Below the pieces are notes generated by a model that saw only the letters and a program-made list of their open reading frames with translations, had not been told where the DNA came from and made no database searches. From Conoideocrella luteorostrata (Eukaryota > Ascomycota > Sordariomycetes > Hypocreales > Clavicipitaceae), in contig JASWJB010000097.1 in NCBI GenBank assembly GCA_032433595.1, positions 62,001 through 126,000 of the forward strand: a DNA stretch of 64,000 bases, given 5' to 3'. Shown here one piece after another: positions 1 to 64,000 of the stretch; positions within the stretch are counted from its first letter, which is position 1, and each line of letters begins with the position of its first letter. A program made the position numbers and the translations under genes.

Positions 1-814
1 GCTATGCTTGTTAGTGTGTCAGGATGCTGCTCGCCTAGCACTATCTTACGAGTCTCTATCACCTGCACCTCCAGCTCCTCAGCCTCTTTCCACCGTCCCT
101 GATCCCGGTATATTGACGCCAGATTCGCTATGCTCCTTAGTGTATCAGGATGCTGCTCGCCTAGCACCGTCTTACGAGTCTCCATCACCTGCACCTCCAG
201 CTCCTCAGCCTCTTTCCACCGTCCCTGATCCTGGTATATTGACGCCAGATTCGCTATGCTTATTAGTGTATCGGGATGCTGCTCGCCTAGTACCTTCTTA
301 CGACTCTCCATCACCTGCACCTCCAGCTCCTCAGCCTCTTTCCACCGTCCCTGATTCCAGTATGTTGACGCCAGATTCCCCATGCTTATTAGTGTATCGG
401 GATGCTGCTCGCCTAGCACCGTCTTACGAGTCTCCATCACCTGCACCTCCAGCTCCTCAGCCTCTTTCCACTGTCCCTGATCCCAGTATATTGACGCCAG
501 ATTCGCTATGCTTATTAGTGTATCGGGATGCTGCTCGCCTAGCACCGTCTTATGAGACTTCATCACCTGCACCTTCAGCTCCTCAGCCTCTTTCCACCGT
601 CCCTGATTCCGGTATGTTGACGCCAGATTCGCCATGCTCGTCAGTGTATCGGGATGCTGCTCGCCTAGCACCGTCTTATGAGTCTCCATCACCTGCACCT
701 GTAGCTCTTCAGCCTCTTTCCACCGTCCCTGATACCGGTATGTTGACGCCAGATTCGCCATGCTCCTTAGTGTGTCGGGATGCTGCTCGCCTAGTACCAT
801 CTTTCGAGTCGTAA
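1..814 (-). repeat. 126-bp tandem repeats encoding 42-residue TPR units
   Basis: About six full units of 126 bp and a partial one, differing at only a few positions each. They encode KLC-type TPRs of the NLR gene, and the array continues past the left edge. The same array leaves the opposite strand open as well, which is a side effect of the period being a multiple of three. Confidence 0.9.
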
Positions 815-3718
815 GAGCTTCCTTATAAAGCTTCTCTGCATCGCTCCATTGGCCCTCAAAATTAAGGTAGCTAGCCACGCGATGGGACAGCAACGCCTCT
901 GCTATTGCCCCATCCTGTGCATCATCAACTTTTATCCCCAATACGGCCTTCGCATGTGGCAGATACGCGCTGCACAGCGTGCGATTCTCGAAAACTCCAA
1001 ACGGGTATACATGCGACACTGTCAAAAGTGCCTCTTGCTCAAATTGGCCCATCGCATGATCGTTCATAAGCCACTTACGTGTTACCAGCTGGACTAGCCG
1101 ATGCATATCCAGGCTTTCGCCCTTCTGTTCCGAAAGGAGACTGAAAGCCTTCAGCAGGCCGATGGATTCTGTCAGCTCTATGCTGCTTTTCGGGCCACCG
1201 TTACGTTCCTGAGCTGCGTAGTGCGAGAGGAACGCCATTGGGATAGCTTGCTTATCGAACAAGCTCATCAACGAGAGCAGGCTTCCAGCCAATGTGTTTT
1301 GTTCCCATATCAGGCGGAACGATATTATCCAGGTCTGCGCCACCGCCTGTGGAGCTTCAGAGTCTCGCCCGATGGACTCAAATTCCTTGCTCAGCAGGCT
1401 GACAAGGCTTTGATCGCTCTCCTCGAGTAGCTGTAAATACTTCTTAATAGAAATACCGTTTGCCTGGATAAAAGCAGCGGCTTGGACAAGCGCAAGCGGC
1501 AGATGTTCCAGGCGAGAAGATAGTGTTGATAGCTCGACAAAGCTGGCCTCATGAGTATCGATATCAGTGAATGTTCCGAGCAGCTGAATCGACTCGCTCT
1601 CGTCCATTTTGTGAATTTCTACCGTTCGGATGGACTTGCTCAGCTTCACCGCCACTTGCTTGTTCCTGGTCGTCGCTAGTACTTTTCCATGGCCGCATTC
1701 GGGGACGTACTGGGCCAAATTCTCGTTGATGTGCGGGTCATCGTCTGTCGCACATTTGGATTGCCCACAAAAGAGTTTTCCGTCGTCGGCATTATCAATG
1801 ACCATAAGCCACTGCCCATTGTCTTTTTTGCATAACCATTCTTTCGCTAGTATCAGAACGTTTGTCTTGGGGTCGTCATGGCCAGGTATCTGACAATCCT
1901 CGGCAATCTGAGCAAATGACTGACGAAACCGCTCGGCGTTGCTTGCGTGGACCCAAAATACAGACACCTCAGGACAAGCCTCCTTCAGCCAGTAGACGTA
2001 AGCCAGCGCAATCTGCGTTTTTCTGCTCTGATTAGCATGCTTGAAGCAGGTTCGGGACAGGTCAAACATACCCAACGCCGCCCAGTCCGTAGAGTGACAC
2101 TGGGAACTGTGACACTCCACTTTTTGAATGCTGACCAAAGCCCAGTTGTTGCCGGAGGTGGGCCAGTGTCGCAGATCGCCCAACAAATGTTTTGTTCTCA
2201 TTGTACGGAACAACATCTAACACCATTAGCCCTACACTCAGGAAGTCTCTGCGAGCTACCTACACCTCGTGTTGGCCGCCAGCCGCCGTCTTGTACCTGC
2301 CACTGCGCGTCGAGCAAGACCTCTTAACCTCCCACAGGCTTTGTCATATTCAGGATCATTAGGCCCAAACTTTACAATCTCCGAGTGCGATCGCGCTACC
2401 GCACAAATGTGCTCCTCCCCAGCCTCCCATGGGCGGCAGTGCGTCGCTGAGGATTTAGTGACAAGCACGGCCGGTGGTCCTCTCATTTCCCACCTGCCAT
2501 TCTCATTCTACACGAGTCAGCATGTACAGTCGGTATATCAGTTTATTGCACTGATACAGAGAAGCCTAACCAACCTGTCTTGCTGTCGGCGACCGCTGCG
2601 TCTCGTAGAAGCAGACGATTTCACTATCGCCCTCGGCACCAAGCGCCGTGTGGAACTCCCGCTGCTGCATGCTGAGGATCTGCGAATTGATGTGGCTGAT
2701 GGACTGCACGAGTAATGCGTTTGGACCACCTCCGACCATCGGGATGAGCGAGCTGATGTCCATGCCATCGTGGGGGACGCCGAAAAACACAATCCCATAG
2801 ACTGCCTGTATGATCTTTTTATCATCCTCGTTCTTCGACCGCGCCAGCGAAATAAGCAGCTATCAACGCATCAGCAATAAGACCGACGAAGAAGTAGAGC
2901 ATCAGTCTGACCTGCTTCACAATCAGTCCGCCCAAGCTGTGAGCGATGAGGATGATGGGCTTTGTCTGCGGAGACGAGGCCAAGGGAAGCAGGCTGCTGT
3001 GAAAAGCAGTTGCCAGATCTTCGAGATTTTGTATGCTTTGGCTATCCGCCACTGCCGACTCGTAGCCATACGTTATGAGTCGTGCCATCGGCCTGTTTGT
3101 GCCTTCGCTGTGGAGATCGTGCGGCAAAGCGTCTCGCAGCCACATATATTCACCGCCTCTCTCCTTGAACGACCCGAAGGCGTGGCCGCCGAGGCCCGAG
3201 ATGGCGATAACGCTAGGATTGTTAGCACGCGACGTCGCCAGCAGCCAGCAGCCGGGTTCTTACTCGACTTTATGATTGTCATCATCTAGCGGCGCGAAGA
3301 GAGTCGTCATGCCGATAAAATCGGCATCTACAGTAACAGAATCAAGGCGTGCGGCTGGAGTCTCTGGAGGCTTTGGCAAAGGCCGTGTCCAGATTTTCGT
3401 CGGTACCGCGCAGAGAGCGGCTGGGGGGTTTCGGTAGGTGACCGTGGCAGACAATGAACGGCCATGGATCTCTTGTGCAAGCGACCAGACGGTCGGGACC
3501 GAATCGCCTTCGCCCAGGAATACCTGCAAGCGATCGGAGTCCCATTCGCGAGGGACGCCGCGGACTCGGAATGTCTTGTGAGGTTGCGCTGGCCTCTCGA
3601 CGGCTGGTGGATGTGGCGATGGCGGTGGCGGACCGTGCTGGTATAGCCAGCGATACGCAAAGGTCGACACTATGGCGATGACGCAGAGGACGAAAGCTTG
3701 ACTCATATTGAGGGCCAT
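1..3718 (-). CDS. NLR-type protein: SERAC1-like hydrolase + NB-ARC + TPR (3' end outside window)
   Basis: Reads on the minus strand from ATG at 3718. Exons inferred: 3718-3264, 3212-2912, 2859-2575, 2507-2297, 2216-2072, 2022-1 (continues off the edge); all phases agree. At least 1,140 residues are visible. Order: a hydrophobic N-terminal segment (about residues 8-25), a proline-rich linker, an alpha/beta-hydrolase domain of the SERAC1/LipA type with the nucleophile motif AHSLGG (Ser about 244) and the FFGVPHDGMD block, then NB-ARC starting FVGR with P-loop GLGGVGKT (Lys about 467) and Walker-B-like MVIDNADD, then kinesin-light-chain-type TPRs (GEQHPDTL...MANLAST...GRWKEAE). Fungal proteins of this layout act in non-self recognition and programmed cell death; the role here is inferred. 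The TPR units are nearly identical, as in other fast-evolving fungal NLRs. The intron at 2023-2071 falls inside the P-loop. No disabling change is visible in the part shown. Confidence 0.88.
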
Positions 3719-5158
3719 GTCAGGCCAAACCTTAGGTTGGCTCCTGTTTGTTTAGCTGGCTTGCTTGTTCTCTATAGGCTATCGGAGGGGGGAGGAGGGT
3801 GTAGAGGGACTGCAACACCGTCGCAGGCGCGACAGAGCATGGGCTGGGAGCCCATCAGTGTGCCTTGGATTGAGCGAACAACATAATTAGCCTTGGCCTG
3901 TGGCCCCAGCCTCAGAGAAGCCGCCCTTAAGCGCCTACAACGGGGACAATAGGAATATCGCCCAATCACCAGAGCTACACAGATCCGCTTGTCTTTCTCA
4001 ACCAATTGATTGCTCGCTCCCGCACGGCGCTGTTGCCCCCGTGGTGCAGGTAAAGCTGACGGCACGGGAAACGAGGCAGCCGTGCGACACGCGTTGGGCG
4101 TCCAATCCAATGGCTTATTTAGTGGGCGATGGCGCGACATGATGGCCGCTCCACCACTCGTCCAGCCAGGCTTCCATGCTGATGCGACCACATCGAAACG
4201 CCAACCTGCACCATCCTCAAGAAGAGCGGCGAGATGTCTTGCTCGTGAGAAGGCGCATTCAATTGACGGCAAACAAGTAAAAACTGATGTTACGAGGACC
4301 AGCAACTGCAGATAACCGACGATCCCCGAAACGGAGGCGAAAGGGAGTAGAGCTCAGTGCTGGCCCCGCTTCACCACTGATATGCTCGCAACTCTGCTAG
4401 CCCCCATTCTTGTCCGTCTCCAACCACGAGAAACGCGATCACCCACTCTTCCCTGTTATCTGCGTTGTGCCGAACAGAATCTGGTGACTTGGCGGCCCCA
4501 GGTCTGCATGTCACGACACGCGTAGGGGAGGAGGAGCTCGGCCTACCATGGCGCACCAGCACCCGCTGCCAGCTCCGGCTCAACAGCTGCGACAACGCCA
4601 CGGCCTCCACCGCAAGGTTACAAGTTACAAACTGAGTTAGGTTGAACAATCCAGAGCGGCGGGCTCACACATACACGAAAACTCGCAGGTAGGCGTAGAA
4701 AAGGAGCGTCTCTCGCAAGTCAAACTTACGTGAAATCCTTGGTGGACGTCTATTGTATGTGGTGCTGAGATTCAGTTGCACGGTATATAAGGGGTGATAA
4801 CACGCACGAACAGTGGCCTCTGGGCCATGCCATTTTCTGTGCAAGAGATCCAGTGCTGGAAGATCGGAAAATTGTTAGACCCATGTCTGAGTCAGCTCAT
4901 ACTCAAGTTGCCGCCTGCCAGCTAGCCATAGAGGCTGAGCCAGCTCATAGAGGCTCGCCTACAAACATGGCAGCCTAGGCCAAGCGGCCTCGACATATCA
5001 CGTCACAGGCGTTCTGGAATGCAACAGCATAGGCGAGAGCTATCTAACCTACGCTCTATCTCTAACCTGCCTCCCCACATCCCGTCGCTCTATGATTCGC
5101 TGAATTACAATCGTGTGTGTGCTATCCTTAATAACCCTACGGAAACAACTAGTTAGGT
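3719..5158. other. Intergenic stretch without recognisable gene
   Basis: Several short open frames occur on both strands, but none has family resemblance, a splice pattern or a plausible start. Around 4875-4975 a short phrase about CAGCTCATAGAGGCT-like words recurs imperfectly. I see no other structure. Confidence 0.5.
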
Positions 5159-7563
5159 TCACTGCATTGCGCCCCTTGTCTTTCTCTTATAAGCAATTGC
5201 CATCCACTTCACACGCAATACGTCTTCTGGGTTTTCTGGATCCACTTCCACGACATCAGAGACCAAAAAATCATCCGCACATATTACATTTACAAAATAA
5301 ATACGGACTGTCTGTTTCGGCAGAACCTCGCCAGCCTCATCCTCCTCCGCAACAGTCGCCAAGGCTTGATGTTCCTCGCTGGGATCATGTACCATGAATT
5401 CTCCAAAACTGAACCGTGTATGCCGATCTGTCCGCCGCAATGATATTTGGGTCCTTGCTCGTTGTGATCCTGATGCTGGTGGGGCTGGTGGGGTGGGTTG
5501 TCTCGAATCTCTGGCTTGCGGAGAGATTGGTTTGGTCGTAGGCTCATTACTGGCGGGAGCGATTTCTTGTCCCTCTGAAGGATCCGTGGTCATAGCGCTT
5601 CAGCTATTGTCCAACCTGCTCTGCTTCAAATCAGCCATGGCCTTTGAACGATCCAACCTCTTCTGTTCCAAAAACTGCAGCCTGCTGTGATTCCCCAAGC
5701 CGCGTTTGCTGATCTTGAATCTGTCGATTGACATCGTCTACCCGTTGTCGCTGTGACGTCTCGTCTTGCGCTAACGTCCCGAGCATCGTCGTCTCGTCCT
5801 GCACTTGACGTGTCATATCACGGTGCTTCGCTTGCTCCAGCTCGAGTTCCTGTCTCGTCATGGCCAAAAGCAAATCCTCACCCATTGTTACTGGGCTACC
5901 ACTCCGAGCAAGTCCAGGCTGTTCGCTTTCGATGGGCATGTTGCCAGTCATATCGAAGTCGCCTAGGGTGTTCTTGCCACTGGCAATTCTTCCAAGGGAT
6001 GGGGGTGTCCCAAAGCACGCGAGTAAAAAGACCACCGGATGAAAGTCGACGCCATCTCTCCCATCTCGTTATTAATCTCGTCGTGCATGTGTGGCAAGAA
6101 GAGGCGGGCCTCATTGTATTTATAATCGACGTCGTTTGGGCGTCCGCATCGCTTCAACTGCATCTCGGTTTCTCTAACTTCGTCTCTAGGTGCGATTTTA
6201 GTCGGAAAAGCCGGCGCCGCCGACGCGACGACATCTAGTATTTGCTGTACGCATCTCTCCAAATCATGAAACGTGTATCGGTCGGGTGGGCGGGCCGTGA
6301 AAAGCGCGCGTTCGGCGATGGTTCGGTCGCGGGATTTCCGTAGGATCTCGTCGATTTTATCTGATTCGAATCCGAGCCATGAAGCGAGGGATGCTAGATC
6401 GTGCAGCGCGGCTCCGTCCGTCTTCGATCGCGGGAGCGCAAGAAGGCCCTCCTTTTGCGTGTCGGACGGTAGCACGACGTAATGGCGTAGAGCTGCCAGC
6501 CGTAAATGCCGGGTCCCCAAGGTCTAGCCGCTTGTCGACGTCACCGGCGATGCTCCCAAAAGTACCCTCCGATAACTGAATGACGCACTGGTCGCTCCTT
6601 TGGTTCGCATCGCTGAATATTTCCTGGAGGGAGGCCGCTACTGTGCTGCCGCGAGGGACGTCCACTATCTTCCTAATGGCGCCGGCAGCATCACCCAGTA
6701 GTCTACGGTCTTCGAAAAATGTGTGTAGTGAGGGGATAAGACATCATTTGGACGAGCTACAGACTTTCGACCAGAGCTCTTCGCGTTGTTGGGTAGAGAA
6801 AATCTCTCCACTTTTCACTTGCGCTAAAAGAGTGCGGTGGTGATCAGCGGCGCAGGCACCTAGCGCTTTGCCCTCTAGGGCCGTCACCGTGCCCGCGTGA
6901 TCTGTCGCATAGCTTGTATGTACCTCGCCATCACAAATGCCACGCCACCATCTGTGAATATGCTTTAAATCCGCGAGGCTCGGCTAGGCTAGAGTAAGCA
7001 ATAATCTCAACGGCGACACTGCCAGTGCGGTACTGTGACTCCTCGCATCTCATGCCAATTAATTAGTGTATCGAACCTAGCTGAAACCCGCCATACAGTC
7101 CGAGAATATTCAGAAGCTTGTCGAAAGCAGTGGCGAACTTCTTATGCTTCGATAGTTGGTTGAAGAGTATACGGCTATTCTCGTTTGTGACAAGTCGGCC
7201 CAGCGACATGTTTTCAAAGAATAGGTTTCCCTCACCATAATGCCCTTGGAACTGTCTGATCGTAACGTAATATTCTCCATCGTCTGGCCGTTTCTGATAG
7301 TCATATCTATCAGTAAGCAGACGTCGCAGGTCATCGCTAAGACCTATGCGTAATTAGCACAGGGTGGAGGAGGTCTTTAGACCCTACGTACTGTCCAGAT
7401 ACAAATCCACCATCCACCTTTTCTTAGAGCCTCGAAGCATCTTATCGGCCGCCGCAAGTCGGTAATAACCCTCAAGGCACTCTATTTTGACATCTGGAAG
7501 GAATTCTAGGTCCAGATAGGGGAGAGTATCTGCCATGGGGCCACCGATTGGGATCGAGGCGTG
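5159..7563 (-). pseudogene. DUF3723 family protein, degenerate
   Basis: Fragments in sequence order match the DUF3723 family as I know it. The first is LEGYYRLAAADKML...WMVDLYLD (about 7480-7400). Then LSDDLRR...KRPDDGEYY...IRQFQG, GLYGGFQ and NQRSDQCVIQLSEGTFGSI (about 6600) follow. They continue with LASWLGFESDKIDEILRKSRDRTIAERAL...RPPDRYTFHD (about 6400-6250), a Gln/Arg-rich coiled-coil stretch (about 5850-5700) and a C-terminal QTVRIYFVNV...VKWMAIAYKR block ending at 5159. A plausible intron lies at 7344-7391. The frame is broken repeatedly: an in-frame stop follows GGFQLGSIH (about 7045), one-base shifts occur near 6520 (extra G in a G run) and 6010, and a stop lies near 5597. The N-terminal part is missing; an LTR begins at 7564. 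Family function is unknown. I call it a dead copy. Confidence 0.75.
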
Positions 7564-7811
7564 TGTTGGAATCTGTCACAAGTGAGCAGCTATGGAAGTC
7601 AGTCTCTAAGGCAGTGGAAAAAAGTCCTTGATTTCTATCTAATTGACGGGAATTCGGCTGCTATTTATCTCTACGATATTCCTCCTTTCGTGCATTTCTC
7701 TTCCTCTTCTTCTCTCTTGGATAGTTATGAATGAATTGAATACATTGTTTTACCTATCGCCTCGTGCAAGAACCTTTTGACGTCAAATCAGAAGTCCCTG
7801 TGCTTCCTACA
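7564..7811 (-). mobile_element. Solo LTR, family B, reverse orientation
   Basis: Runs from TGTTGGAAT to GTGCTTCCTACA, the reverse complement of the family B pattern (TGTAGGAAGCACAGGG...GATTCCAACA). The inner part (about 7720-7811) matches the copy at 52272-52483 clearly. No clean target duplication is seen. It abuts the broken 5' side of the DUF3723 relic. Confidence 0.7.
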
Positions 7812-8473
7812 GAGAATGCTTATGGATCCGCACCACCGGAATTTTACGTCATTGGTCCTATTATTTGCCTGATTGTTAAAGCTTACATCGACAGACTAGT
7901 CGTCTATACCTGTAGAAAAGAATTCTCTTGTACGCATGTACAGTCCTTCTCCCGTGAATTCGCCAGAATGTAACCAGCATTCATTCCAGAAACATTATGA
8001 CATCTTCATTTAACGAAACTTTAAGGCGATTGATCAGACAAATGGGGGGTAGTGTAAACGCAGCCCCTGTGCCCTCTTCAACACACTTGAATATCTTAAA
8101 AAAAAAATTAGGCTAGTGATTTTAGTAAGGTTGCTGTCGCTGCCCGCCGTAGGTGGTGTCCGGCAGGATGACCGCGCCTTGGCCGCGCCGCACTGCCAGA
8201 TGTAACCCCGTTCTATAAAAATGGGAAACACTTCATCCCAAGAATGGACACAATTATGTGATCAACCGGAGCTTTTTAATGCAAGGCAGACCTTTAGGTC
8301 TAGGCCGTTTGTCAATCCATGAGTCGAACGTTCATAGCTTTCTAGATTACCTGAACCTATTGCGGATAAGCCTTAGAGGAGTGAATTTCAATTTCGTATT
8401 AGCCTCTAAACATTTAAGACGTATTGATACTTCCTAAAACTATATGGCTACTCTAAAGATTCTCTTCTACCGC

Positions 8474-10157
8474 CTAAACTAACCATGTTCCCGGAGGCTG
8501 AGCACGACTTCTTAACAGACGACGATGTTGCTTCGGAGGTGGTGGTGAAGAATGAACAGATGAATAATCATCATCATGCTTCGGAGGTGGTGGTGAAGAA
8601 TAACTTGAGGATGAATAATAATCATCAGGCTTGGGGGGTGGTGGTGAAGAATGCCTTGAGGATGAATAATAATCATCATGCTTCGGAGGTGGTGGTGAAG
8701 AATGACTTGAGGATGATGAATAATCATCATGCCTGGGAGGTGGTGGTGAAGAATGACTTGAGGATGATGAATAATCATCATATTTCGGAGGCGGGGGTGA
8801 TTTTAGACGAGTTCGCGTCGATTTGCCATCGGAATTCTTATCTCGAGGTGGGTCTTCAAATCGAACACGACTTTTTCCTGATGGTTGTTTTCTTGATGGC
8901 TCCCGATCACGACCTGTTGATGGCTTCTTACCACGGCCTGTTGATGGCTCCCGATCGCGACCTGTTGATGGCTCTCGATCACGACCTGTTGATGGCTTCT
9001 GACCACGGCCTGTTGATGGCTCCCGATCACGACCTGTTGATGGCTTCTTACCACGGCCTGTTGATGGCTCCTGATCACGACCTGTTGATGGCTCTCGATC
9101 ACGGCTTGTTGATGGCTTCTGCCCACGGCTTGTTGATGGCTCCCGATCACGACCTGTTGATGGCTCTCGATCACGACCTGTTGATGGCTTCTGACCACGG
9201 CCTGTTGATGGCTCCCGATCACGACCTGTTGATGGCTTCTTACCACGGCCTGTTGATGGCTCCCGATCACGACCTGTTGACGGCTCTCGATCACGGCTTG
9301 TTGATGGCTTCTGCCCACGGCTTGTTGATGGCTCCTGATCACGACCTGTTGATGGCTCTCGATCACGACTTGTTGATGGCTTCTGCCCACGGCTTGTTGA
9401 TGGCTCCCGATTACGGCCTCTTGATGGCTCTCGATCACGGCCTCTTGATGGTTCGTTTCTCGACGGTTGGCCACTATCTTGGGGTGGAACGTAGTAAGGA
9501 TTTTTCCTTATGACACCGTAGTTATCCATAATTTCAGGTGGTTCATGAATCCGAACAATGAATCTTGGTGGTTGTACTCCTTCAGGTACTCTACAATATT
9601 GACGAGGTCGTCGTCCACGGCACCTATTATACAGCTTTTGATTATTATGTCCCCTTGAACTAAGCGTATTGTTCTCTGTACGGTAAATTAGTCAGGCTGA
9701 GCTTAAATTTAGCGATGTACATATCATGCTTACTGTGGCTCTGCTCGTTTGACTGGCGAGTTTCATTTAAGTGGTGAGTAGGAATTGATATAAAAGTTTC
9801 GTTGCGTCGGCTGGTCTTGTGAGTGATCTGGTCTTTAATAGTATGGGGCTGGTGTAACATCTTTTGAATTTCGGAAATGACTTTAGCCTAAGTATTCAAG
9901 TTAGCAAGTTACAGCCTCTCTCAGTGCTAGGGCACACCTACAGTTAACTGCTTATAGTCAATTTGTTTTCCTGTTCTTAAAAAATAACTGGTAGTGTGGC
10001 CATTAGCGTCATGTTCATTGCTACTTTCCGCTGTGTGAACGCAATTGCTCGCTGCACACTGAAGACTTTTATTTTGCGACTTGAGCTCCAGAAAGTTATG
10101 TGCTAAGTATGCCTCGCTAACAGCAAAGGCTGTGACGATAAGAGTTAGAAGATACAT
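8474..10157 (-). CDS. Secreted low-complexity repeat protein (unknown family)
   Basis: Exons inferred: 10157-9942, 9887-9734, 9675-8474, giving 523 residues with consistent phases and good donor/branch sites (CTAAC, CTGACTAAT). The protein starts with a signal-peptide-like segment (MYLLTLIVTAFAVSEA). A polar region and a short Arg-rich block (CRGRRPRQYCR) follow. Next come about 24 copies of an 8-residue unit alternating REPSTGRD and QKPSTGRG/KKPSTGRD. At the C-terminus are five longer units of the type HSSPPPPKHDDYYSSSS. I do not recognise the family. The unusual composition, strong positive charge and secretion signal fit an extracellular or cell-wall protein or an effector; this is inference. 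The repeats also hold the plus strand open across 8485-9513, which I treat as a shadow. Confidence 0.7.
8512..8790 (-). repeat. 51-60 bp coding repeat (Pro/Ser/Asp-rich)
   Basis: Five imperfect units encode SSPPPPK-x-DDYYSSSS-type segments at the C-terminus of the same secreted protein. Unit length varies by whole codons. Confidence 0.85.
8880..9460 (-). repeat. 24-bp coding minisatellite
   Basis: About 24 tandem units of 24 bp, each encoding eight residues ending in EPSTGRDR- or KPSTGRGQ-like sequence. Alternating unit types form higher-order blocks, so unequal exchange within the array is likely. Confidence 0.9.
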
Positions 10158-11732
10158 TTAGTTGTTCTAAAAGGTCAGGTGGTTCTCCAATGACCATGTG
10201 TTAGCAGTGAAGGAGTATAATTAAGTTTAAGAGTTTTAATGGTTAAGAAAAAAGCCCGGCAATTTTTATAGTAAAAGGCTATTGCTTGTATGCATATATA
10301 TAGTTTTTCATTTTGGGAATTGAATTATGCAATAGCACCCTTGCGGAATATTCCGGTTTAAACTAACAGATTTTGGAAAATAGGCTAGAGAAATGTCCGG
10401 TCTAGAATAACTATTATAAGCTCTTTCCTATCCTAATTTACAGCGCCCCAAATATGCTATGCCTCTATAATTCTTAATTCCTTGCGAATAAACTATCTAA
10501 ATCTCCGCTATAGTAGATAGTATTATTACTTTACATATGCTAGCTTTTTAGTATTGCTACATAACGTAGGACTATGTTCTGATATTTTTTTTCTCTTTAA
10601 TTAAATTACTTCGTTATATAGTACTATAACTATAGAGGCAAGCCACGGAAGTATTACACGGGGGAGTTAACACATAAATCTCATTAAGGCGGGCTTCTTG
10701 GCGCTAAGAACTTAAGTGGCAAGGAGTTATTTGTATTCTTGGTTATGTCGTGGCATAAAGAGTCTTATTACCTGGTTCAAACTCGGATCGGAGCCCATTT
10801 TTAAAGATTTGGGGTATTATTATAAAGTAACGCAACTAAATAGATGCTCTGCTGCTAACCCTGGCTGCGTAGACGATTTAAGCGATATTTTACACTGCAC
10901 AGGATGCGTTTCAAAGCCACAGGAAAAGCACGCACTAGCTAGACTATTTTCTTAACAAGTAATGACAGGAATATTTTATTATATTATTATTGTAATGCAA
11001 TAAGGTGTGCCTACTACACCAATAGACCAAAAGATCCACTAGCACAAGCAGTCGGTTGTACTGCATTACACTTTGCTTATAAGGCTAGCCGCACGCATGC
11101 ACACAGGGGACTACTAACCCTGGGCTGTTCCTGCCTTACATTTTTTCTAACTAGTAGTAATGCGCATAGTTATTACGATAATTACAGTAGCGTAGTAGTT
11201 TGTGCATATTACTAAGACACTATTCTTCTTAAGATATTTATGAGCCTACTTAGGTGCCTATGCAGGGCTAGTAAGTAAACCTTGTTCTATTTATATATTC
11301 CGGCCCCGATAAATATTCCGCCCCCTATAGATGTTCCGCCCCCTACAAATACTCCGGCCCCTATAAACATTCCGGTTAAGAAATCTGAATAACTCACATT
11401 CAAGAATAGTTATTGTCACGGGCTGCGCTAAACGCCATGGCCCTGGCTTTCTCGGACCCGGAGCTTTGGCGCCGTGCAAACCGTCAGTTATGTAATTAGT
11501 CTAATTTCGCCTAAGTTGTGACTTAGCAACTGCTAGACACGCAAGCTTGAGGCGAGCCTCGAGCTTGCTCTTCTCCTTTCTTCTTCGGCTTTAGATAGAC
11601 AATTGAAGGCACCTACACATTGAATAGACTGCGGGCAAGCCGCTTATATATCTAAAGCTCATAATCTAAACTCTTTAGGTGAATGGCGCTTATCTCGAAG
11701 TCAGTGGCGATTTTGCAGAGAGAGATGGAGGT
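10158..11732. other. AT-rich intergenic stretch
   Basis: No gene is recognised. The part from 10250 to 10650 is strikingly AT-rich. At about 11290-11370 a short phrase of the type ATTCCGCCCCCTATAAA recurs four to five times. The small open frames have no support. Confidence 0.5.
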
Positions 11733-11774
11733 TGTTGGATTCACGTGTGTGTGAGTGGATATATGGATACACTT
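11733..11774 (+). mobile_element. LTR family A, 5' fragment
   Basis: TGTTGGATTCACGTGTGTGTG and the following bases match the start of the LTR at 12841. The match stops after about 40 bp. Confidence 0.55.
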
Positions 11775-12840
11775 AATGCATTAAGCGCGAGTGCTTTTCT
11801 GCTATAGATTTGTTTGTCTTTGTTTTACGCTGAATTAATTATCGCGGCCATTGTATTCTAGAGCAGCTCCGCGACCATCATTGTTTTAGACCAAATTTTG
11901 CTCCCATTGACGGCCCACCTCCATTGGCTTCAATATTGAGATTATAGAGAACGACCTTCTTCAGCTTTGTTGCTTTGGTTGAGCCGTGAACAAGCCCAAA
12001 AAATCTGCAGATCCTTCATCTCAGCAAGCTGCGTTAACTGGACCAACTAAAGAGTAGGAGAAGCCGAGAAAACCGATAAGATAAAACAAAAATGTAATCC
12101 AACCTGCGAGGATCTTGCCCTGCTACCTTTCACCAAGTCAGGACCCGGGGAAGTCTCCTTTGCTGACGAATGCTATAATGTCGACGATAATTTGATGCTT
12201 ATTCAACATGGTATTGACAATGACCGGCACAATAGACGCGAGATACGGCTTACGGCTGACTTTCATGAGCACGACGACAAGCCCACCGGCCTGGAAGACG
12301 GCGCTGCAAAACGCATTTTCTTCCAAACTATATTTAGCAAACATCTAAGTATGGCAATCATTCGGTCATCACAAAAGGCTAGAAGCTCTGACTGCAGTAG
12401 ACGGCACTACTGTAACTTGGCATCCATGTATATTCCACTTCTGATCTGATGGCGAACACTTCCTCAAGAACGACATTATTAAGAACCAATGCATACAAGT
12501 GCAAAGGCATCGCAATATCATGATGGGTGCCGAAATTGAGGATCTTGACTCTCCCGAATCCTCAGACTATGGTTGCACCATCGAGGACGAAATATGTCGC
12601 AAGGTGATGATGGACAGTGATTTTGATTGGCGTTCATAAATCTAAGTCGGCCTGCAAAGACATATTAGCCAAGATAGAGCTGCGTTAATTGCAGAGCTTC
12701 GCGTAAGGTGCATCCTCTGTTCTAGTTGGTAGATGTTGCTCTAACCGACTTCTCGTAGGTGGGACCTAGGGTTATGTGTGCCGGACGACTTGCTTGGGCC
12801 GGTTGGCGAAATCACGAACAATCAGAATAATAGTCGGTTT

Positions 12841-13080
12841 TGTTGGATTACACGTGTGTGTGTGTGGGTGGATATGTGGATACACGGGCTGTGAGAGAAA
12901 GGTTACGTGGCCTCTGGGCCTAAGGCAGGAATTCAGGACGGAAGTGTCTCAGATTATAGGGGTATTTATAGGGGGATTTGGACGGGACCGTCAGACGAGG
13001 GATTCTGCATCCATCATCTCAGTAACACAGCTCTTCCCATGAATGCAAACATCGTTGAACCTCTCCTATCAATTCCAACA
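12841..13080 (+). mobile_element. Solo LTR, family A, full length
   Basis: 240 bp beginning TGTTGGATTACACGTG and ending AATTCCAACA. It is flanked on both sides by the 5-bp direct repeat GGTTT (12836-12840 and 13081-13085), which marks it as a retrotransposon insertion reduced to one LTR. It contains a TATTTATAGGGG promoter-like word. Confidence 0.9.
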
Positions 13081-13288
13081 GGTTTCTTAGTTTAGTAACG
13101 GACTGTTTTTGCCAGTGCTTGGCAGACGAGAGTAGCAAGTCAAGCTTTACCAAGTTTAGAAACCCGGGGATTTTGCGATGGAGGGCACCAAGGGCTCACG
13201 ACTTCGCCTCCGTTTTTGCGGCCATCCGAGCAAATGCCAATAGCTAGTAGAACCTTGAACTAGATTTTGTAAGTCGGCGCTACGCTAC

Positions 13289-13487
13289 TGTAGGAAGCAC
13301 AGGGCTTCGGGTGACGAGGGTATCGATACCGGAAGGTGATGCAAAACAATTCAATTCATTCGTGACTACCTAAGAGAGAAGAAGAGGAAGAGGAATTCCC
13401 CCGAGCGCGCCGTATAAAAGAGACACGCTAGGGTGGCTACGTGACCTTGTCCGCAATTGCTTGTGTGCTTGACAAGGGATTCCAACA
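13289..13487 (+). mobile_element. Solo LTR, family B
   Basis: 199 bp from TGTAGGAAGCACAGGG to GGATTCCAACA with an internal GCCGTATAAAAGAG TATA-like word. It lies 190 bp beyond the 3' end of the NOS gene. The flanking pentamers do not match. Confidence 0.85.
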
Positions 13488-13676
13488 GATAGTGCTGATA
13501 ATCAAAGATGCAATACTCCTCCTCCGACAGACCTGTCAGAATGCTTCAATTTATACCTCTTCTTCCTGCCTGTGAGGCCTCCCGACCCCCCTCGATTCCG
13601 GTGTCTTCCACCGTAAGCCCTAGTGACAACCACCGCGACATCCGACAGAAATAAAATGCATCATCACGGCCACTAA

Positions 13677-16600
13677 TTAGCTCGTAGGCTCAAAAATCTC
13701 TTCTATCCACCTGTCCTTTAAGATGTCCCTAATAGAATCTACTCCAATGATTGCCTCTAAATTTCTTGCAAAGTCGTCCACGGCCGTTCTCGAGGCGCAG
13801 GCAAATATGCAGGCACCTTGTTCGAGAATTGCCTTCCGAATGAATTTGCTGCAATTCTTCTTGAATAGAGTATCCTGAACTCTCTCTTTCAAAACGTTGC
13901 TTGGTGTTAGAGCGAGAAATCCAAGTCTACCCGCACATGCCGCTTCTTGCACACAGTCTTTGATGACTTCCGAGTCTTCGGCTTTAAATCCAGCAAACAT
14001 AGCGAATTGCTGGCTGATAAGAGAAGATTCCCCCACGATACGTATTTCTCTTGATTTTGTAACCGATTTATGCTGTAGAAGGCCCCGCAATGGCGCAATG
14101 CCTGAACCTATCGTGAATGCAATAAGAGGTGACGTAGTTCCCAAAAGACATTCCCCAGGTCCGGCACGTAATCTTACGTATAGTTCTTGTCCACTCTCTG
14201 CGCTAGAGAGAAATTTATCTGTGAATAATCCTCCTGTATGAGTTTCCACGAGTAATTCAAGATGAGATGGATAACCATTTAGGACTTGATAGTGCTGAGA
14301 GGAGGCAATCGAAAATGTCCTTGGACTCCTGGTTGGTAGATCCAGAGCTAAGCTCAATAGTGAGGGTTTCCCGGGTTTGAGATATTCAGTGAGTCGCAGC
14401 TTATTCACTACCTCTTTAACTGAATAATCCTTCATCTCGCTGAGCTTTTCTGCGGATACATCGGGACATATTAACTTGGTCCAACTTAAGCTCTTGAACG
14501 GCTTCTCTGTATCCACAAGAGAGAAGAGTTGCCTAAAGGTCCATTTTTGGTTGTTTAGTTCACAGGTTTCTTTGCCTGTTAACCCAAATGCATCCAATAG
14601 CTCGTCAATCTCATGCCCCCATAGTGGAACTATAACATCGGCATGCCACATTGGAGTGTAATTTAGTTTCCCGACGTTAAGAACAACGCGCTGCATATAA
14701 TCTGACCCAAAGCTTTCTGTTGAGACTAGCTCTGCAACTGCGAACTGGCTAGTAAGACTTATAATCTCATGGTCTTTGGTGGCCAAGTCTTTGGTAGTCA
14801 AGTCTCTGGTAGTCAACGCATTGCTCTGAAAACTTTGCTCTGATGTATCGGCAGTGCTAATATTCCCGTCCAGTATTTCCATGAGCTGTTTTACCCAAGC
14901 GTCAAACTGCCTCCAGGGGGGATTCTCCTTTGATGTGTCACCTTTCAAAAGAGGCAGCACTGGTTTGCATTCGGCCCTCACCATCGCGTCCTGCAACTTG
15001 ATAGCGGCACCGTTGAAGTCTGAACCATACGATGCATTTCCGTTGCCAAAAATAGCGAATGAAATGTCCTTCAGCTGCCCCGGGTCTCTTGTTTCACAAT
15101 TGCGCAGCATTGATAACCCATTGGGTGGTATATCCCCCCGACCGGTAGAGCTCGCGATTACGAGAATAATAGTACCCGGCTCAAACGCGTCCCAGTCAAG
15201 ACTACTGAGAGCCTTAAAATCTAGTCTTGTCGGTTTTTCTCCATTAATGTGCGGCCGAAGCTTTGGCGTGAGCGTTTCCGCTAAGCGTTTTGCTAAACGC
15301 TGTGCTGTTGATCCCGAGCTGCAGTAGAATATTCGAAGCGACCTCGATTGGCTAGAATGTACGCCATTGGTCATCGCTACTGTCGCCGATTGGTATTTCT
15401 TCTTAACGGCGACGCCGTTTGAGCCGTGTTTACGCTTCCATATAGTGACCGGGTTTGCCTTGAGCCGACATATCATGGGTTTGGGCTGGTAATTCGGCGC
15501 TCCTCCCCGATGCCAAACAGGGATAATGCTACCTTGTGGAGGGCTTAACCAGTACGGATCTGCTGGTAATCGGAATCCGTACGTAGCTAAATGATTGTCA
15601 TCAAAATCCGTGTACATAGAACTCGCGGAGAGCGAATCGCTCATCCGTACGCCTGCCTGTTGGAATGACCAGTGAACCGCATAATTAAGCTCTGCCTGTG
15701 AGCGTGATAAGACCAAGAGCCTCTCTTCCTGAGGCAAGTCATCAAAGCTTTGTCCTGGCTCTAGTAGCTGTAAGGCAGACGAAACAGCCGGCAAAGAATC
15801 ATATCGGAATGAATCAGCCAGATTGCGAACCCCAATCTCCGCATCCATAAACCATCCTATAAATGGTGTAGCAGTATACTGCACGCCGCCAATATCAAAA
15901 CCAAGCCGTGATAAAGCCGGTGCAGGGACCCAGCGTAGTCCCAGCTTATCGAATCCCAACGGGTAGTTAGGATGTCTTATGGAAACCAGAGGGAAAGAGT
16001 TAGGCGGTATTTGCGTGATGTACGGCTCGTCGCCATCAGCCATGGTGACCAAGGGCAGAAGATCCCACCTTGTACGGATAGCGGGAGGTTGCCACCCAAG
16101 AGAGATAATCGATTCCGTTATAGAGACATTTCCAGGGTCACCCAAAACAGATCCATCTGGTTGAGTGTAGCCAGCGAAAGCCAGAAGTTGAGTGTTCCAA
16201 ATCATAGGGCCTGGTTTATTTGGCTCCCTTGCGGGGAAAACAAATACTAAGAGAGTATTAGAATCCTTATGCATTTCTTTATACATCAGTTGACATCTAC
16301 TTACCACTTGGATGGATATCACCACCGTTGAATGCCTCGGTTAATTTGTCAAGGAGAACGCGCCCCATTTCCGCGCTGGATTTAACGTGGCGCAAATCGT
16401 ATAATCTATGAATAGAAAATAAAACTAATCGTTAGTATAACGCAGGATGGTTGACGGATGATTAAGGGCGTGTCTTACCTCAACGAAGAATACTCGCTGC
16501 GCATGATACACTTTCTTGCGTGCTTCCAGGAGAGCCTCATTCCGTGTTCAAGCTCCTCAATAGTTTGTGTCCAATTGCCCCCGACAACTCTAGGAAGCTT

Positions 16601-16903
16601 TGAGTCTTCAACAGAAATTTTTACAGATGTCTGGTGTATTTCTTCAAGTGCTTGATCCACCCTCTGTCTCATTGCTTCATTATCTTTAATGAGACCATCC
16701 CTGCTCAGCTGGGAGATGAAGTCAATGGCCTCGAATATAACTTCGCGGAGATCACGGTCCTCTCCAACTCGTTGTTCATCGGTGTGTATCATTCTACCAC
16801 TTTGGCAAAATGTCTTATTGCAGCCGGTAGAGGAGAGGTTTGCATAGTGCTGCTGAATTCTCTCGAATTCCTTGCAGGGAGGCAGTCTTCCGTTGGGAAC
16901 CAT
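13677..16903 (-). CDS. Nitric oxide synthase (oxygenase + reductase fusion)
   Basis: Exons inferred: 16903-16479, 16405-16305, 16246-13677, giving 1,031 residues. Alignment of the HPS/VFVFP junction fixes the second intron. Domains: an NOS oxygenase (about 1-430) with the heme-thiolate motif RKCIMRS (Cys about 132), WNTQLLAFAGY, IRHPNYPLGFDKLGLRW, and WFMDAEIGVRN carrying the arginine-binding Trp/Glu (Glu about 312). A basic linker (about 439-461, WKRKHG...VKKKYQ) sits where calmodulin binds in animal enzymes. Then follow a flavodoxin/FMN domain (about 478-635, FYCSSGSTAQRLAKRL, SSTGRGDIP), an FAD domain (RTFSIASSQ about 818) and an NADPH domain (TIGSGIAPLRG about 888). It should convert L-arginine to citrulline and NO using NADPH. 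The key residues are present and no stop is seen, so it is probably active. NOS-like proteins are patchily distributed in fungi. It shares a neighbourhood with an NO dioxygenase and argininosuccinate synthase. Confidence 0.93.
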
Positions 16904-19900
16904 TGGAAATTCTTGTACCTTGATGATGGTGAGATGTGTATCAATTCAATAACGTGGAAGAGTGTGGCGCGATTGACAACACTAAAGTGTCTGAAGAATG
17001 AATGCTTCTTGATGAGAAGAAATTTTTGAGATTCCGGATATAGTGCCGCTGATTTGCACGACCAAGGTGAAGAATGCTAACGTATAGTGGATTATCGTCT
17101 TCTAGATCAGTGCTTATTTGAAGGCCACTTTTATAGTCGGAAGGGAAATGGTCAAGAATTATGAAAAATTATGCAGCTTTCTAATGCATGCGTAAATACC
17201 GGTTACGACTAAACCACAAGTGAAAGCCGTGTTTCGAACTTTCAAGCTCAATCCGAAAATTCACAACACTTCGCTGGTGTAACACATGTAAGAATATCAT
17301 GGCCTCATTCCATTACAAGGCTGCCAAGCGCTTCCATATTGGGCCACCAGCGTCAACAATACACGTCTCAGTGTCAATGCAACGGGTGAGAGAGCACTGC
17401 CACCCGGCCCCGGTTGCTGTACAACGTTACGACACTACTGCAAAGATAATTTAACCTTGTTATAGTCGCGTCCTCTGCTGCACCTTTTTCATTATACTTT
17501 AGCCTATACATATCTGGCCCCCAGCATACTGTTAGCCCCCGCGCTAATCCTCGGATTGGACCAGCATCCAAGCTGTCAAGTTCCCCGGCTCGGGACGCGT
17601 CAGGAAAAACCCGTCTACCGATAGAGAATTCTGCAGGGATCGCACCTCGCGGCAACGCATCATCGGACTATAGGCCTAAATTTTACTCCACTCAGCAGCA
17701 AGAAATTATGCATAAGACAAGGTCTAATTCTTTGTTAGGAAGCTAGACTACAAGGTCATGTTCCACGACATCACGACATCCACTTCCGTACCTGCTCACA
17801 TTGCGACAGGACTGCTTAAAAGGTCTCACAGTGGTTGGGCAGAGGTTTCAATCACGTAATGAGAACTGAGAGTGCGGACACCAGGGTATTGTCGACGCTT
17901 GGCGGCTAGTCCCGTTGGAACTCCATCCAGATCTTGGCGGCGCAGACCACTTTAATAAGTTGTCAAGGATTATCCATGTTGCTGACGTAGAACATGAAAC
18001 CGATAATGAAGATGATGGAAACTTCCCAGCTAGTGTGGAAGGCAAGACATGGTCCGATTCGCCGTCAAATTAGCTGGAATACAAGTAAAAGCTCCACTGA
18101 TCGAACCTTCGTGACATAGAGAAGATCTCGATCTCGATCTCGATTAGTCTTACGAAATCCCAGACCATGTTTGCTCCGCCTCACAAGCGCAGCAACCCGA
18201 GATCCCTTAACCCTGTTCCGTTGATCTTCGTGGCGACACCTTCCACCCCATGCCCTTGCGAAGGCGTCACCGGAGAAGCGACGCTGCGGCGCCAAGCATT
18301 ACGTCTCTGAGAAGACGACCCGAAGGATGCAGCAGCGACAGCAACGAAAAAAAAAAAGGAAATCTCGATGACAGTGCTGTCCTGAATTTTGCACGGTTCG
18401 TGAGTCATCTTAACACGTAATATGCATCAGGTAGTGACGTTGAGCGCGCTCCGCCGCATCCAGCTAGCTGCTTCCTTCCCACCCAATCCTGTGCTACATT
18501 AGCGCACGGCCAGTAGACAGTTGGAAGAAAGAAGAATGGTTCCACCAAAAATGTTCCGGAAGAAGGTCATCTATGAAGCCGATGATGCTTCTCAGGATGC
18601 AGCAGATATACTGTATTAGATGTTACGAAGAACCGAGTATGTATTTACCAAAAAACTGATAAATTGTAGACCGCTAAAAAGTAACTCATCTAAATAAATT
18701 CTGTAATACTATTTACTGCTTACTCGCAGGGCTTGTTATTTGCTGCTATTATGTTTATTGTGGGGGCGAAGACAAAGCTTATGCTATATTATGCCTCTCG
18801 TAAGGTAAAAATGAATATGCATATTTGTTTCCAAAGTTCTACTGTTGCAAACTACTCCTCTTCTACATGCCTCATAATTACTCCGGTAACGGCGCCCGCG
18901 ACCGGCCTTGAGACGTTGAGCGAGCTCCACCTTACGGATGTCGAGCTTTCGTATTTCCACCAACCGTATCTCGATTTGTATCATCATAAACATCGTACAA
19001 GTTCCATCGATGACGGCCGCGAAATTATCATGCGGTGTGAAGGCTTATGTGCGCATAAGTGATTCAAATCCTTGTTCCAGTAGCTCAAACTGATTCTCAA
19101 CCAACAAATATGTGATATTAAGACGCTTAATGCATGTGGCCTGTTAAAAGGCACACTATTCAACGACCTTGACTGAGCCAAATCGGCGCGAGGAGGCAGA
19201 ACAGGCAGTATTAAGCCAAAGTAAAGCATCTCCAAGGATTGGTATCATAGGTTGCAATGTCTCTGAGAGCTTAGTTTGCCGCTTATCGAGACAATAGTAG
19301 CGACAATGATGAGCAACAATCTACTAAGCACGACGAGACCCAAGTCCACCGAAGGGTAACGTTATATAAATTCTTTAGGTTTAGCGGCAATCTCAAGTAT
19401 GCAGTTGGAGGGATAAGGTCTCAGCGGTTGCCTGGGGCAAGCTATACATTTTTTAATAATGGGATCATATTAGGTTAAGCATGGATTTAACTTCTTTTCA
19501 GTAATATAACGCGTGCTAACGATTGGTCTGGTGCTAGACACAGCTAAACTACTTGAAAATAGTGCTACTCTCGGGTTCGGCGTTATACTCACGAGTGAGC
19601 ATCTCTCCAGAAGACTGAGTCAATTACGAGGAAGCTAGCTCAGACACTGCTGTGCGACCATAAGTAGATAGTATTGCTAGTGGATCCTTGCTTCCTGACT
19701 TTTTGCAAAATAGTTCCCAGGTGCTTATTCTTGAATAAAATGGGTACATAAAAATGATCACTCACAATCAGACAGGTTCCATGGGCATAACCTTGGGCCG
19801 CCAGGTTTGAGTACAGCCTCAATATGAAATCCGGCTAGTTCCACATTTACAGCCATTACATGAAAGCACTTTCATCTCATCAAACAAGTGGGCCGCCAAG

Positions 19901-22900
19901 TCAATATTATGCACCGTGATATAGAGGATGGCTTGTTTTGGAACGTGATGGTCTTGGCTGGCAAAGAACGACATAGGGAGGCGAAAACCAAGATGGCGAC
20001 GAATGGGTTGAAATTATGACGCTTGACAATCGGTATACTAGTGGGCACGGCAATGAGCATGTATCCCATCGGATTAGCTACAGCACATTACACAGCCCGA
20101 TATGCTTGTGGACATTTTAGTCCGCCGGTGTCCACTTTTGCAGGGAGCACGGAGTCACATGAATTGCGCCTTCCGACGCCACTATCTTGGCTAAACAGGG
20201 TTTTAAACTCTTGGCAATATGAAATTTGAAAGGCGATAGACTAGCCATGAAGTTTTGAAAGACATCTGCAATGCAGTTGATCTGCAATATGACATTGAAT
20301 AATTGTGCTTGGCCGTCATGTTCGCAGCGTTGTCGTGGTTAGTGTTACGTGTAACATGCAATATATGACAGGTCATTTTTTCATCCAAAAATTAACACGT
20401 TTCTCTCTCCGATGATTTAGGCTTTTGGGCTGCCATTTGGATTAAGCTTATATGGTTATTTTATTATAGTGTCTTCGTAGTCAAAATCACGAGAGCATAC
20501 AGCACTATATCGTGGCAGTTATACTTTTACCTCTGCGCTCATTCTTACCAGGAAAGCCCCGGTATGCTTGAAAACATCTTTGGTCCGACCAATGCCTGAT
20601 TAACCTTCTATTTGGTGCTTGTTCGCTCCTTTCATTTCTCGTAGATACTTGCCCTACATTATCTAAACTACGAACTCAATCTCAAACTGTAACTTTTCTA
20701 CCAATGTCATCGATGCAAGCTGCTCACCTGCATGCAGTAGGGATTCTCTAGCCAAACTCGGGCAACTGATAAGTGTTCACAATACGTAACAAAAATTCGA
20801 AATGAGTGCAGAACTGCGGGGGTAAGACGATATTTTTTGCCGTTTGCAAGGACTTCCGCATAGTCAATCACACCGTTGTGTTGACCAATTACAATGTCCC
20901 GATCACGTACGCTTACGTACCACACTAGGCTTAATTAGAATTTGCTTGCACTGCGAAAAGGGCAGTTATGGTCAGTGCTCAACATAGTGAGATATCGCCT
21001 TGTATTGCTCTCCGTGGATTTTGCCCGCGCATGCATAATGGAAGCATCATTTCCTAGTCCTTCCGCTCGTTCAAAGCGTGTCACAACTTTTGTCGCTGTG
21101 CCTTGTGTCTTAAGCCAAGAAATTGCGTAACACGACCTTGTGTCTTCTGACTTGTCAGAAATGGGATATAGCGCTTGCTTCATATACGTAGTGATGCATA
21201 TGCACGCATATTACAGTATTAGTCATAAACAGCAAATACCTGTTCAACTCGGCCGCCGACCGAGTGCGCAGTGCCTTGGCATGACGCATCCGGAGATATT
21301 TCGGGACCGTGCAATGTTACCTGTTACGTAATTTGCTCTCTGATGCGAGGAGGCGAATTCTGCAGCAACTTTTTTTCTCATATGTTCAAGAGGTGAGCTC
21401 TTAGCCTTGACTTTTTGCCAAGACAAGAATCCTGTTTATGGCCTGTTTAAGTTGATGTCCGTTGATCTCGTGCTCAGATCTGAGCCTGCTTACTGTAGTA
21501 GGTAGAAAGGCGGGGCGCATCGCCAAGAATTCCTTGCGTCGCGGATATGGGGTCGACTCCCAAGCAAGCGGGGGATAGTTTAACGGAACCATCGAGGCGG
21601 CATTAACTCCGCAAGAGATAATGCTTTAGCGACTAAAAAAAAAAAAAAAAAAAACCTAACTATTATATAGCTCAGATAGCTATTTAGGTAATAGATTTTA
21701 TTAATACCAAGCTTTAATTGCATCTGGGGTGGGCGTTCGAATTAAAAGGGTCAATTGGACAATGTGGACGAAATGGCTCAGTTAAACTGTCCCCCGCATG
21801 CCAAGGTCCAATCCGCTGATGAAGGTTGATTTTCGGCGCGCAATAAACAGTGGAGACGCTAAAAGCGGCGCCACAGCCCGGCTTGTGCCTATTGATCCTG
21901 GCGACTTGAATCGACGCACAGATTGGATCCACGATCCCCAACGAGAAGTCGCGGAATTTTATGAGCCATTCCAGCTTAGCTCGCCCCGTCCCGCCTAATT
22001 CAAACTCCTCGGTCCGAAACCCCTTCCCGCATTGCGTGCTAGTGCTTGTGCACAAGGCGCAGGCTCGGTCATGCTATTAGTACCATTTCTGGCTTTTTCA
22101 TTGTCACGTCATCTTATGGTCGCCGTTGCGGTGGTAGATCAACACACCGCCAAGAGTCGCCCTCCTTTACAAGCCCACCAAATCCTCTTCCGTGTTACAA
22201 TTCGGCGCATGGTTGTTAACCCTGGATTCCGGAGGAGCAGCTTGAATGTATCTGCGGGGGGGGCCTTGAGCCAATTAAAACGTAACATTGAGGGGTACTT
22301 GGTCTGCCACCTAATTTACACCATGATAGATGTCCCGGCAATCTGGTGTTTTACAAATTGGCACATCGCACTTGCTGCAGCACCAAGGGTCTTCCGGCTG
22401 GGCCCTTGGCGATTGAGAGCATCTTTGCCCACGGGCGCAAGACCAATTCGAGCTCTTGTATCAGCACAGCGAATACCCCGGCAAGCTAGGTACTATGACT
22501 GTTTCTCTCGATTGATATAGTTATGCTGTGAAAGCTTAGTAAATTCGACGCCTGCTCGAAACAGCTTTCTGGAGCTTGCCGACTTGCTGAAGGTTGCGCA
22601 TACCGCATCAATTAATGCCTGCGAGGTGCAAGTTGCAGAGGTCGAAAATAATGCCCTGCGCCTAATAGAGGGCTTCCTTTCTAGACTACAGGTGCTATCA
22701 ACTGTCTGCTCACGTGAGCTATCTGCCTCATCAACAAGCCAGCCTCTCCGTCACATGTGATGTTTTGAGCCTCTTCGCCGGGCTCGTCAACCCGCTCTAG
22801 AGGGTTATCATAGTGTTCTGGTAGGTTGAAATTCATTGGTAACATCGCGAAACGCGTTGTAGGGCGTTTTGGTGTGCTAGATTTTGGCCGGTTACCTTGG

Positions 22901-23259
22901 TCCCTCGGAAAAGAAAGGGGGTAAAAGTGGACGAAGTGGGGCTTCGATACAGTCGAGCTACTCCACTGGAATCTAGCAGATAACGGATGAATAATGGATT
23001 GATTCTGGCTTCTCCGGATCTCCATCGCTTGCTTTGGTTTCTATTCGTAGCTAGGAACATGCTCTGAATAAAAAAAATTTATAGCGTGAAATCAGGAATC
23101 ACAACACACGGCAAGTTGTATAAATAGCGCTCGCCAGGAACTATACTTCAACGTAAGATCTGTTACATAGCACGCTCTGTACATTCAGACGGATTTAACC
23201 TCCATTTACATCACCCTCTTCACTAAACCCTTTTTCATTCGTCATCTCATCAGCACAGA
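16904..23259. other. Long stretch without convincing gene between NOS and flavohemoglobin
   Basis: Open frames here are short and lack domain resemblance or splice patterns. Exceptions worth noting are the possible broken frame at 20707-21183, an A20 tract at 21635-21654 followed by AT-rich sequence, and about 18820-18880, which resembles the terminal repeat of the element at 52771-54283. Promoters of the NOS and flavohemoglobin genes should lie at the two ends. Confidence 0.5.
20707..21183 (-). pseudogene. Possible broken gene, unknown
   Basis: From ATG at 21183 one frame runs to 20707 with a single in-frame TAA at 20935-20937, about 158 codons in all. The downstream half contains phrases such as VWYVSVRDRDIVIGQHNG and KKYRLTPAVLHSF, which look like normal protein. 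An intron spanning the stop is conceivable but no strong donor is present. I do not recognise a family. Confidence 0.3.
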
Positions 23260-24540
23260 ATGGCCCTTACAGCACAGCAAACAGCCACGGTCAAGGCGAC
23301 GGCGCCGGTGGTAAAACAATACGGCAGCACTATTACGGCTGCATTCTACCGTAACCTGCTTGCCGCGCATCCAGAGCTAAAAAATTACTTTTCTCTCCGA
23401 AACCAGCAAAGTGGCGCTCAGCAAGCCGCTCTTGCTAACGCCGTGTTTGCCTACGCCTCTTATATCGATGACCTGCCCAAGCTACATCATGCCGTCGAGC
23501 GGATCGCGCATAAGCATGCTTCTCTATTCATCAAGGCTGACCAGTACCCCATTGTTGGTAAATACCTGATCAGCGCGATTGCTGAGGTCTTAGGAGATGG
23601 AGATGCCTTAGGAGATGCCTTAACGCCAGAAATCACAGATGCGTGGGTCGCCGCCTACAACCAGCTCGCAGATATTTTTATCCAGAGGGAGCAGCAGCTA
23701 TACAACGAGACAGCAGATTGGCAGACGTGGCGTAAGTTTATTATTACCAACAAGGAAGCGGAAACAGAAACAATCGTTAGTCTATACTTGGAGCCTGTGG
23801 ATGGTAAGCCACTGCCAGCGTTTAAGCCAGGCCAGTACGTGTCAGTGCAGCTTCCTATCCCAGAGCTTAACGGTCTGCTGCAGAGCCGGCAGTATAGTCT
23901 AAGTATTGCGCCGGAAAACAACATAAAGCAGTACCGCGTATCTATCAAGAAGGAAAGCGTTGATGAAAACAACACTATAGATGACCTCTCGGCAGGCAGG
24001 GTTGCAGGCATAATTTCTAACAGACTTCACGAAATATGCCAAGTTGGTGGCGAGGTGGCACTAAGTCCTCCACGTGGTGAATTCTTCTTTGAGCCTGCTA
24101 CGGCAGCTCCTGATACCCCAATTATTCTTCTATCTATTGGCGTTGGAGCTACGCCAATGGTGTCTATCCTAGACTCTATTCTAAAGTCATCTAACCCATC
24201 GAGGCCTGTGACATGGGCTCAAGCTGCTCGCCACTCAGGCAGTTTATGCTTCCGTAAGCATATTGCCAAGAGAAGTCAGGACAACAGCAGCATCAAGAGG
24301 GCTGTGTTTGTGAAGAACGTGGGCAAGGGAGACAAGAAGGGCATCGACTATGACTACGAAGGCTTACTAAGTTTGGAAAAGCTTGCGGAGGTAGGAGCCT
24401 TGCATTTGTGTGATAAAACGGCCAAGTATTTTATCTGCGGGCCGGAAGATTGGATGGTCGAAATCAGGGATCAATTGGTTCGTAAGGGGGTGCCGCTAGA
24501 GCGTGTGCATCTCGAGTTGTTTAGAACTGGAGACTTGTGA
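23260..24540 (+). CDS. Flavohemoglobin (nitric oxide dioxygenase)
   Basis: A single exon of 426 residues, normal for the family. N-terminal globin domain (about 1-145) with the Tyr of helix B (FYRNLL, Tyr30) and the proximal heme His in RIAHKHASL (His86). Next comes a ferredoxin-reductase-type FAD domain (GQYVSVQLP about 191, RQYSLS about 210), then the NAD(P)H domain (GVGATPM about 294, ICGPEDWM near the C-terminus). The enzyme oxidises NO to nitrate with O2 and NAD(P)H and protects against nitrosative stress. ATG at 23260 has an A at -3 and the globin starts immediately after it. Placed 6.4 kb from the NOS start and 644 bp ahead of the co-oriented argininosuccinate synthase, it is well suited to protect the cell from locally made NO. 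An LTR fragment starts 2 bp after the stop codon. Confidence 0.95.
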   Translation: MALTAQQTATVKATAPVVKQYGSTITAAFYRNLLAAHPELKNYFSLRNQQSGAQQAALANAVFAYASYIDDLPKLHHAVERIAHKHASLFIKADQYPIVGKYLISAIAEVLGDGDALGDALTPEITDAWVAAYNQLADIFIQREQQLYNETADWQTWRKFIITNKEAETETIVSLYLEPVDGKPLPAFKPGQYVSVQLPIPELNGLLQSRQYSLSIAPENNIKQYRVSIKKESVDENNTIDDLSAGRVAGIISNRLHEICQVGGEVALSPPRGEFFFEPATAAPDTPIILLSIGVGATPMVSILDSILKSSNPSRPVTWAQAARHSGSLCFRKHIAKRSQDNSSIKRAVFVKNVGKGDKKGIDYDYEGLLSLEKLAEVGALHLCDKTAKYFICGPEDWMVEIRDQLVRKGVPLERVHLELFRTGDL

Positions 24541-24542
24541 TG

Positions 24543-24615
24543 TGTTGGAATAGATAGGAGAGGTTCAAATTGATCTGCATTGATGGGAAGAGCTGTGTTA
24601 CAGTGATGATCGAGG
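24543..24615 (-). mobile_element. LTR family A fragment, reverse
   Basis: TGTTGGAATAGATAGGAGAGG and the following CATTGATGGGAAGAGCTGTGTTACAG-like text match the end of family A in reverse. The match fades after about 70 bp. It begins two bases after the flavohemoglobin stop, so it probably contributes the 3' untranslated region. Confidence 0.7.
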
Positions 24616-25184
24616 AAAAGCTGACGCGTAGCCAAATGAAGCCTAGCAAACCCCATCCAGCTGCCTTGAAATCCGGATCCAGCTAGAGTGTGCTGGGGCC
24701 GAGGGGGCTTGCCTGCAGTGGTACACTTGTTAGTAGAAGAATCAAAGAGAAGTACCCATCTCACCCGTGTTAGTAGTGATGTCCTGAGTCTGCTTTTTTT
24801 ACACAGCATTCTTTAGAGCTCTCTTTTATCTTTTGACGGATTTTTCGAAATATAGACCATCCCCCCTTCCCTTCCGTCGAACCACACCCCGCTTCCAAGA
24901 CACCTTGTTTACAATGCATCACTAATGGCCGCATGATAGGTACTTCTATGTTGTGAACGATCAAGCATATCTACAAGAACGAATTGGCTTAGCAAGTCGG
25001 CTCGCTACTGGTGTAGTATCACCTTAGACTTACTACGAGCATTCTTTCTTCAACTCTCACGGCTAGAAATCCTAGACACCTCTTCGCTGCCGTTGTGCCA
25101 GAGACACTTCCATCATCTTCCTCTTTATCCACCACACTGTACGTCTTGCATTTCTTTTAATTCAGGACCTCAACGAGCTGCACC

Positions 25185-27219
25185 ATGGCACCAGAACGTA
25201 TTTGCCTGTAAGTCAATTCACCACTTGTGTGATCTAGCCCCCGATAATTAACATCATGCAGCGCCTACTCCGGCGGTGAGTTGAGAACTCAAGAGACAGC
25301 GCCGCAGGCATGCTCATAGACGTCACAGGACTTGACACAAGTACTATACTTCGTTATCTCGTTCTCCAAGGCTACGAGGTTATTTGTTTCCTTGCGGACT
25401 GCGGTCAGGAAGAAGACTTTGAGGCTGTTAAGTCTAAAGCACTAAAGCTCGGCGCGGAGCGGATGATCATCCAGGATGTCCAACAGGAGCTGATCGATGA
25501 GTTGGTGTGGCCTGCGATTCAATGTGCGTCTCCCTCTAATTTACTACTAGAACAAGTGCAGCCACTCTGCTGACACTGAAACTATAGGTAACGCCATCTA
25601 TGAGGATCGATGTAAGATGGTCACCTTAGACGCACCTAGACGAAACCACTAACGCCTGAAGACCTGCTCGGAACAAGTCTCGCCCGCCCAGTCATCGCTA
25701 GGGCAATGGTCAAGGTGGCCAAGGAGAATAACTGCACGGTCCTAAGTCATGGATGTAGGTGGCCTCTTGGTCAAGTTCTGGTCTTGCTGTCGTGTCGTTA
25801 TGCCGCTAACACAGGTGTCTATGGTCAAGGTACTGGCAAGGGTGTAAGTTGTCGAATCCCATCTTTTGATGTTCTGCATGCTAATTAATGCAGAATGAGT
25901 ATGTCTGGATATACTTCTAGATGACTTAACTCCGTACTTACTTCATCTCCCAGTCAAGTCCGTTTCGAGCTGGCATGGAAAGCCTGCGACCCGACCCTGA
26001 AGGTTCTGGCCCCATGGCGCATGCCCGAGTTCTATGACCGATTCGCGTAAGTTATTCCTCTACTCTTGCTATTGTATACTTGAGCTGATAATTTCACAGA
26101 GGGCGTGCGGATCTCCTTAAATTCGCCGAGGAGCAGAATATCCCCGTCAGCTCTACTCCTAAGGCCCCCTGGTCCTTGGACAACAACATTATCCACTGCA
26201 GCTACGAGGCTGGTGTAGGTTGCCTTATATGCACGTATTGCTCTTTGTCTCGCATTAACGCTTAAACTGTTAGATTCTCGAGCAAACGGAGCAGGAGCCT
26301 CCGAAGGACATGTGGAAGCGCACAGTTGGTGAGGCGCCTTACTCCATGCAATTCGCCTAGATCATATGCTGACGTCTCTGTAAAAATCCGACGACAGCAC
26401 CCGACAAGCCCACACCCTTTACCGTCCACTTTGCTGAGGGCGTTCCTGTAAAACTTGAGGTAGAGGGCAAGGTCGTCACCGGCTCCCTGGAGATCTTTAA
26501 GGAGGCAAACGAGATCGGCCGGGCTAATGGTGAGGCTGCAACCCGAATGACTCTGGATTGGGCTCATACTAACATGATACTAGGCATTGGACGGGTGGAC
26601 ATCGTTGAGTCGAGGTTTATCGGTGAGCCTGCGCACCCACTGCTGTAAGCTATGTCACTTGCTAACAACCTCCAGGCCTAAAGAGCAGGGGCTGCTACGG
26701 TCTGCTATTAGATATGGACAATTAACCGCATACTTTCTAACCCGTGTCTACAGATACCCCCGGCCTCACCATTCTCCGTCAGGCCCACCTGGACCTAGAA
26801 GGCCTCGTCATGGACTCCAAGGTCCGCGCCATTCGCGACCGTCTCTCGCACGACTGGTCCACTGCCATCTACAATGGTGAGTTGTCTATCTGCGCTATCT
26901 GCCAAATCTGAACACCCTGACCTATAAATTAGGCATGTACTTCACGCCAGAGCGTGAGTTCGTTGAGCATGCTATCAAGTTCTCGCAGCACCAGGTCGAT
27001 GGCAAGGTCAACCTTTTCGCGTATAAGGGCTGCGTTTATGTTGTCGGCCGCTCCAGCGAGGCCTCTAATCTCTACTCCGAGGACGAGAGTAGCATGGATA
27101 CGCTCGATATGGCTTGGACGCCGCAGGACACGACTGGTTTCATCGCGATTCAGGGCATTAGGATCCAGAAGTATGGCGAGCGCAAGATCAAGGATGGCGA
27201 GCCCCTCACCCGTGCCTAG
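25185..27219 (+). CDS. Argininosuccinate synthase
   Basis: Exons inferred: 25185-25207, 25262-25275, 25329-25523, 25588-25611, 25662-25754, 25830-25843, 25894-25898, 25954-26046, 26100-26214, 26274-26328, 26398-26529, 26584-26622, 26676-26699, 26754-26876, 26933-27219. Together they give 411 residues, the usual length. Diagnostic text: AYSGGLDTS (ATP pyrophosphatase P-loop, split by introns), [75 protein letters not shown]. The enzyme joins citrulline and aspartate with ATP to give argininosuccinate. Next to an NOS, its obvious job would be to recycle the citrulline by-product towards arginine. The fungus needs a housekeeping copy too, so this may be a paralogue; that cannot be judged here. 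No argininosuccinate lyase is in the window. Odd: the GKG-ND-QV junction requires a 5-nt exon. Confidence 0.92.
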
Positions 27220-28175
27220 ATACAGACTTGCGATGTCAGCCTCTCAGGGCTGCAGAGGCTTTAGGTTCATGACGAAAAATCGAGGCGGCCGAAGGCCCTC
27301 TGCTGCATTCGAATTGTAAGCTGTCATAGGCTATATAAAATGCATTATTCATGGTATTAGTGTGGAGCTTCACTTTATGCTGAATTTTGTGACATACGCG
27401 TAAGAGAAATAATACAGAAAAAATCTGGATAGCATCTTATTCTTTCAGATTCATTGTGACTGAGCAGTATCTTAGCCCGATATCATTCGTGATTTTAATC
27501 TCACAATCTACAGGCGCCAAGTCGGAACTGCATTGCTGCGGGAAACATGGCACAGGTAGAGAACGCGTCAAACCGGAGCAAAAAAGTAAATGCACTGTAC
27601 TCGCTACTGCCGAGGGTCGGAACAGCGTAATGAGGCTCATAAGCTCAATTAGAACGCCATGTGATCAAGCTATACCTAATCGAAGTTCAAGGGGCTGAGG
27701 CAGATAGCGCAAAACACAATACAATCACAGTCGCAGACATCACGCGGTTTAACAGTAGTGTCATAAAACTCAGCAGAAGGTAAAGCTCCACACTGATAGC
27801 GTGAATAATGTATTTCATATAGCCTGTGAAAAGTAGCTTAGCAGCTACTAGTTAAGCAAGGTAATGGGGTTTACTGGAAGGGATAGAATGTGGTTACTGT
27901 CTTGTCATGTCTTGTCTGTTGGCTAGGCTAGGTTAGGGACGAATGGGGTTATGGGAGAGGGTTCAGTGACGGGTTAGACCTTGAAGGAGACTCAGCCAAA
28001 AGCCTCGTTGCATCATCACAATATAATTGATCGTGACCATAGACGGGATACCCGTGTCCGATGGTTGCCTATACAACCCAAGTCGTAGTCCGTTCACATA
28101 GAGGATTTCACAGGAGAGATCCCCTAATTCTCTCTTTTATCTTGTTGGTTCGTCCTCTTTGTAACAAGATCGATA

Positions 28176-28249
28176 GATAGGTTGAATAAGTCATTCCAAA
28201 CCCTCACAGAATCGATACCAGCGACACTCGAAGCCCTGTACTTCCTACA
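28176..28249 (-). mobile_element. LTR family B fragment, reverse
   Basis: GAAGCCCTGTACTTCCTACA and about 50 preceding bases match the reversed start of family B. The rest is lost. Confidence 0.5.
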
Positions 28250-28982
28250 GTCTGCAGCGACTGTTGTTGCGTTATGAGCACTTTGAGCAATTTTTGGAGC
28301 AGTGAAAATTGATATAAATAGAAGGATGTAATTCTGAACTTCCTGAAGGGCCTGAAATCCACTTATTTATGATGCATTCCAGGCCTTGTATCCTCATAAC
28401 CCGGCATCCTCGTAATCTTGTAATCCTGTGACCTTCTGACCCTTTGACCTTCTGACCTGACCTAGTGACCCGACTTTGTGACCTGACCTAGTCGGGTGAC
28501 CTTACCTTGTGATATGACATTGCAACATTTATAGCTAGTTACGGCACTAGTCGTCCTGACGAGCATCTCTAGTCTCAGCAACTGTAGCCCGTGCCTAAGA
28601 CTATGTCACGACTGGGTTCTGATACAGCAGGGTGATGAACAAGACTCCTGATGTATTCATTACGCCGTAGCAGCAAGGTAGCACTCTATTGTTGATGGTC
28701 TTAATCTCTGACCTTCTCGCTAAAGCCCACAGTCTTCTCCTGTTTCTGCTCACAACCCGACCGAAAACCCACCCATCCCGCCGGCATTTGGTGCGCTGCC
28801 CGCCGCAGAGTGACCGGGAGTGCCGGGAGTGCTGCTCGTGCCTGTATTGTATGTGCGTTACGTACGCTAGGCTTTTTTGCATCTTTTGCGCCAGGTTTCG
28901 CGCCGTTTGGTGCGCTGGGTGGCGAGCTCCCTATTGCTTGGCCCAGACCAAGACCGCACACACGCAGGCATGCAGCTAACGC

Positions 28983-29105
28983 CCCCTCACTGTCATCAGA
29001 GTATATACATGTACAAGCCTTGTTAAAAGTCCGCCAAAATCCGCCAAAATCCGCACGGGCCGTCACGCCGGGTCGGGGCAAGTGGCAGTGGGCAGGGTGC
29101 ATCTA
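28983..29105 (+). repeat. Dispersed repeat copy 1
   Basis: CATCAGAGTATATACATGTA, CAAGCCTTG, AAAATCCG and CGTCACGCCGGGT occur in the same order and spacing as at 35398-35548. The element type is unknown. Confidence 0.65.
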
Positions 29106-29218
29106 AGAGCAATATTTTGTCCATTGATCCGTACTTCTTATGATAATAAGTCTATTGTAAACGCATTCTATACTGCTCGCCACACTGTTTCATTCTCATA
29201 GCACATATGCTCTAGACT

Positions 29219-31155
29219 TTAAGTCTTCTGGCTATACTCTCTTGATAGTTTAGTATAGCGCGACGCGGTTGCAGCCCTTACCCTCTTGCCCACAATTGCC
29301 AGAGGAATAGCCATGGATTGAACGAACAAACTCAATATAGCAGCAAGAATAAACATCCACTTAATAGTCATACTTTCGCGCCAAGGTGTGAGAGCAAAAT
29401 TGCCAATTGAGCCAATGCTATTTCGAAAAAGGGCAATAACTACAAAAGCCTGCGCCACAATCTGTTTTTCATGTTGTTAGCCTTTTATCCTTTCAAATAA
29501 CAGAATCATAATATCTCACATTGGGATAGGAGTCGATAACAAGTGTGAATAATATGCTCGCAGTAGCACTGACGCCGAAAGCGCTGAGTCCGCTGCCAAT
29601 TGTTGGATAGATCCAATGCATTTTCTGGGAATTTAAAATTACATTAGTATCTATTATAGCATGTGTGGCGTTTTCAACTTACCAGATCAGCTGTAATGCC
29701 AAAAGTGACCAAGCCAGCCGCGATTGCAATTGCTGGCAGGGGCAAAAAGTATAGTCGCATTTCCGGCTCGAATAGGCCCTTGTTTCGTCTTGCCAGCCAC
29801 ATTACCATTCTGTCATTCAAGTATCCGCCGTAAAGGCAACCAAATACGGATCCAACAAGTGGACCCACGTGCAACAGACCAAGCTCACGAGGATTGAAAT
29901 TATATGGTGGCTCTGTGAAGATAATTGACTTCATAGATCCTGTAATCCCAATCAGGCCAAGACCTATTCCAACAACCAGGGCGGTGAAAAGAACTTGCGG
30001 TATAGCCAAGCTGAATAATGGTTGATAGAATAGTTTCCAGAGCGACTCGTTAGTTGGTGTGACAAGTTGAAGCCGAAAGTAAGATGGGAATGATACGTGT
30101 GGTACTGTAAGCTCTTGAAACGAGTGTTTTGTGATTGATGCACTATCTTTGCACTCTAACTCAAGACTGTCAGAGTCGCCAGAGCTGCGCACAAACTTTG
30201 TCTCCTCAAATGCTATAAAAAAGACAAAGGTTAAAACCGTCATTACAGCAGCAAGAGTTTGGTAAGATGATCGCCATCCATATATCGTTGCCTGAGCACC
30301 AGCCGCCAAAGGAGTTAAGAAATGCCCAAATTTCAAGGTTATGAAATAAATGCTATTAGCAGTTCCCCTTTGATGAATGAAGAACATGTCGCAGATCTGC
30401 GCAGTTCCAGGCTATCAGCTTGTATATCCATAGGCTTACAGTATTATTTATAGAGGTAAGATACATACGCTCATTTGAATTGCTGTTTCGTTGACAGCGC
30501 CAGCAACTCCTTTTAGCACATTTGCAATAAATAGCTCTGGTACTGTTTTTAAATAAGCTGTCCACCAAACTGCTGCTGTAAAAACAATGGTTGAAACAAG
30601 GTACACTGAGCGTCTGCCGTATTTTGTAGCAAAAGGTATCATCAAACAGCAGGATACTGCCTCAGCGCCATGTAGCATCGCTTTGGCCTGTATAAGCTGT
30701 TCGGTTTTCAGATGAATTTCCTTCCGCATGGGGGCCCAAAACAGATGCTGGATTGATAATCTGGATAGACTATCATTAGTACATAATCCCTGTGTTAAGC
30801 AAGAGAATTCTTTTCGCACCCTGTAAAGATAGACAAAGTCATTGCAGCGAGGAGTCCAAAGTTTAGACACTTGCGCCACATCTGCCACCCCTACAGTTAA
30901 GGAATTAGTATAGAAAATTTGAGATCAGAAGTTCAAAGCGTATTGTGACTTGCCAATGGGTCATTTGGATTATCGGAGGGTCTGGGCATTCCAACCACAA
31001 TTTTTTTTGTATCATTTTGACAACCTGTACGAAGTTAGGCTAAATTATTCTGCAGAGTGAATTGGTATTTTGCTACCTGAGAACAGATCTACCGTGCCTG
31101 GTGGATGCTGCTGTTGCTCGGTATTCGAAGATGGAGTATGCTGAAATTTACCCAT
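29219..31155 (-). CDS. Major facilitator superfamily transporter
   Basis: Exons inferred: 31155-31077, 31024-30954, 30890-30820, 30769-30469, 30396-29683, 29624-29520, 29461-29219, giving 527 residues with agreeing phases. Family text: NDPL...WRKCLNFGLLAAMTLSIFTG at the first membrane helix, KYGRRSVYLVST in the first cytoplasmic loop, GAVNETAIQM, FFIHQRGTANSIY, PLAAGAQATIYGWR, a long acidic central loop, TEPPYNFNPRELGLLHVGP, GGYLNDRMV, and EPEMRLYFLPLPAI. It resembles the fungal drug:H+ antiporter-like transporters that carry the DPLNWP signature. The second intron (30891-30953) uses a GC donor (GCAAGT). Substrate cannot be told from sequence. It points away from the argininosuccinate synthase and could move arginine, citrulline or an exported product, but that is only suggested by position. 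Confidence 0.82.
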
Positions 31156-32412
31156 AGCGTTTTTCCTTTAAAGTGTGCTTCTATGGTGTCTATGTGTGTA
31201 TACGTTTGCAGTCTCTGAACAAATTGAGCAATAATTCAATCCTAAATACCGAACAATCACTCTCTTTCTAGGTGGTTGGAAATGCCGCTTTTACATATAC
31301 ACAGGCAGTAGTACTATACCACTAGTCCCTCACGTAGGAGATGAAATTTTAAATTAGTTGAAAACAGTCTTATGCGAAATAACTGTACAAATATTAACTT
31401 ACTCTTTGCACAATAGGCCGGTTTCAAACGCTTAAATAGTAGTAAAAATGCTCTCTAAACAGCGTAGGACATAGATTAACAGCTCGGCAGAACCCAACTT
31501 ATTTAGTACGGTCTCATTTCCCTCCCACCACTTGCTGTCTATGTTAATGGAGAAAGGCTTAGTTTTGTTTTTGTTTCATATCAACGTCTAACCTACGGGT
31601 TGTGATGTTTTCATTGGAGAGGGGCTCGGTTGTGTTTCATGTGGATGCCCAAGTTCAGACCCACTAGCAGCATTTCCGATGCTTACATCTGCTGTTCGGA
31701 ATGCTAGAGTATGATGAGAGTTGCCTTTTCCGAAATGCCCCTACAGGCGAATTGGGCGGGCGCACGTGCCCTGTTGATGCCATGAGAGCAGCGCTCAATT
31801 CGAAACAAACTACGGAGTACTCCGTACGGAGTTCCCAGCACAAGAAGATGCCAGCCACTCTAGGATCTGTCGTCATACTCGCCGGAGCCCAATGTTGTCG
31901 GTGCGATCCCCATTCTGTACAGCATCTGTGGCGGTCCTGAACAAACCTCTCACATCAAACTTATCGTACCCGGCACCGGGCATGGTGACCACCTGACATT
32001 CAATTGGCGCTGCGTCCTCTACAATTTTCTGCGCTGATTTGCCTTGCTAAAAAGATTGACCTAGCGTTGGAATCCCTCGTCAAGCGTACGAGCAAATGCA
32101 GACAAGGTCACCCGAAGCCCTGTGCTTCCTACACGAACCCTTACTTTTTAGGGACCTGATCCGCTACAGGCTGAACAGGTAGTTTTGTCCCATTGAGCCA
32201 CAGCTAAAACAAGTGCACGGTTCGCCGGACGTCGACCTGCCAGTCCCACCGCACGAGGTTGAATTGAGCCATTTTAGGATGCACCCCGTACGGAGCACCC
32301 CGTACTAGTCAAGATAACGTCCCGAGTAGGGGACATCTTCGTCCAGCCCCGACCCACCACCGAAAACAGTCACAAATTAGATAGCCGTAATTAACCCTAT
32401 CCAATTCTTGCA
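31156..32412. other. Intergenic stretch
   Basis: No gene is seen. A collapsed LTR family B copy lies at 32065-32133. CCGTACGGAG-type words recur near 31815 and 32290. Confidence 0.5.
32065..32133 (-). mobile_element. LTR family B, reverse, internally deleted
   Basis: Starts near GTTGGAATCCCTCGTCAAGC and ends AAGCCCTGTGCTTCCTACA, which are the two ends of reversed family B. Only about 70 bp remains of about 200. Confidence 0.6.
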
Positions 32413-32689
32413 CTAGTTAGCATCTAACCAGATAAGGCGATGCCAGCAATCAATCCCGGACAGTAGCATGGGTAACGGGCTGGAAAAGTTTGGTGTCAGG
32501 GTTGCCACTTCTTCTTCAAAGACCAAGATCAACACAAGGTACACCAGGCACTTTGCGCGCCGCTTCATCAACTCTTCTCTCGAAAGCCGTCCTTGATTGA
32601 CCATGCGATGCCACTTTTCCTCAAGTGTCACAGGAAGATATGAGCCCATGTAAGGGTTATAACTACACATGAAAAATGGCCTCTGGCTA

Positions 32690-34068
32690 CGCCATTTTTT
32701 GTGTGACATTAAGGATGGGCAAAGGTTGGTCAACTCTACACAATCCCTCTGGACTATCGTCGGAAATACTCTGCAAGATCCCCAGGCAGGGCATGTAATC
32801 TTTGTCCTAGACGGTCTAGACGAATGCGCCGGGCTCGAGCTTGACAACCTGGTGCGGAATGTGACGAGCCAATTCGGCAGCCGCCAGTCAGGCCAAAGCA
32901 AGTTTAAATATCTTTTAACTACCCGGCCGTACGAGCAGATCACTTCCAAGTTCCGGGATGACTCTTTTCCAAATATTCGTATACTAGCAGCTAGTCGGCC
33001 GCTGACTGTCTCGGAAATGAACGTTGCGTTGAATATAGACGACACATCATAGTCATTTTCGGGCCTCGACCTGGAGAAAGAAGAGGACTTTAAGCTGCGC
33101 CTCAGATCTTGGTGTGGGTTGTTTGTCTCAATCCATAATAGCAAGATTTATTTCCTCCATCAAACTGCTCTGCGAGTTCTTCTCGCCGATTTAGCATCAA
33201 CTGCGATTGTTCCATCTGCAGGGCTACGTTGGCAGAACTCCCATCACCACCCAGCAGGCGCACAACGTTCTCGCAGTGGCCTGCGTGCTCTATCTAAACT
33301 TCTTCAACTCCGAAGTTGGGCTCCCAACGGATGCGAACGGGGAATCTGGCCGCCCCATCAACGTCTGTTGGAATTGATAGGAGAGATTCAAATTTGTTTG
33401 CATTCATGGGATGAGCTGTGTTACTGTGATGATGGAGGAAGAATTCCTCATCTGGCGGCCCTGTCCAAATCCCCCTACAAATACTGTATAAATACGCCTA
33501 CAAGCTGAGACGCCCTAGTCCCGAATTCCTGCCTCGGGCCCAGAGGCCACGTAACCTTTCTCTCACAGCCCGTGTATCCACACATCCACTCACACACACA
33601 CGTATAATCCAACAACATCCGCGCTTTCTTAAACTACTCGGCCGAAACTTGGGGGACCCACATTCGAGAAGCCGGCACCATTGACGACACTGCAATATAT
33701 CTTCCGCTCTGAGAATTTGCGATCCGGATTCGGAGAGCTACTCGGCATGGTTTAAAATCTACTGGAATACTATAAATACGAGAATTCCTTGGCATTTCAC
33801 AAATCTTATGGTGGCGGCCCATTTTGGGCACAAGGCCGTCGCTAAGCTGCTGCTCGATAAGAACGCCGATATCGAGGCGAAGGACAATTGTGGCCGGGCG
33901 CCGCTGTGGTGGGCCTCTGAGAACAGGCACGAGGCCGTGGTCAAGCTGCTGCTTGATAAAGGTACCGACGCGGAGGCGAAGAGTAGTTCTGGCCGGAGGC
34001 CGCTATCGCGGATCGCCAGGAACGGGCACTCAACTTTGGTTAAGTTGTCTCAACGGGAATCTCGATAA
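32690..34068 (+). pseudogene. NACHT-ankyrin NLR, broken and LTR-interrupted
   Basis: In order: the end of a NACHT domain with Walker B VIFVLDGLDEC and KYLLTTRPYEQI (32780-32940), a stop near 33050, then the typical downstream block WCGLFVSIHNSKIYFLHQTA (33112-33170). Next, in a shifted frame, come TTQQAHNVLAVACVLYLNFF and GLPTDANGESGRPINV (to 33365). A solo LTR interrupts at 33366-33614. Beyond it lie FLNYSAETWGTHIREAG (about 33625) and ankyrin repeats MVAAHFGHKAVAKLLLDKNA, EAVVKLLLDKGTD and further text to the stop at 34068. The P-loop region is missing upstream. Fungal NACHT-ANK proteins are NLR-like surveillance proteins; this copy cannot make one. It lies with a second, intact-looking NLR at the left edge of the window. 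Confidence 0.8.
33366..33614 (-). mobile_element. Solo LTR, family A, reverse, inside NLR pseudogene
   Basis: 249 bp from TGTTGGAATTGATAGG to GTATAATCCAACA, the reverse of family A. Flanks are ACGTC (33361-33365) and ACATC (33615-33619), a 5-bp target duplication with one transition. Confidence 0.88.
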
Positions 34069-34120
34069 CCAAGATACCATGTTCTAGCTCACTTGGGAAA
34101 TGTAACCTGCATAGCCTCTC

Positions 34121-34324
34121 TGTGGGTTGCACAGTATGTTGTGCAGGGTCTCGATACCGTTGCGGTCAAATGCAATGCAATATACTGAATGGTCTCTGTC
34201 TATCTAACAAGAGAAAAACAAGTAAAGTGGAAGCCCTGATATCGTCGTATAAATATCGTGGCCAGAAGATGACCACGTGACCTGCTCCGTGCTTCCTGTT
34301 GTGCTTAACGAAGGGGTTTGAACA
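34121..34324 (-). mobile_element. Solo LTR, family C, reverse
   Basis: 204 bp from TGTGGGTTGCACAG to GGGTTTGAACA. It carries the family C core GTATAAATATCGTGGCCAG and GACCACGTGACC in reverse. Flanking pentamers do not match. It directly precedes a 25-residue coding repeat relic. Confidence 0.75.
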
Positions 34325-34620
34325 ATTAGACATTGCAAGTCAATCGGACGAGCTGGTTAAACGATTTAATTCTTGGAAGACACACAGGCTGCAAGACGCA
34401 TTCGATATCGCAGGTCAATCTGACGAGCTCGTTGAAAAGGCTCAAATCTCGGAAGACGTACAGGCATCTAATATCGTAGGTTAATCTATCGAGCTCGTTG
34501 AAAGGTTTAAGTCTCAGAAGACGTACACTGCACAAAGCATCACATATCGAAAGTCAGTAAATGAGCTCGTTGAAAGGTTCAGGCGCCGCAGGAAGCATTA
34601 GTTCTCAAAAGTCAATCTAA
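34325..34620 (+). repeat. Relic of 75-bp coding repeat, copy 1
   Basis: About four decayed units of a 75-bp sequence whose best frame reads like DELVERF-KSRKTYRLQEAF-DIASQS (25 residues). The frame is kept for about 60 codons (34299-34484) and then breaks. The tail, ending GATCTGGGTCAGTGC, is shared with 41420-41445. The gene of origin is not recognised. Confidence 0.65.
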
Positions 34621-34732
34621 AGACGATGATAATTCTTCTACCTACGCAAGAATACCACTAGGCAGATATTAGATCTGGGTCAGTGCCCAAGGTGCCAAAA
34701 AAGCAGGGCTTGGTCGGGACCAGCGATACGGG

Positions 34733-34928
34733 TGTTGGAATGCCGCCAAGCACAATAGGAAGCACAGAGCCCGTCACGTGGTCACCTTCTAGCCACGATA
34801 TTTATACGACGACATCGTGACTTTCACTATGACTTCTTTTCTTCCTCTTAGATAACAGACACTTATGAATATATTCAACTGAAGCATTTGATCTAGATCA
34901 CTTGCACAGAGACCCTGTGCAACCCACA
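34733..34928 (+). mobile_element. Solo LTR, family C
   Basis: 196 bp from TGTTGGAATGCCGCC to GTGCAACCCACA, flanked by the exact 5-bp duplication ACGGG (34728-34732 and 34929-34933). Internal words GGTCACC and CACGATATTTATACGACG match the copy at 47467. Confidence 0.9.
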
Positions 34929-34933
34929 ACGGG

Positions 34934-35397
34934 GCTGGTAAGTAACACAAGAAGAGTAACACAACACAAAACAGCAGCATGACAAGACAAAACCAAAACT
35001 AGTACAAAAGATACACAAGAGCCCAGCACATGAAGTGCGATAAAATTCAGTGCGCGAAACAAAACACCTGGTGCGCAATATACGAAAAACCTGCCTAGTC
35101 AGGAATTCAGCGATAGTGGACTTACAGGCGCAATAACACAAACACAGCATAATACACCGCATAACGGCAACACAGCAAGACAAAACCAAGCCTGATGTAA
35201 AAGATGCACAGGAGCCCAGCTCACAAGGTAGAATTGAAAACAAGGCTTGAAGCAATACACCTGGCGCGCAATTCGCCAAAATATGGTCCTGCGTGGCTTA
35301 CACGCCAACGGTGATAACTTGATGACCACCGTACGCAGCAGGCCCAAACCTAGCGCAAAAGACTCGTAAAGACGCAGCGCACACGATGCAGCCAATG
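34934..35397. other. Gene-free stretch
   Basis: No gene is recognised. Two blocks (about 34940-35090 and 35125-35285) resemble each other (ACAACACA-rich text, CACAGGAGCCCAGC, CACCTGGCGCGCAATT-like phrases), suggesting an old direct duplication of about 180 bp. Confidence 0.45.
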
Positions 35398-35548
35398 CCC
35401 TTCACCGCCATCAGAGTATATATATATACAAGCCTTGCCAAAAGCCTTGCCAAAAGTCCTGCAAAATCCGGTAAAATCCGCGCGAGTGGTCACGCCGGGT
35501 TAGGGCAAGTGGAAGTGGCAGTGGCAGTTGGGCAGGGCGTAGAGCATT
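35398..35548 (+). repeat. Dispersed repeat copy 2
   Basis: Matches 28983-29105: CATCAGAGTATATATA, CAAGCCTTG, AAAATCCG, GTCACGCCGGGT and GGGCAAGTGG in the same order. The AAAGCCTTGCCAAAAG stretch is duplicated here. Confidence 0.65.
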
Positions 35549-35602
35549 CGTGTCTGATTCCTTCACAGCAGGACATGTAGTTTCTTTGAAAGAAGACGCT
35601 GC

Positions 35603-35817
35603 TGTAGGAAGCACAGGGCTTCGGGTGACGAGGGTATTGATACCGGACGGTGAAGCAAAGGATGCAAAGGTAACTCCATTCAATTGATCATAACTATCGA
35701 AGAAATGACAGAGAAAGAAGGTCTCTAGGCACGTCGTATAGAAAGAGGCGCGCCAGGGTGGCCATGCGACCGGCAACGTGCGCGCCGGCATGCCAAGCTC
35801 GACGAGGGATACCAACA
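35603..35817 (+). mobile_element. Solo LTR, family B
   Basis: 215 bp from TGTAGGAAGCACAGGGCTTC to GGGATACCAACA. It ends 28 bp before the stop codon of the enterotoxin-like gene, so it lies in that gene's 3' flank. No target duplication is evident. Confidence 0.82.
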
Positions 35818-35844
35818 GCGCCACTCCCTCGCGATTATCCTGTC

Positions 35845-38130
35845 TCAGGTGTGACATGCTTGAGCAATTACGCCGTCACTGAAATCTAAAGGGCTCTTGA
35901 AGTAATCATTACCGTCCCATTTCTTAACGGAAGGAACATGGGGATGAGTTATGTGTTCTCTCCACTCTGGGGATTCTTGATATATAACATTGAACTTCCA
36001 CTCCCCGCCAACAACACTTCTGAATGCTCTTAACTTCTCAGACTTATCATCGTCTAACATTCTTCCCAGTTTTAGAGCAAGGAGGATCTGGAGGTTTCTG
36101 GTGCTTTCATCATCTAAAACGGAGGAGCCGTTTGACAGCTGGTTTTCAGCGATTTTGCCCTGAAGAAGTTGCTCGATCTGACGAGCATGATGACGGCACA
36201 GCATATTGGCGGCGGCTTCGTCCCGTACTTTTTCCTGCATAAATTTCATAGGGGATAGGACATCAGGCTTTAAGTCTGGTATCCACACTGACTGTCCGAT
36301 TGTGTAGGCAATGTCAAAGAGACCAGGTAAAACCAGAGGGTGTCGCAGCAAGTGAGTTGCGATTGCACGTAGATCTGCGTACACTTGCATCTCATTGGCC
36401 CTACGCGGCGCAGGAAGTCTCCAGCTCTTTAGAATAGGCTTGAAGTATTTTTTTGCCGTGTCAAAAGAAGTTATATTGGCCCATAGTTCGTTGTTAAATT
36501 GATCAGCGACGGCGCCCATTCTAGCATCACTATCATTCTTCATAATATTAGAAAGATTTATGAGATACTGGCGCTGTCTGCGTATAATCTCAGGGTACAT
36601 TTCGTTGTGCAGCTCTTGTATTAGAGAAACACTTCTGTTTTGAAATTCAGATGAGTTCGAGGTTAGATTATGCTCGACCATCGCTTGTACGACTCCAATT
36701 GCTTGTGAGCCTTGGGACAGGACGGCGAGTGTTTCAACGGTAATCGCAGCTTGTACCTTATCTCGAAAACAACTCTCCTCTGGGCAAAGAGATGGATGCG
36801 AGTAAATAGGGGCATAGAAGTTGTCATAGAGAAACTTATTCCAAGATGCATCGCGCTCCGTTTGATATTCCTCCTGGCTCGGTATATCCGGCCCACTGAA
36901 GTACGCCATAACAGCTCGCGCTATATGTACGAGAACTCCAAATGGGAAAAGCGGAGTAACTAGTAAACCATCGGCTATCAAGCATAACGATGCATCGGCT
37001 GCGTCTATTTTCCCCTCTTTGATACGAGCGATTGCTTGTATGCTACATCCAAGAAAGGGTATAATTTCAAACGCGGCTGAGGCGAATTCCCAGTCAGTGG
37101 CGTTATGAGTCCAAGCATGAATGAATCCGTCTACATATATCCCAATTCCTGCAATAAAGAATGTCATTTTGAGTTTACCAAAATCTCCCCAGAGTTTTGA
37201 TGTGGGTGAGATGGGGTGGTAGTTAAGCTTCTCGCGCACTTTGAGGACTGATTTGGACCACCCACCACTAGCGGCTCTCGTAGTAGTAGTAGCGGCCAGC
37301 TGATAATCAGAAGCCAGCTTAATAAACTCCTTTTCCGATATTCTTTCAGCCGACTCTGCCGCCTTGAAATGTTTAGGAGAAACTGATTCTAACTCGCTTG
37401 GAACTGACGGCTGCTCTACTCTTTGGTATAAAGCATGAACAAAGCGGGTTTTATTGATCTCTCCTAGAACAGGTGGTAGTTCATCAGTTTTTGGAGCATG
37501 AATACCGTTTATTTGTGCATCGAATCCGACATTATACCACTTGGATATTATCTGTCCACGCTCGTTGTATTCGGTTGCAGTACGGATCAGCTCGGGTCTA
37601 ATTCCTCCAATGAATGTGATTTCATGCTGCTCTGGGTAAAATATTTCTGCTTGACGTTCGAAAGTGGCTAGGACATCAATGCCTCCGTAGGCAAATATCT
37701 CGTAGCGATATTTGCCGCTAATGGTGTTTGGGCGCCAAATTTCTGCTTTACCCTCTTTTGACGAGACTGGTCTAGTTGTGGAAACAAAGATAGACTGAGG
37801 TTGATCGTTCACGAACCTATGCAGGCTGAGTTGAAAATCATCCATCTTACGGAATTTCTCTATGCTCATCGGCGCTTCATGGGGTTGGAAGCCGTCTTGA
37901 AAGATGACACTTGGTGGGCGAGAGTCCCAGCGGGAAAGGGGCTCTGCAGCAGCTGATATTGGGTTTCCATCAGTGTTTAGAACCCAACTCGGACGCATGA
38001 CCAGTTCTCTTTGATATTTGCTGGTCGATATGACTCGATCTAGCCTGCCAAAGACTTCTTCAGCCACCTCTGGGCTGGCGTCTCTGAGCCATGGGAGAGC
38101 TGCTCCTATGAAAATGGGAGCCGTGCGCAT
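35845..38130 (-). CDS. Heat-labile enterotoxin A-chain-like (ADP-ribosyltransferase family) protein
   Basis: The first in-frame ATG is at 38130 (761 residues). The frame stays open upstream to about 38217, where CTGCAG could be a splice acceptor, so a short 5' exon is probably missing from this model. Near residues 67-73 lies the DSRPP block that opens the enterotoxin A fold. A Ser-Thr-Thr strand (about 117), a YRYEIFAYGG strand and the catalytic-Glu region followed by ITFIGG (about 170) come next, in the family's order. The C-terminal part has two hydrophobic stretches (about 330-400) and the extended helical region usual in fungal members. Such proteins are abundant in insect-pathogenic fungi and are presumed secreted toxins that modify host proteins. 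No signal peptide is visible in this exon. No frame break is seen. Confidence 0.8.
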   Translation of the reverse strand: MRTAPIFIGAALPWLRDASPEVAEEVFGRLDRVISTSKYQRELVMRPSWVLNTDGNPISAAAEPLSRWDSRPPSVIFQDGFQPHEAPMSIEKFRKMDDFQLSLHRFVNDQPQSIFVSTTRPVSSKEGKAEIWRPNTISGKYRYEIFAYGGIDVLATFERQAEIFYPEQHEITFIGGIRPELIRTATEYNERGQIISKWYNVGFDAQINGIHAPKTDELPPVLGEINKTRFVHALYQRVEQPSVPSELESVSPKHFKAAESAERISEKEFIKLASDYQLAATTTTRAASGGWSKSVLKVREKLNYHPISPTSKLWGDFGKLKMTFFIAGIGIYVDGFIHAWTHNATDWEFASAAFEIIPFLGCSIQAIARIKEGKIDAADASLCLIADGLLVTPLFPFGVLVHIARAVMAYFSGPDIPSQEEYQTERDASWNKFLYDNFYAPIYSHPSLCPEESCFRDKVQAAITVETLAVLSQGSQAIGVVQAMVEHNLTSNSSEFQNRSVSLIQELHNEMYPEIIRRQRQYLINLSNIMKNDSDARMGAVADQFNNELWANITSFDTAKKYFKPILKSWRLPAPRRANEMQVYADLRAIATHLLRHPLVLPGLFDIAYTIGQSVWIPDLKPDVLSPMKFMQEKVRDEAAANMLCRHHARQIEQLLQGKIAENQLSNGSSVLDDESTRNLQILLALKLGRMLDDDKSEKLRAFRSVVGGEWKFNVIYQESPEWREHITHPHVPSVKKWDGNDYFKSPLDFSDGVIAQACHT

Positions 38131-38217
38131 ATTCTTGAGTTGGATGAGGCTGGTTTCGATTATTGACAATTTGTCAGAATGTGTCCCAACTAGGGGAGAG
38201 TGATCCTTCGAAATTTC

Positions 38218-40739
38218 CTGCAGCGACAGTTATGTTATATATTTAACGCGAGCATATCGCTTTAACCTAGCGCAAGTTCACCGATGGAGAAACTTTTTTG
38301 TTCCTCAATCGAAACGCTGGTCAACCTTCTACAGCAGAGTATCCCGGGCGCATCATCTTACGTCAAGAAACTATGAGTCTATGGATGATGAGTAAAAAAA
38401 TCCCTTCTTTTTCAAGCATTCTCTTCTAGCGGGTCGGGTAGCCTACAATAAATGGGCTTACCAAGCAGCTCATTTACTAGCTTGCGAGATGAAAAGTTGA
38501 GATCCCTGTTCTTCGTTGGCAATCTAAATACTCGGTTTGGTGGTGGCCCACTTAGGCATATTAGTTGGCTTGAGTATCACCCTTGTCGTGCTTCGTGAAG
38601 TAACCGGTGTTGCATGATCGCATGATTATTGCATGGCCCCATTACGAAGCTACCCACTTGGATGCCGCATGGTGAGCCAACCAGAGGCAGTCACCAGCCA
38701 TTTATATGCTTAACAAAAACCCGGTGCGATATTACCGCTATTTTCTCTGCAGATGGAGCACACACAGAGAGAAAAAGGAGCTCCATCATAGCGAGCAGTA
38801 ACTGTAATGTGCCAGGTGTTTGGCATTTATTCAACATGAATCTCATGAAAAACAAACGGTTCAATAGATTCCATTGTTACAACCGCATAGGGGAAATTGT
38901 GCATCCTACTTCTGTAACAAGTAACATTTTTTTTTCTTTTTCTGGTCATATCTTGCCATACGCATGCACACATACATCGCGTCGAGCGCGTTCGTGTTAA
39001 TCGACCAGCGGCATCTATGTAATTCTATCGGCGCAAGACTCTGACTGCGGGCCTGGCAATCTATCCAACTCTACCCATGTCCTGAAATTTACCAATTCAA
39101 CTCTGCTACAGATCCTAAAGACTGGGATGGATAGTAAGCTATTTGGGTCCGAAATATATCGTTCAAAAATATTTACTCAATTCTAATAGCCAGGCAAAGA
39201 TACAAGGCTCAATAGTTAACATTTCTCTTCAACGCGTCTCTTGATATCTGTTCTAATTAGGTGACAAGCCCCTGTTAGGCATCTTTGTCATAGACTTTTA
39301 GAAGTGCGTTTGTTTTTGGCGCATCTTCCCGTAGAGGGTTGCTGAAATGTCTGACCAGCAATGGGTTGCCACGTAATAGACAGACAAGGGTTAAGAGAGG
39401 AGGAACATCGATAAAAAATAAATAAAAGTACCAAAGCATTGAAGATAGTAAGAGCAATGAAAGTATTGACATAGTTCCCGGGGAATGAATATAATCTTAG
39501 AGGAAGCAAAGTGGCCTTTATGTGATAGAAATCGCTCAGCACTTTAGCCAGGCAGCTCATGAAGCTTTTCTTCATGCCTTAGATCAGCCTAAGCTTTCTT
39601 CATTGTACTAGAAACCTGTTTAAAAACAATTCTCTACTCAAAATGTCACGACGTAATGATCTATAATAACCGCTGTGATATCGAAGCATGTTCTTTTTGT
39701 GTGACACCAAGTAGAGCCACGTAAACTCGCTTGCCCCTTACACGCCAAGTCACACATTCTGAGCTTTGCTTTTCGGCTTTAGGATGGCTACTACCGGACG
39801 AGCCTTGCCTGTGGGAGCTTTGCGGTAGTACAGCTTGTGGTTAAAGGGCGAGTCTTGCTTGTATTACTTTTTGTAGCGCTCACTTTTCATGTAGCCTTAC
39901 TTGTATTACTTATAGTAGCGCCCACTTTTTCCTGCAGGAGACAACGAACATCCTGCCACTGCTAGTGCATCTGACTAATCTGATTTTTCGTAAAATATAT
40001 TTCGACATGCGCTAAGAACTTTCTATAAGTATTCTGTATTTTAAAGGTATTATAGTATAAAAGGGCATATATTTAGGAGCGTAATTTATATTTTTATTAA
40101 TAAGATCTGTGCTATTCTGATTTAGATAAGAATCGCAGGCTTCGCACTGCTTGTTTTCTATGTGAATTGGCGTATTGGCAAGCCCGTCATCGTCGCTCAA
40201 GCAACCATTGACCCAATTTGTACTATTCCATCCATCAAATGAGAATATACGAAATAAGCCGAACCGATGTCTAACCTCGTAGAGTACGGTTAAGCCCTCA
40301 TTTTGGCCTGTTGTGTCGGCGCCACCGAGAACTGTTTCTGGCCGAAGGACGCACCCATCCAAAAGAAGCCCCATCTAGTTTAGATAATTCACTTAGAAAT
40401 GTGCAATGACCGTACGGTCTAAGTTTATCCATGGAAAACGAGTTGACGGATTTTTTATCGCCCTCTGTTTTTCATAGACCTCCTGTTGCACTTGGTCATC
40501 CGGTCGGGGTTAATTGTCCAGTCGATACGGGCTTGGGCAAATCCATCATTGAGTGCTTTTATCTGTTTCTTCAGAGTATTAATTTAGGAAAATAGTTAGT
40601 AACTTAGGTGTGGCTGTTTGGATCAAGGTGTCGTACACTGATGAGGTAAGCGAGCTTGTCTCAGTGCTTGCAACCATATGCATATATAAGTTGACGCTTA
40701 TTATGTCAGTGCTACTCAAACTTCGACGGTAGGTCTTCT
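38218..40739. other. Stretch without supported gene
   Basis: Two minus-strand ATG frames stand out slightly. One is at 39288-39575 (95 codons, one hydrophobic segment). The other is at 40012-40374 (120 codons, opening MGLLLDGCVLRPETVLGG, with three Cys and one Trp-rich motif). Neither is recognised and neither has splice partners that I can find. Confidence 0.4.
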
Positions 40740-40775
40740 TGTAGGAAGTACAGGGCTTCGGGTGACGAGGAGTAT
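40740..40775 (+). mobile_element. LTR family B, 5' fragment
   Basis: TGTAGGAAGTACAGGGCTTC followed by GGGTGACGAGG matches the start of family B. The rest is lost. It is followed at once by the 75-bp repeat relic. Confidence 0.55.
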
Positions 40776-40789
40776 CCATGTATAGACTA

Positions 40790-41220
40790 TGAGGAGATGG
40801 TTGAATGGTTTAATTCTCGGAAGACGTGCAGGTTGCAAGAGGCATTCGATATCGCAAGTCGATCTGACGAGCTCGCTAAAAAGATTAAAATCTTGGAACT
40901 TATAGGCGCTGCAAGAGGCATCTGATATCGCAAGTTAAGCTAACGAGCTCGTTAAAAAGGTTTAATCCCGGAAGACGTACGGGCTGCAAGAAGCATCGGA
41001 TCCCATCAAATATCGCATGATAATCTGACCAAGACGATGACAAGGTTCAAGTCTCGCAAGACGTATAGGCACTGCAAGAAGCATTAGACACGGCAAGTTA
41101 GTCTGGCGAGCCTGTTGAATGGTTCAAATCTCGCAAGACGTACAGGCGCTGCATGAAGCATCTGATCTCGCAAGTCAATCTGAAGACGATGAAGATGTTC
41201 AAGATACGATAATGCTGGGG
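40790..41220 (+). repeat. Relic of 75-bp coding repeat, copy 2
   Basis: Five to six decayed units matching the relic at 34325-34620 (GACGAGCTCGTTGAA, TCTCG-AAGACGTACAGG, CTGCAAGAAGCAT, ATCTCGCAAGTCAATCTG). It is followed by a CTGCTG/GATGATG microsatellite (41316-41390) and the shared tail GATCTGGGTCAGTGC. Confidence 0.65.
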
Positions 41221-41445
41221 GCCACGGGTTAGGAAGACGGTAAAGAAGACGGTTACAATAGGAGCGGTTGGCAGAGGGGAAAAGTCAGCACTCGGGAGAG
41301 GGAAGAGTCAGCTGATGATGCCGCTGCTGCTTGTGATGTTGATGATGCTGGTGATGATAATGCTGCTGCTGCTGGTGATGATGCTGCTGCCCACGTAAGA
41401 ATAGCCATTCCCACTAGGTAGATGTTAGATCTGGGTCAGTGCAGA

Positions 41446-43475
41446 AAAGGACAAGGCCCGGCGACAGCTAATGCGCGAGCGAACCAGTGGTCTTCACGGT
41501 TCTTAACCAGAAGTCCGGGAGGAAGCAAAAATTGTTGGGTGAAATTGTCAGAGATCTATAAGGCACGTGGGTATCGTGATATTGCGTTGATTCTATAACT
41601 ATGGATAGGTGCGTTGCGCCACCTTGTATACATCTTCTTACCCCCTTATAAGGGTCTAGATAACTGGAATTTATTAGCGAGGTCATCAGATTCGCAACCA
41701 AATGCATCTTATGCATATATTATCCATGCCTGGAGCTCGAGATCTAACTATGACGTAAACCTACACAATATAGCAAACATGGTCAGGCGAGCCCGTGGCA
41801 AGAGACGTCACAAGGGCATCGGCCGATAGAAGTGTATCGTCCGAATGCCAGCCCACGCCTCGACCGCCATCATCACCATCTATATCGTCCACGTCTAACC
41901 CCCCTCAGTATCGGACGGTATCAATATCGGTTCATTCGGTGTCGGACCGGTGAAACCTAATGTTTGAGGGAGTAGTTAGCGTACGGTCGGATTGGGTGCA
42001 ACGGCAGACAAGTTCCGGCGGGCGCTGTCGTGGCATTGGCCTGATTCGGCTGCGGACCTTACATTGGGCGAGGCGTCGCGGAGCAGCCAGGCAACCGTCG
42101 GCACCTGACGGTCATACTTGGCCAACAAGACAGATGCTGCCTCGCTGCGCCCCGTTTCGCCTCCCCCCCCCATCTGCAAGCCTGGCCCTGTACGGCGTTG
42201 ACGAATATACGCTCGGAAATTGGCCGAATCGATGTCCCTCCCTCGCATCCATGCGACGACCCTCAACGACCGGGCAGCATAAGGAAGAGCACAACTGCGC
42301 CTAGGTGGCGGAGAGCAGTCGATTCGGCGGGACTTTTGCTGATGCGAATTACACCTCATCCGGATGGTCGTGTGACAAGAGATAGATAATCTAGCTCGGC
42401 TTGGCTCGCCGCAGTTTAGGCTCCCCTCATGGGGGCCATGTTGGTTCAACTGCATCAGCGTCGCGTCGAGCACAGACGCAATCAGCCGACTGCGACATCT
42501 TCTGTGACAGTTCGAGCGGGTCCTGAGATTCTGGGCGGCGGCCGCTGCAGCAGTCGGGGCAGAAAGAAGGCTTGTTACTGCGGCTGCTGCGTTGCGCGGT
42601 CAATGAAGATGACCAAAAATAACACTTGGTTTATTGTGACGTGGCATGGAGTCGAACAACTTGGAATATTCGTGAATCGCTCGAGTTGTGATAGATCCGG
42701 CCGAGTTGTGTGTATCGGAGTAGGAGCTCTAGTTTTCGTAGAGAAAGCGGTGGTCGAAGGAGTCAAATGATCTCGATAAACGGAGGTGTGTGCGGCAGAG
42801 ACGAGGCGAAGGAGACGGCGATGGCGACGGTTAATCGAGAGTTGGAACAAACAGCCGCATCATGCGCGTATGACGAGCTTGGAACGAAATCATGGCTTGC
42901 GACAGGTTGCAACGTGATAAGCGGATAATGTAGAGGGATGGATAGGCGGAGGAGGAGAAGAAAAAGAGAAGTCTAGGGTACATGTCGAAGGCATCGGCGA
43001 AGGTTGGAATGTTTATGTACTGGAGGCGCAGTGCAGGTTCTCGGGCGACGGCGCCTTACTCGATTGGGAGGACCGCCAAACCCGGAGGTTGAACGCGTCA
43101 ATAGTTGAAAAGTGGCCAATGGGCTGATGTGGCCGTTGGACTGATGAGCACCACCTTTAGGTGCGGAGGAGCAGGAGTATCCACCGGGTTAACCCCGTGC
43201 TTGGGCGGAAGGCGGGGGACAAATTACATGACCCTCTGCGGCGTGGTTTGGTTAGCCTTGAAGGGTCACGTAATTTGTCCCCAGCATGGGCGGCAATGTG
43301 ACGCATTTCAGCCTTATCTGCCCACGTCTATTCTAGCATTTCTCATCCTCCGTTCGTCATCTGTTACGCAGTACGGTAGTATAATAAAAAGAGTTGCAAT
43401 TATCATTTTCTGGCCCACCTGGGATCCTAGACTTTTTTTAACAGAATTCACTACCGATCGGCTCCACCTGAAACC
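41446..43475. other. GC-richer stretch without supported gene
   Basis: Several overlapping open frames of 60-165 codons occur on both strands at 41960-42930, as expected from higher GC content. None looks like a known protein. A hairpin-forming inverted repeat is at 43215-43282. Confidence 0.45.
43215..43282. repeat. Inverted repeat / hairpin (MITE-like)
   Basis: Left arm 43215-43235 (GGGGACAAATTACATGACCCT) and right arm 43262-43282 are reverse complements at 20 of 21 positions, with a 26-nt loop. Confidence 0.8.
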
Positions 43476-43685
43476 ATGAGAGCCGTCTTCGATCTGAAGG
43501 ACTTTGGAGCTATGGCACTCGTTGTCATCTTCACTTTAGTCGCAGCCCGCCACTGGTTAAACAAGAAGCGTAGCGACCAGCCCGAAGGCTCAGTGCCACC
43601 TGCCAAGGTTCCAAGCGTTTCACATCTGGGCGGTAGGGTATTGGGAGTGGGCTCTGAGTATCTGTTCCTCATGTTGCTGGGTTGA
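43476..43685 (+). CDS. Short hypothetical membrane protein, possibly truncated
   Basis: An ATG frame of 69 codons with one hydrophobic segment (about residues 11-26, ALVVIFTLVAARHW) followed by a basic stretch. The stop at 43683 lies 12 bp before an LTR family A copy, so the 3' part of a longer gene may have been displaced. The family is not recognised. It could also be a chance frame. Confidence 0.3.
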   Translation: MRAVFDLKDFGAMALVVIFTLVAARHWLNKKRSDQPEGSVPPAKVPSVSHLGGRVLGVGSEYLFLMLLG

Positions 43686-43696
43686 GTGCATACTTT

Positions 43697-43860
43697 TGTT
43701 GGATTACGTGTGTGTTTGTGTGTGGAGCCGACGTGGTGATCCACGGGCTGTGAGAGAAAGGTTACGTGGCCTCTGGGCCTGAGGCAGGAATCCGGGACTA
43801 GGGCGTCTCGGATTGTTGGGGTATTTATAGGGGGATTTGGACAGGGCCGTCAGACGGCAT
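43697..43860 (+). mobile_element. LTR family A, 3' truncated
   Basis: TGTTGGATTACGTGTG, CACGGGCTGTGAGAGAAAGG and TATTTATAGGGGGATTTGG match family A. The match ends near CCGTCAGACG and the LTR end is missing. Confidence 0.75.
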
Positions 43861-44083
43861 TCTTCCTCCTCTGACCGTACGCAGCAAGTGTAGGGCAGAC
43901 TTTGCCCATGCCCGTATCGTGGCTGCAACGCCATTGATAGACCACTTGTGAGTCCCATCAGAACAGTCAAATTTTGCTATTCGCTACAGCAGGCTAGCCT
44001 TGAATTCCTCGAAATTCCTAGCATTCTCAAAGCTGACTGATAGCTAGGTTCGTCGGAATCGTATGATGTGGGCTAGTTAGCTA

Positions 44084-44725
44084 CTAAGCAGCTTCCCTAC
44101 AACTCTCCGCAAAGACGATATTTTGCTTGTTCATCTTCTCTGCGATATCATACAACCAGCGACCGCTGATGACCTCTAGCAGCTGAAGATGGGCACCTTG
44201 CAACAGGAAGGTTTCCCATCGAGAGATCCAAGTCAGGAATTCTGACCGCCTTGCAAAGCCACAATCCGATAGAATCTGTTAATATTCTTTAGCAAGCTCC
44301 GTCATCTGCATAGGTTCCTCAACCGGTACGGAATTTGCGAGAGAATTCATCCATTCTAGGATAGTGTGCTTTTGGCCTAGATGCTTAGCAAATCGTTCCT
44401 CAACGCTGCCGAAAATCACCTCTCGTGCCCTTATAAGGTGCTCTTGTTGCTTGGTAAAGTGCTTGAGGTCTTCCTTGTGATTTGACATTGCAAATATCAG
44501 GTTGTTGCGTTGCCGGTCGGTTAGGGCAGTTTCATCTTGTGCCGATGGATTGAAGCTTGATATGACAGGCTTGATAGGCTTGACTAGAAAGTCTTCCTTA
44601 TGGCCTTCAGGTCTAATAGCTTCCCAAGTGGCAGGGTCAATCCTGCTGCAAACGTAATTTTGCCATTCGTACCAATTACGAATTCCGTTCAAGATGACAG
44701 GCTTCCTAGCTTGCGTGGAAGTCAT
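44084..44725 (-). pseudogene. Ty1/copia-type gag relic
   Basis: ATG at 44725 opens a frame that resembles the N-terminus of fungal copia gag proteins (MTSTQARKPVILNGIRNWYE, then helical text). A TAA at 44279-44281 interrupts it. The same frame continues to a TAG at 44084-44086. An LTR family A end lies upstream at 44869 in the matching orientation, so family A is probably the LTR of this element. No protease, integrase or reverse transcriptase remains. Confidence 0.65.
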
Positions 44726-44868
44726 GATGTTGGATAGGGTATTGGATGAGATGCTGGGTAGGATATGGGAGGGTCTTATTGGTTGTGATGATAGTTGTGA
44801 TGAAGAGGGATAATGCCCGATGCCTTGATATTCTAGTTGCAGAGTATAGCGAGCACCGGGTTCATAAC

Positions 44869-44925
44869 TGTTGGAAATGATAAGAAGGGTTCCAATATGT
44901 TTGCATTGATGGGACTACGAAAGTG
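44869..44925 (-). mobile_element. LTR family A fragment (5' LTR of the gag relic)
   Basis: In minus orientation it ends ...CATTTCCAACA and is followed within 150 bp by the gag-like start codon, as expected for a 5' LTR. Only its terminal 55 bp or so remains. Confidence 0.6.
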
Positions 44926-46281
44926 CCTTTTAGCTACTCCTTGACCTATTACAGGTTAGCAGACATCACAATGCAGCAAATATACAAGTACGCCGTACAG
45001 GTTATATCCTCTCTACAGGTAAAGAGCTGCCTGTAAATTATCCTCCTATGTGCTCAGCGTGCTATACACATGGTCACAGAATACACATTCTCAACTGCCT
45101 CCTGAAACTACAAGCATCTATTACTAGTTAGAGTCAGATGCTTCTTGATCTAGAGATAGCAAGAGGGCAACACTTAGCCCCTGTAATCCCTACCACGACT
45201 ATTTTAATTATTGCCTTAGTTCCGGCTTACGTACTCCCTTCAACAATGTTCGCGCTAGTCGCAGCAGTTGCAGCGCCACTATATTCGAAGGTGTAATAGA
45301 CGTGTAGCTAAGTCCACTAAGGACTTCTGCTGCCCCTGCAGTACTAAAGCCGCTTTTGGTAAACTGACTTAAGGTCCTATATAAATCTTACTTAGTTGAA
45401 AAGACGGCTTGGCTTGCGAACCACCCTATCATACGGCCAACTCAGTATCGCAAGGCTCTGGAATGGAAAACGCTGTAATCAAAGGTTTTAAAGGAGCAAA
45501 TGTTTTATATGCCCAGGGAGCAGCGGGATCTTGATGGCAATGTTATAGCTAGAGAGGCCAATTAAACGTGTAAAGAAATTATATTATGGATAAATTACGA
45601 AGAAAAAAAAGAGGGGGAAGAATACAAGACGTTACAAGTGAGCAGCTATGGTTGTCTAAAGCAGTGGAATTGTCCTTGCATTCTAGCTAATTGACGAGGA
45701 ATTAGATCTCTTCTTATGGTTGAATTTTATCTAGGAATTTCTAACATTTTTGGTAACCGGAGGGTTGTCTCACAATATCCCCTATGTTTCAGGACTCGCT
45801 TATATTTCTGACAGTTTTGACACAAGAGGGTTCAATCCGAGTTTATCAGCCATAGCCATAAGCATGCTGAAAGTACGTATCACGAATTCTAGAGCAGAGC
45901 TGCAGGAGAGGTTGCTGAGGATGCTAAGCGATACATACTATAAAAAAAAAAAAAAAAAAACGTTTGAAAGTGTTGAGTTCATCCAAATTCCAGGTGTCTA
46001 CAGGTGGGTGTCCGGTAGGGTGTCGGGCTGGAAGGCCGCTGACTAATCATTTTGCTAACATTATGGTGTCGACGTATTGGCTCCCCTTGAAGAGCATTCC
46101 CCCTGTTTGTTAGTTGTTCACTAGTGCCCGCCCCTCTTCAATCGGAATAAAGATGGTGCGACCCCGCAAGTTGCATTGAAGGAGCCGGAGTACGGAGTGC
46201 GGCTCCGTTGTTACGGAAGCGGCGTAAAACAACATACGTGGCAAGAAAGTATTCCCAGCGAGCCTCTTCAGCATTAGCTCT
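44926..46281. other. Stretch without supported gene
   Basis: The segment 45632-45712 resembles 7572-7660 inside a family B LTR. An A19 tract lies at 45942-45960. No gene is recognised. Confidence 0.45.
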
Positions 46282-46999
46282 ATGAACCTGGAACCCAAAC
46301 AAAAATACCTCGTGCATAAGAACTCACGGGCAACACGACCGTTCTCAGGTAAAGACGAAGTGTTAGATACCAGCGACATGTTCGAGACCGTACTATCTGT
46401 TCTTTGCAGCGAGCCTTGGCGCTGGGACTTGTTCGGTTCAAGCGAAATCAGGTTTCGACAAGACGGGACCGGAGAGGTTATACCAATTATCTACCCTAAC
46501 TATATGCTATGATTTGACTGTTAACCACTATTTATAGTTGATATGCCGTGCTGAGCTAAACGTATGGATCGCTGCTGAGGTCGAATGGAAACCACGGCAC
46601 GCCGAGTCGCTGAACCAAGAATTCAACCCTAACCAACACGATTCTGCTCTTGTTCACCAAATTGAAATAGAGCTGACGCTTACAAAACGCCGGATCCCGG
46701 ATCTTGGGGGTGTGGACATGTTCGGGTATAGAATCAATGAAGATGTGCTTGAAGAAGAGGCCTTCATGCCAAAGACTTATATAATTTGTCTTGAGAAGGG
46801 AAGTTTTCACGCGCAGTCCCATCAGCCGCAAGAAGAGCAGCCGCTAGTGGAGCAGACAGGAAAATTCGAGCTTCGGTTGACTTTTAATCCATCTCCGTAT
46901 CCCCCGCGGCAGGAATGGAAACAGCCTGATCGCGCACCGGATGCCATGATGTTTTGGGAATGGACACAATTTTGTTGCAGACAGATTGACTCCATCTAG
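46282..46999 (+). CDS. Conserved fungal protein of unknown function
   Basis: Exons 46282-46476 and 46538-46999 (intron 46477-46537, branch TTAAC, acceptor TATAG) give 218 residues. Joining the exons yields the phrase RQDGTGE-LICRAELNVWIAAEVEW, which I recognise as a recurring fungal pattern without assigned function. The beginning (FETVLSVLCSEPWRWDLFGS) and the C-terminal MMFWEWTQFC are Trp-rich. No signal peptide or membrane segment is present. The start at 46282 is the first ATG of the frame. The role is unknown. Confidence 0.6.
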
Positions 47000-47466
47000 A
47001 CTCGAACAAGTCGACCTATGTATCGTGCCTGACGGATGGCTTACTACTACATGTTTCTGAGAAACGCAAGCCATCACAACAGTTGGCCAAGTAAGCTTCA
47101 GACTTTGGTATTACTTGTCACAACAGGATACAGAGATACAAGATTCACCTCGCATTCGCACGGACGAATTGCATTCCGAGAAATAGCAGTAGTTGAAACA
47201 AGCTTTGCTCAACTTACGCCATTTATCAGAAAAAGACAAAACTCTTGGGGAACTCAACATGTGCATTCCACTTTGCTTCTGGAAAGAGTCGAAAGACTAG
47301 CCCGAACAGTTACACTTTGCCTTGTATGAAGCCAGAGTTGCAACCTAAAAACCGTTTGTCAGCTACCGATCAACTACTGCTAGCAGATAGTTCTAGCCTC
47401 AAATCTCTAGACTATTCATGCACTGTCTCAGCAACTGAAAAGCCCAGGCTACTCCGTGTGTCTCTC

Positions 47467-47670
47467 TGTTGGAATCCTCCGTCAACCACAACAAGAAGCA
47501 CGGAGCGGGTCACGTGGTCATCTTTTGGCCACGCTATTTATACGGCGATATCAGCGCTCTCTTTCTGACTTGCTTCCTCTTCTTAGACAGACAGAGATTA
47601 TCGAATACACTGTTTTTTGCATTTTGAAGCATTTGATCTAGATCATTACACAACCCCTGTGCAACCTACA
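47467..47670 (+). mobile_element. Solo LTR, family C
   Basis: 204 bp from TGTTGGAATCCTCC to GTGCAACCTACA, with exact 5-bp flanking duplication CTCTC (47462-47466 and 47671-47675). It ends 8 bp before the stop codon of the neighbouring minus-strand gene. Confidence 0.92.
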
Positions 47671-47677
47671 CTCTCCG

Positions 47678-49796
47678 CTACTGACGGCCTCCTTTGATTC
47701 CTGTCTCTTGCAACGCCTGCTTGAGTGCCTCATCCAGCGACTCCTTGACGACTTGTTGCACGACTGCAGACAAAGCTGCTGCCTTCCATCGCTTCAACTC
47801 TGGTGTCTGAGCCTTATCCCTCTTCTGCGCGAGAACCGGGATCTGGACATTGCTCGGCAACTTGGACGGAGGCCGTGGTGCTGCCCTCAGCATGGCCTCG
47901 ACAGTGACTTCCTCAATGGTCTTATCGACCAAGGCCGCCACCTCTGATTCGGCGACATGAATGGCCTGCGGCGCAGCCATGACGGCGATACCACCAGCTG
48001 TAAATGTACCACCAGCTGATACTCCACCAGACGCTGCTGCGGTCAAGGCTCCCGCGCCTAAGAGTGTCAGGACTGCTGCTCCAAGGCCAGCCAAAGCAGT
48101 ACCCACCCAGCTGTTGCTGTTGTTCTTCTCCAGATCGCTGGCCACCTGCTGTCTCTCTTTTGCAGCCTTTTCCTCTACTGCCTTTGGGCCTTCCTTTGAC
48201 TTCCTTTGGCCCTCGCTTGGCTTTAATGAATTGTTCTTGTCTCCTCCATCTTTGCCCTTGTCCTTGTCGTCCTTGCCTTTCTCTTTGTCTGCATCTTTGC
48301 CTTTATCCTTATCTCCACCTTTACTCTCATCCTTATCGCCGTCCTCGCTCTTATCCTTGTCTTTAGGGTCTTTGTCGCCGGTGTCTAGCTTAGCTCCATT
48401 ACGCAGCTTTTCCACCTGGTTATCTACCTGCTTCCCCACCTCTACTATCTTGGCTACACTCTTTTCCATAGCTGAGATTTCCAGATCGAGAGCACCCTTC
48501 TCCAGCTCTGTGGGAAGTTGAGAATCTCGTGAGTCGAGCCCTTTCATGGCGATGGAAATAGAGGGAGACTGTGATGACTTCATTGCTTGCTTATCGCTTA
48601 GCTCTTTTTGAACCTTTTCGACCACTTGTTTGATCTTGAAAGCAAGCTTCTCCGCATTGGTTACAACTTCATTGCGATCCGTCCCCGCTACTGTTTGCAC
48701 AAACCTATCAAACTCGGATTTATAGCCCTCTACAAGCTTCTCGTTAACCATTAAACCTGTCACCGTCAACGTCGTTCTCGCCTGCGCATAGAGTTTATAA
48801 GTTTCCTTGATTTGGTCCGTGCTCATCCACTCCTTGTTCTTGACAGTATGAGCAACAGTCTGCTCAACAACGTCTTTAAGACTACCCACGGCAGCCCGAG
48901 CTTTCGAGTTGGCAGCTTCCAAGTCATTTGCAGATAGAGCTTTCTTGGCTTCCGAATGGGCGGCTTCGGAGTCCTTTAAAACTTGGCCTCCCTTTTCTTT
49001 GAGTTTTTGAACCTCGACCTCGGCTGGAGCATATTTCTCTCCTACAACGTTGGCCCAGGTGCTATAGTCAACGTCGTGCGTAGGTAAGTCCAGTTTCTTG
49101 TCCTTGTCCTCACAGTTGACCACAATATCCAGGCCGCCATCTTTCGAGTTGAGTAAATCGTTTGGGATTACCATTTGGAGCGTCTCCTTTCCCGGGGTAT
49201 CAACGACAGACAGTCGAATAGTCTTGAGAGGGTCCAATGATAGTCCTTGTATATAACTGTCAGCGCGCTTTTTGACCAAACCGCCCCACCAGCTTGGCCT
49301 AGGAATCCAAGCTTTTGGCATCTTGTCAAACGCGTCAGAATTGGCGAGGATAACACAGTTCCTATGGTAAACATTCTGGTTAGACTCGAATATCTATCCA
49401 TGGAGGATAATAGAAACTACAAACACATCACCCGGTTTTCCTGGCCATGATCCAAGTTTGTCTGAAGTATACACTCCATCGCCAATTTGGCTACCGCCTC
49501 TGCCATCACTGGCTGTAAGTGTTCGTTCTTTTCGATATAGCGCTGCTTGTGTCTATATCCATCAATGTAAGAATCCAATGATACATGGCGTACAATTTAG
49601 AAGTTGGGATGCATACTGGATCAACTCGTCTGTAGCCAATAATGACTTCTTGGATTCGTTTGTCTAAGTGGATAGGATTATCCGGCTTAGAGAGCGATTG
49701 CGGTTGTACTTGTATATTCGCGCCATTAGGAAACCCGAGGCCATCCCGAACGAGGGCCAGGGCAATCAACGATAAAAACAAATTGTAAACAGCCAT
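47678..49796 (-). CDS. Secreted protein: ADP-ribosyltransferase-like N-terminus, charged linker, hydrophobic C-terminal region
   Basis: Exons inferred: 49796-49617, 49552-49421, 49375-47678, giving 669 residues. Residues 1-21 form a signal peptide. The next 170 residues carry IIGYRRVDP (Arg about 56), QIGDGVYTSDKLGSWPG, NCVILANSDAF, KAWIPRPSWWGG, DPLKTIRLSVV, and MVIPNDLL. This order matches a fungal secreted family that I believe has an ADP-ribosyltransferase-like fold; the assignment is tentative. A helical region (about 210-390) follows. Then come a Lys/Asp-rich linker built on DKDK/KGKD (about 400-460) and a Gly/Ala-rich hydrophobic stretch (about 490-545) able to form a membrane hairpin. 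An amphipathic tail ends the protein. It sits with an enterotoxin-like gene and a cysteine-module protein. It may be a host-directed factor. No frame break is seen. Confidence 0.72.
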
Positions 49797-51070
49797 GGTA
49801 TTGCGAGTTGTTACCTCTTACAGGCAAATCTCGAGTAAAACTGGCACCTGTTAAGATTCTTTTTCCAATACAGCGAGTAACGTGATGTGAGCTAGGAAAG
49901 CGGCGGTCGACAAAGCATTTATAGCAAGCTTCGTCCTTTGTATAGCGCCTTTAGGAAGCGGGTCGGTTCGCTCGATTCGCTAGAGACAATTTACATTTGT
50001 TGGGTAACAAGAAATATCCCTGTATGAGGCGAATATCAGGGGAAGTGGAAGGTCGGAAGAAATGCCTCAAACAGCGTTAGAGAAGGAAAACCTTCGAGAG
50101 GAAAAGACAGATATTGAAAAGAGACGCTTTAGAAGGAATCGATAGGGGTCAGAGCTCAGGGTATCCATCAACACGTTAATCAATTTACATTAATTTGGTT
50201 ATTTCCATTCATACCCGTTGTTTTTAACAACATATACTGTTTTAGATTAAGTTGCATAGAATATTATCATTAGAAATCTATAATTACGGCAAGTCCGAGG
50301 CTCTAATGCCGCGGTTGTCAATCACATAATTAAAGCTATTATTACTAATGCAATTATAAGTGGGTTAACGAAAGACGAAACACCATCACCGTGCGGTGTA
50401 TTGCTATCCTATTCGGGCCTTCGTAGCAAATGAAACAGTCTTAGTGGGCTTAAATGAAAGCGCGGGAATAATATATGTGGTGTATAGCTATTATTACAAA
50501 TGCAATTTTAAGTGGGTCTATGAAAGACGAAACACCATCATCGTGCGGTGTACTGCTATCCTATTCGGGCCTATATAGCAGCTTAAAGAGGCTAAGTTGG
50601 CTTGAATTAGAGCGCAAAAAAATAATGCATCTAGACATTAGAATAGTAAATTGAGTTTTCGTGTACTAAAGCCTTAGTAATACACCCACTTGCTGAGACG
50701 CTCTCAATTAAGGAAAATACCGGGGTCCGAGACTGTTGGGCTAGTCATAATAGCTACTTAGAAGTCAAAACTACCGGTGGCGTAATAAACATGAACAAAC
50801 AAGTGGGTTTTTGGAACTAACGTGGGCTGAGATGAAGACTTTTTGATCATGAAAATTTCAGTCTAGGGCCTTTGTACATTGAAGTCTGTTCCATGTAGCT
50901 TAGTGTACCTGTTTAACATTATTACGCAATGCAGCTACCTTGAAACACGACATAATGAACATGCAATTGCATATATAAGCTAGCAGCCCCCTAGAGAAAT
51001 TGTCTTTAATGCTTGTACTTCAAACCACTAGGTAATTTCTCATTGCACACATATTATAGATTTTGCGAAA
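49797..51070. other. Intergenic, with a 152-bp tandem duplication
   Basis: This is the shared upstream region of the two divergent secreted-protein genes. It contains two copies of a segment (from 50334 and 50486) holding AAAGACGAAACACCATCA, CGTGCGGTGTA and GCTATCCTATTCGGGCC. No gene is seen. Confidence 0.6.
50334..50600 (+). repeat. Tandem duplication, period about 152 bp
   Basis: AGCTATTATTAC, AATGCAATT, AAAGACGAAACACCATCA and TGCTATCCTATTCGGGCCT repeat in order at an offset of about 152 bp with few differences. Confidence 0.85.
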
Positions 51071-52029
51071 ATGACCAAGTTGCTACATCTTTTGTCCGCA
51101 CTCTTTTTCGCGTCGAATGTTATTGCTCAAAGTAGCAGTGTGAGTGAATACATACATGATAATTTCCTCAACGTACATCGCAGATATGCTAACTTAAAAA
51201 ATAGTCTAAGAACGGCCAGGGTGACAAGGCAGCCAAAACTACAGCCACTAAGAGTAACAAGGACATAGAAACCTCATGCTCAACGGCAGAGTGCTTCGCA
51301 GGCAAGAAACTGTCTTATTTTATAGTATACTCGCCGGAATGTACCAAGGAACAATACAAGGAAGAGGTTTGCCAAGGATCTGAAACGTGGTGCTCGGATG
51401 GCAACCGAGCTAAGCTTTATGGCTCTAAAGAAAAGTGTTTGGAACTTCGCGCTAAGCCTCCTCGGCAGGGCAAGGCCGCGTGGCAGCCCAATGCCAAAGG
51501 CGATTGTCCCAAAGATACCGAGAAGTGTCTCGGCACCGAAGCCGCGTGTTTTCTTCTCTCCAACGATGTGAAGAAAGATCTCCAACAACTCTGTCTTAGC
51601 CAACGCGAGGGCCCCCCATTTATGATTCCAAATTCAGGTGGCTGCACGGACCCTAAAGCAGAAGAAGAACGCTGCCAGGGAACGATTGCTTGGTGCAATA
51701 GTCAATTTAACAAGAAAGGCTACGCTAGTAAATATGACTGTATCCTACTCCGCGGGCTCGAGCTGAAGGCGTTTGAGACAGATTACAAGCAGGGGTTGAT
51801 AGAGCCGGTCAAGGCATCCATTCTAAGTTGGGGCAAGAATGTTACACGAAATGCTGCTATCCGAGAGATCATGAGGAATGGCACCGCGGAAGCGGCTCAA
51901 AAATCAATTGCTACCGACATGTCAGGTTTCATGGACAAAATTAAGAGTTCGTTACAGCGTCAGACGCTGAAAAATATGCAGAGCGGTATGCGTAAGGGCC
52001 TCGAAAAGTATGCTGAACAGAAGCTTTAA
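51071..52029 (+). CDS. Secreted protein with three cysteine modules
   Basis: Exons 51071-51139 and 51211-52029 (intron 51140-51210, GTGAGT donor, GCTAAC branch) give 295 residues. A signal peptide (about 1-19, LLSALFFASNVIAQ) is followed by a short Lys/Thr stretch. Three successive modules of the form C-x(6-9)-C-x6-C-x14-C come next (residues about 60-200), with CQGSETWC, CLGTEAAC and CQGTIAWC at their centres. Two extra Cys precede the first module, making 14 in all. The C-terminal 90 residues are Cys-free and helical, ending in a Lys/Gln-rich tail. I do not recognise the family. Even cysteine number and secretion suggest a disulfide-stabilised extracellular protein, possibly an effector. 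Its start lies 1.27 kb from that of the divergent ADP-ribosyltransferase-like gene. Confidence 0.78.
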
Positions 52030-52042
52030 AGTAGAGTCGACC

Positions 52043-52483
52043 TGTAGGTGTTAGATAACACGTGGGATACACGTGCGGTTAGAGAAAGGATAAATGGCCT
52101 CGGGGCCTAGGGCGGGAACCTAAGATAGGCTTGTCGTGGATTGTAGGGGTATTTATAGGGGTATTGGACGAGATCGTCAGACGGGGGATTCTGAATCAAT
52201 CATCACTGTAACACAGCTCTTCTCATCAATGCAAATCAATTTGAACCTCTCCTATCCATTCCAACAGTAGGAAGCACAGGGGCTTCTGATATCGATATCA
52301 AAAGGTTCTTGTACGAAGTAATAGGTAAAACAAGGTATTCAATTCAATTCATCATAACTTACATAAGACAGAAGAAGAAGAAGAATGATGCCCCTGAGCG
52401 CGCCGTATAAAAAAAGGCGCGCTAGGGTGGCCGCGTGACCTTGTCAGCATTTGTACCCGTATGCTTGATGAGGGATTCCAACA
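52043..52483 (+). mobile_element. Solo LTR, family B, split by a nested LTR
   Basis: The first six bases TGTAGG (52043-52048) are separated from the rest (52272-52483, AAGCACAGGGGCTTC to GGATTCCAACA) by a family A LTR and its target duplication. It starts 14 bp beyond the stop of the preceding gene. Confidence 0.85.
52049..52266 (+). mobile_element. Solo LTR, family A, nested in family B
   Basis: 218 bp from TGTTAGATAACACGTGG to CATTCCAACA, flanked by the exact duplication GTAGG (52044-52048 and 52267-52271). GTAGG is part of the family B start, so family A inserted later at this site. Confidence 0.9.
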
Positions 52484-52770
52484 CAAACCATAAGAGCAAG
52501 ATTAAGAAGCAGAGCTTTGAGCTTGGTCTTCTCTTTTCTCCTTGATTTTAGATAGGCAAGTATACTGCAGTTTTCGCCTCACCACACCGCGGCTCGGTTG
52601 CTTCTTTATTAGCAACCTAATTTTCTAATTTGTACTAGATCAGACTGCGCAAAAGTTTGGGACGCTGATCAGAGTAGCGTTTCGGGCGTTAGGAAATCGA
52701 GCCTTTAGAGGTATTGCTTTTTAAGTGGACCCGCAGACCAAAGCGGCACTCGCCGGGCCCCCAATAGATC

Positions 52771-54283
52771 TTGTTGCGTTATGTGCCCTTACATAGATAT
52801 AAGGTAAAGGAGAGCAATTTGCAACAGTGACAATTAGCAGGAATAGATGGATTTGAATATGTTGAAGAGCGTAAGCAGTGATATTGATAGTGATGATCTG
52901 AGTCCTAATGAATCCCTCCTCTGAGGAGCACTGTAACCCTTCTATATAGTCCTTCAGCGACCGGCACATTTCCCTGAATTTAGTGGCCTGAGGCAGCTAT
53001 CCCGGTGCATTATGCCACCTTTCCACTTATCGTACGATACTAGCTAATACGAGGCATTGGTCATTTCTGAAGGTGCCACTCTAATCTCAACAGATCTACG
53101 GGTCCCCGTGCGAAGCCTATAGAATAATCGGGCTGGGGTCGGGTGCTCGTTGAAGGGATGGAGTTATTCCAGCTTTCGTTGACGCTCTACGTTATTATGT
53201 CAAGGTGCTTGGCGCCAAATATGGCAAGGCTCTCGGCCGAAGGCACTATGAGCCGAGAAATATCCTAAATGACTCGAGCCTCGTTCTTATTATAATTTAT
53301 TTGGCAAGCGGTTTCAAAAACGTCATCCCGAAATAAAAAACTCGTAGGAACAGTCTGTTCCGTGTGAAAAAAAGTCGCGGAAAGAGCCTTGCTACAGCTG
53401 GTGATGCTGAGCCGGGACTTGACCATGAAACTGCCCTTAGTTGCAAGGAGTGTCTTATAACGGGGATCTCGGTAAGGGGGCTCTTCTCTTCTCTCGGCCG
53501 CTAATCGCTAGGGGTCGAGCATGTATCAGAGTTGAATCGTTTGCGGCTTTGAGACGGTAGGGACTTCTTCCGGACCAGTAAATATTCCATTTTGGTTTGA
53601 ATAACTCTTGCGCCACTTCCCTTCTCTGGCCCAAAATTCAATGGGATTGAATAGTCCACGGTGTCTTCGTGACTATTTGCAGGCAGAGTCTGCTGCACGA
53701 GGGAATTTCGAGACGATCGGCGTTGCCGCTTCTGATCAAATGCTTGTTCTTGATCGAGGGTGTCGATGCGTCGTTACCGCGTTTGCTAGTTGCTTCGAGA
53801 TATTCACGATTCTTTGGCCATAGACATTATCGGAAGCGTCAAACACCATACGACAGAGGTCACTGCAAGATCCTTCTGGCAGTGTCGGCATCTATAGCGC
53901 TTACTTTTCTTAAGCTAAGGGCCGCCCAGGTTGATGAATTGTTGCCAAACAAAGGCATCGCTAGCTTTAGTTGTTGAGATTAGAGTGGCTCTTTCGGAAA
54001 TCCACCGAGGTCTCGTATTAGCTAGATTCGTACGATAGTGGAAGCAAGTGGCACGATACCAAGGAACGTAGGCCTAAGGCCACTAAATTCAAGGGAATGA
54101 TCCGATTGCTGAAGGACTATATAGGAAGATTACAGTGCTCTTCAGAAGAGGTATCGTCATCAAAAGTCACAACTCTCAAGGCTCGTAACTTCAATTCATT
54201 TGTGTTTAAATCCATCTATTTCTGCCGATTGCACTGTTGCAAATTGCTCCATTACACCTATGTAAAGGCACATAACGCAACAA
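52771..54283. mobile_element. Non-autonomous DNA element with long terminal inverted repeats
   Basis: The arms 52771-53096 and 53966-54283 are imperfect reverse complements over about 320 bp. Shared phrases include TTGTTGCGTTATGTGCC, AGCAATTTGCAACAGTG, AGAAATAGATGGATT, AGCACTGTAA, TATATAGTCCTTCAGC and GAGATTAGAGTGGC. The 870-bp interior has no recognisable transposase. Related end fragments occur at 63664-63740, about 60140-60190 and perhaps 18820-18880. Confidence 0.75.
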
Positions 54284-54723
54284 ATAACGCTTCCTCCATT
54301 ATTTTGCATCAAGTTTCCTGAGCTTTTAGCCACTATTGCACATAACGCTCGACAAAGTTGGCAACAGAATCCTCCGCGTCTAGATAAGCAACGAGCTTGT
54401 ATTACTATTTGTGAATTTAACTGGATAGCAGCGGCTTGCGTAATGGGATGCCCCCCCAGGTTGCCCTTCATCTGCCCCCCCCCTTGGGAATATCGTACGA
54501 TCGTATAATATAGTCATGGGAATTAATATTAGGATTTAGCTATGCGCAAAAGTTGCAATGAAAAATTTTAATCTCGTGTTAGTTCAGCTATCTGTTATAA
54601 ATACTCAACAAGTGATGGATCATAGACAGTTGAAACAGCACAATTTAATAAGGTTTTTTCAATTAGCTTTTTCACTGGTATAATTCCGATCTATTCTACA
54701 TAAATCGAGTCTTGTGACCAAAA
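54284..54723. other. Upstream region of the protease gene
   Basis: No gene. It contains two C-runs (about 54452 and 54474) and AT-rich sequence before the protease start codon. Confidence 0.4.
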
Positions 54724-56227
<1,504 letters not shown>

Positions 56228-56545
56228 GCACTGTCTGTGGAGCTACGAAAGGTGACTATCCTGATCGATTAGAGCTCTAACAGTTATGCTTTTCGCAAGG
56301 CGATGGCTCTTGGCCTTCAAAATCCTTGACGGCAATTGGTTGGAGCACATCCTGTCAGAGACCACCACCTTGGGTGACCTTTGATGACCCTCGCGGGGTA
56401 GTAGAACCAGTGATGCACCTAAGGCTACTGGACGAGAGTATCATGCAACTAGCAAACTCTTCACTGCGGGATAGCGACGAGCATAATTAGGGAAGAATGG
56501 ACCAAATCTTGAAGAAGAAGATCAGAGATTAACACCGTCAATAAT

Positions 56546-56748
56546 TGTAGGAAGCACAGGGGTTTCTGATTTGACGTGGAAAGGTTCTTGTACAAGGCAA
56601 TAGGTAAATCAAGCATTCAATTCATTTTTATCTAAGAGAGAAGAAGATGAAGAGGAATGCCCCCGAGCGCGCCGTATAAAAGAGGCGCGCTAGGGTGGCC
56701 ACGTGACCTTGTCCGCAATTGCTTGTAGCTTGACGAGGGATTCCAACA
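56546..56748 (+). mobile_element. Solo LTR, family B
   Basis: 203 bp from TGTAGGAAGCACAGGGG to GGATTCCAACA, with the shared GCCGTATAAAAGAGGCGCGC word. Flanking pentamers differ. Confidence 0.85.
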
Positions 56749-57098
56749 GATTGACTTTACTCCAGCTGTGCAATTACGCATACATAGCTGCGTTGCCAGA
56801 GCCGATGTACTCGACTCAGGACTGTGACGAATATCACTGAATAGCCGCGTGCAACCACAGAACGGCTTGTATGTGCTCAAAGCCCAAGACAACCTACATT
56901 AATGTGAAGAACCCTTGGGCCACTACCGCCATTTTTAAGCACAATGGACATTGGAAGCTTGAAGAGACTAGGCGTGCTACATTCGCATTCAATCGGGCGC
57001 AGGCTCTATATACTATGCCCTGGTCCAAGGTCAACGCTCTTCGCCAAGTAAATAGATTCAGCCATCTCTCCTAGTTTCCCATTAAGTGTTTTCGATTA

Positions 57099-58716
57099 TT
57101 ATATCTTCATATCCTTCACAAAAGGATGCTGCAAAAGTTCATGAGCTGTCTTTCTCTTTTCAGGCAGCTATTGCAGCATAGAATCAGCAAAGTCTAAAAA
57201 CTGCTTCTTTTCCTGCCCAGCAAGCTCGGTCACTGCATCAGATAACGTCTTCCGTTCCTTAACCAAGTCTCTGCGAATCGTACGACCTAATACGTGATAG
57301 TTAGAAAAAGCTAGAAGCTTTTATACAATTCATGGCCGTGCTAATGCCCGACGTACCAGCTTTGTCGAAGAAGCCCCCCCCCAAAAACTCGTTCATAGTT
57401 TCACACTTTTCACCATTCTGATTAATGATCATCCTGCCGAGTTTAGCCTTGCGACACATTTGTTCTCTTTGAATTAGTGTCTCAGGAGGATCGCCTAACA
57501 CAGAAATCATTTGAGAAAGGTGAACATGTGCGTCGTATTCACTATCTTCACCAGCCAGGCGGTTAAACAAGCTAACGTTTTCCAAGAGGTTCCACATCTG
57601 CAGCTGTTAGATTTATTATATAGACATATAAACATGCCAGTGTAATCGGAATGAATGCTTTACTATTAAGCCGAGATTCCATATATCGGCACTATATGAC
57701 CATGGCAGGCCAAGAAACACCTCTAGGGCGCTGAGATTGGATGGGGGATATATGGCCTCGGTTATCAGGTAATCCAGGGAAGGAAAGATTAAAGTCAGTC
57801 AGCCAAGGTAAAATAGTAGTGCCTCGATGGCCTCCAAACTCATCATGCAACAGATATGTCACACGTCCATTTTCACTGCGGGTGTGCCTTGGCTGGGAGT
57901 TAGCCTTACAGTATTATACAATATTTTCCAGCACAGAATCGTCTTCGATGGTAACCATAATGTTGTCACTCTTAATGTCTGGTGACTTGATTAGTGGGGT
58001 TGGCAGACTTACTGCGAATCTCATACCTGTATGGATTAGACAACATTCTGTGTGCAAGTAGTCCAACGCCTAGAGAAGGTAAAACATATATGCTTTAAAT
58101 AATAGAGGTCCTAGTCTGTTTCGCAGCAATCTCTGCTGGAACTGGGAAAGAGTCTCCCTCGTGGGTTCAAACACAAGGCAGGTATGCGTACCACCTTGGC
58201 CCTCTAAATTGAACACATCAATTGGAGTCCGAATGCGTGAGAAACCCTCGTGTGATGGGTTACCATCCGAAATTAGCTTCGTCCATCTCATCTCTCCAGT
58301 AGCATTCGTATCTAGAGCAGGGATCTTGATGCTAACATAGCGAGGAGCGGATGACCTTGTCCATCGTTTGCTGAATTAAATATTAAAATCATGATAGTGA
58401 TGATGGACAGTCGGAATTCTCACAACGCTAGATTTTCTGCCAGCCAGACTGTAGATCCTGACCCAAATCCAAGTTTCGCAATCGTCTTGAATCTGCCATC
58501 AAGGATCTGGCCAGGCTGCGTGCGATGAAAATATTTCAGGCGATCACTTGGGAACAGTTCCTCGTCAATCGGCTCACCAAGGTCATACGCCGCCAGTCTT
58601 TGTGAGTTTCGCAAAGAAATGGAAAAAGACCGCTTCCAATAGCCCGGCATCTTCAGAGCTTCCATAAGCCATGGGATTCGTGGTTCAGCACAACGCGCTG
58701 CACTGAACATGCTCAT
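57099..58716 (-). pseudogene. SRPK-like protein kinase, inactivated
   Basis: Minus strand, start at 58716 or 58710. Kinase text in order: a Gly-rich loop KLGFGSGSTVWLAENLA, an intron 58371-58426, APRYVSIKI (VAIK-like Lys), LGPLL-KAYMFYLL, then ALDYLHTEC and HTDIKSDNI (catalytic Asp; the family often has D-K-x-D-N here) across an intron, LTDFNLSF in the DFG position, VFLGLPWSYSADIWNLG, and ERKTLSDAV...EKRKTAHELLQHPFV at the end. Breaks: TAG at 58070-58072 where Gln is expected, TAA at 57914-57916, a frameshift near 57725, and TAG at 57168-57170 where Trp is expected. Members phosphorylate SR proteins; fungi carry expanded, often variable families of this kinase. This copy is dead unless an unusual transcript avoids four lesions. 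Confidence 0.78.
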
Positions 58717-58983
58717 GCTGAAAGTGGTGTGAATTGAAGCTGACTGAAGATCGCCACAAGTGTGTGTGAACAACAGCAGGCAACTGGTTAAAGTGCCCGA
58801 AGGTTGATGTTGATTTCTGCTAGCTGGGTCTAAGGTATCTAATCTATAAAGGGGTAAGAAGGTCACGTGACTAGTGTTCAAGCTAGTAAGGCATCTTGCG
58901 TTGCAAGGCATAATAGCTGCCCCTAAAGGGTGCTTAAATTCCGGCACAAAATAGTTCGTCGACCTAAAAGGCACACCTAACAC

Positions 58984-61373
58984 TCACGTATACTGGACTC
59001 TGACTCTCATCCAGCAACGCTCCGTATAATTCGTGAAAGGCTCACGCAGAGATCTTTAGTAATTCGTAGTAACCTCTCTCTTGCCGAGATTAAATAGTCT
59101 AACAGCTCACTTGTTACTCATCGAGTCGCTGGCCACTTTAAATAAATATATTAAATAGGGACATAATGCACTTAACACACTTAATACAACTTTAGGGCAA
59201 AACTTTATAAATTCTTAACTTGCTTAATGCCTTCTTCTGTTAAGGGCATAATCGCACTACTTATAGCTATAATGTTCCTTCTAACTAAATTAGTTAAGCC
59301 TACAACTTACGTGAATTCAAATCTGTCACTCTAGAGGATGTTAATATAAGTAGCTATAGTTAATTTAATTAGTAAATATAGTTTTTACGGGCTAGATACG
59401 CCTAGTGGGATACTAGACGTGGCACGTGGATTGTCGATATTAGCAGTAAGGTAAATTAGTTATTAAGTATAGGATACCCGTAAATAAAGCAAAGCAATAC
59501 ACAAGTAGCATATCAGACTATTGTAAGATTATTGTTAATTCCATCTACTAACAGGCTAGATTTAACCTTTTATGTGTTGAATCTGTCACGTGAGTAACCC
59601 GAGTAACCTGTGCTAGCTATAGCTATTTAATACGCAATAATAATCCTTAATACTTAGTTAATTAACTAGAAATATAACCTCTTCTTTTACTAAAATATTA
59701 GCTAAAAATCCTTTAATTTAGGCATAAATCTAGTATTATTTCTAACAATTCTATAGGTAAGTCTTTTATTTTATACTTAATATATGTAATACTTAGCTCT
59801 TACTGCTTGTCTTGCAGATAACTACTGCCGAAGACAATATGCTATTACAATTAGCAAGGCACCAGCAAGAAAGACAAACAAGGAAGGTTGTTACGTGCTG
59901 GAATACCCTTATAGAGCTAAATTACGCTGCGTGCCTCCAACCGAGGTCGCAGCTAGACCTTTTGGTGCAGTGGATTTAGGCGGTGCACTAGCCCTTTTAT
60001 TCCGTAACAAAGGTATTGAGATTAGAGTAGATCCTTCGGAAATTCCCGAGCCTCTATTAGCTAGGATTGCGTCATATTAGAAGCAGATGGCGTGACACAA
60101 AAGATGTTAAGTTTAACGCTAATAAATTTAAAAATTGTTCTGGCTGCTGAAGGACTACATAGAAGGGTGGCAGTACTCTTCCGAAGAGCCGGACCACAAG
60201 CATCCAAATTCATCACTTTTCAGTCTCTTCATCAAGCAAAAGGTTGAAACCCAATCGATGCCTTGTATCGCCTGCGATGCCTGCCTGACCTAGAAAAATA
60301 GCTCAACGAAGGGTGACGACAACCCTACCTGGGCTCAACTTGGCCTTGTATACCCTTGCCTTCATTACTCATATTCCCTTTTACGCCCTACCCAAGTTGA
60401 CTTGGCCGTATCGATGACATTAGACAAAGCTTGTCTTTTTGCGTGAATATGACTGAGTGTGCCGCTTGCAAGGGTTCCGGTTACAACTAGCAAGGCTTGC
60501 TTCATTTGTGGGAATTGCAAAGGCAAGGGTGAAGTTTGACCGCATTTTGCTAGTGCCATTCCTCGGGCTCAATGTACGATGTCGCGGCAGGCTGTTACGA
60601 TAAATAATGCACATAGTTTAAGACGCTGTGATTTTCCGTGCTCTTGCGTACGCTATTCCAGTGCCAGAGCTTGATTTGTCAATGCAGTTACGCATGATGT
60701 GACGAATCGGATTTTACTTCATCATCAACGACACGGATCATTACACTTCTACTTCATGCAATGTTTCGATACCTGCGGTCTCCCAGCTTGCGCCCATCCT
60801 GGGAGCGACTTCAGGTACGTCTTCCTCGAGATACCCGGGAGCAGACATCTATAGGAGATGGCAAACGCGACCTCGCCATACCTGTACCACCCAATAAAGC
60901 GCGGTCAATGTCTACCATGCTAATGGTGTTCAAGGCGCTCTCCCAGAAATTCCTGGAATCCGGCATCAAAACCATGCCCCAGCCTGTGTCGATATTCTGA
61001 TCAATTACACCGGTTTAGCCGCACCGGCCAGGTTTCACTATTGTGCCTGATCCCGATTGGTCACCTACTCACACGATGTTGTCAAACCATGCAACAGATG
61101 CGAATAGATATATTATAACCATCATAACGGCCAATACGGCCAATACGGCTCGCAGGAATGGAGTCGTTTCTTCGCCATGCAGGTTCCTTATGCCGATCAA
61201 GATGGAGGGACGGCGTGGGGGTGCCGCAAGGTGGATGTCATGTCCCGTTATGTTCTTGCCTAGTTGCGTGAAATGATCCAATACCAATAGAGTACCATGT
61301 TATAGAAAAATCCTCAAAGTAAAGCTCGTAGACAGGTTATTGGTCCCCAAAGCTGCCAAATCTTGACCCAGGC
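58984..61373. other. AT-rich to mixed stretch without supported gene
   Basis: 59100-59800 is strongly AT-rich. An ATG frame at 59895-60080 (61 codons, ending VDPSEIPEPLLARIASY) looks like a protein C-terminus but has no visible partner exons. About 60140-60190 resembles the long-TIR element arm. The open frame at 60761-61000 is unsupported. Confidence 0.45.
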
Positions 61374-61374
61374 T

Positions 61375-62923
61375 TCATGACTCATCCGAAGCTGTGGTTG
61401 TCTCGCTGTTCCCTTTGCACTCTTCGACATACGTCTCAGCAATATGTCTCTGAAGTTCATCATGGGAGTCCCGCCATGCTGAGCTTTCGCATAGCTCAAC
61501 ATCATCTTCATGCGTCTCGCAAGCATTTTTCGCCGTAGCCGCTGGCCGCCCTGCCTGAAATGCTGTATTATTCGCGGCCACAAAAGGTCTCCCTTTGCTG
61601 TTGGGCCAAATCCCTCGCATTTCTGAATGCAGTAGCTCCGCACCGGAAAGCGTCAATATCGCCAGTCATTTGCCAACCGCCAATCTGGGTCATATGGTAC
61701 TCCGGCCGCTCTCCCTCAGCGGCCGCACCGGTGACGTGATGGGCATACATCTTGAGCATACCATCGTGGTAGGTAGAGCTAAGCGCATGGGCTTTGCCAT
61801 CAAACACTAGCTCTTCTTCGCCGTAGTTCTGCAGGCTGTGCATGGCGCGAGCTCCTATGGCCCCATCCAGGCACGCCTGCCGTTTCGTCACATCGGCACC
61901 AGCGCGCGGAGCTTTGGCCTCTACAAAGAATTTAGGTACCGCTAGAGCATGTCTATGGCTAGTGGGTATAATTGTGCTGCTTAGTTTTGTTCGGACTATT
62001 GTGTTAATATCTCTTGGGTACGATCTATCGTACAAGTCGGGCACTGCCTTGACTGTTGTTTCGTCGGTTATTGAATCAAGGCTTGTAAAAGGGAAATTCC
62101 CCTCGCTTGGGATATTAATATTGCCATGTATTGTTGGAAGTATATTGCTTATAACCTCACTTTCGGATATTACACGGTCATTTGCTTGCGCGAAATTCGT
62201 AAAGGTTGAGCGTGAGTAACTGGGTGGTGATGCCTGGGGGACTGCCAGCGCTTGAACAATATCGTCCAAGTTGCTAGGCTCTGGTGTTGAGCCATGAGGA
62301 TATTTATATCCTAGGGGGTATATGCTGTGGTCGATAAGGTCCTGCTCGAAATTCCTATCATAAGCGGATGAAGGCTTTCGCTTTGGCTTGGGGGAACTTC
62401 TGTGCGACTGTGTCGATTGGCTTGAGGATCGCAAGGAGCGGCTAAAGATCATTTTTACGTGATTTGGTTCGGGACACTAGTTATAAATTAGTTAATAGTA
62501 CTATACATGCATATAGAGGTGGAATAAACTTACCCCTTGTAGATGTTGAAGATTAGGGCCGCCGCGTCTTGCAAATCGCGCAAGTGTTGTCGATATTAAA
62601 GCTGCCGATTTTGTACGAGGACGAAGTTTTGCATTGTTTCGCCGATTGAGTTCCCGTAATGCACGAGGCGTGAGCCAAATCTTGGATAATTTATCCCAAA
62701 ATTGTGGTGAAAAGTTGGATGCTCTGCACACAGGAGAAGTGGACTTGGCCCACTTCGCTGGAGAGCTGTTGCTCCGCGCGAGAAGAATGTCAGTATTCTG
62801 TTGTCTGCAATTCCGAAAGCTGGCTGCAGGGTGTTGTAGAGAGTTGGAAGCGGAGGAGGGATGCTTTTTGAGACGAGAAGTTGGTGTGAACAACTCCAAC
62901 TTCTGCGGAAAGGAACACATCAT
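61375..62923 (-). CDS. DUF7924-type fungal protein, C-terminus frameshifted
   Basis: Exons 62923-62534 and 62476-61568 give 432 residues as read (intron 62477-62533). The N-terminal part has SPQFWDKLSKIWLTPRALREL and FARRGGPNLQHLQG-C-PEP. The core has LAVPKFFVEAKAP, TKRQACLDGAIGARAMHSLQ and SSTYHDGMLKMYAHH, then the typical C-terminal AFRNARDLAQQQR. These are hallmarks of a family common in fungi (DUF7924, possibly a nuclease-like fold because of the E-A-K motif; function unproven). The frame stops at 61568, but the next frame continues with a plausible tail rich in Asp/Glu to 61375. A run of four T in the gene (61582-61585) instead of three would account for this. It is either a recent lesion or a base-calling error. 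Confidence 0.68.
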
Positions 62924-63435
62924 GGAATGAGCGAGAACGGCCGTGTTGCCTGGCGTGGGTTGTGTATCGTGTATCAAGTTACACAGTGTTTGTATGTTGA
63001 AACAGTTTGGTTGCCAGCGCCTTTAGGCATCTAGAATAGTTAGAAGAAGAGCTCGCGAGCGTGCTCAGTCCACGTCACGCGCCTTGGCCAGGATATTAGG
63101 ATTGCGGGCAGGGAATGCGTGTGCTACTGCAAATGGAATGGAATGGAACCGAATAAGGCGCGGAAGGCATTGGGTTCCCGCCAGATTCTCTTTGTTTAGT
63201 GGGCGCTTTGTTTGCTTGGTGTTTGCTTGGTCCATCTCATCCAAGTAGCAGGTTGCTCGTGTGTTGGTTGCGTGTTTGTTGTATGTGCTTTGCATGTGCC
63301 GTGAAGCGGCCCGTTTAGTACTAGCATTATGCTACTCCGTAACTTGCTCCGTACATCATTATGAAAATGGCGGCGTGTTGTAAAAACAATACGCTCGGTA
63401 CTGCCGTTGCCTTGATTTCACGTGCCATTCGTTAC
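62924..63435. other. Upstream region without gene
   Basis: Promoter-side sequence of the DUF7924 gene. No supported frame. A TGTTTGCTTGG-type repeat is near 63200. Confidence 0.4.
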
Positions 63436-63649
63436 TATAGGTTGCACAAGGCGTTTTGCAACGTATTGATATCAATGCGTTCAAAATGCAATATATTTAA
63501 TAAGTCTCTGGTGTCTATCTAAGAAGAGGAAACAAGTCAAGGAGAAAGCCCTAATATCGTCGTATAAGTATCGTGGCCAGAACGTGGCCAGAACATGACC
63601 ACGTGACCTGCTCCGTGCTTCCTATTGTGCTCGACGAGGGATTCCAACA
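63436..63649 (-). mobile_element. Solo LTR, family C, reverse
   Basis: 214 bp from TATAGGTTGCACAAGG to GGGATTCCAACA with the family C core ATCGTCGTATAAGTATCGTGGCCAG. A short internal duplication of GTGGCCAGAAC is seen. The first two bases of the expected TGTAGG start are altered. Confidence 0.75.
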
Positions 63650-63663
63650 ATTGGTACGCACTC

Positions 63664-63740
63664 GTGTTGCGTAATGTGCCTTCATGAGCATGTAAGAGCA
63701 CCTTACAACAATGGATATCGGCAGAAATAGATTGATTCAA
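63664..63740 (+). repeat. End fragment of the long-TIR element family
   Basis: GTTGCGTAATGTGCCTTCAT, TACAACAATGGATATCGGC and AGAAATAGATTGATT match the arm at 52771 and the reversed arm at 54283. It directly follows an LTR. Confidence 0.6.
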
Positions 63741-64000
63741 ATAAATAGATTATTAATAACTTTAGATGATTCAATTGACTGATGATTCAGACCTTCCTCG
63801 AATACCCTGAAATTATCCTACTTATAGCACCTTCTATCCTTCCGTATCTCCGGTGACTCCTTAATCTTCATTATCTCCCTAATCTCCAATATCTCCGGCA
63901 TCCCTATTATCCAACACACTGATCTCCCTGACAGGAGCTATTATCGTCTCAACAAAATCCTTTTTCCCATTCATAGGCAGACCCATCCCACATGAAAATA

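Follow-up and report, generated by a model that had tools for sequence, protein, structure and literature searches.

The scale-insect-killing fungus Conoideocrella luteorostrata has intact genes for a nitric oxide synthase (NOS), a flavohemoglobin (FHb) and an argininosuccinate synthase (ASS) in that order, and we asked whether the three belong together as a unit or are neighbors by accident. We examined them within the window, a stretch of 64,000 nucleotides of contig C97. A sequence-only reading of the window had proposed a module that produces NO and recycles citrulline. Our tentative answer, which we put somewhat short of probable, is that the trio is a young, lineage-specific neighborhood made up of gene duplicates or accessory copies, in which NOS is possibly coupled to FHb and ASS could be either a member or a chance neighbor.

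Gene models and the DNA between them

Gene models, domains and conserved columns bore out the three intact genes called by the sequence-only reading, which also had the outer bounds of the trio right (13677..27219), and the MFS transporter that it placed beyond ASS corresponds to MFS-like frames at 29677-30411 and 30451-30924 (Table 1).

Table 1. Features of the NOS-FHb-ASS locus, in window positions
Feature	Positions	Strand	Description
NOS (NCBI QQS21_005676)	13677..16903	-	3 exons (16903-16479, 16405-16305, 16246-13677); 1031 aa
NOS domains			oxygenase and FMN (Pfam); FAD/NADPH (model)
NOS-FHb intergenic region	16904..23259	.	divergent; no Pfam-recognized gene in two frames tested
Dispersed repeat	21565-21803		within NOS-FHb intergenic region
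FHb (NO dioxygenase)	23260..24540	+	single exon; 426 aa; Globin and NAD_binding_1
ASS	25185..27219	+	15 exons; 411 aa; accessory type
MFS transporter frames	29677..30924	-	tail to tail with ASS; 75% relative on C298, 57% on C6

The window NOS has the same length as the NCBI protein and matched the Pfam families NO_synthase (PF02898, 8.4e-86) and Flavodoxin_1 (8.3e-10). Its oxygenase domain, recognized by PF02898 and by alignment with neuronal NOS, includes the stretches at residues 127-135 and 309-316 that hold what we take to be the haem Cys and the substrate Glu; a C-x4-C is present at residues 28-33, and no calmodulin-binding segment was evident in the protein by eye. Among the columns that are at least 97% invariant in 27 chosen relatives, 117 of 120 are kept. 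A broken reductase was suspected because Pfam, at E 0.001, missed the FAD/NADPH C-terminal half. This suspicion was not supported: the whole reductase could be modeled, with mostly high confidence in the FAD/NADPH half, and the NOS model aligned over 1066-1076 columns to full-length SyNOS, its best full-length structural match. NOS carries a fused diflavin (FMN, FAD/NADPH) reductase, whose FAD/NADPH part is visible only in the model and the structure comparison.

FHb combines globin and ferredoxin-reductase-like domains (PF00042, PF00175) with the conserved residues, keeping 86 of 86 columns that are nearly invariant (at least 97%) across 25 relatives; against the bacterial equivalog model NF009805 it scored 414.1 bits, below the cut-off of 432. 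ASS exceeded both argG equivalog cut-offs (439.3 bits against 268.2 for TIGR00032, and 447.9 against 334 for NF001770) and keeps 137 of 140 such columns (at least 97%, 28 relatives). The first of the two MFS-like frames, at 46.2 bits, is above the cut-off of 33.4, and the second, at 23.8 bits, is below it. Both lie on the minus strand, which sets them tail to tail with ASS, and we found no support for the transporter as part of the unit.

The region between NOS and FHb resembles the upstream region of the NOS paralogue on contig C169 up to about position 18221, and the promoter of the FHb paralogue on C43 from 22980 on. A further gene between the two was sought in two frames, neither of which matched Pfam, and a promoter motif shared by the trio was considered and rejected. 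We searched for 11 motifs in the forms we take them to have; each of the three window genes has HGATAR (AreA), CCAAT and SYGGRG (CreA) upstream of it at chance level, with HGATAR counted 3, 5 and 5 times before NOS, FHb and ASS against 3.0, 3.0 and 2.7 expected. HGATAR is absent from the promoters of the paralogues (P 0.07 for the C169 NOS and 0.10 for the C43 FHb), a contrast with the window genes that is suggestive at most.

Other copies in the genome

Copies elsewhere, which one would look for in a gene cluster, were present and intact for all three genes: NOS on C169, FHb on C43 (with a further, distant FHb on C15) and ASS on C367. The intact second ASS excludes one circumstance that the sequence-only reading had named as fatal to its proposal, that the window ASS is the only genomic copy. 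Gene trees, suggested there as a check for extra paralogues, showed FHb as one of two sister copies and ASS as the accessory type. In the FHb tree (34 of the 120 listed matches plus the C15 copy) the window FHb evolves faster than its sister, with a branch of 0.10 versus 0.04 for C43. Which of the ASS or FHb copies serves housekeeping can only be inferred.

The window ASS was allied to Xylariales ASS in the tree (43 of the 120 listed matches plus the window and C367 copies; 24 of the 120 plus the same two in a second tree). For groups that were named after the tree had been seen, placing the window ASS with other accessory ASS was rejected (p 0.011), its nesting inside Xylariales was favored, short of proof (p 0.07 and 0.13), and forcing the Hypocreales ASS together was rejected (p 6e-5), other Hypocreales rows being scattered as well.

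The NOS pair (dN/dS 0.19; dS 0.52, 0.45-0.62) and the FHb pair (dN/dS 0.13; dS 0.48, 0.38-0.62) are under purifying selection and have similar dS; the FAD/NADPH half of NOS is likewise constrained (dN/dS 0.19). Whole-genome duplication was rejected as the source of the other copies, given 3 Rpb2-type loci and the 0.8% duplicated BUSCOs that PMC12352038 gives for this genome. Segmental duplication of the whole trio was not supported either: these copies are spread over C169, C43, C15 and C367, and in the stretches fetched no flanking genes were common to them and the window copies. Because the NOS and FHb duplicates end separately and share no intergenic DNA, a joint duplication of these two is not shown. 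The contig of the C169 NOS had no match to FHb or ASS. An ASS on C15 was discounted as a further working gene, being an intronless retrocopy with a lost start codon and a shifted frame, and ASS fragments were seen on C105 and C254 in the 7-kb stretches looked at. Argininosuccinate lyase, sought as a member of the unit through the lyase family PF00206, had no match on C97. The MFS neighbor, too, has its 75% relative on C298, so spare copies do not set NOS, FHb and ASS apart.

Linkage in other species and competing explanations

Fungal NOS was called rare in the sequence-only reading, which overstates the case: there were 414 NOS homologues at E <= 1e-3, and among the best 120 every organism name shown was that of a fungus, with many classes represented. 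We compared linkage by contig and locus tags (not by gene order itself) from lists that give the first names of each cluster and its longest contig; because these hold only the best 120 of 414 NOS, 6565 FHb and 7999 ASS scored matches, further linkages may exist. Eight species are named in both the NOS and the FHb best-120 lists, and in 4 of them, one being C. luteorostrata, the two genes lie on a single contig. Their locus tags are 3 apart in Ophiocordyceps unilateralis (XA68_14170-14173), 11 in O. camponoti-saundersi (CP533_0431-0442) and 22 in O. polyrhachis-furcata (L249_7123-7145); the genes occupy separate contigs in O. sinensis, O. camponoti-leonardi, Cordyceps sp. RAO-2017 (short contigs) and Colletotrichum musicola. 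In the NOS tree (39 of the 120 listed matches) the copy linked to FHb split off within Ophiocordyceps. This linkage is therefore not homologous with the Conoideocrella locus and, the three species being close kin, counts as one event at most. FHb and ASS shared a contig in none of 12 comparable species when the best-120 lists were compared by eye (13 species were in both, and Fusarium decemcellulare was left out because its tags came from different assemblies). NOS and ASS did so in 2 of 3, on large scaffolds. The lack of any conserved neighborhood, which was to count against the proposal, is excluded in part: NOS and FHb share a contig in three Ophiocordyceps, but ASS did not turn up beside them, and the C169 NOS has neither gene on its contig.

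One competing explanation is that NOS, FHb and an accessory ASS ended up close together by chance in a genome rich in dispersed duplicates and repeats, each working alone, and we rate this about as likely as our own answer, somewhat short of probable. The solitary NOS paralogue, the MFS neighbor with its 75% relative, the ASS retrocopy and fragments, the separation of FHb from ASS in all 12 comparable species, and the 6.4 kb with a dispersed repeat between the NOS and FHb starts all agree with it. Against it, under random gene order (12,844 genes; 2, 3 and 2 copies) one expects only 4.4e-7 trios confined to three consecutive genes and 9e-4 adjacent NOS-FHb pairs, figures that are not corrected for the number of such stories from which a reader could choose; the NOS-FHb linkage in Ophiocordyceps also argues against accident.

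Two other explanations concern what NOS does. NO might serve as nitrogen donor for a specialized metabolite, with FHb protecting the producer and ASS unrelated or supplying arginine. PMC10831120 states, and PMC6458111 proposes, a link between a fungal NOS and the formation of 2-azahypoxanthine, a Collybia sordida NOS (P0195) is among the relatives of the window NOS, and C. luteorostrata is rich in biosynthetic clusters, 48 being predicted in PMC12352038; yet in the 20 window frames that were scanned, those of NOS, FHb and ASS among them, Pfam matched no backbone enzyme such as a polyketide synthase or peptide synthetase, and we judge this explanation improbable. It is still harder to credit that NOS no longer makes much NO, through substituted reductase motifs or a missing pterin, and is some other arginine oxidase or a weak enzyme with no NO module around it. 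The reductase half is divergent and escapes Pfam, and a search for a PTPS gene, which would belong to the route to the NOS cofactor, found none, though it could miss a short intron-split gene; however, 117 of the 120 near-invariant columns are retained, the complete reductase is modeled and aligns to SyNOS, its FAD/NADPH half is under purifying selection, and PMC6104048 describes tetrahydrofolate as able to bind the NOS oxygenase.

If the young neighborhood of duplicated and accessory copies is a working one, family knowledge suggests that NOS would turn arginine into citrulline and NO, using NADPH, and that FHb next door would oxidize NO to nitrate and so cap NO in the producing cell; ASS would join citrulline with aspartate, and the lyase, encoded elsewhere, would give arginine back. 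We are least sure of two further steps, which we infer: that NOS and FHb have stayed side by side on account of the joint use of producer and scavenger, and that the unit includes ASS. The module as originally proposed is supported only in part: it gains from the duplicate copies, the faster-evolving FHb, the accessory ASS, the purifying selection and similar dS of the NOS and FHb pairs and the Ophiocordyceps linkage, and loses from the lone C169 NOS, the unlinked FHb and ASS elsewhere, the contig without a lyase, the chance-level motifs and the failure to find a PTPS gene. A bolder version appears unlikely to us: that insect-pathogenic Hypocreales repeatedly brought a duplicated NOS near an NO dioxygenase, and that Conoideocrella took in an accessory ASS as well, perhaps through horizontal transfer from Xylariales, the whole forming a module that leads from arginine to nitrate and recycles citrulline, and serving the fungus as a gene cluster whose NO production is self-limited. 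Any role of the trio in infection would be purely conjectural.

Relation to known systems

The window NOS is 38-54% identical to the 39 compared sequences from other species. It shares its architecture and the signatures WKHxRKCIMRSEY and GWFMDAEIGVRD with full-length fungal NOS of Colletotrichum, Apiospora, Cercospora and Ophiocordyceps; unlike these, C. luteorostrata has two recent copies, one of them beside FHb and ASS. Many full-length fungal entries are named nitric-oxide synthase (NADPH). In animals, NOS, ASS and ASL form a citrulline-NO cycle, which is not known as a gene cluster there. The arginine and citrulline reactions would be the same in Conoideocrella, whereas FHb is added and the contig showed no lyase gene. 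Fungal metabolic gene clusters, as we understand them, similarly place accessory enzyme copies for linked reactions side by side; their co-expression, shared regulator and conserved order are features not seen so far for NOS-FHb-ASS. Another parallel is SyNOS of Synechococcus PCC 7335, a fusion of globin and NOS through which nitrogen passes from arginine into nitrate (PMC6104048). It couples NO production to a globin expected to oxidize NO to nitrate, in one fused cyanobacterial protein, unlike the separate neighboring genes, plus ASS, of this fungus. We found no description of a fungal NOS-FHb-ASS cluster in titles and abstracts of the open-licence literature, and six NO-related terms are all absent from the text of PMC7341126.

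Two intact full-length NOS under selection, one beside a natural scavenger, provide a concrete way to test whether NO in an ascomycete comes from a true NOS, and the recurrence of NOS-FHb linkage in Ophiocordyceps yields a simple comparative prediction.

Layout of the locus

The assembly of Conoideocrella luteorostrata (Clavicipitaceae) analysed here comprises 46.4 Mb in 620 contigs, and the window covers bases 62001-126000 of its contig C97; the published assembly has 47.39 Mb and 12,844 genes, and elongate hemlock scale is a known source of the fungus (excerpts of PMC12352038). The sequence-only reading had described nitric oxide synthase (NOS), flavohemoglobin (FHb) and argininosuccinate synthase (ASS) as intact, and all three are. 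NOS is transcribed away from FHb and ASS, with 6.4 kb between the start codons of NOS and FHb and 0.6 kb from the FHb stop codon to the ASS start. The repeat between NOS and FHb has 39 further copies (84-91%) among 40 scored of 249 candidates.

Features of the window
Feature	Position	Strand	Remark
NOS	13677-16903	-	1031 aa
FHb	23260-24540	+	426 aa
ASS	25185-27219	+	411 aa
NOS region homologous to C169	about 13653-18221
FHb region homologous to C43	22980-24542
Dispersed repeat, ~240 bp	21565-21803		MITE-like, inverted ends
Second dispersed repeat family	12840-13081, 33365-33615, 43694-43869, 52065-52267
Short piece of second family	24543-24613		abuts FHb 3' end directly after stop codon
794-aa open frame, Scabin-like domain	35848-38229	-	PF22596, 1.9e-38
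Frames built of short repeats	8428-9691		open on both strands
TPR/DUF7779 protein frame	3-2216		near locus
DUF3723 frame	5966-6523		near locus
DUF5910 frame	47681-49393		near locus
Subtilase frame	55673-56224		near locus
DUF7924 frame	61571-62476		near locus

Other copies and gene trees

NOS has one paralogue, on contig C169 (834 identical residues, 1018 aligned codons), where no FHb or ASS match was found. FHb has a close paralogue on C43 (86-88%) and a distant one on C15 (35%); NCBI proteins QQS21_005676, QQS21_003319 and QQS21_007867 correspond to the window's contig C97, C43 and C169. One other intact ASS gene lies on C367 (71%). ASS remnants comprise fragments on C105 and C254 and a disrupted, frame-shifted, intronless retrocopy of the C367 type on C15 (L019:4199-5438), a filamentous-fungal example of a processed pseudogene.

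Genome duplication was ruled out by the count of Rpb2-type loci in this genome (3) and the published BUSCO result (excerpts of PMC12352038). The NOS pair (dS 0.52, 0.45-0.62; dN/dS 0.19) and the window-C43 FHb pair (dS 0.48, 0.38-0.62; dN/dS 0.13) are of similar age, which fits a joint duplication. Separate duplications of similar age are equally possible, because the homologous stretches end separately and the dS comparison covers these two pairs. For the ASS pair dS is saturated.

Both C. luteorostrata NOS copies are sisters within a clade shared with Ophiocordyceps; Metarhizium, Claviceps and Pochonia are not named among the best 120 of 414 NOS homologues. The window FHb falls inside a Clavicipitaceae clade, with a branch of 0.10 versus 0.04 for the C43 copy and a GC3 of 0.52 versus 0.67.

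The window ASS belongs to an accessory type. Its identity with 16 tree rows of this type, from scattered Sordariomycetes, is 84-94%, and 8 faster-evolving rows (67-76%) nest among them; ASS of Neurospora, Metarhizium and Beauveria lies outside it (66-69%). The closest rows are an unnamed metagenome protein and Monosporascus, Xylaria curta and Nemania, which belong to the Xylariales. With groups named after the tree was seen, grouping the window ASS with the remaining accessory ASS was rejected (p 0.011), and its nesting inside the Xylariales rows was not significant (p 0.07; 0.13 without the unnamed row). That it was gained horizontally is our guess; it could possibly be an unsampled old paralogue. 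Fungal ASS, a gene of primary metabolism, occurs as several patchy paralogue types, out of step with Sordariomycetes species relationships.

Linkage in other species

Linkage elsewhere was read from contig sizes and locus tags (assumed to be in gene order) in the best 120 homologues of each protein. Of the 8 species named in both lists, 4 have NOS and FHb on one contig: C. luteorostrata itself, O. unilateralis (XA68_14170, XA68_14173; 73,305 bases), O. camponoti-saundersi (CP533_0431, CP533_0442; 130,320 bases) and O. polyrhachis-furcata (L249_7145, L249_7123; 4,080,701 bases). They lie on different contigs in O. sinensis, O. camponoti-leonardi, Cordyceps sp. RAO-2017 and Colletotrichum musicola. 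The three linked Ophiocordyceps NOS form one clade, which diverged inside the genus from another clade of Ophiocordyceps NOS; because the linked clade arose there, its linkage is most simply independent of that in C. luteorostrata.

NOS shares a scaffold with accessory ASS in Coniochaeta ligniaria (4,165,987 bases) and with ASS of the other type in Pseudomassariella vexata (4,509,802 bases), weak evidence of linkage because the scaffolds are so large; in Apiospora arundinis they share none. Comparing the best-120 lists by eye gave 12 comparable species, and in 0 of them were FHb and ASS on one contig; ASS in these species was mostly of the other type (3 accessory).

Under random gene order, 4.4e-7 three-gene spans would be expected, a figure to which we estimate that thousands of alternatives may apply, because the trio was found by seeking any sensible story. 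The adjacent NOS-FHb pair (9e-4 expected) and the Ophiocordyceps case (0.0014-0.025, depending on distance, copy number and assumed gene number) are modest evidence for NOS-FHb coupling.

The enzyme and the proposed module

The window NOS looks like a complete enzyme. It keeps 117 of 120 columns nearly invariant across 27 fungal NOS, and its oxygenase half can be aligned with neuronal NOS, starting at residue 19 and taking in a C-x4-C at 28-33. The reductase half is divergent, a Pfam scan recognising the flavodoxin domain only. Foldseek aligned an AlphaFold model (41 sequences; mean pLDDT 82.2, pTM 0.64) with full-length syNOS, with 21% identity across 1066-1076 columns; the low global TM-score (0.30-0.31) may be put down to differing domain placement. 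The usual tetrahydrobiopterin route requires PTPS (PF01242), which had no match in the genome in a search that a short intron-split gene could escape. This is compatible with NOS activity, because excerpts of PMC6104048 name tetrahydrofolate as an alternative cofactor.

Upstream motifs were sought by their consensus sequences. The C367 ASS has a TGASTCA (CpcA/Gcn4-like) site upstream; the window ASS has none within 1 kb upstream. Each of the three window genes is preceded by HGATAR, CCAAT and SYGGRG, in numbers expected by chance; HGATAR does not occur upstream of the C169 NOS (P 0.07) or the C43 FHb (P 0.10).

The sequence-only reading had proposed a module in which NOS would make NO and citrulline, FHb would remove NO and ASS would recycle citrulline. 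The genes and their adjacency are real, and each has other intact copies elsewhere; a shared function as one module is putative. Within that proposal, ASS would be the weaker half and NOS-FHb coupling the stronger.
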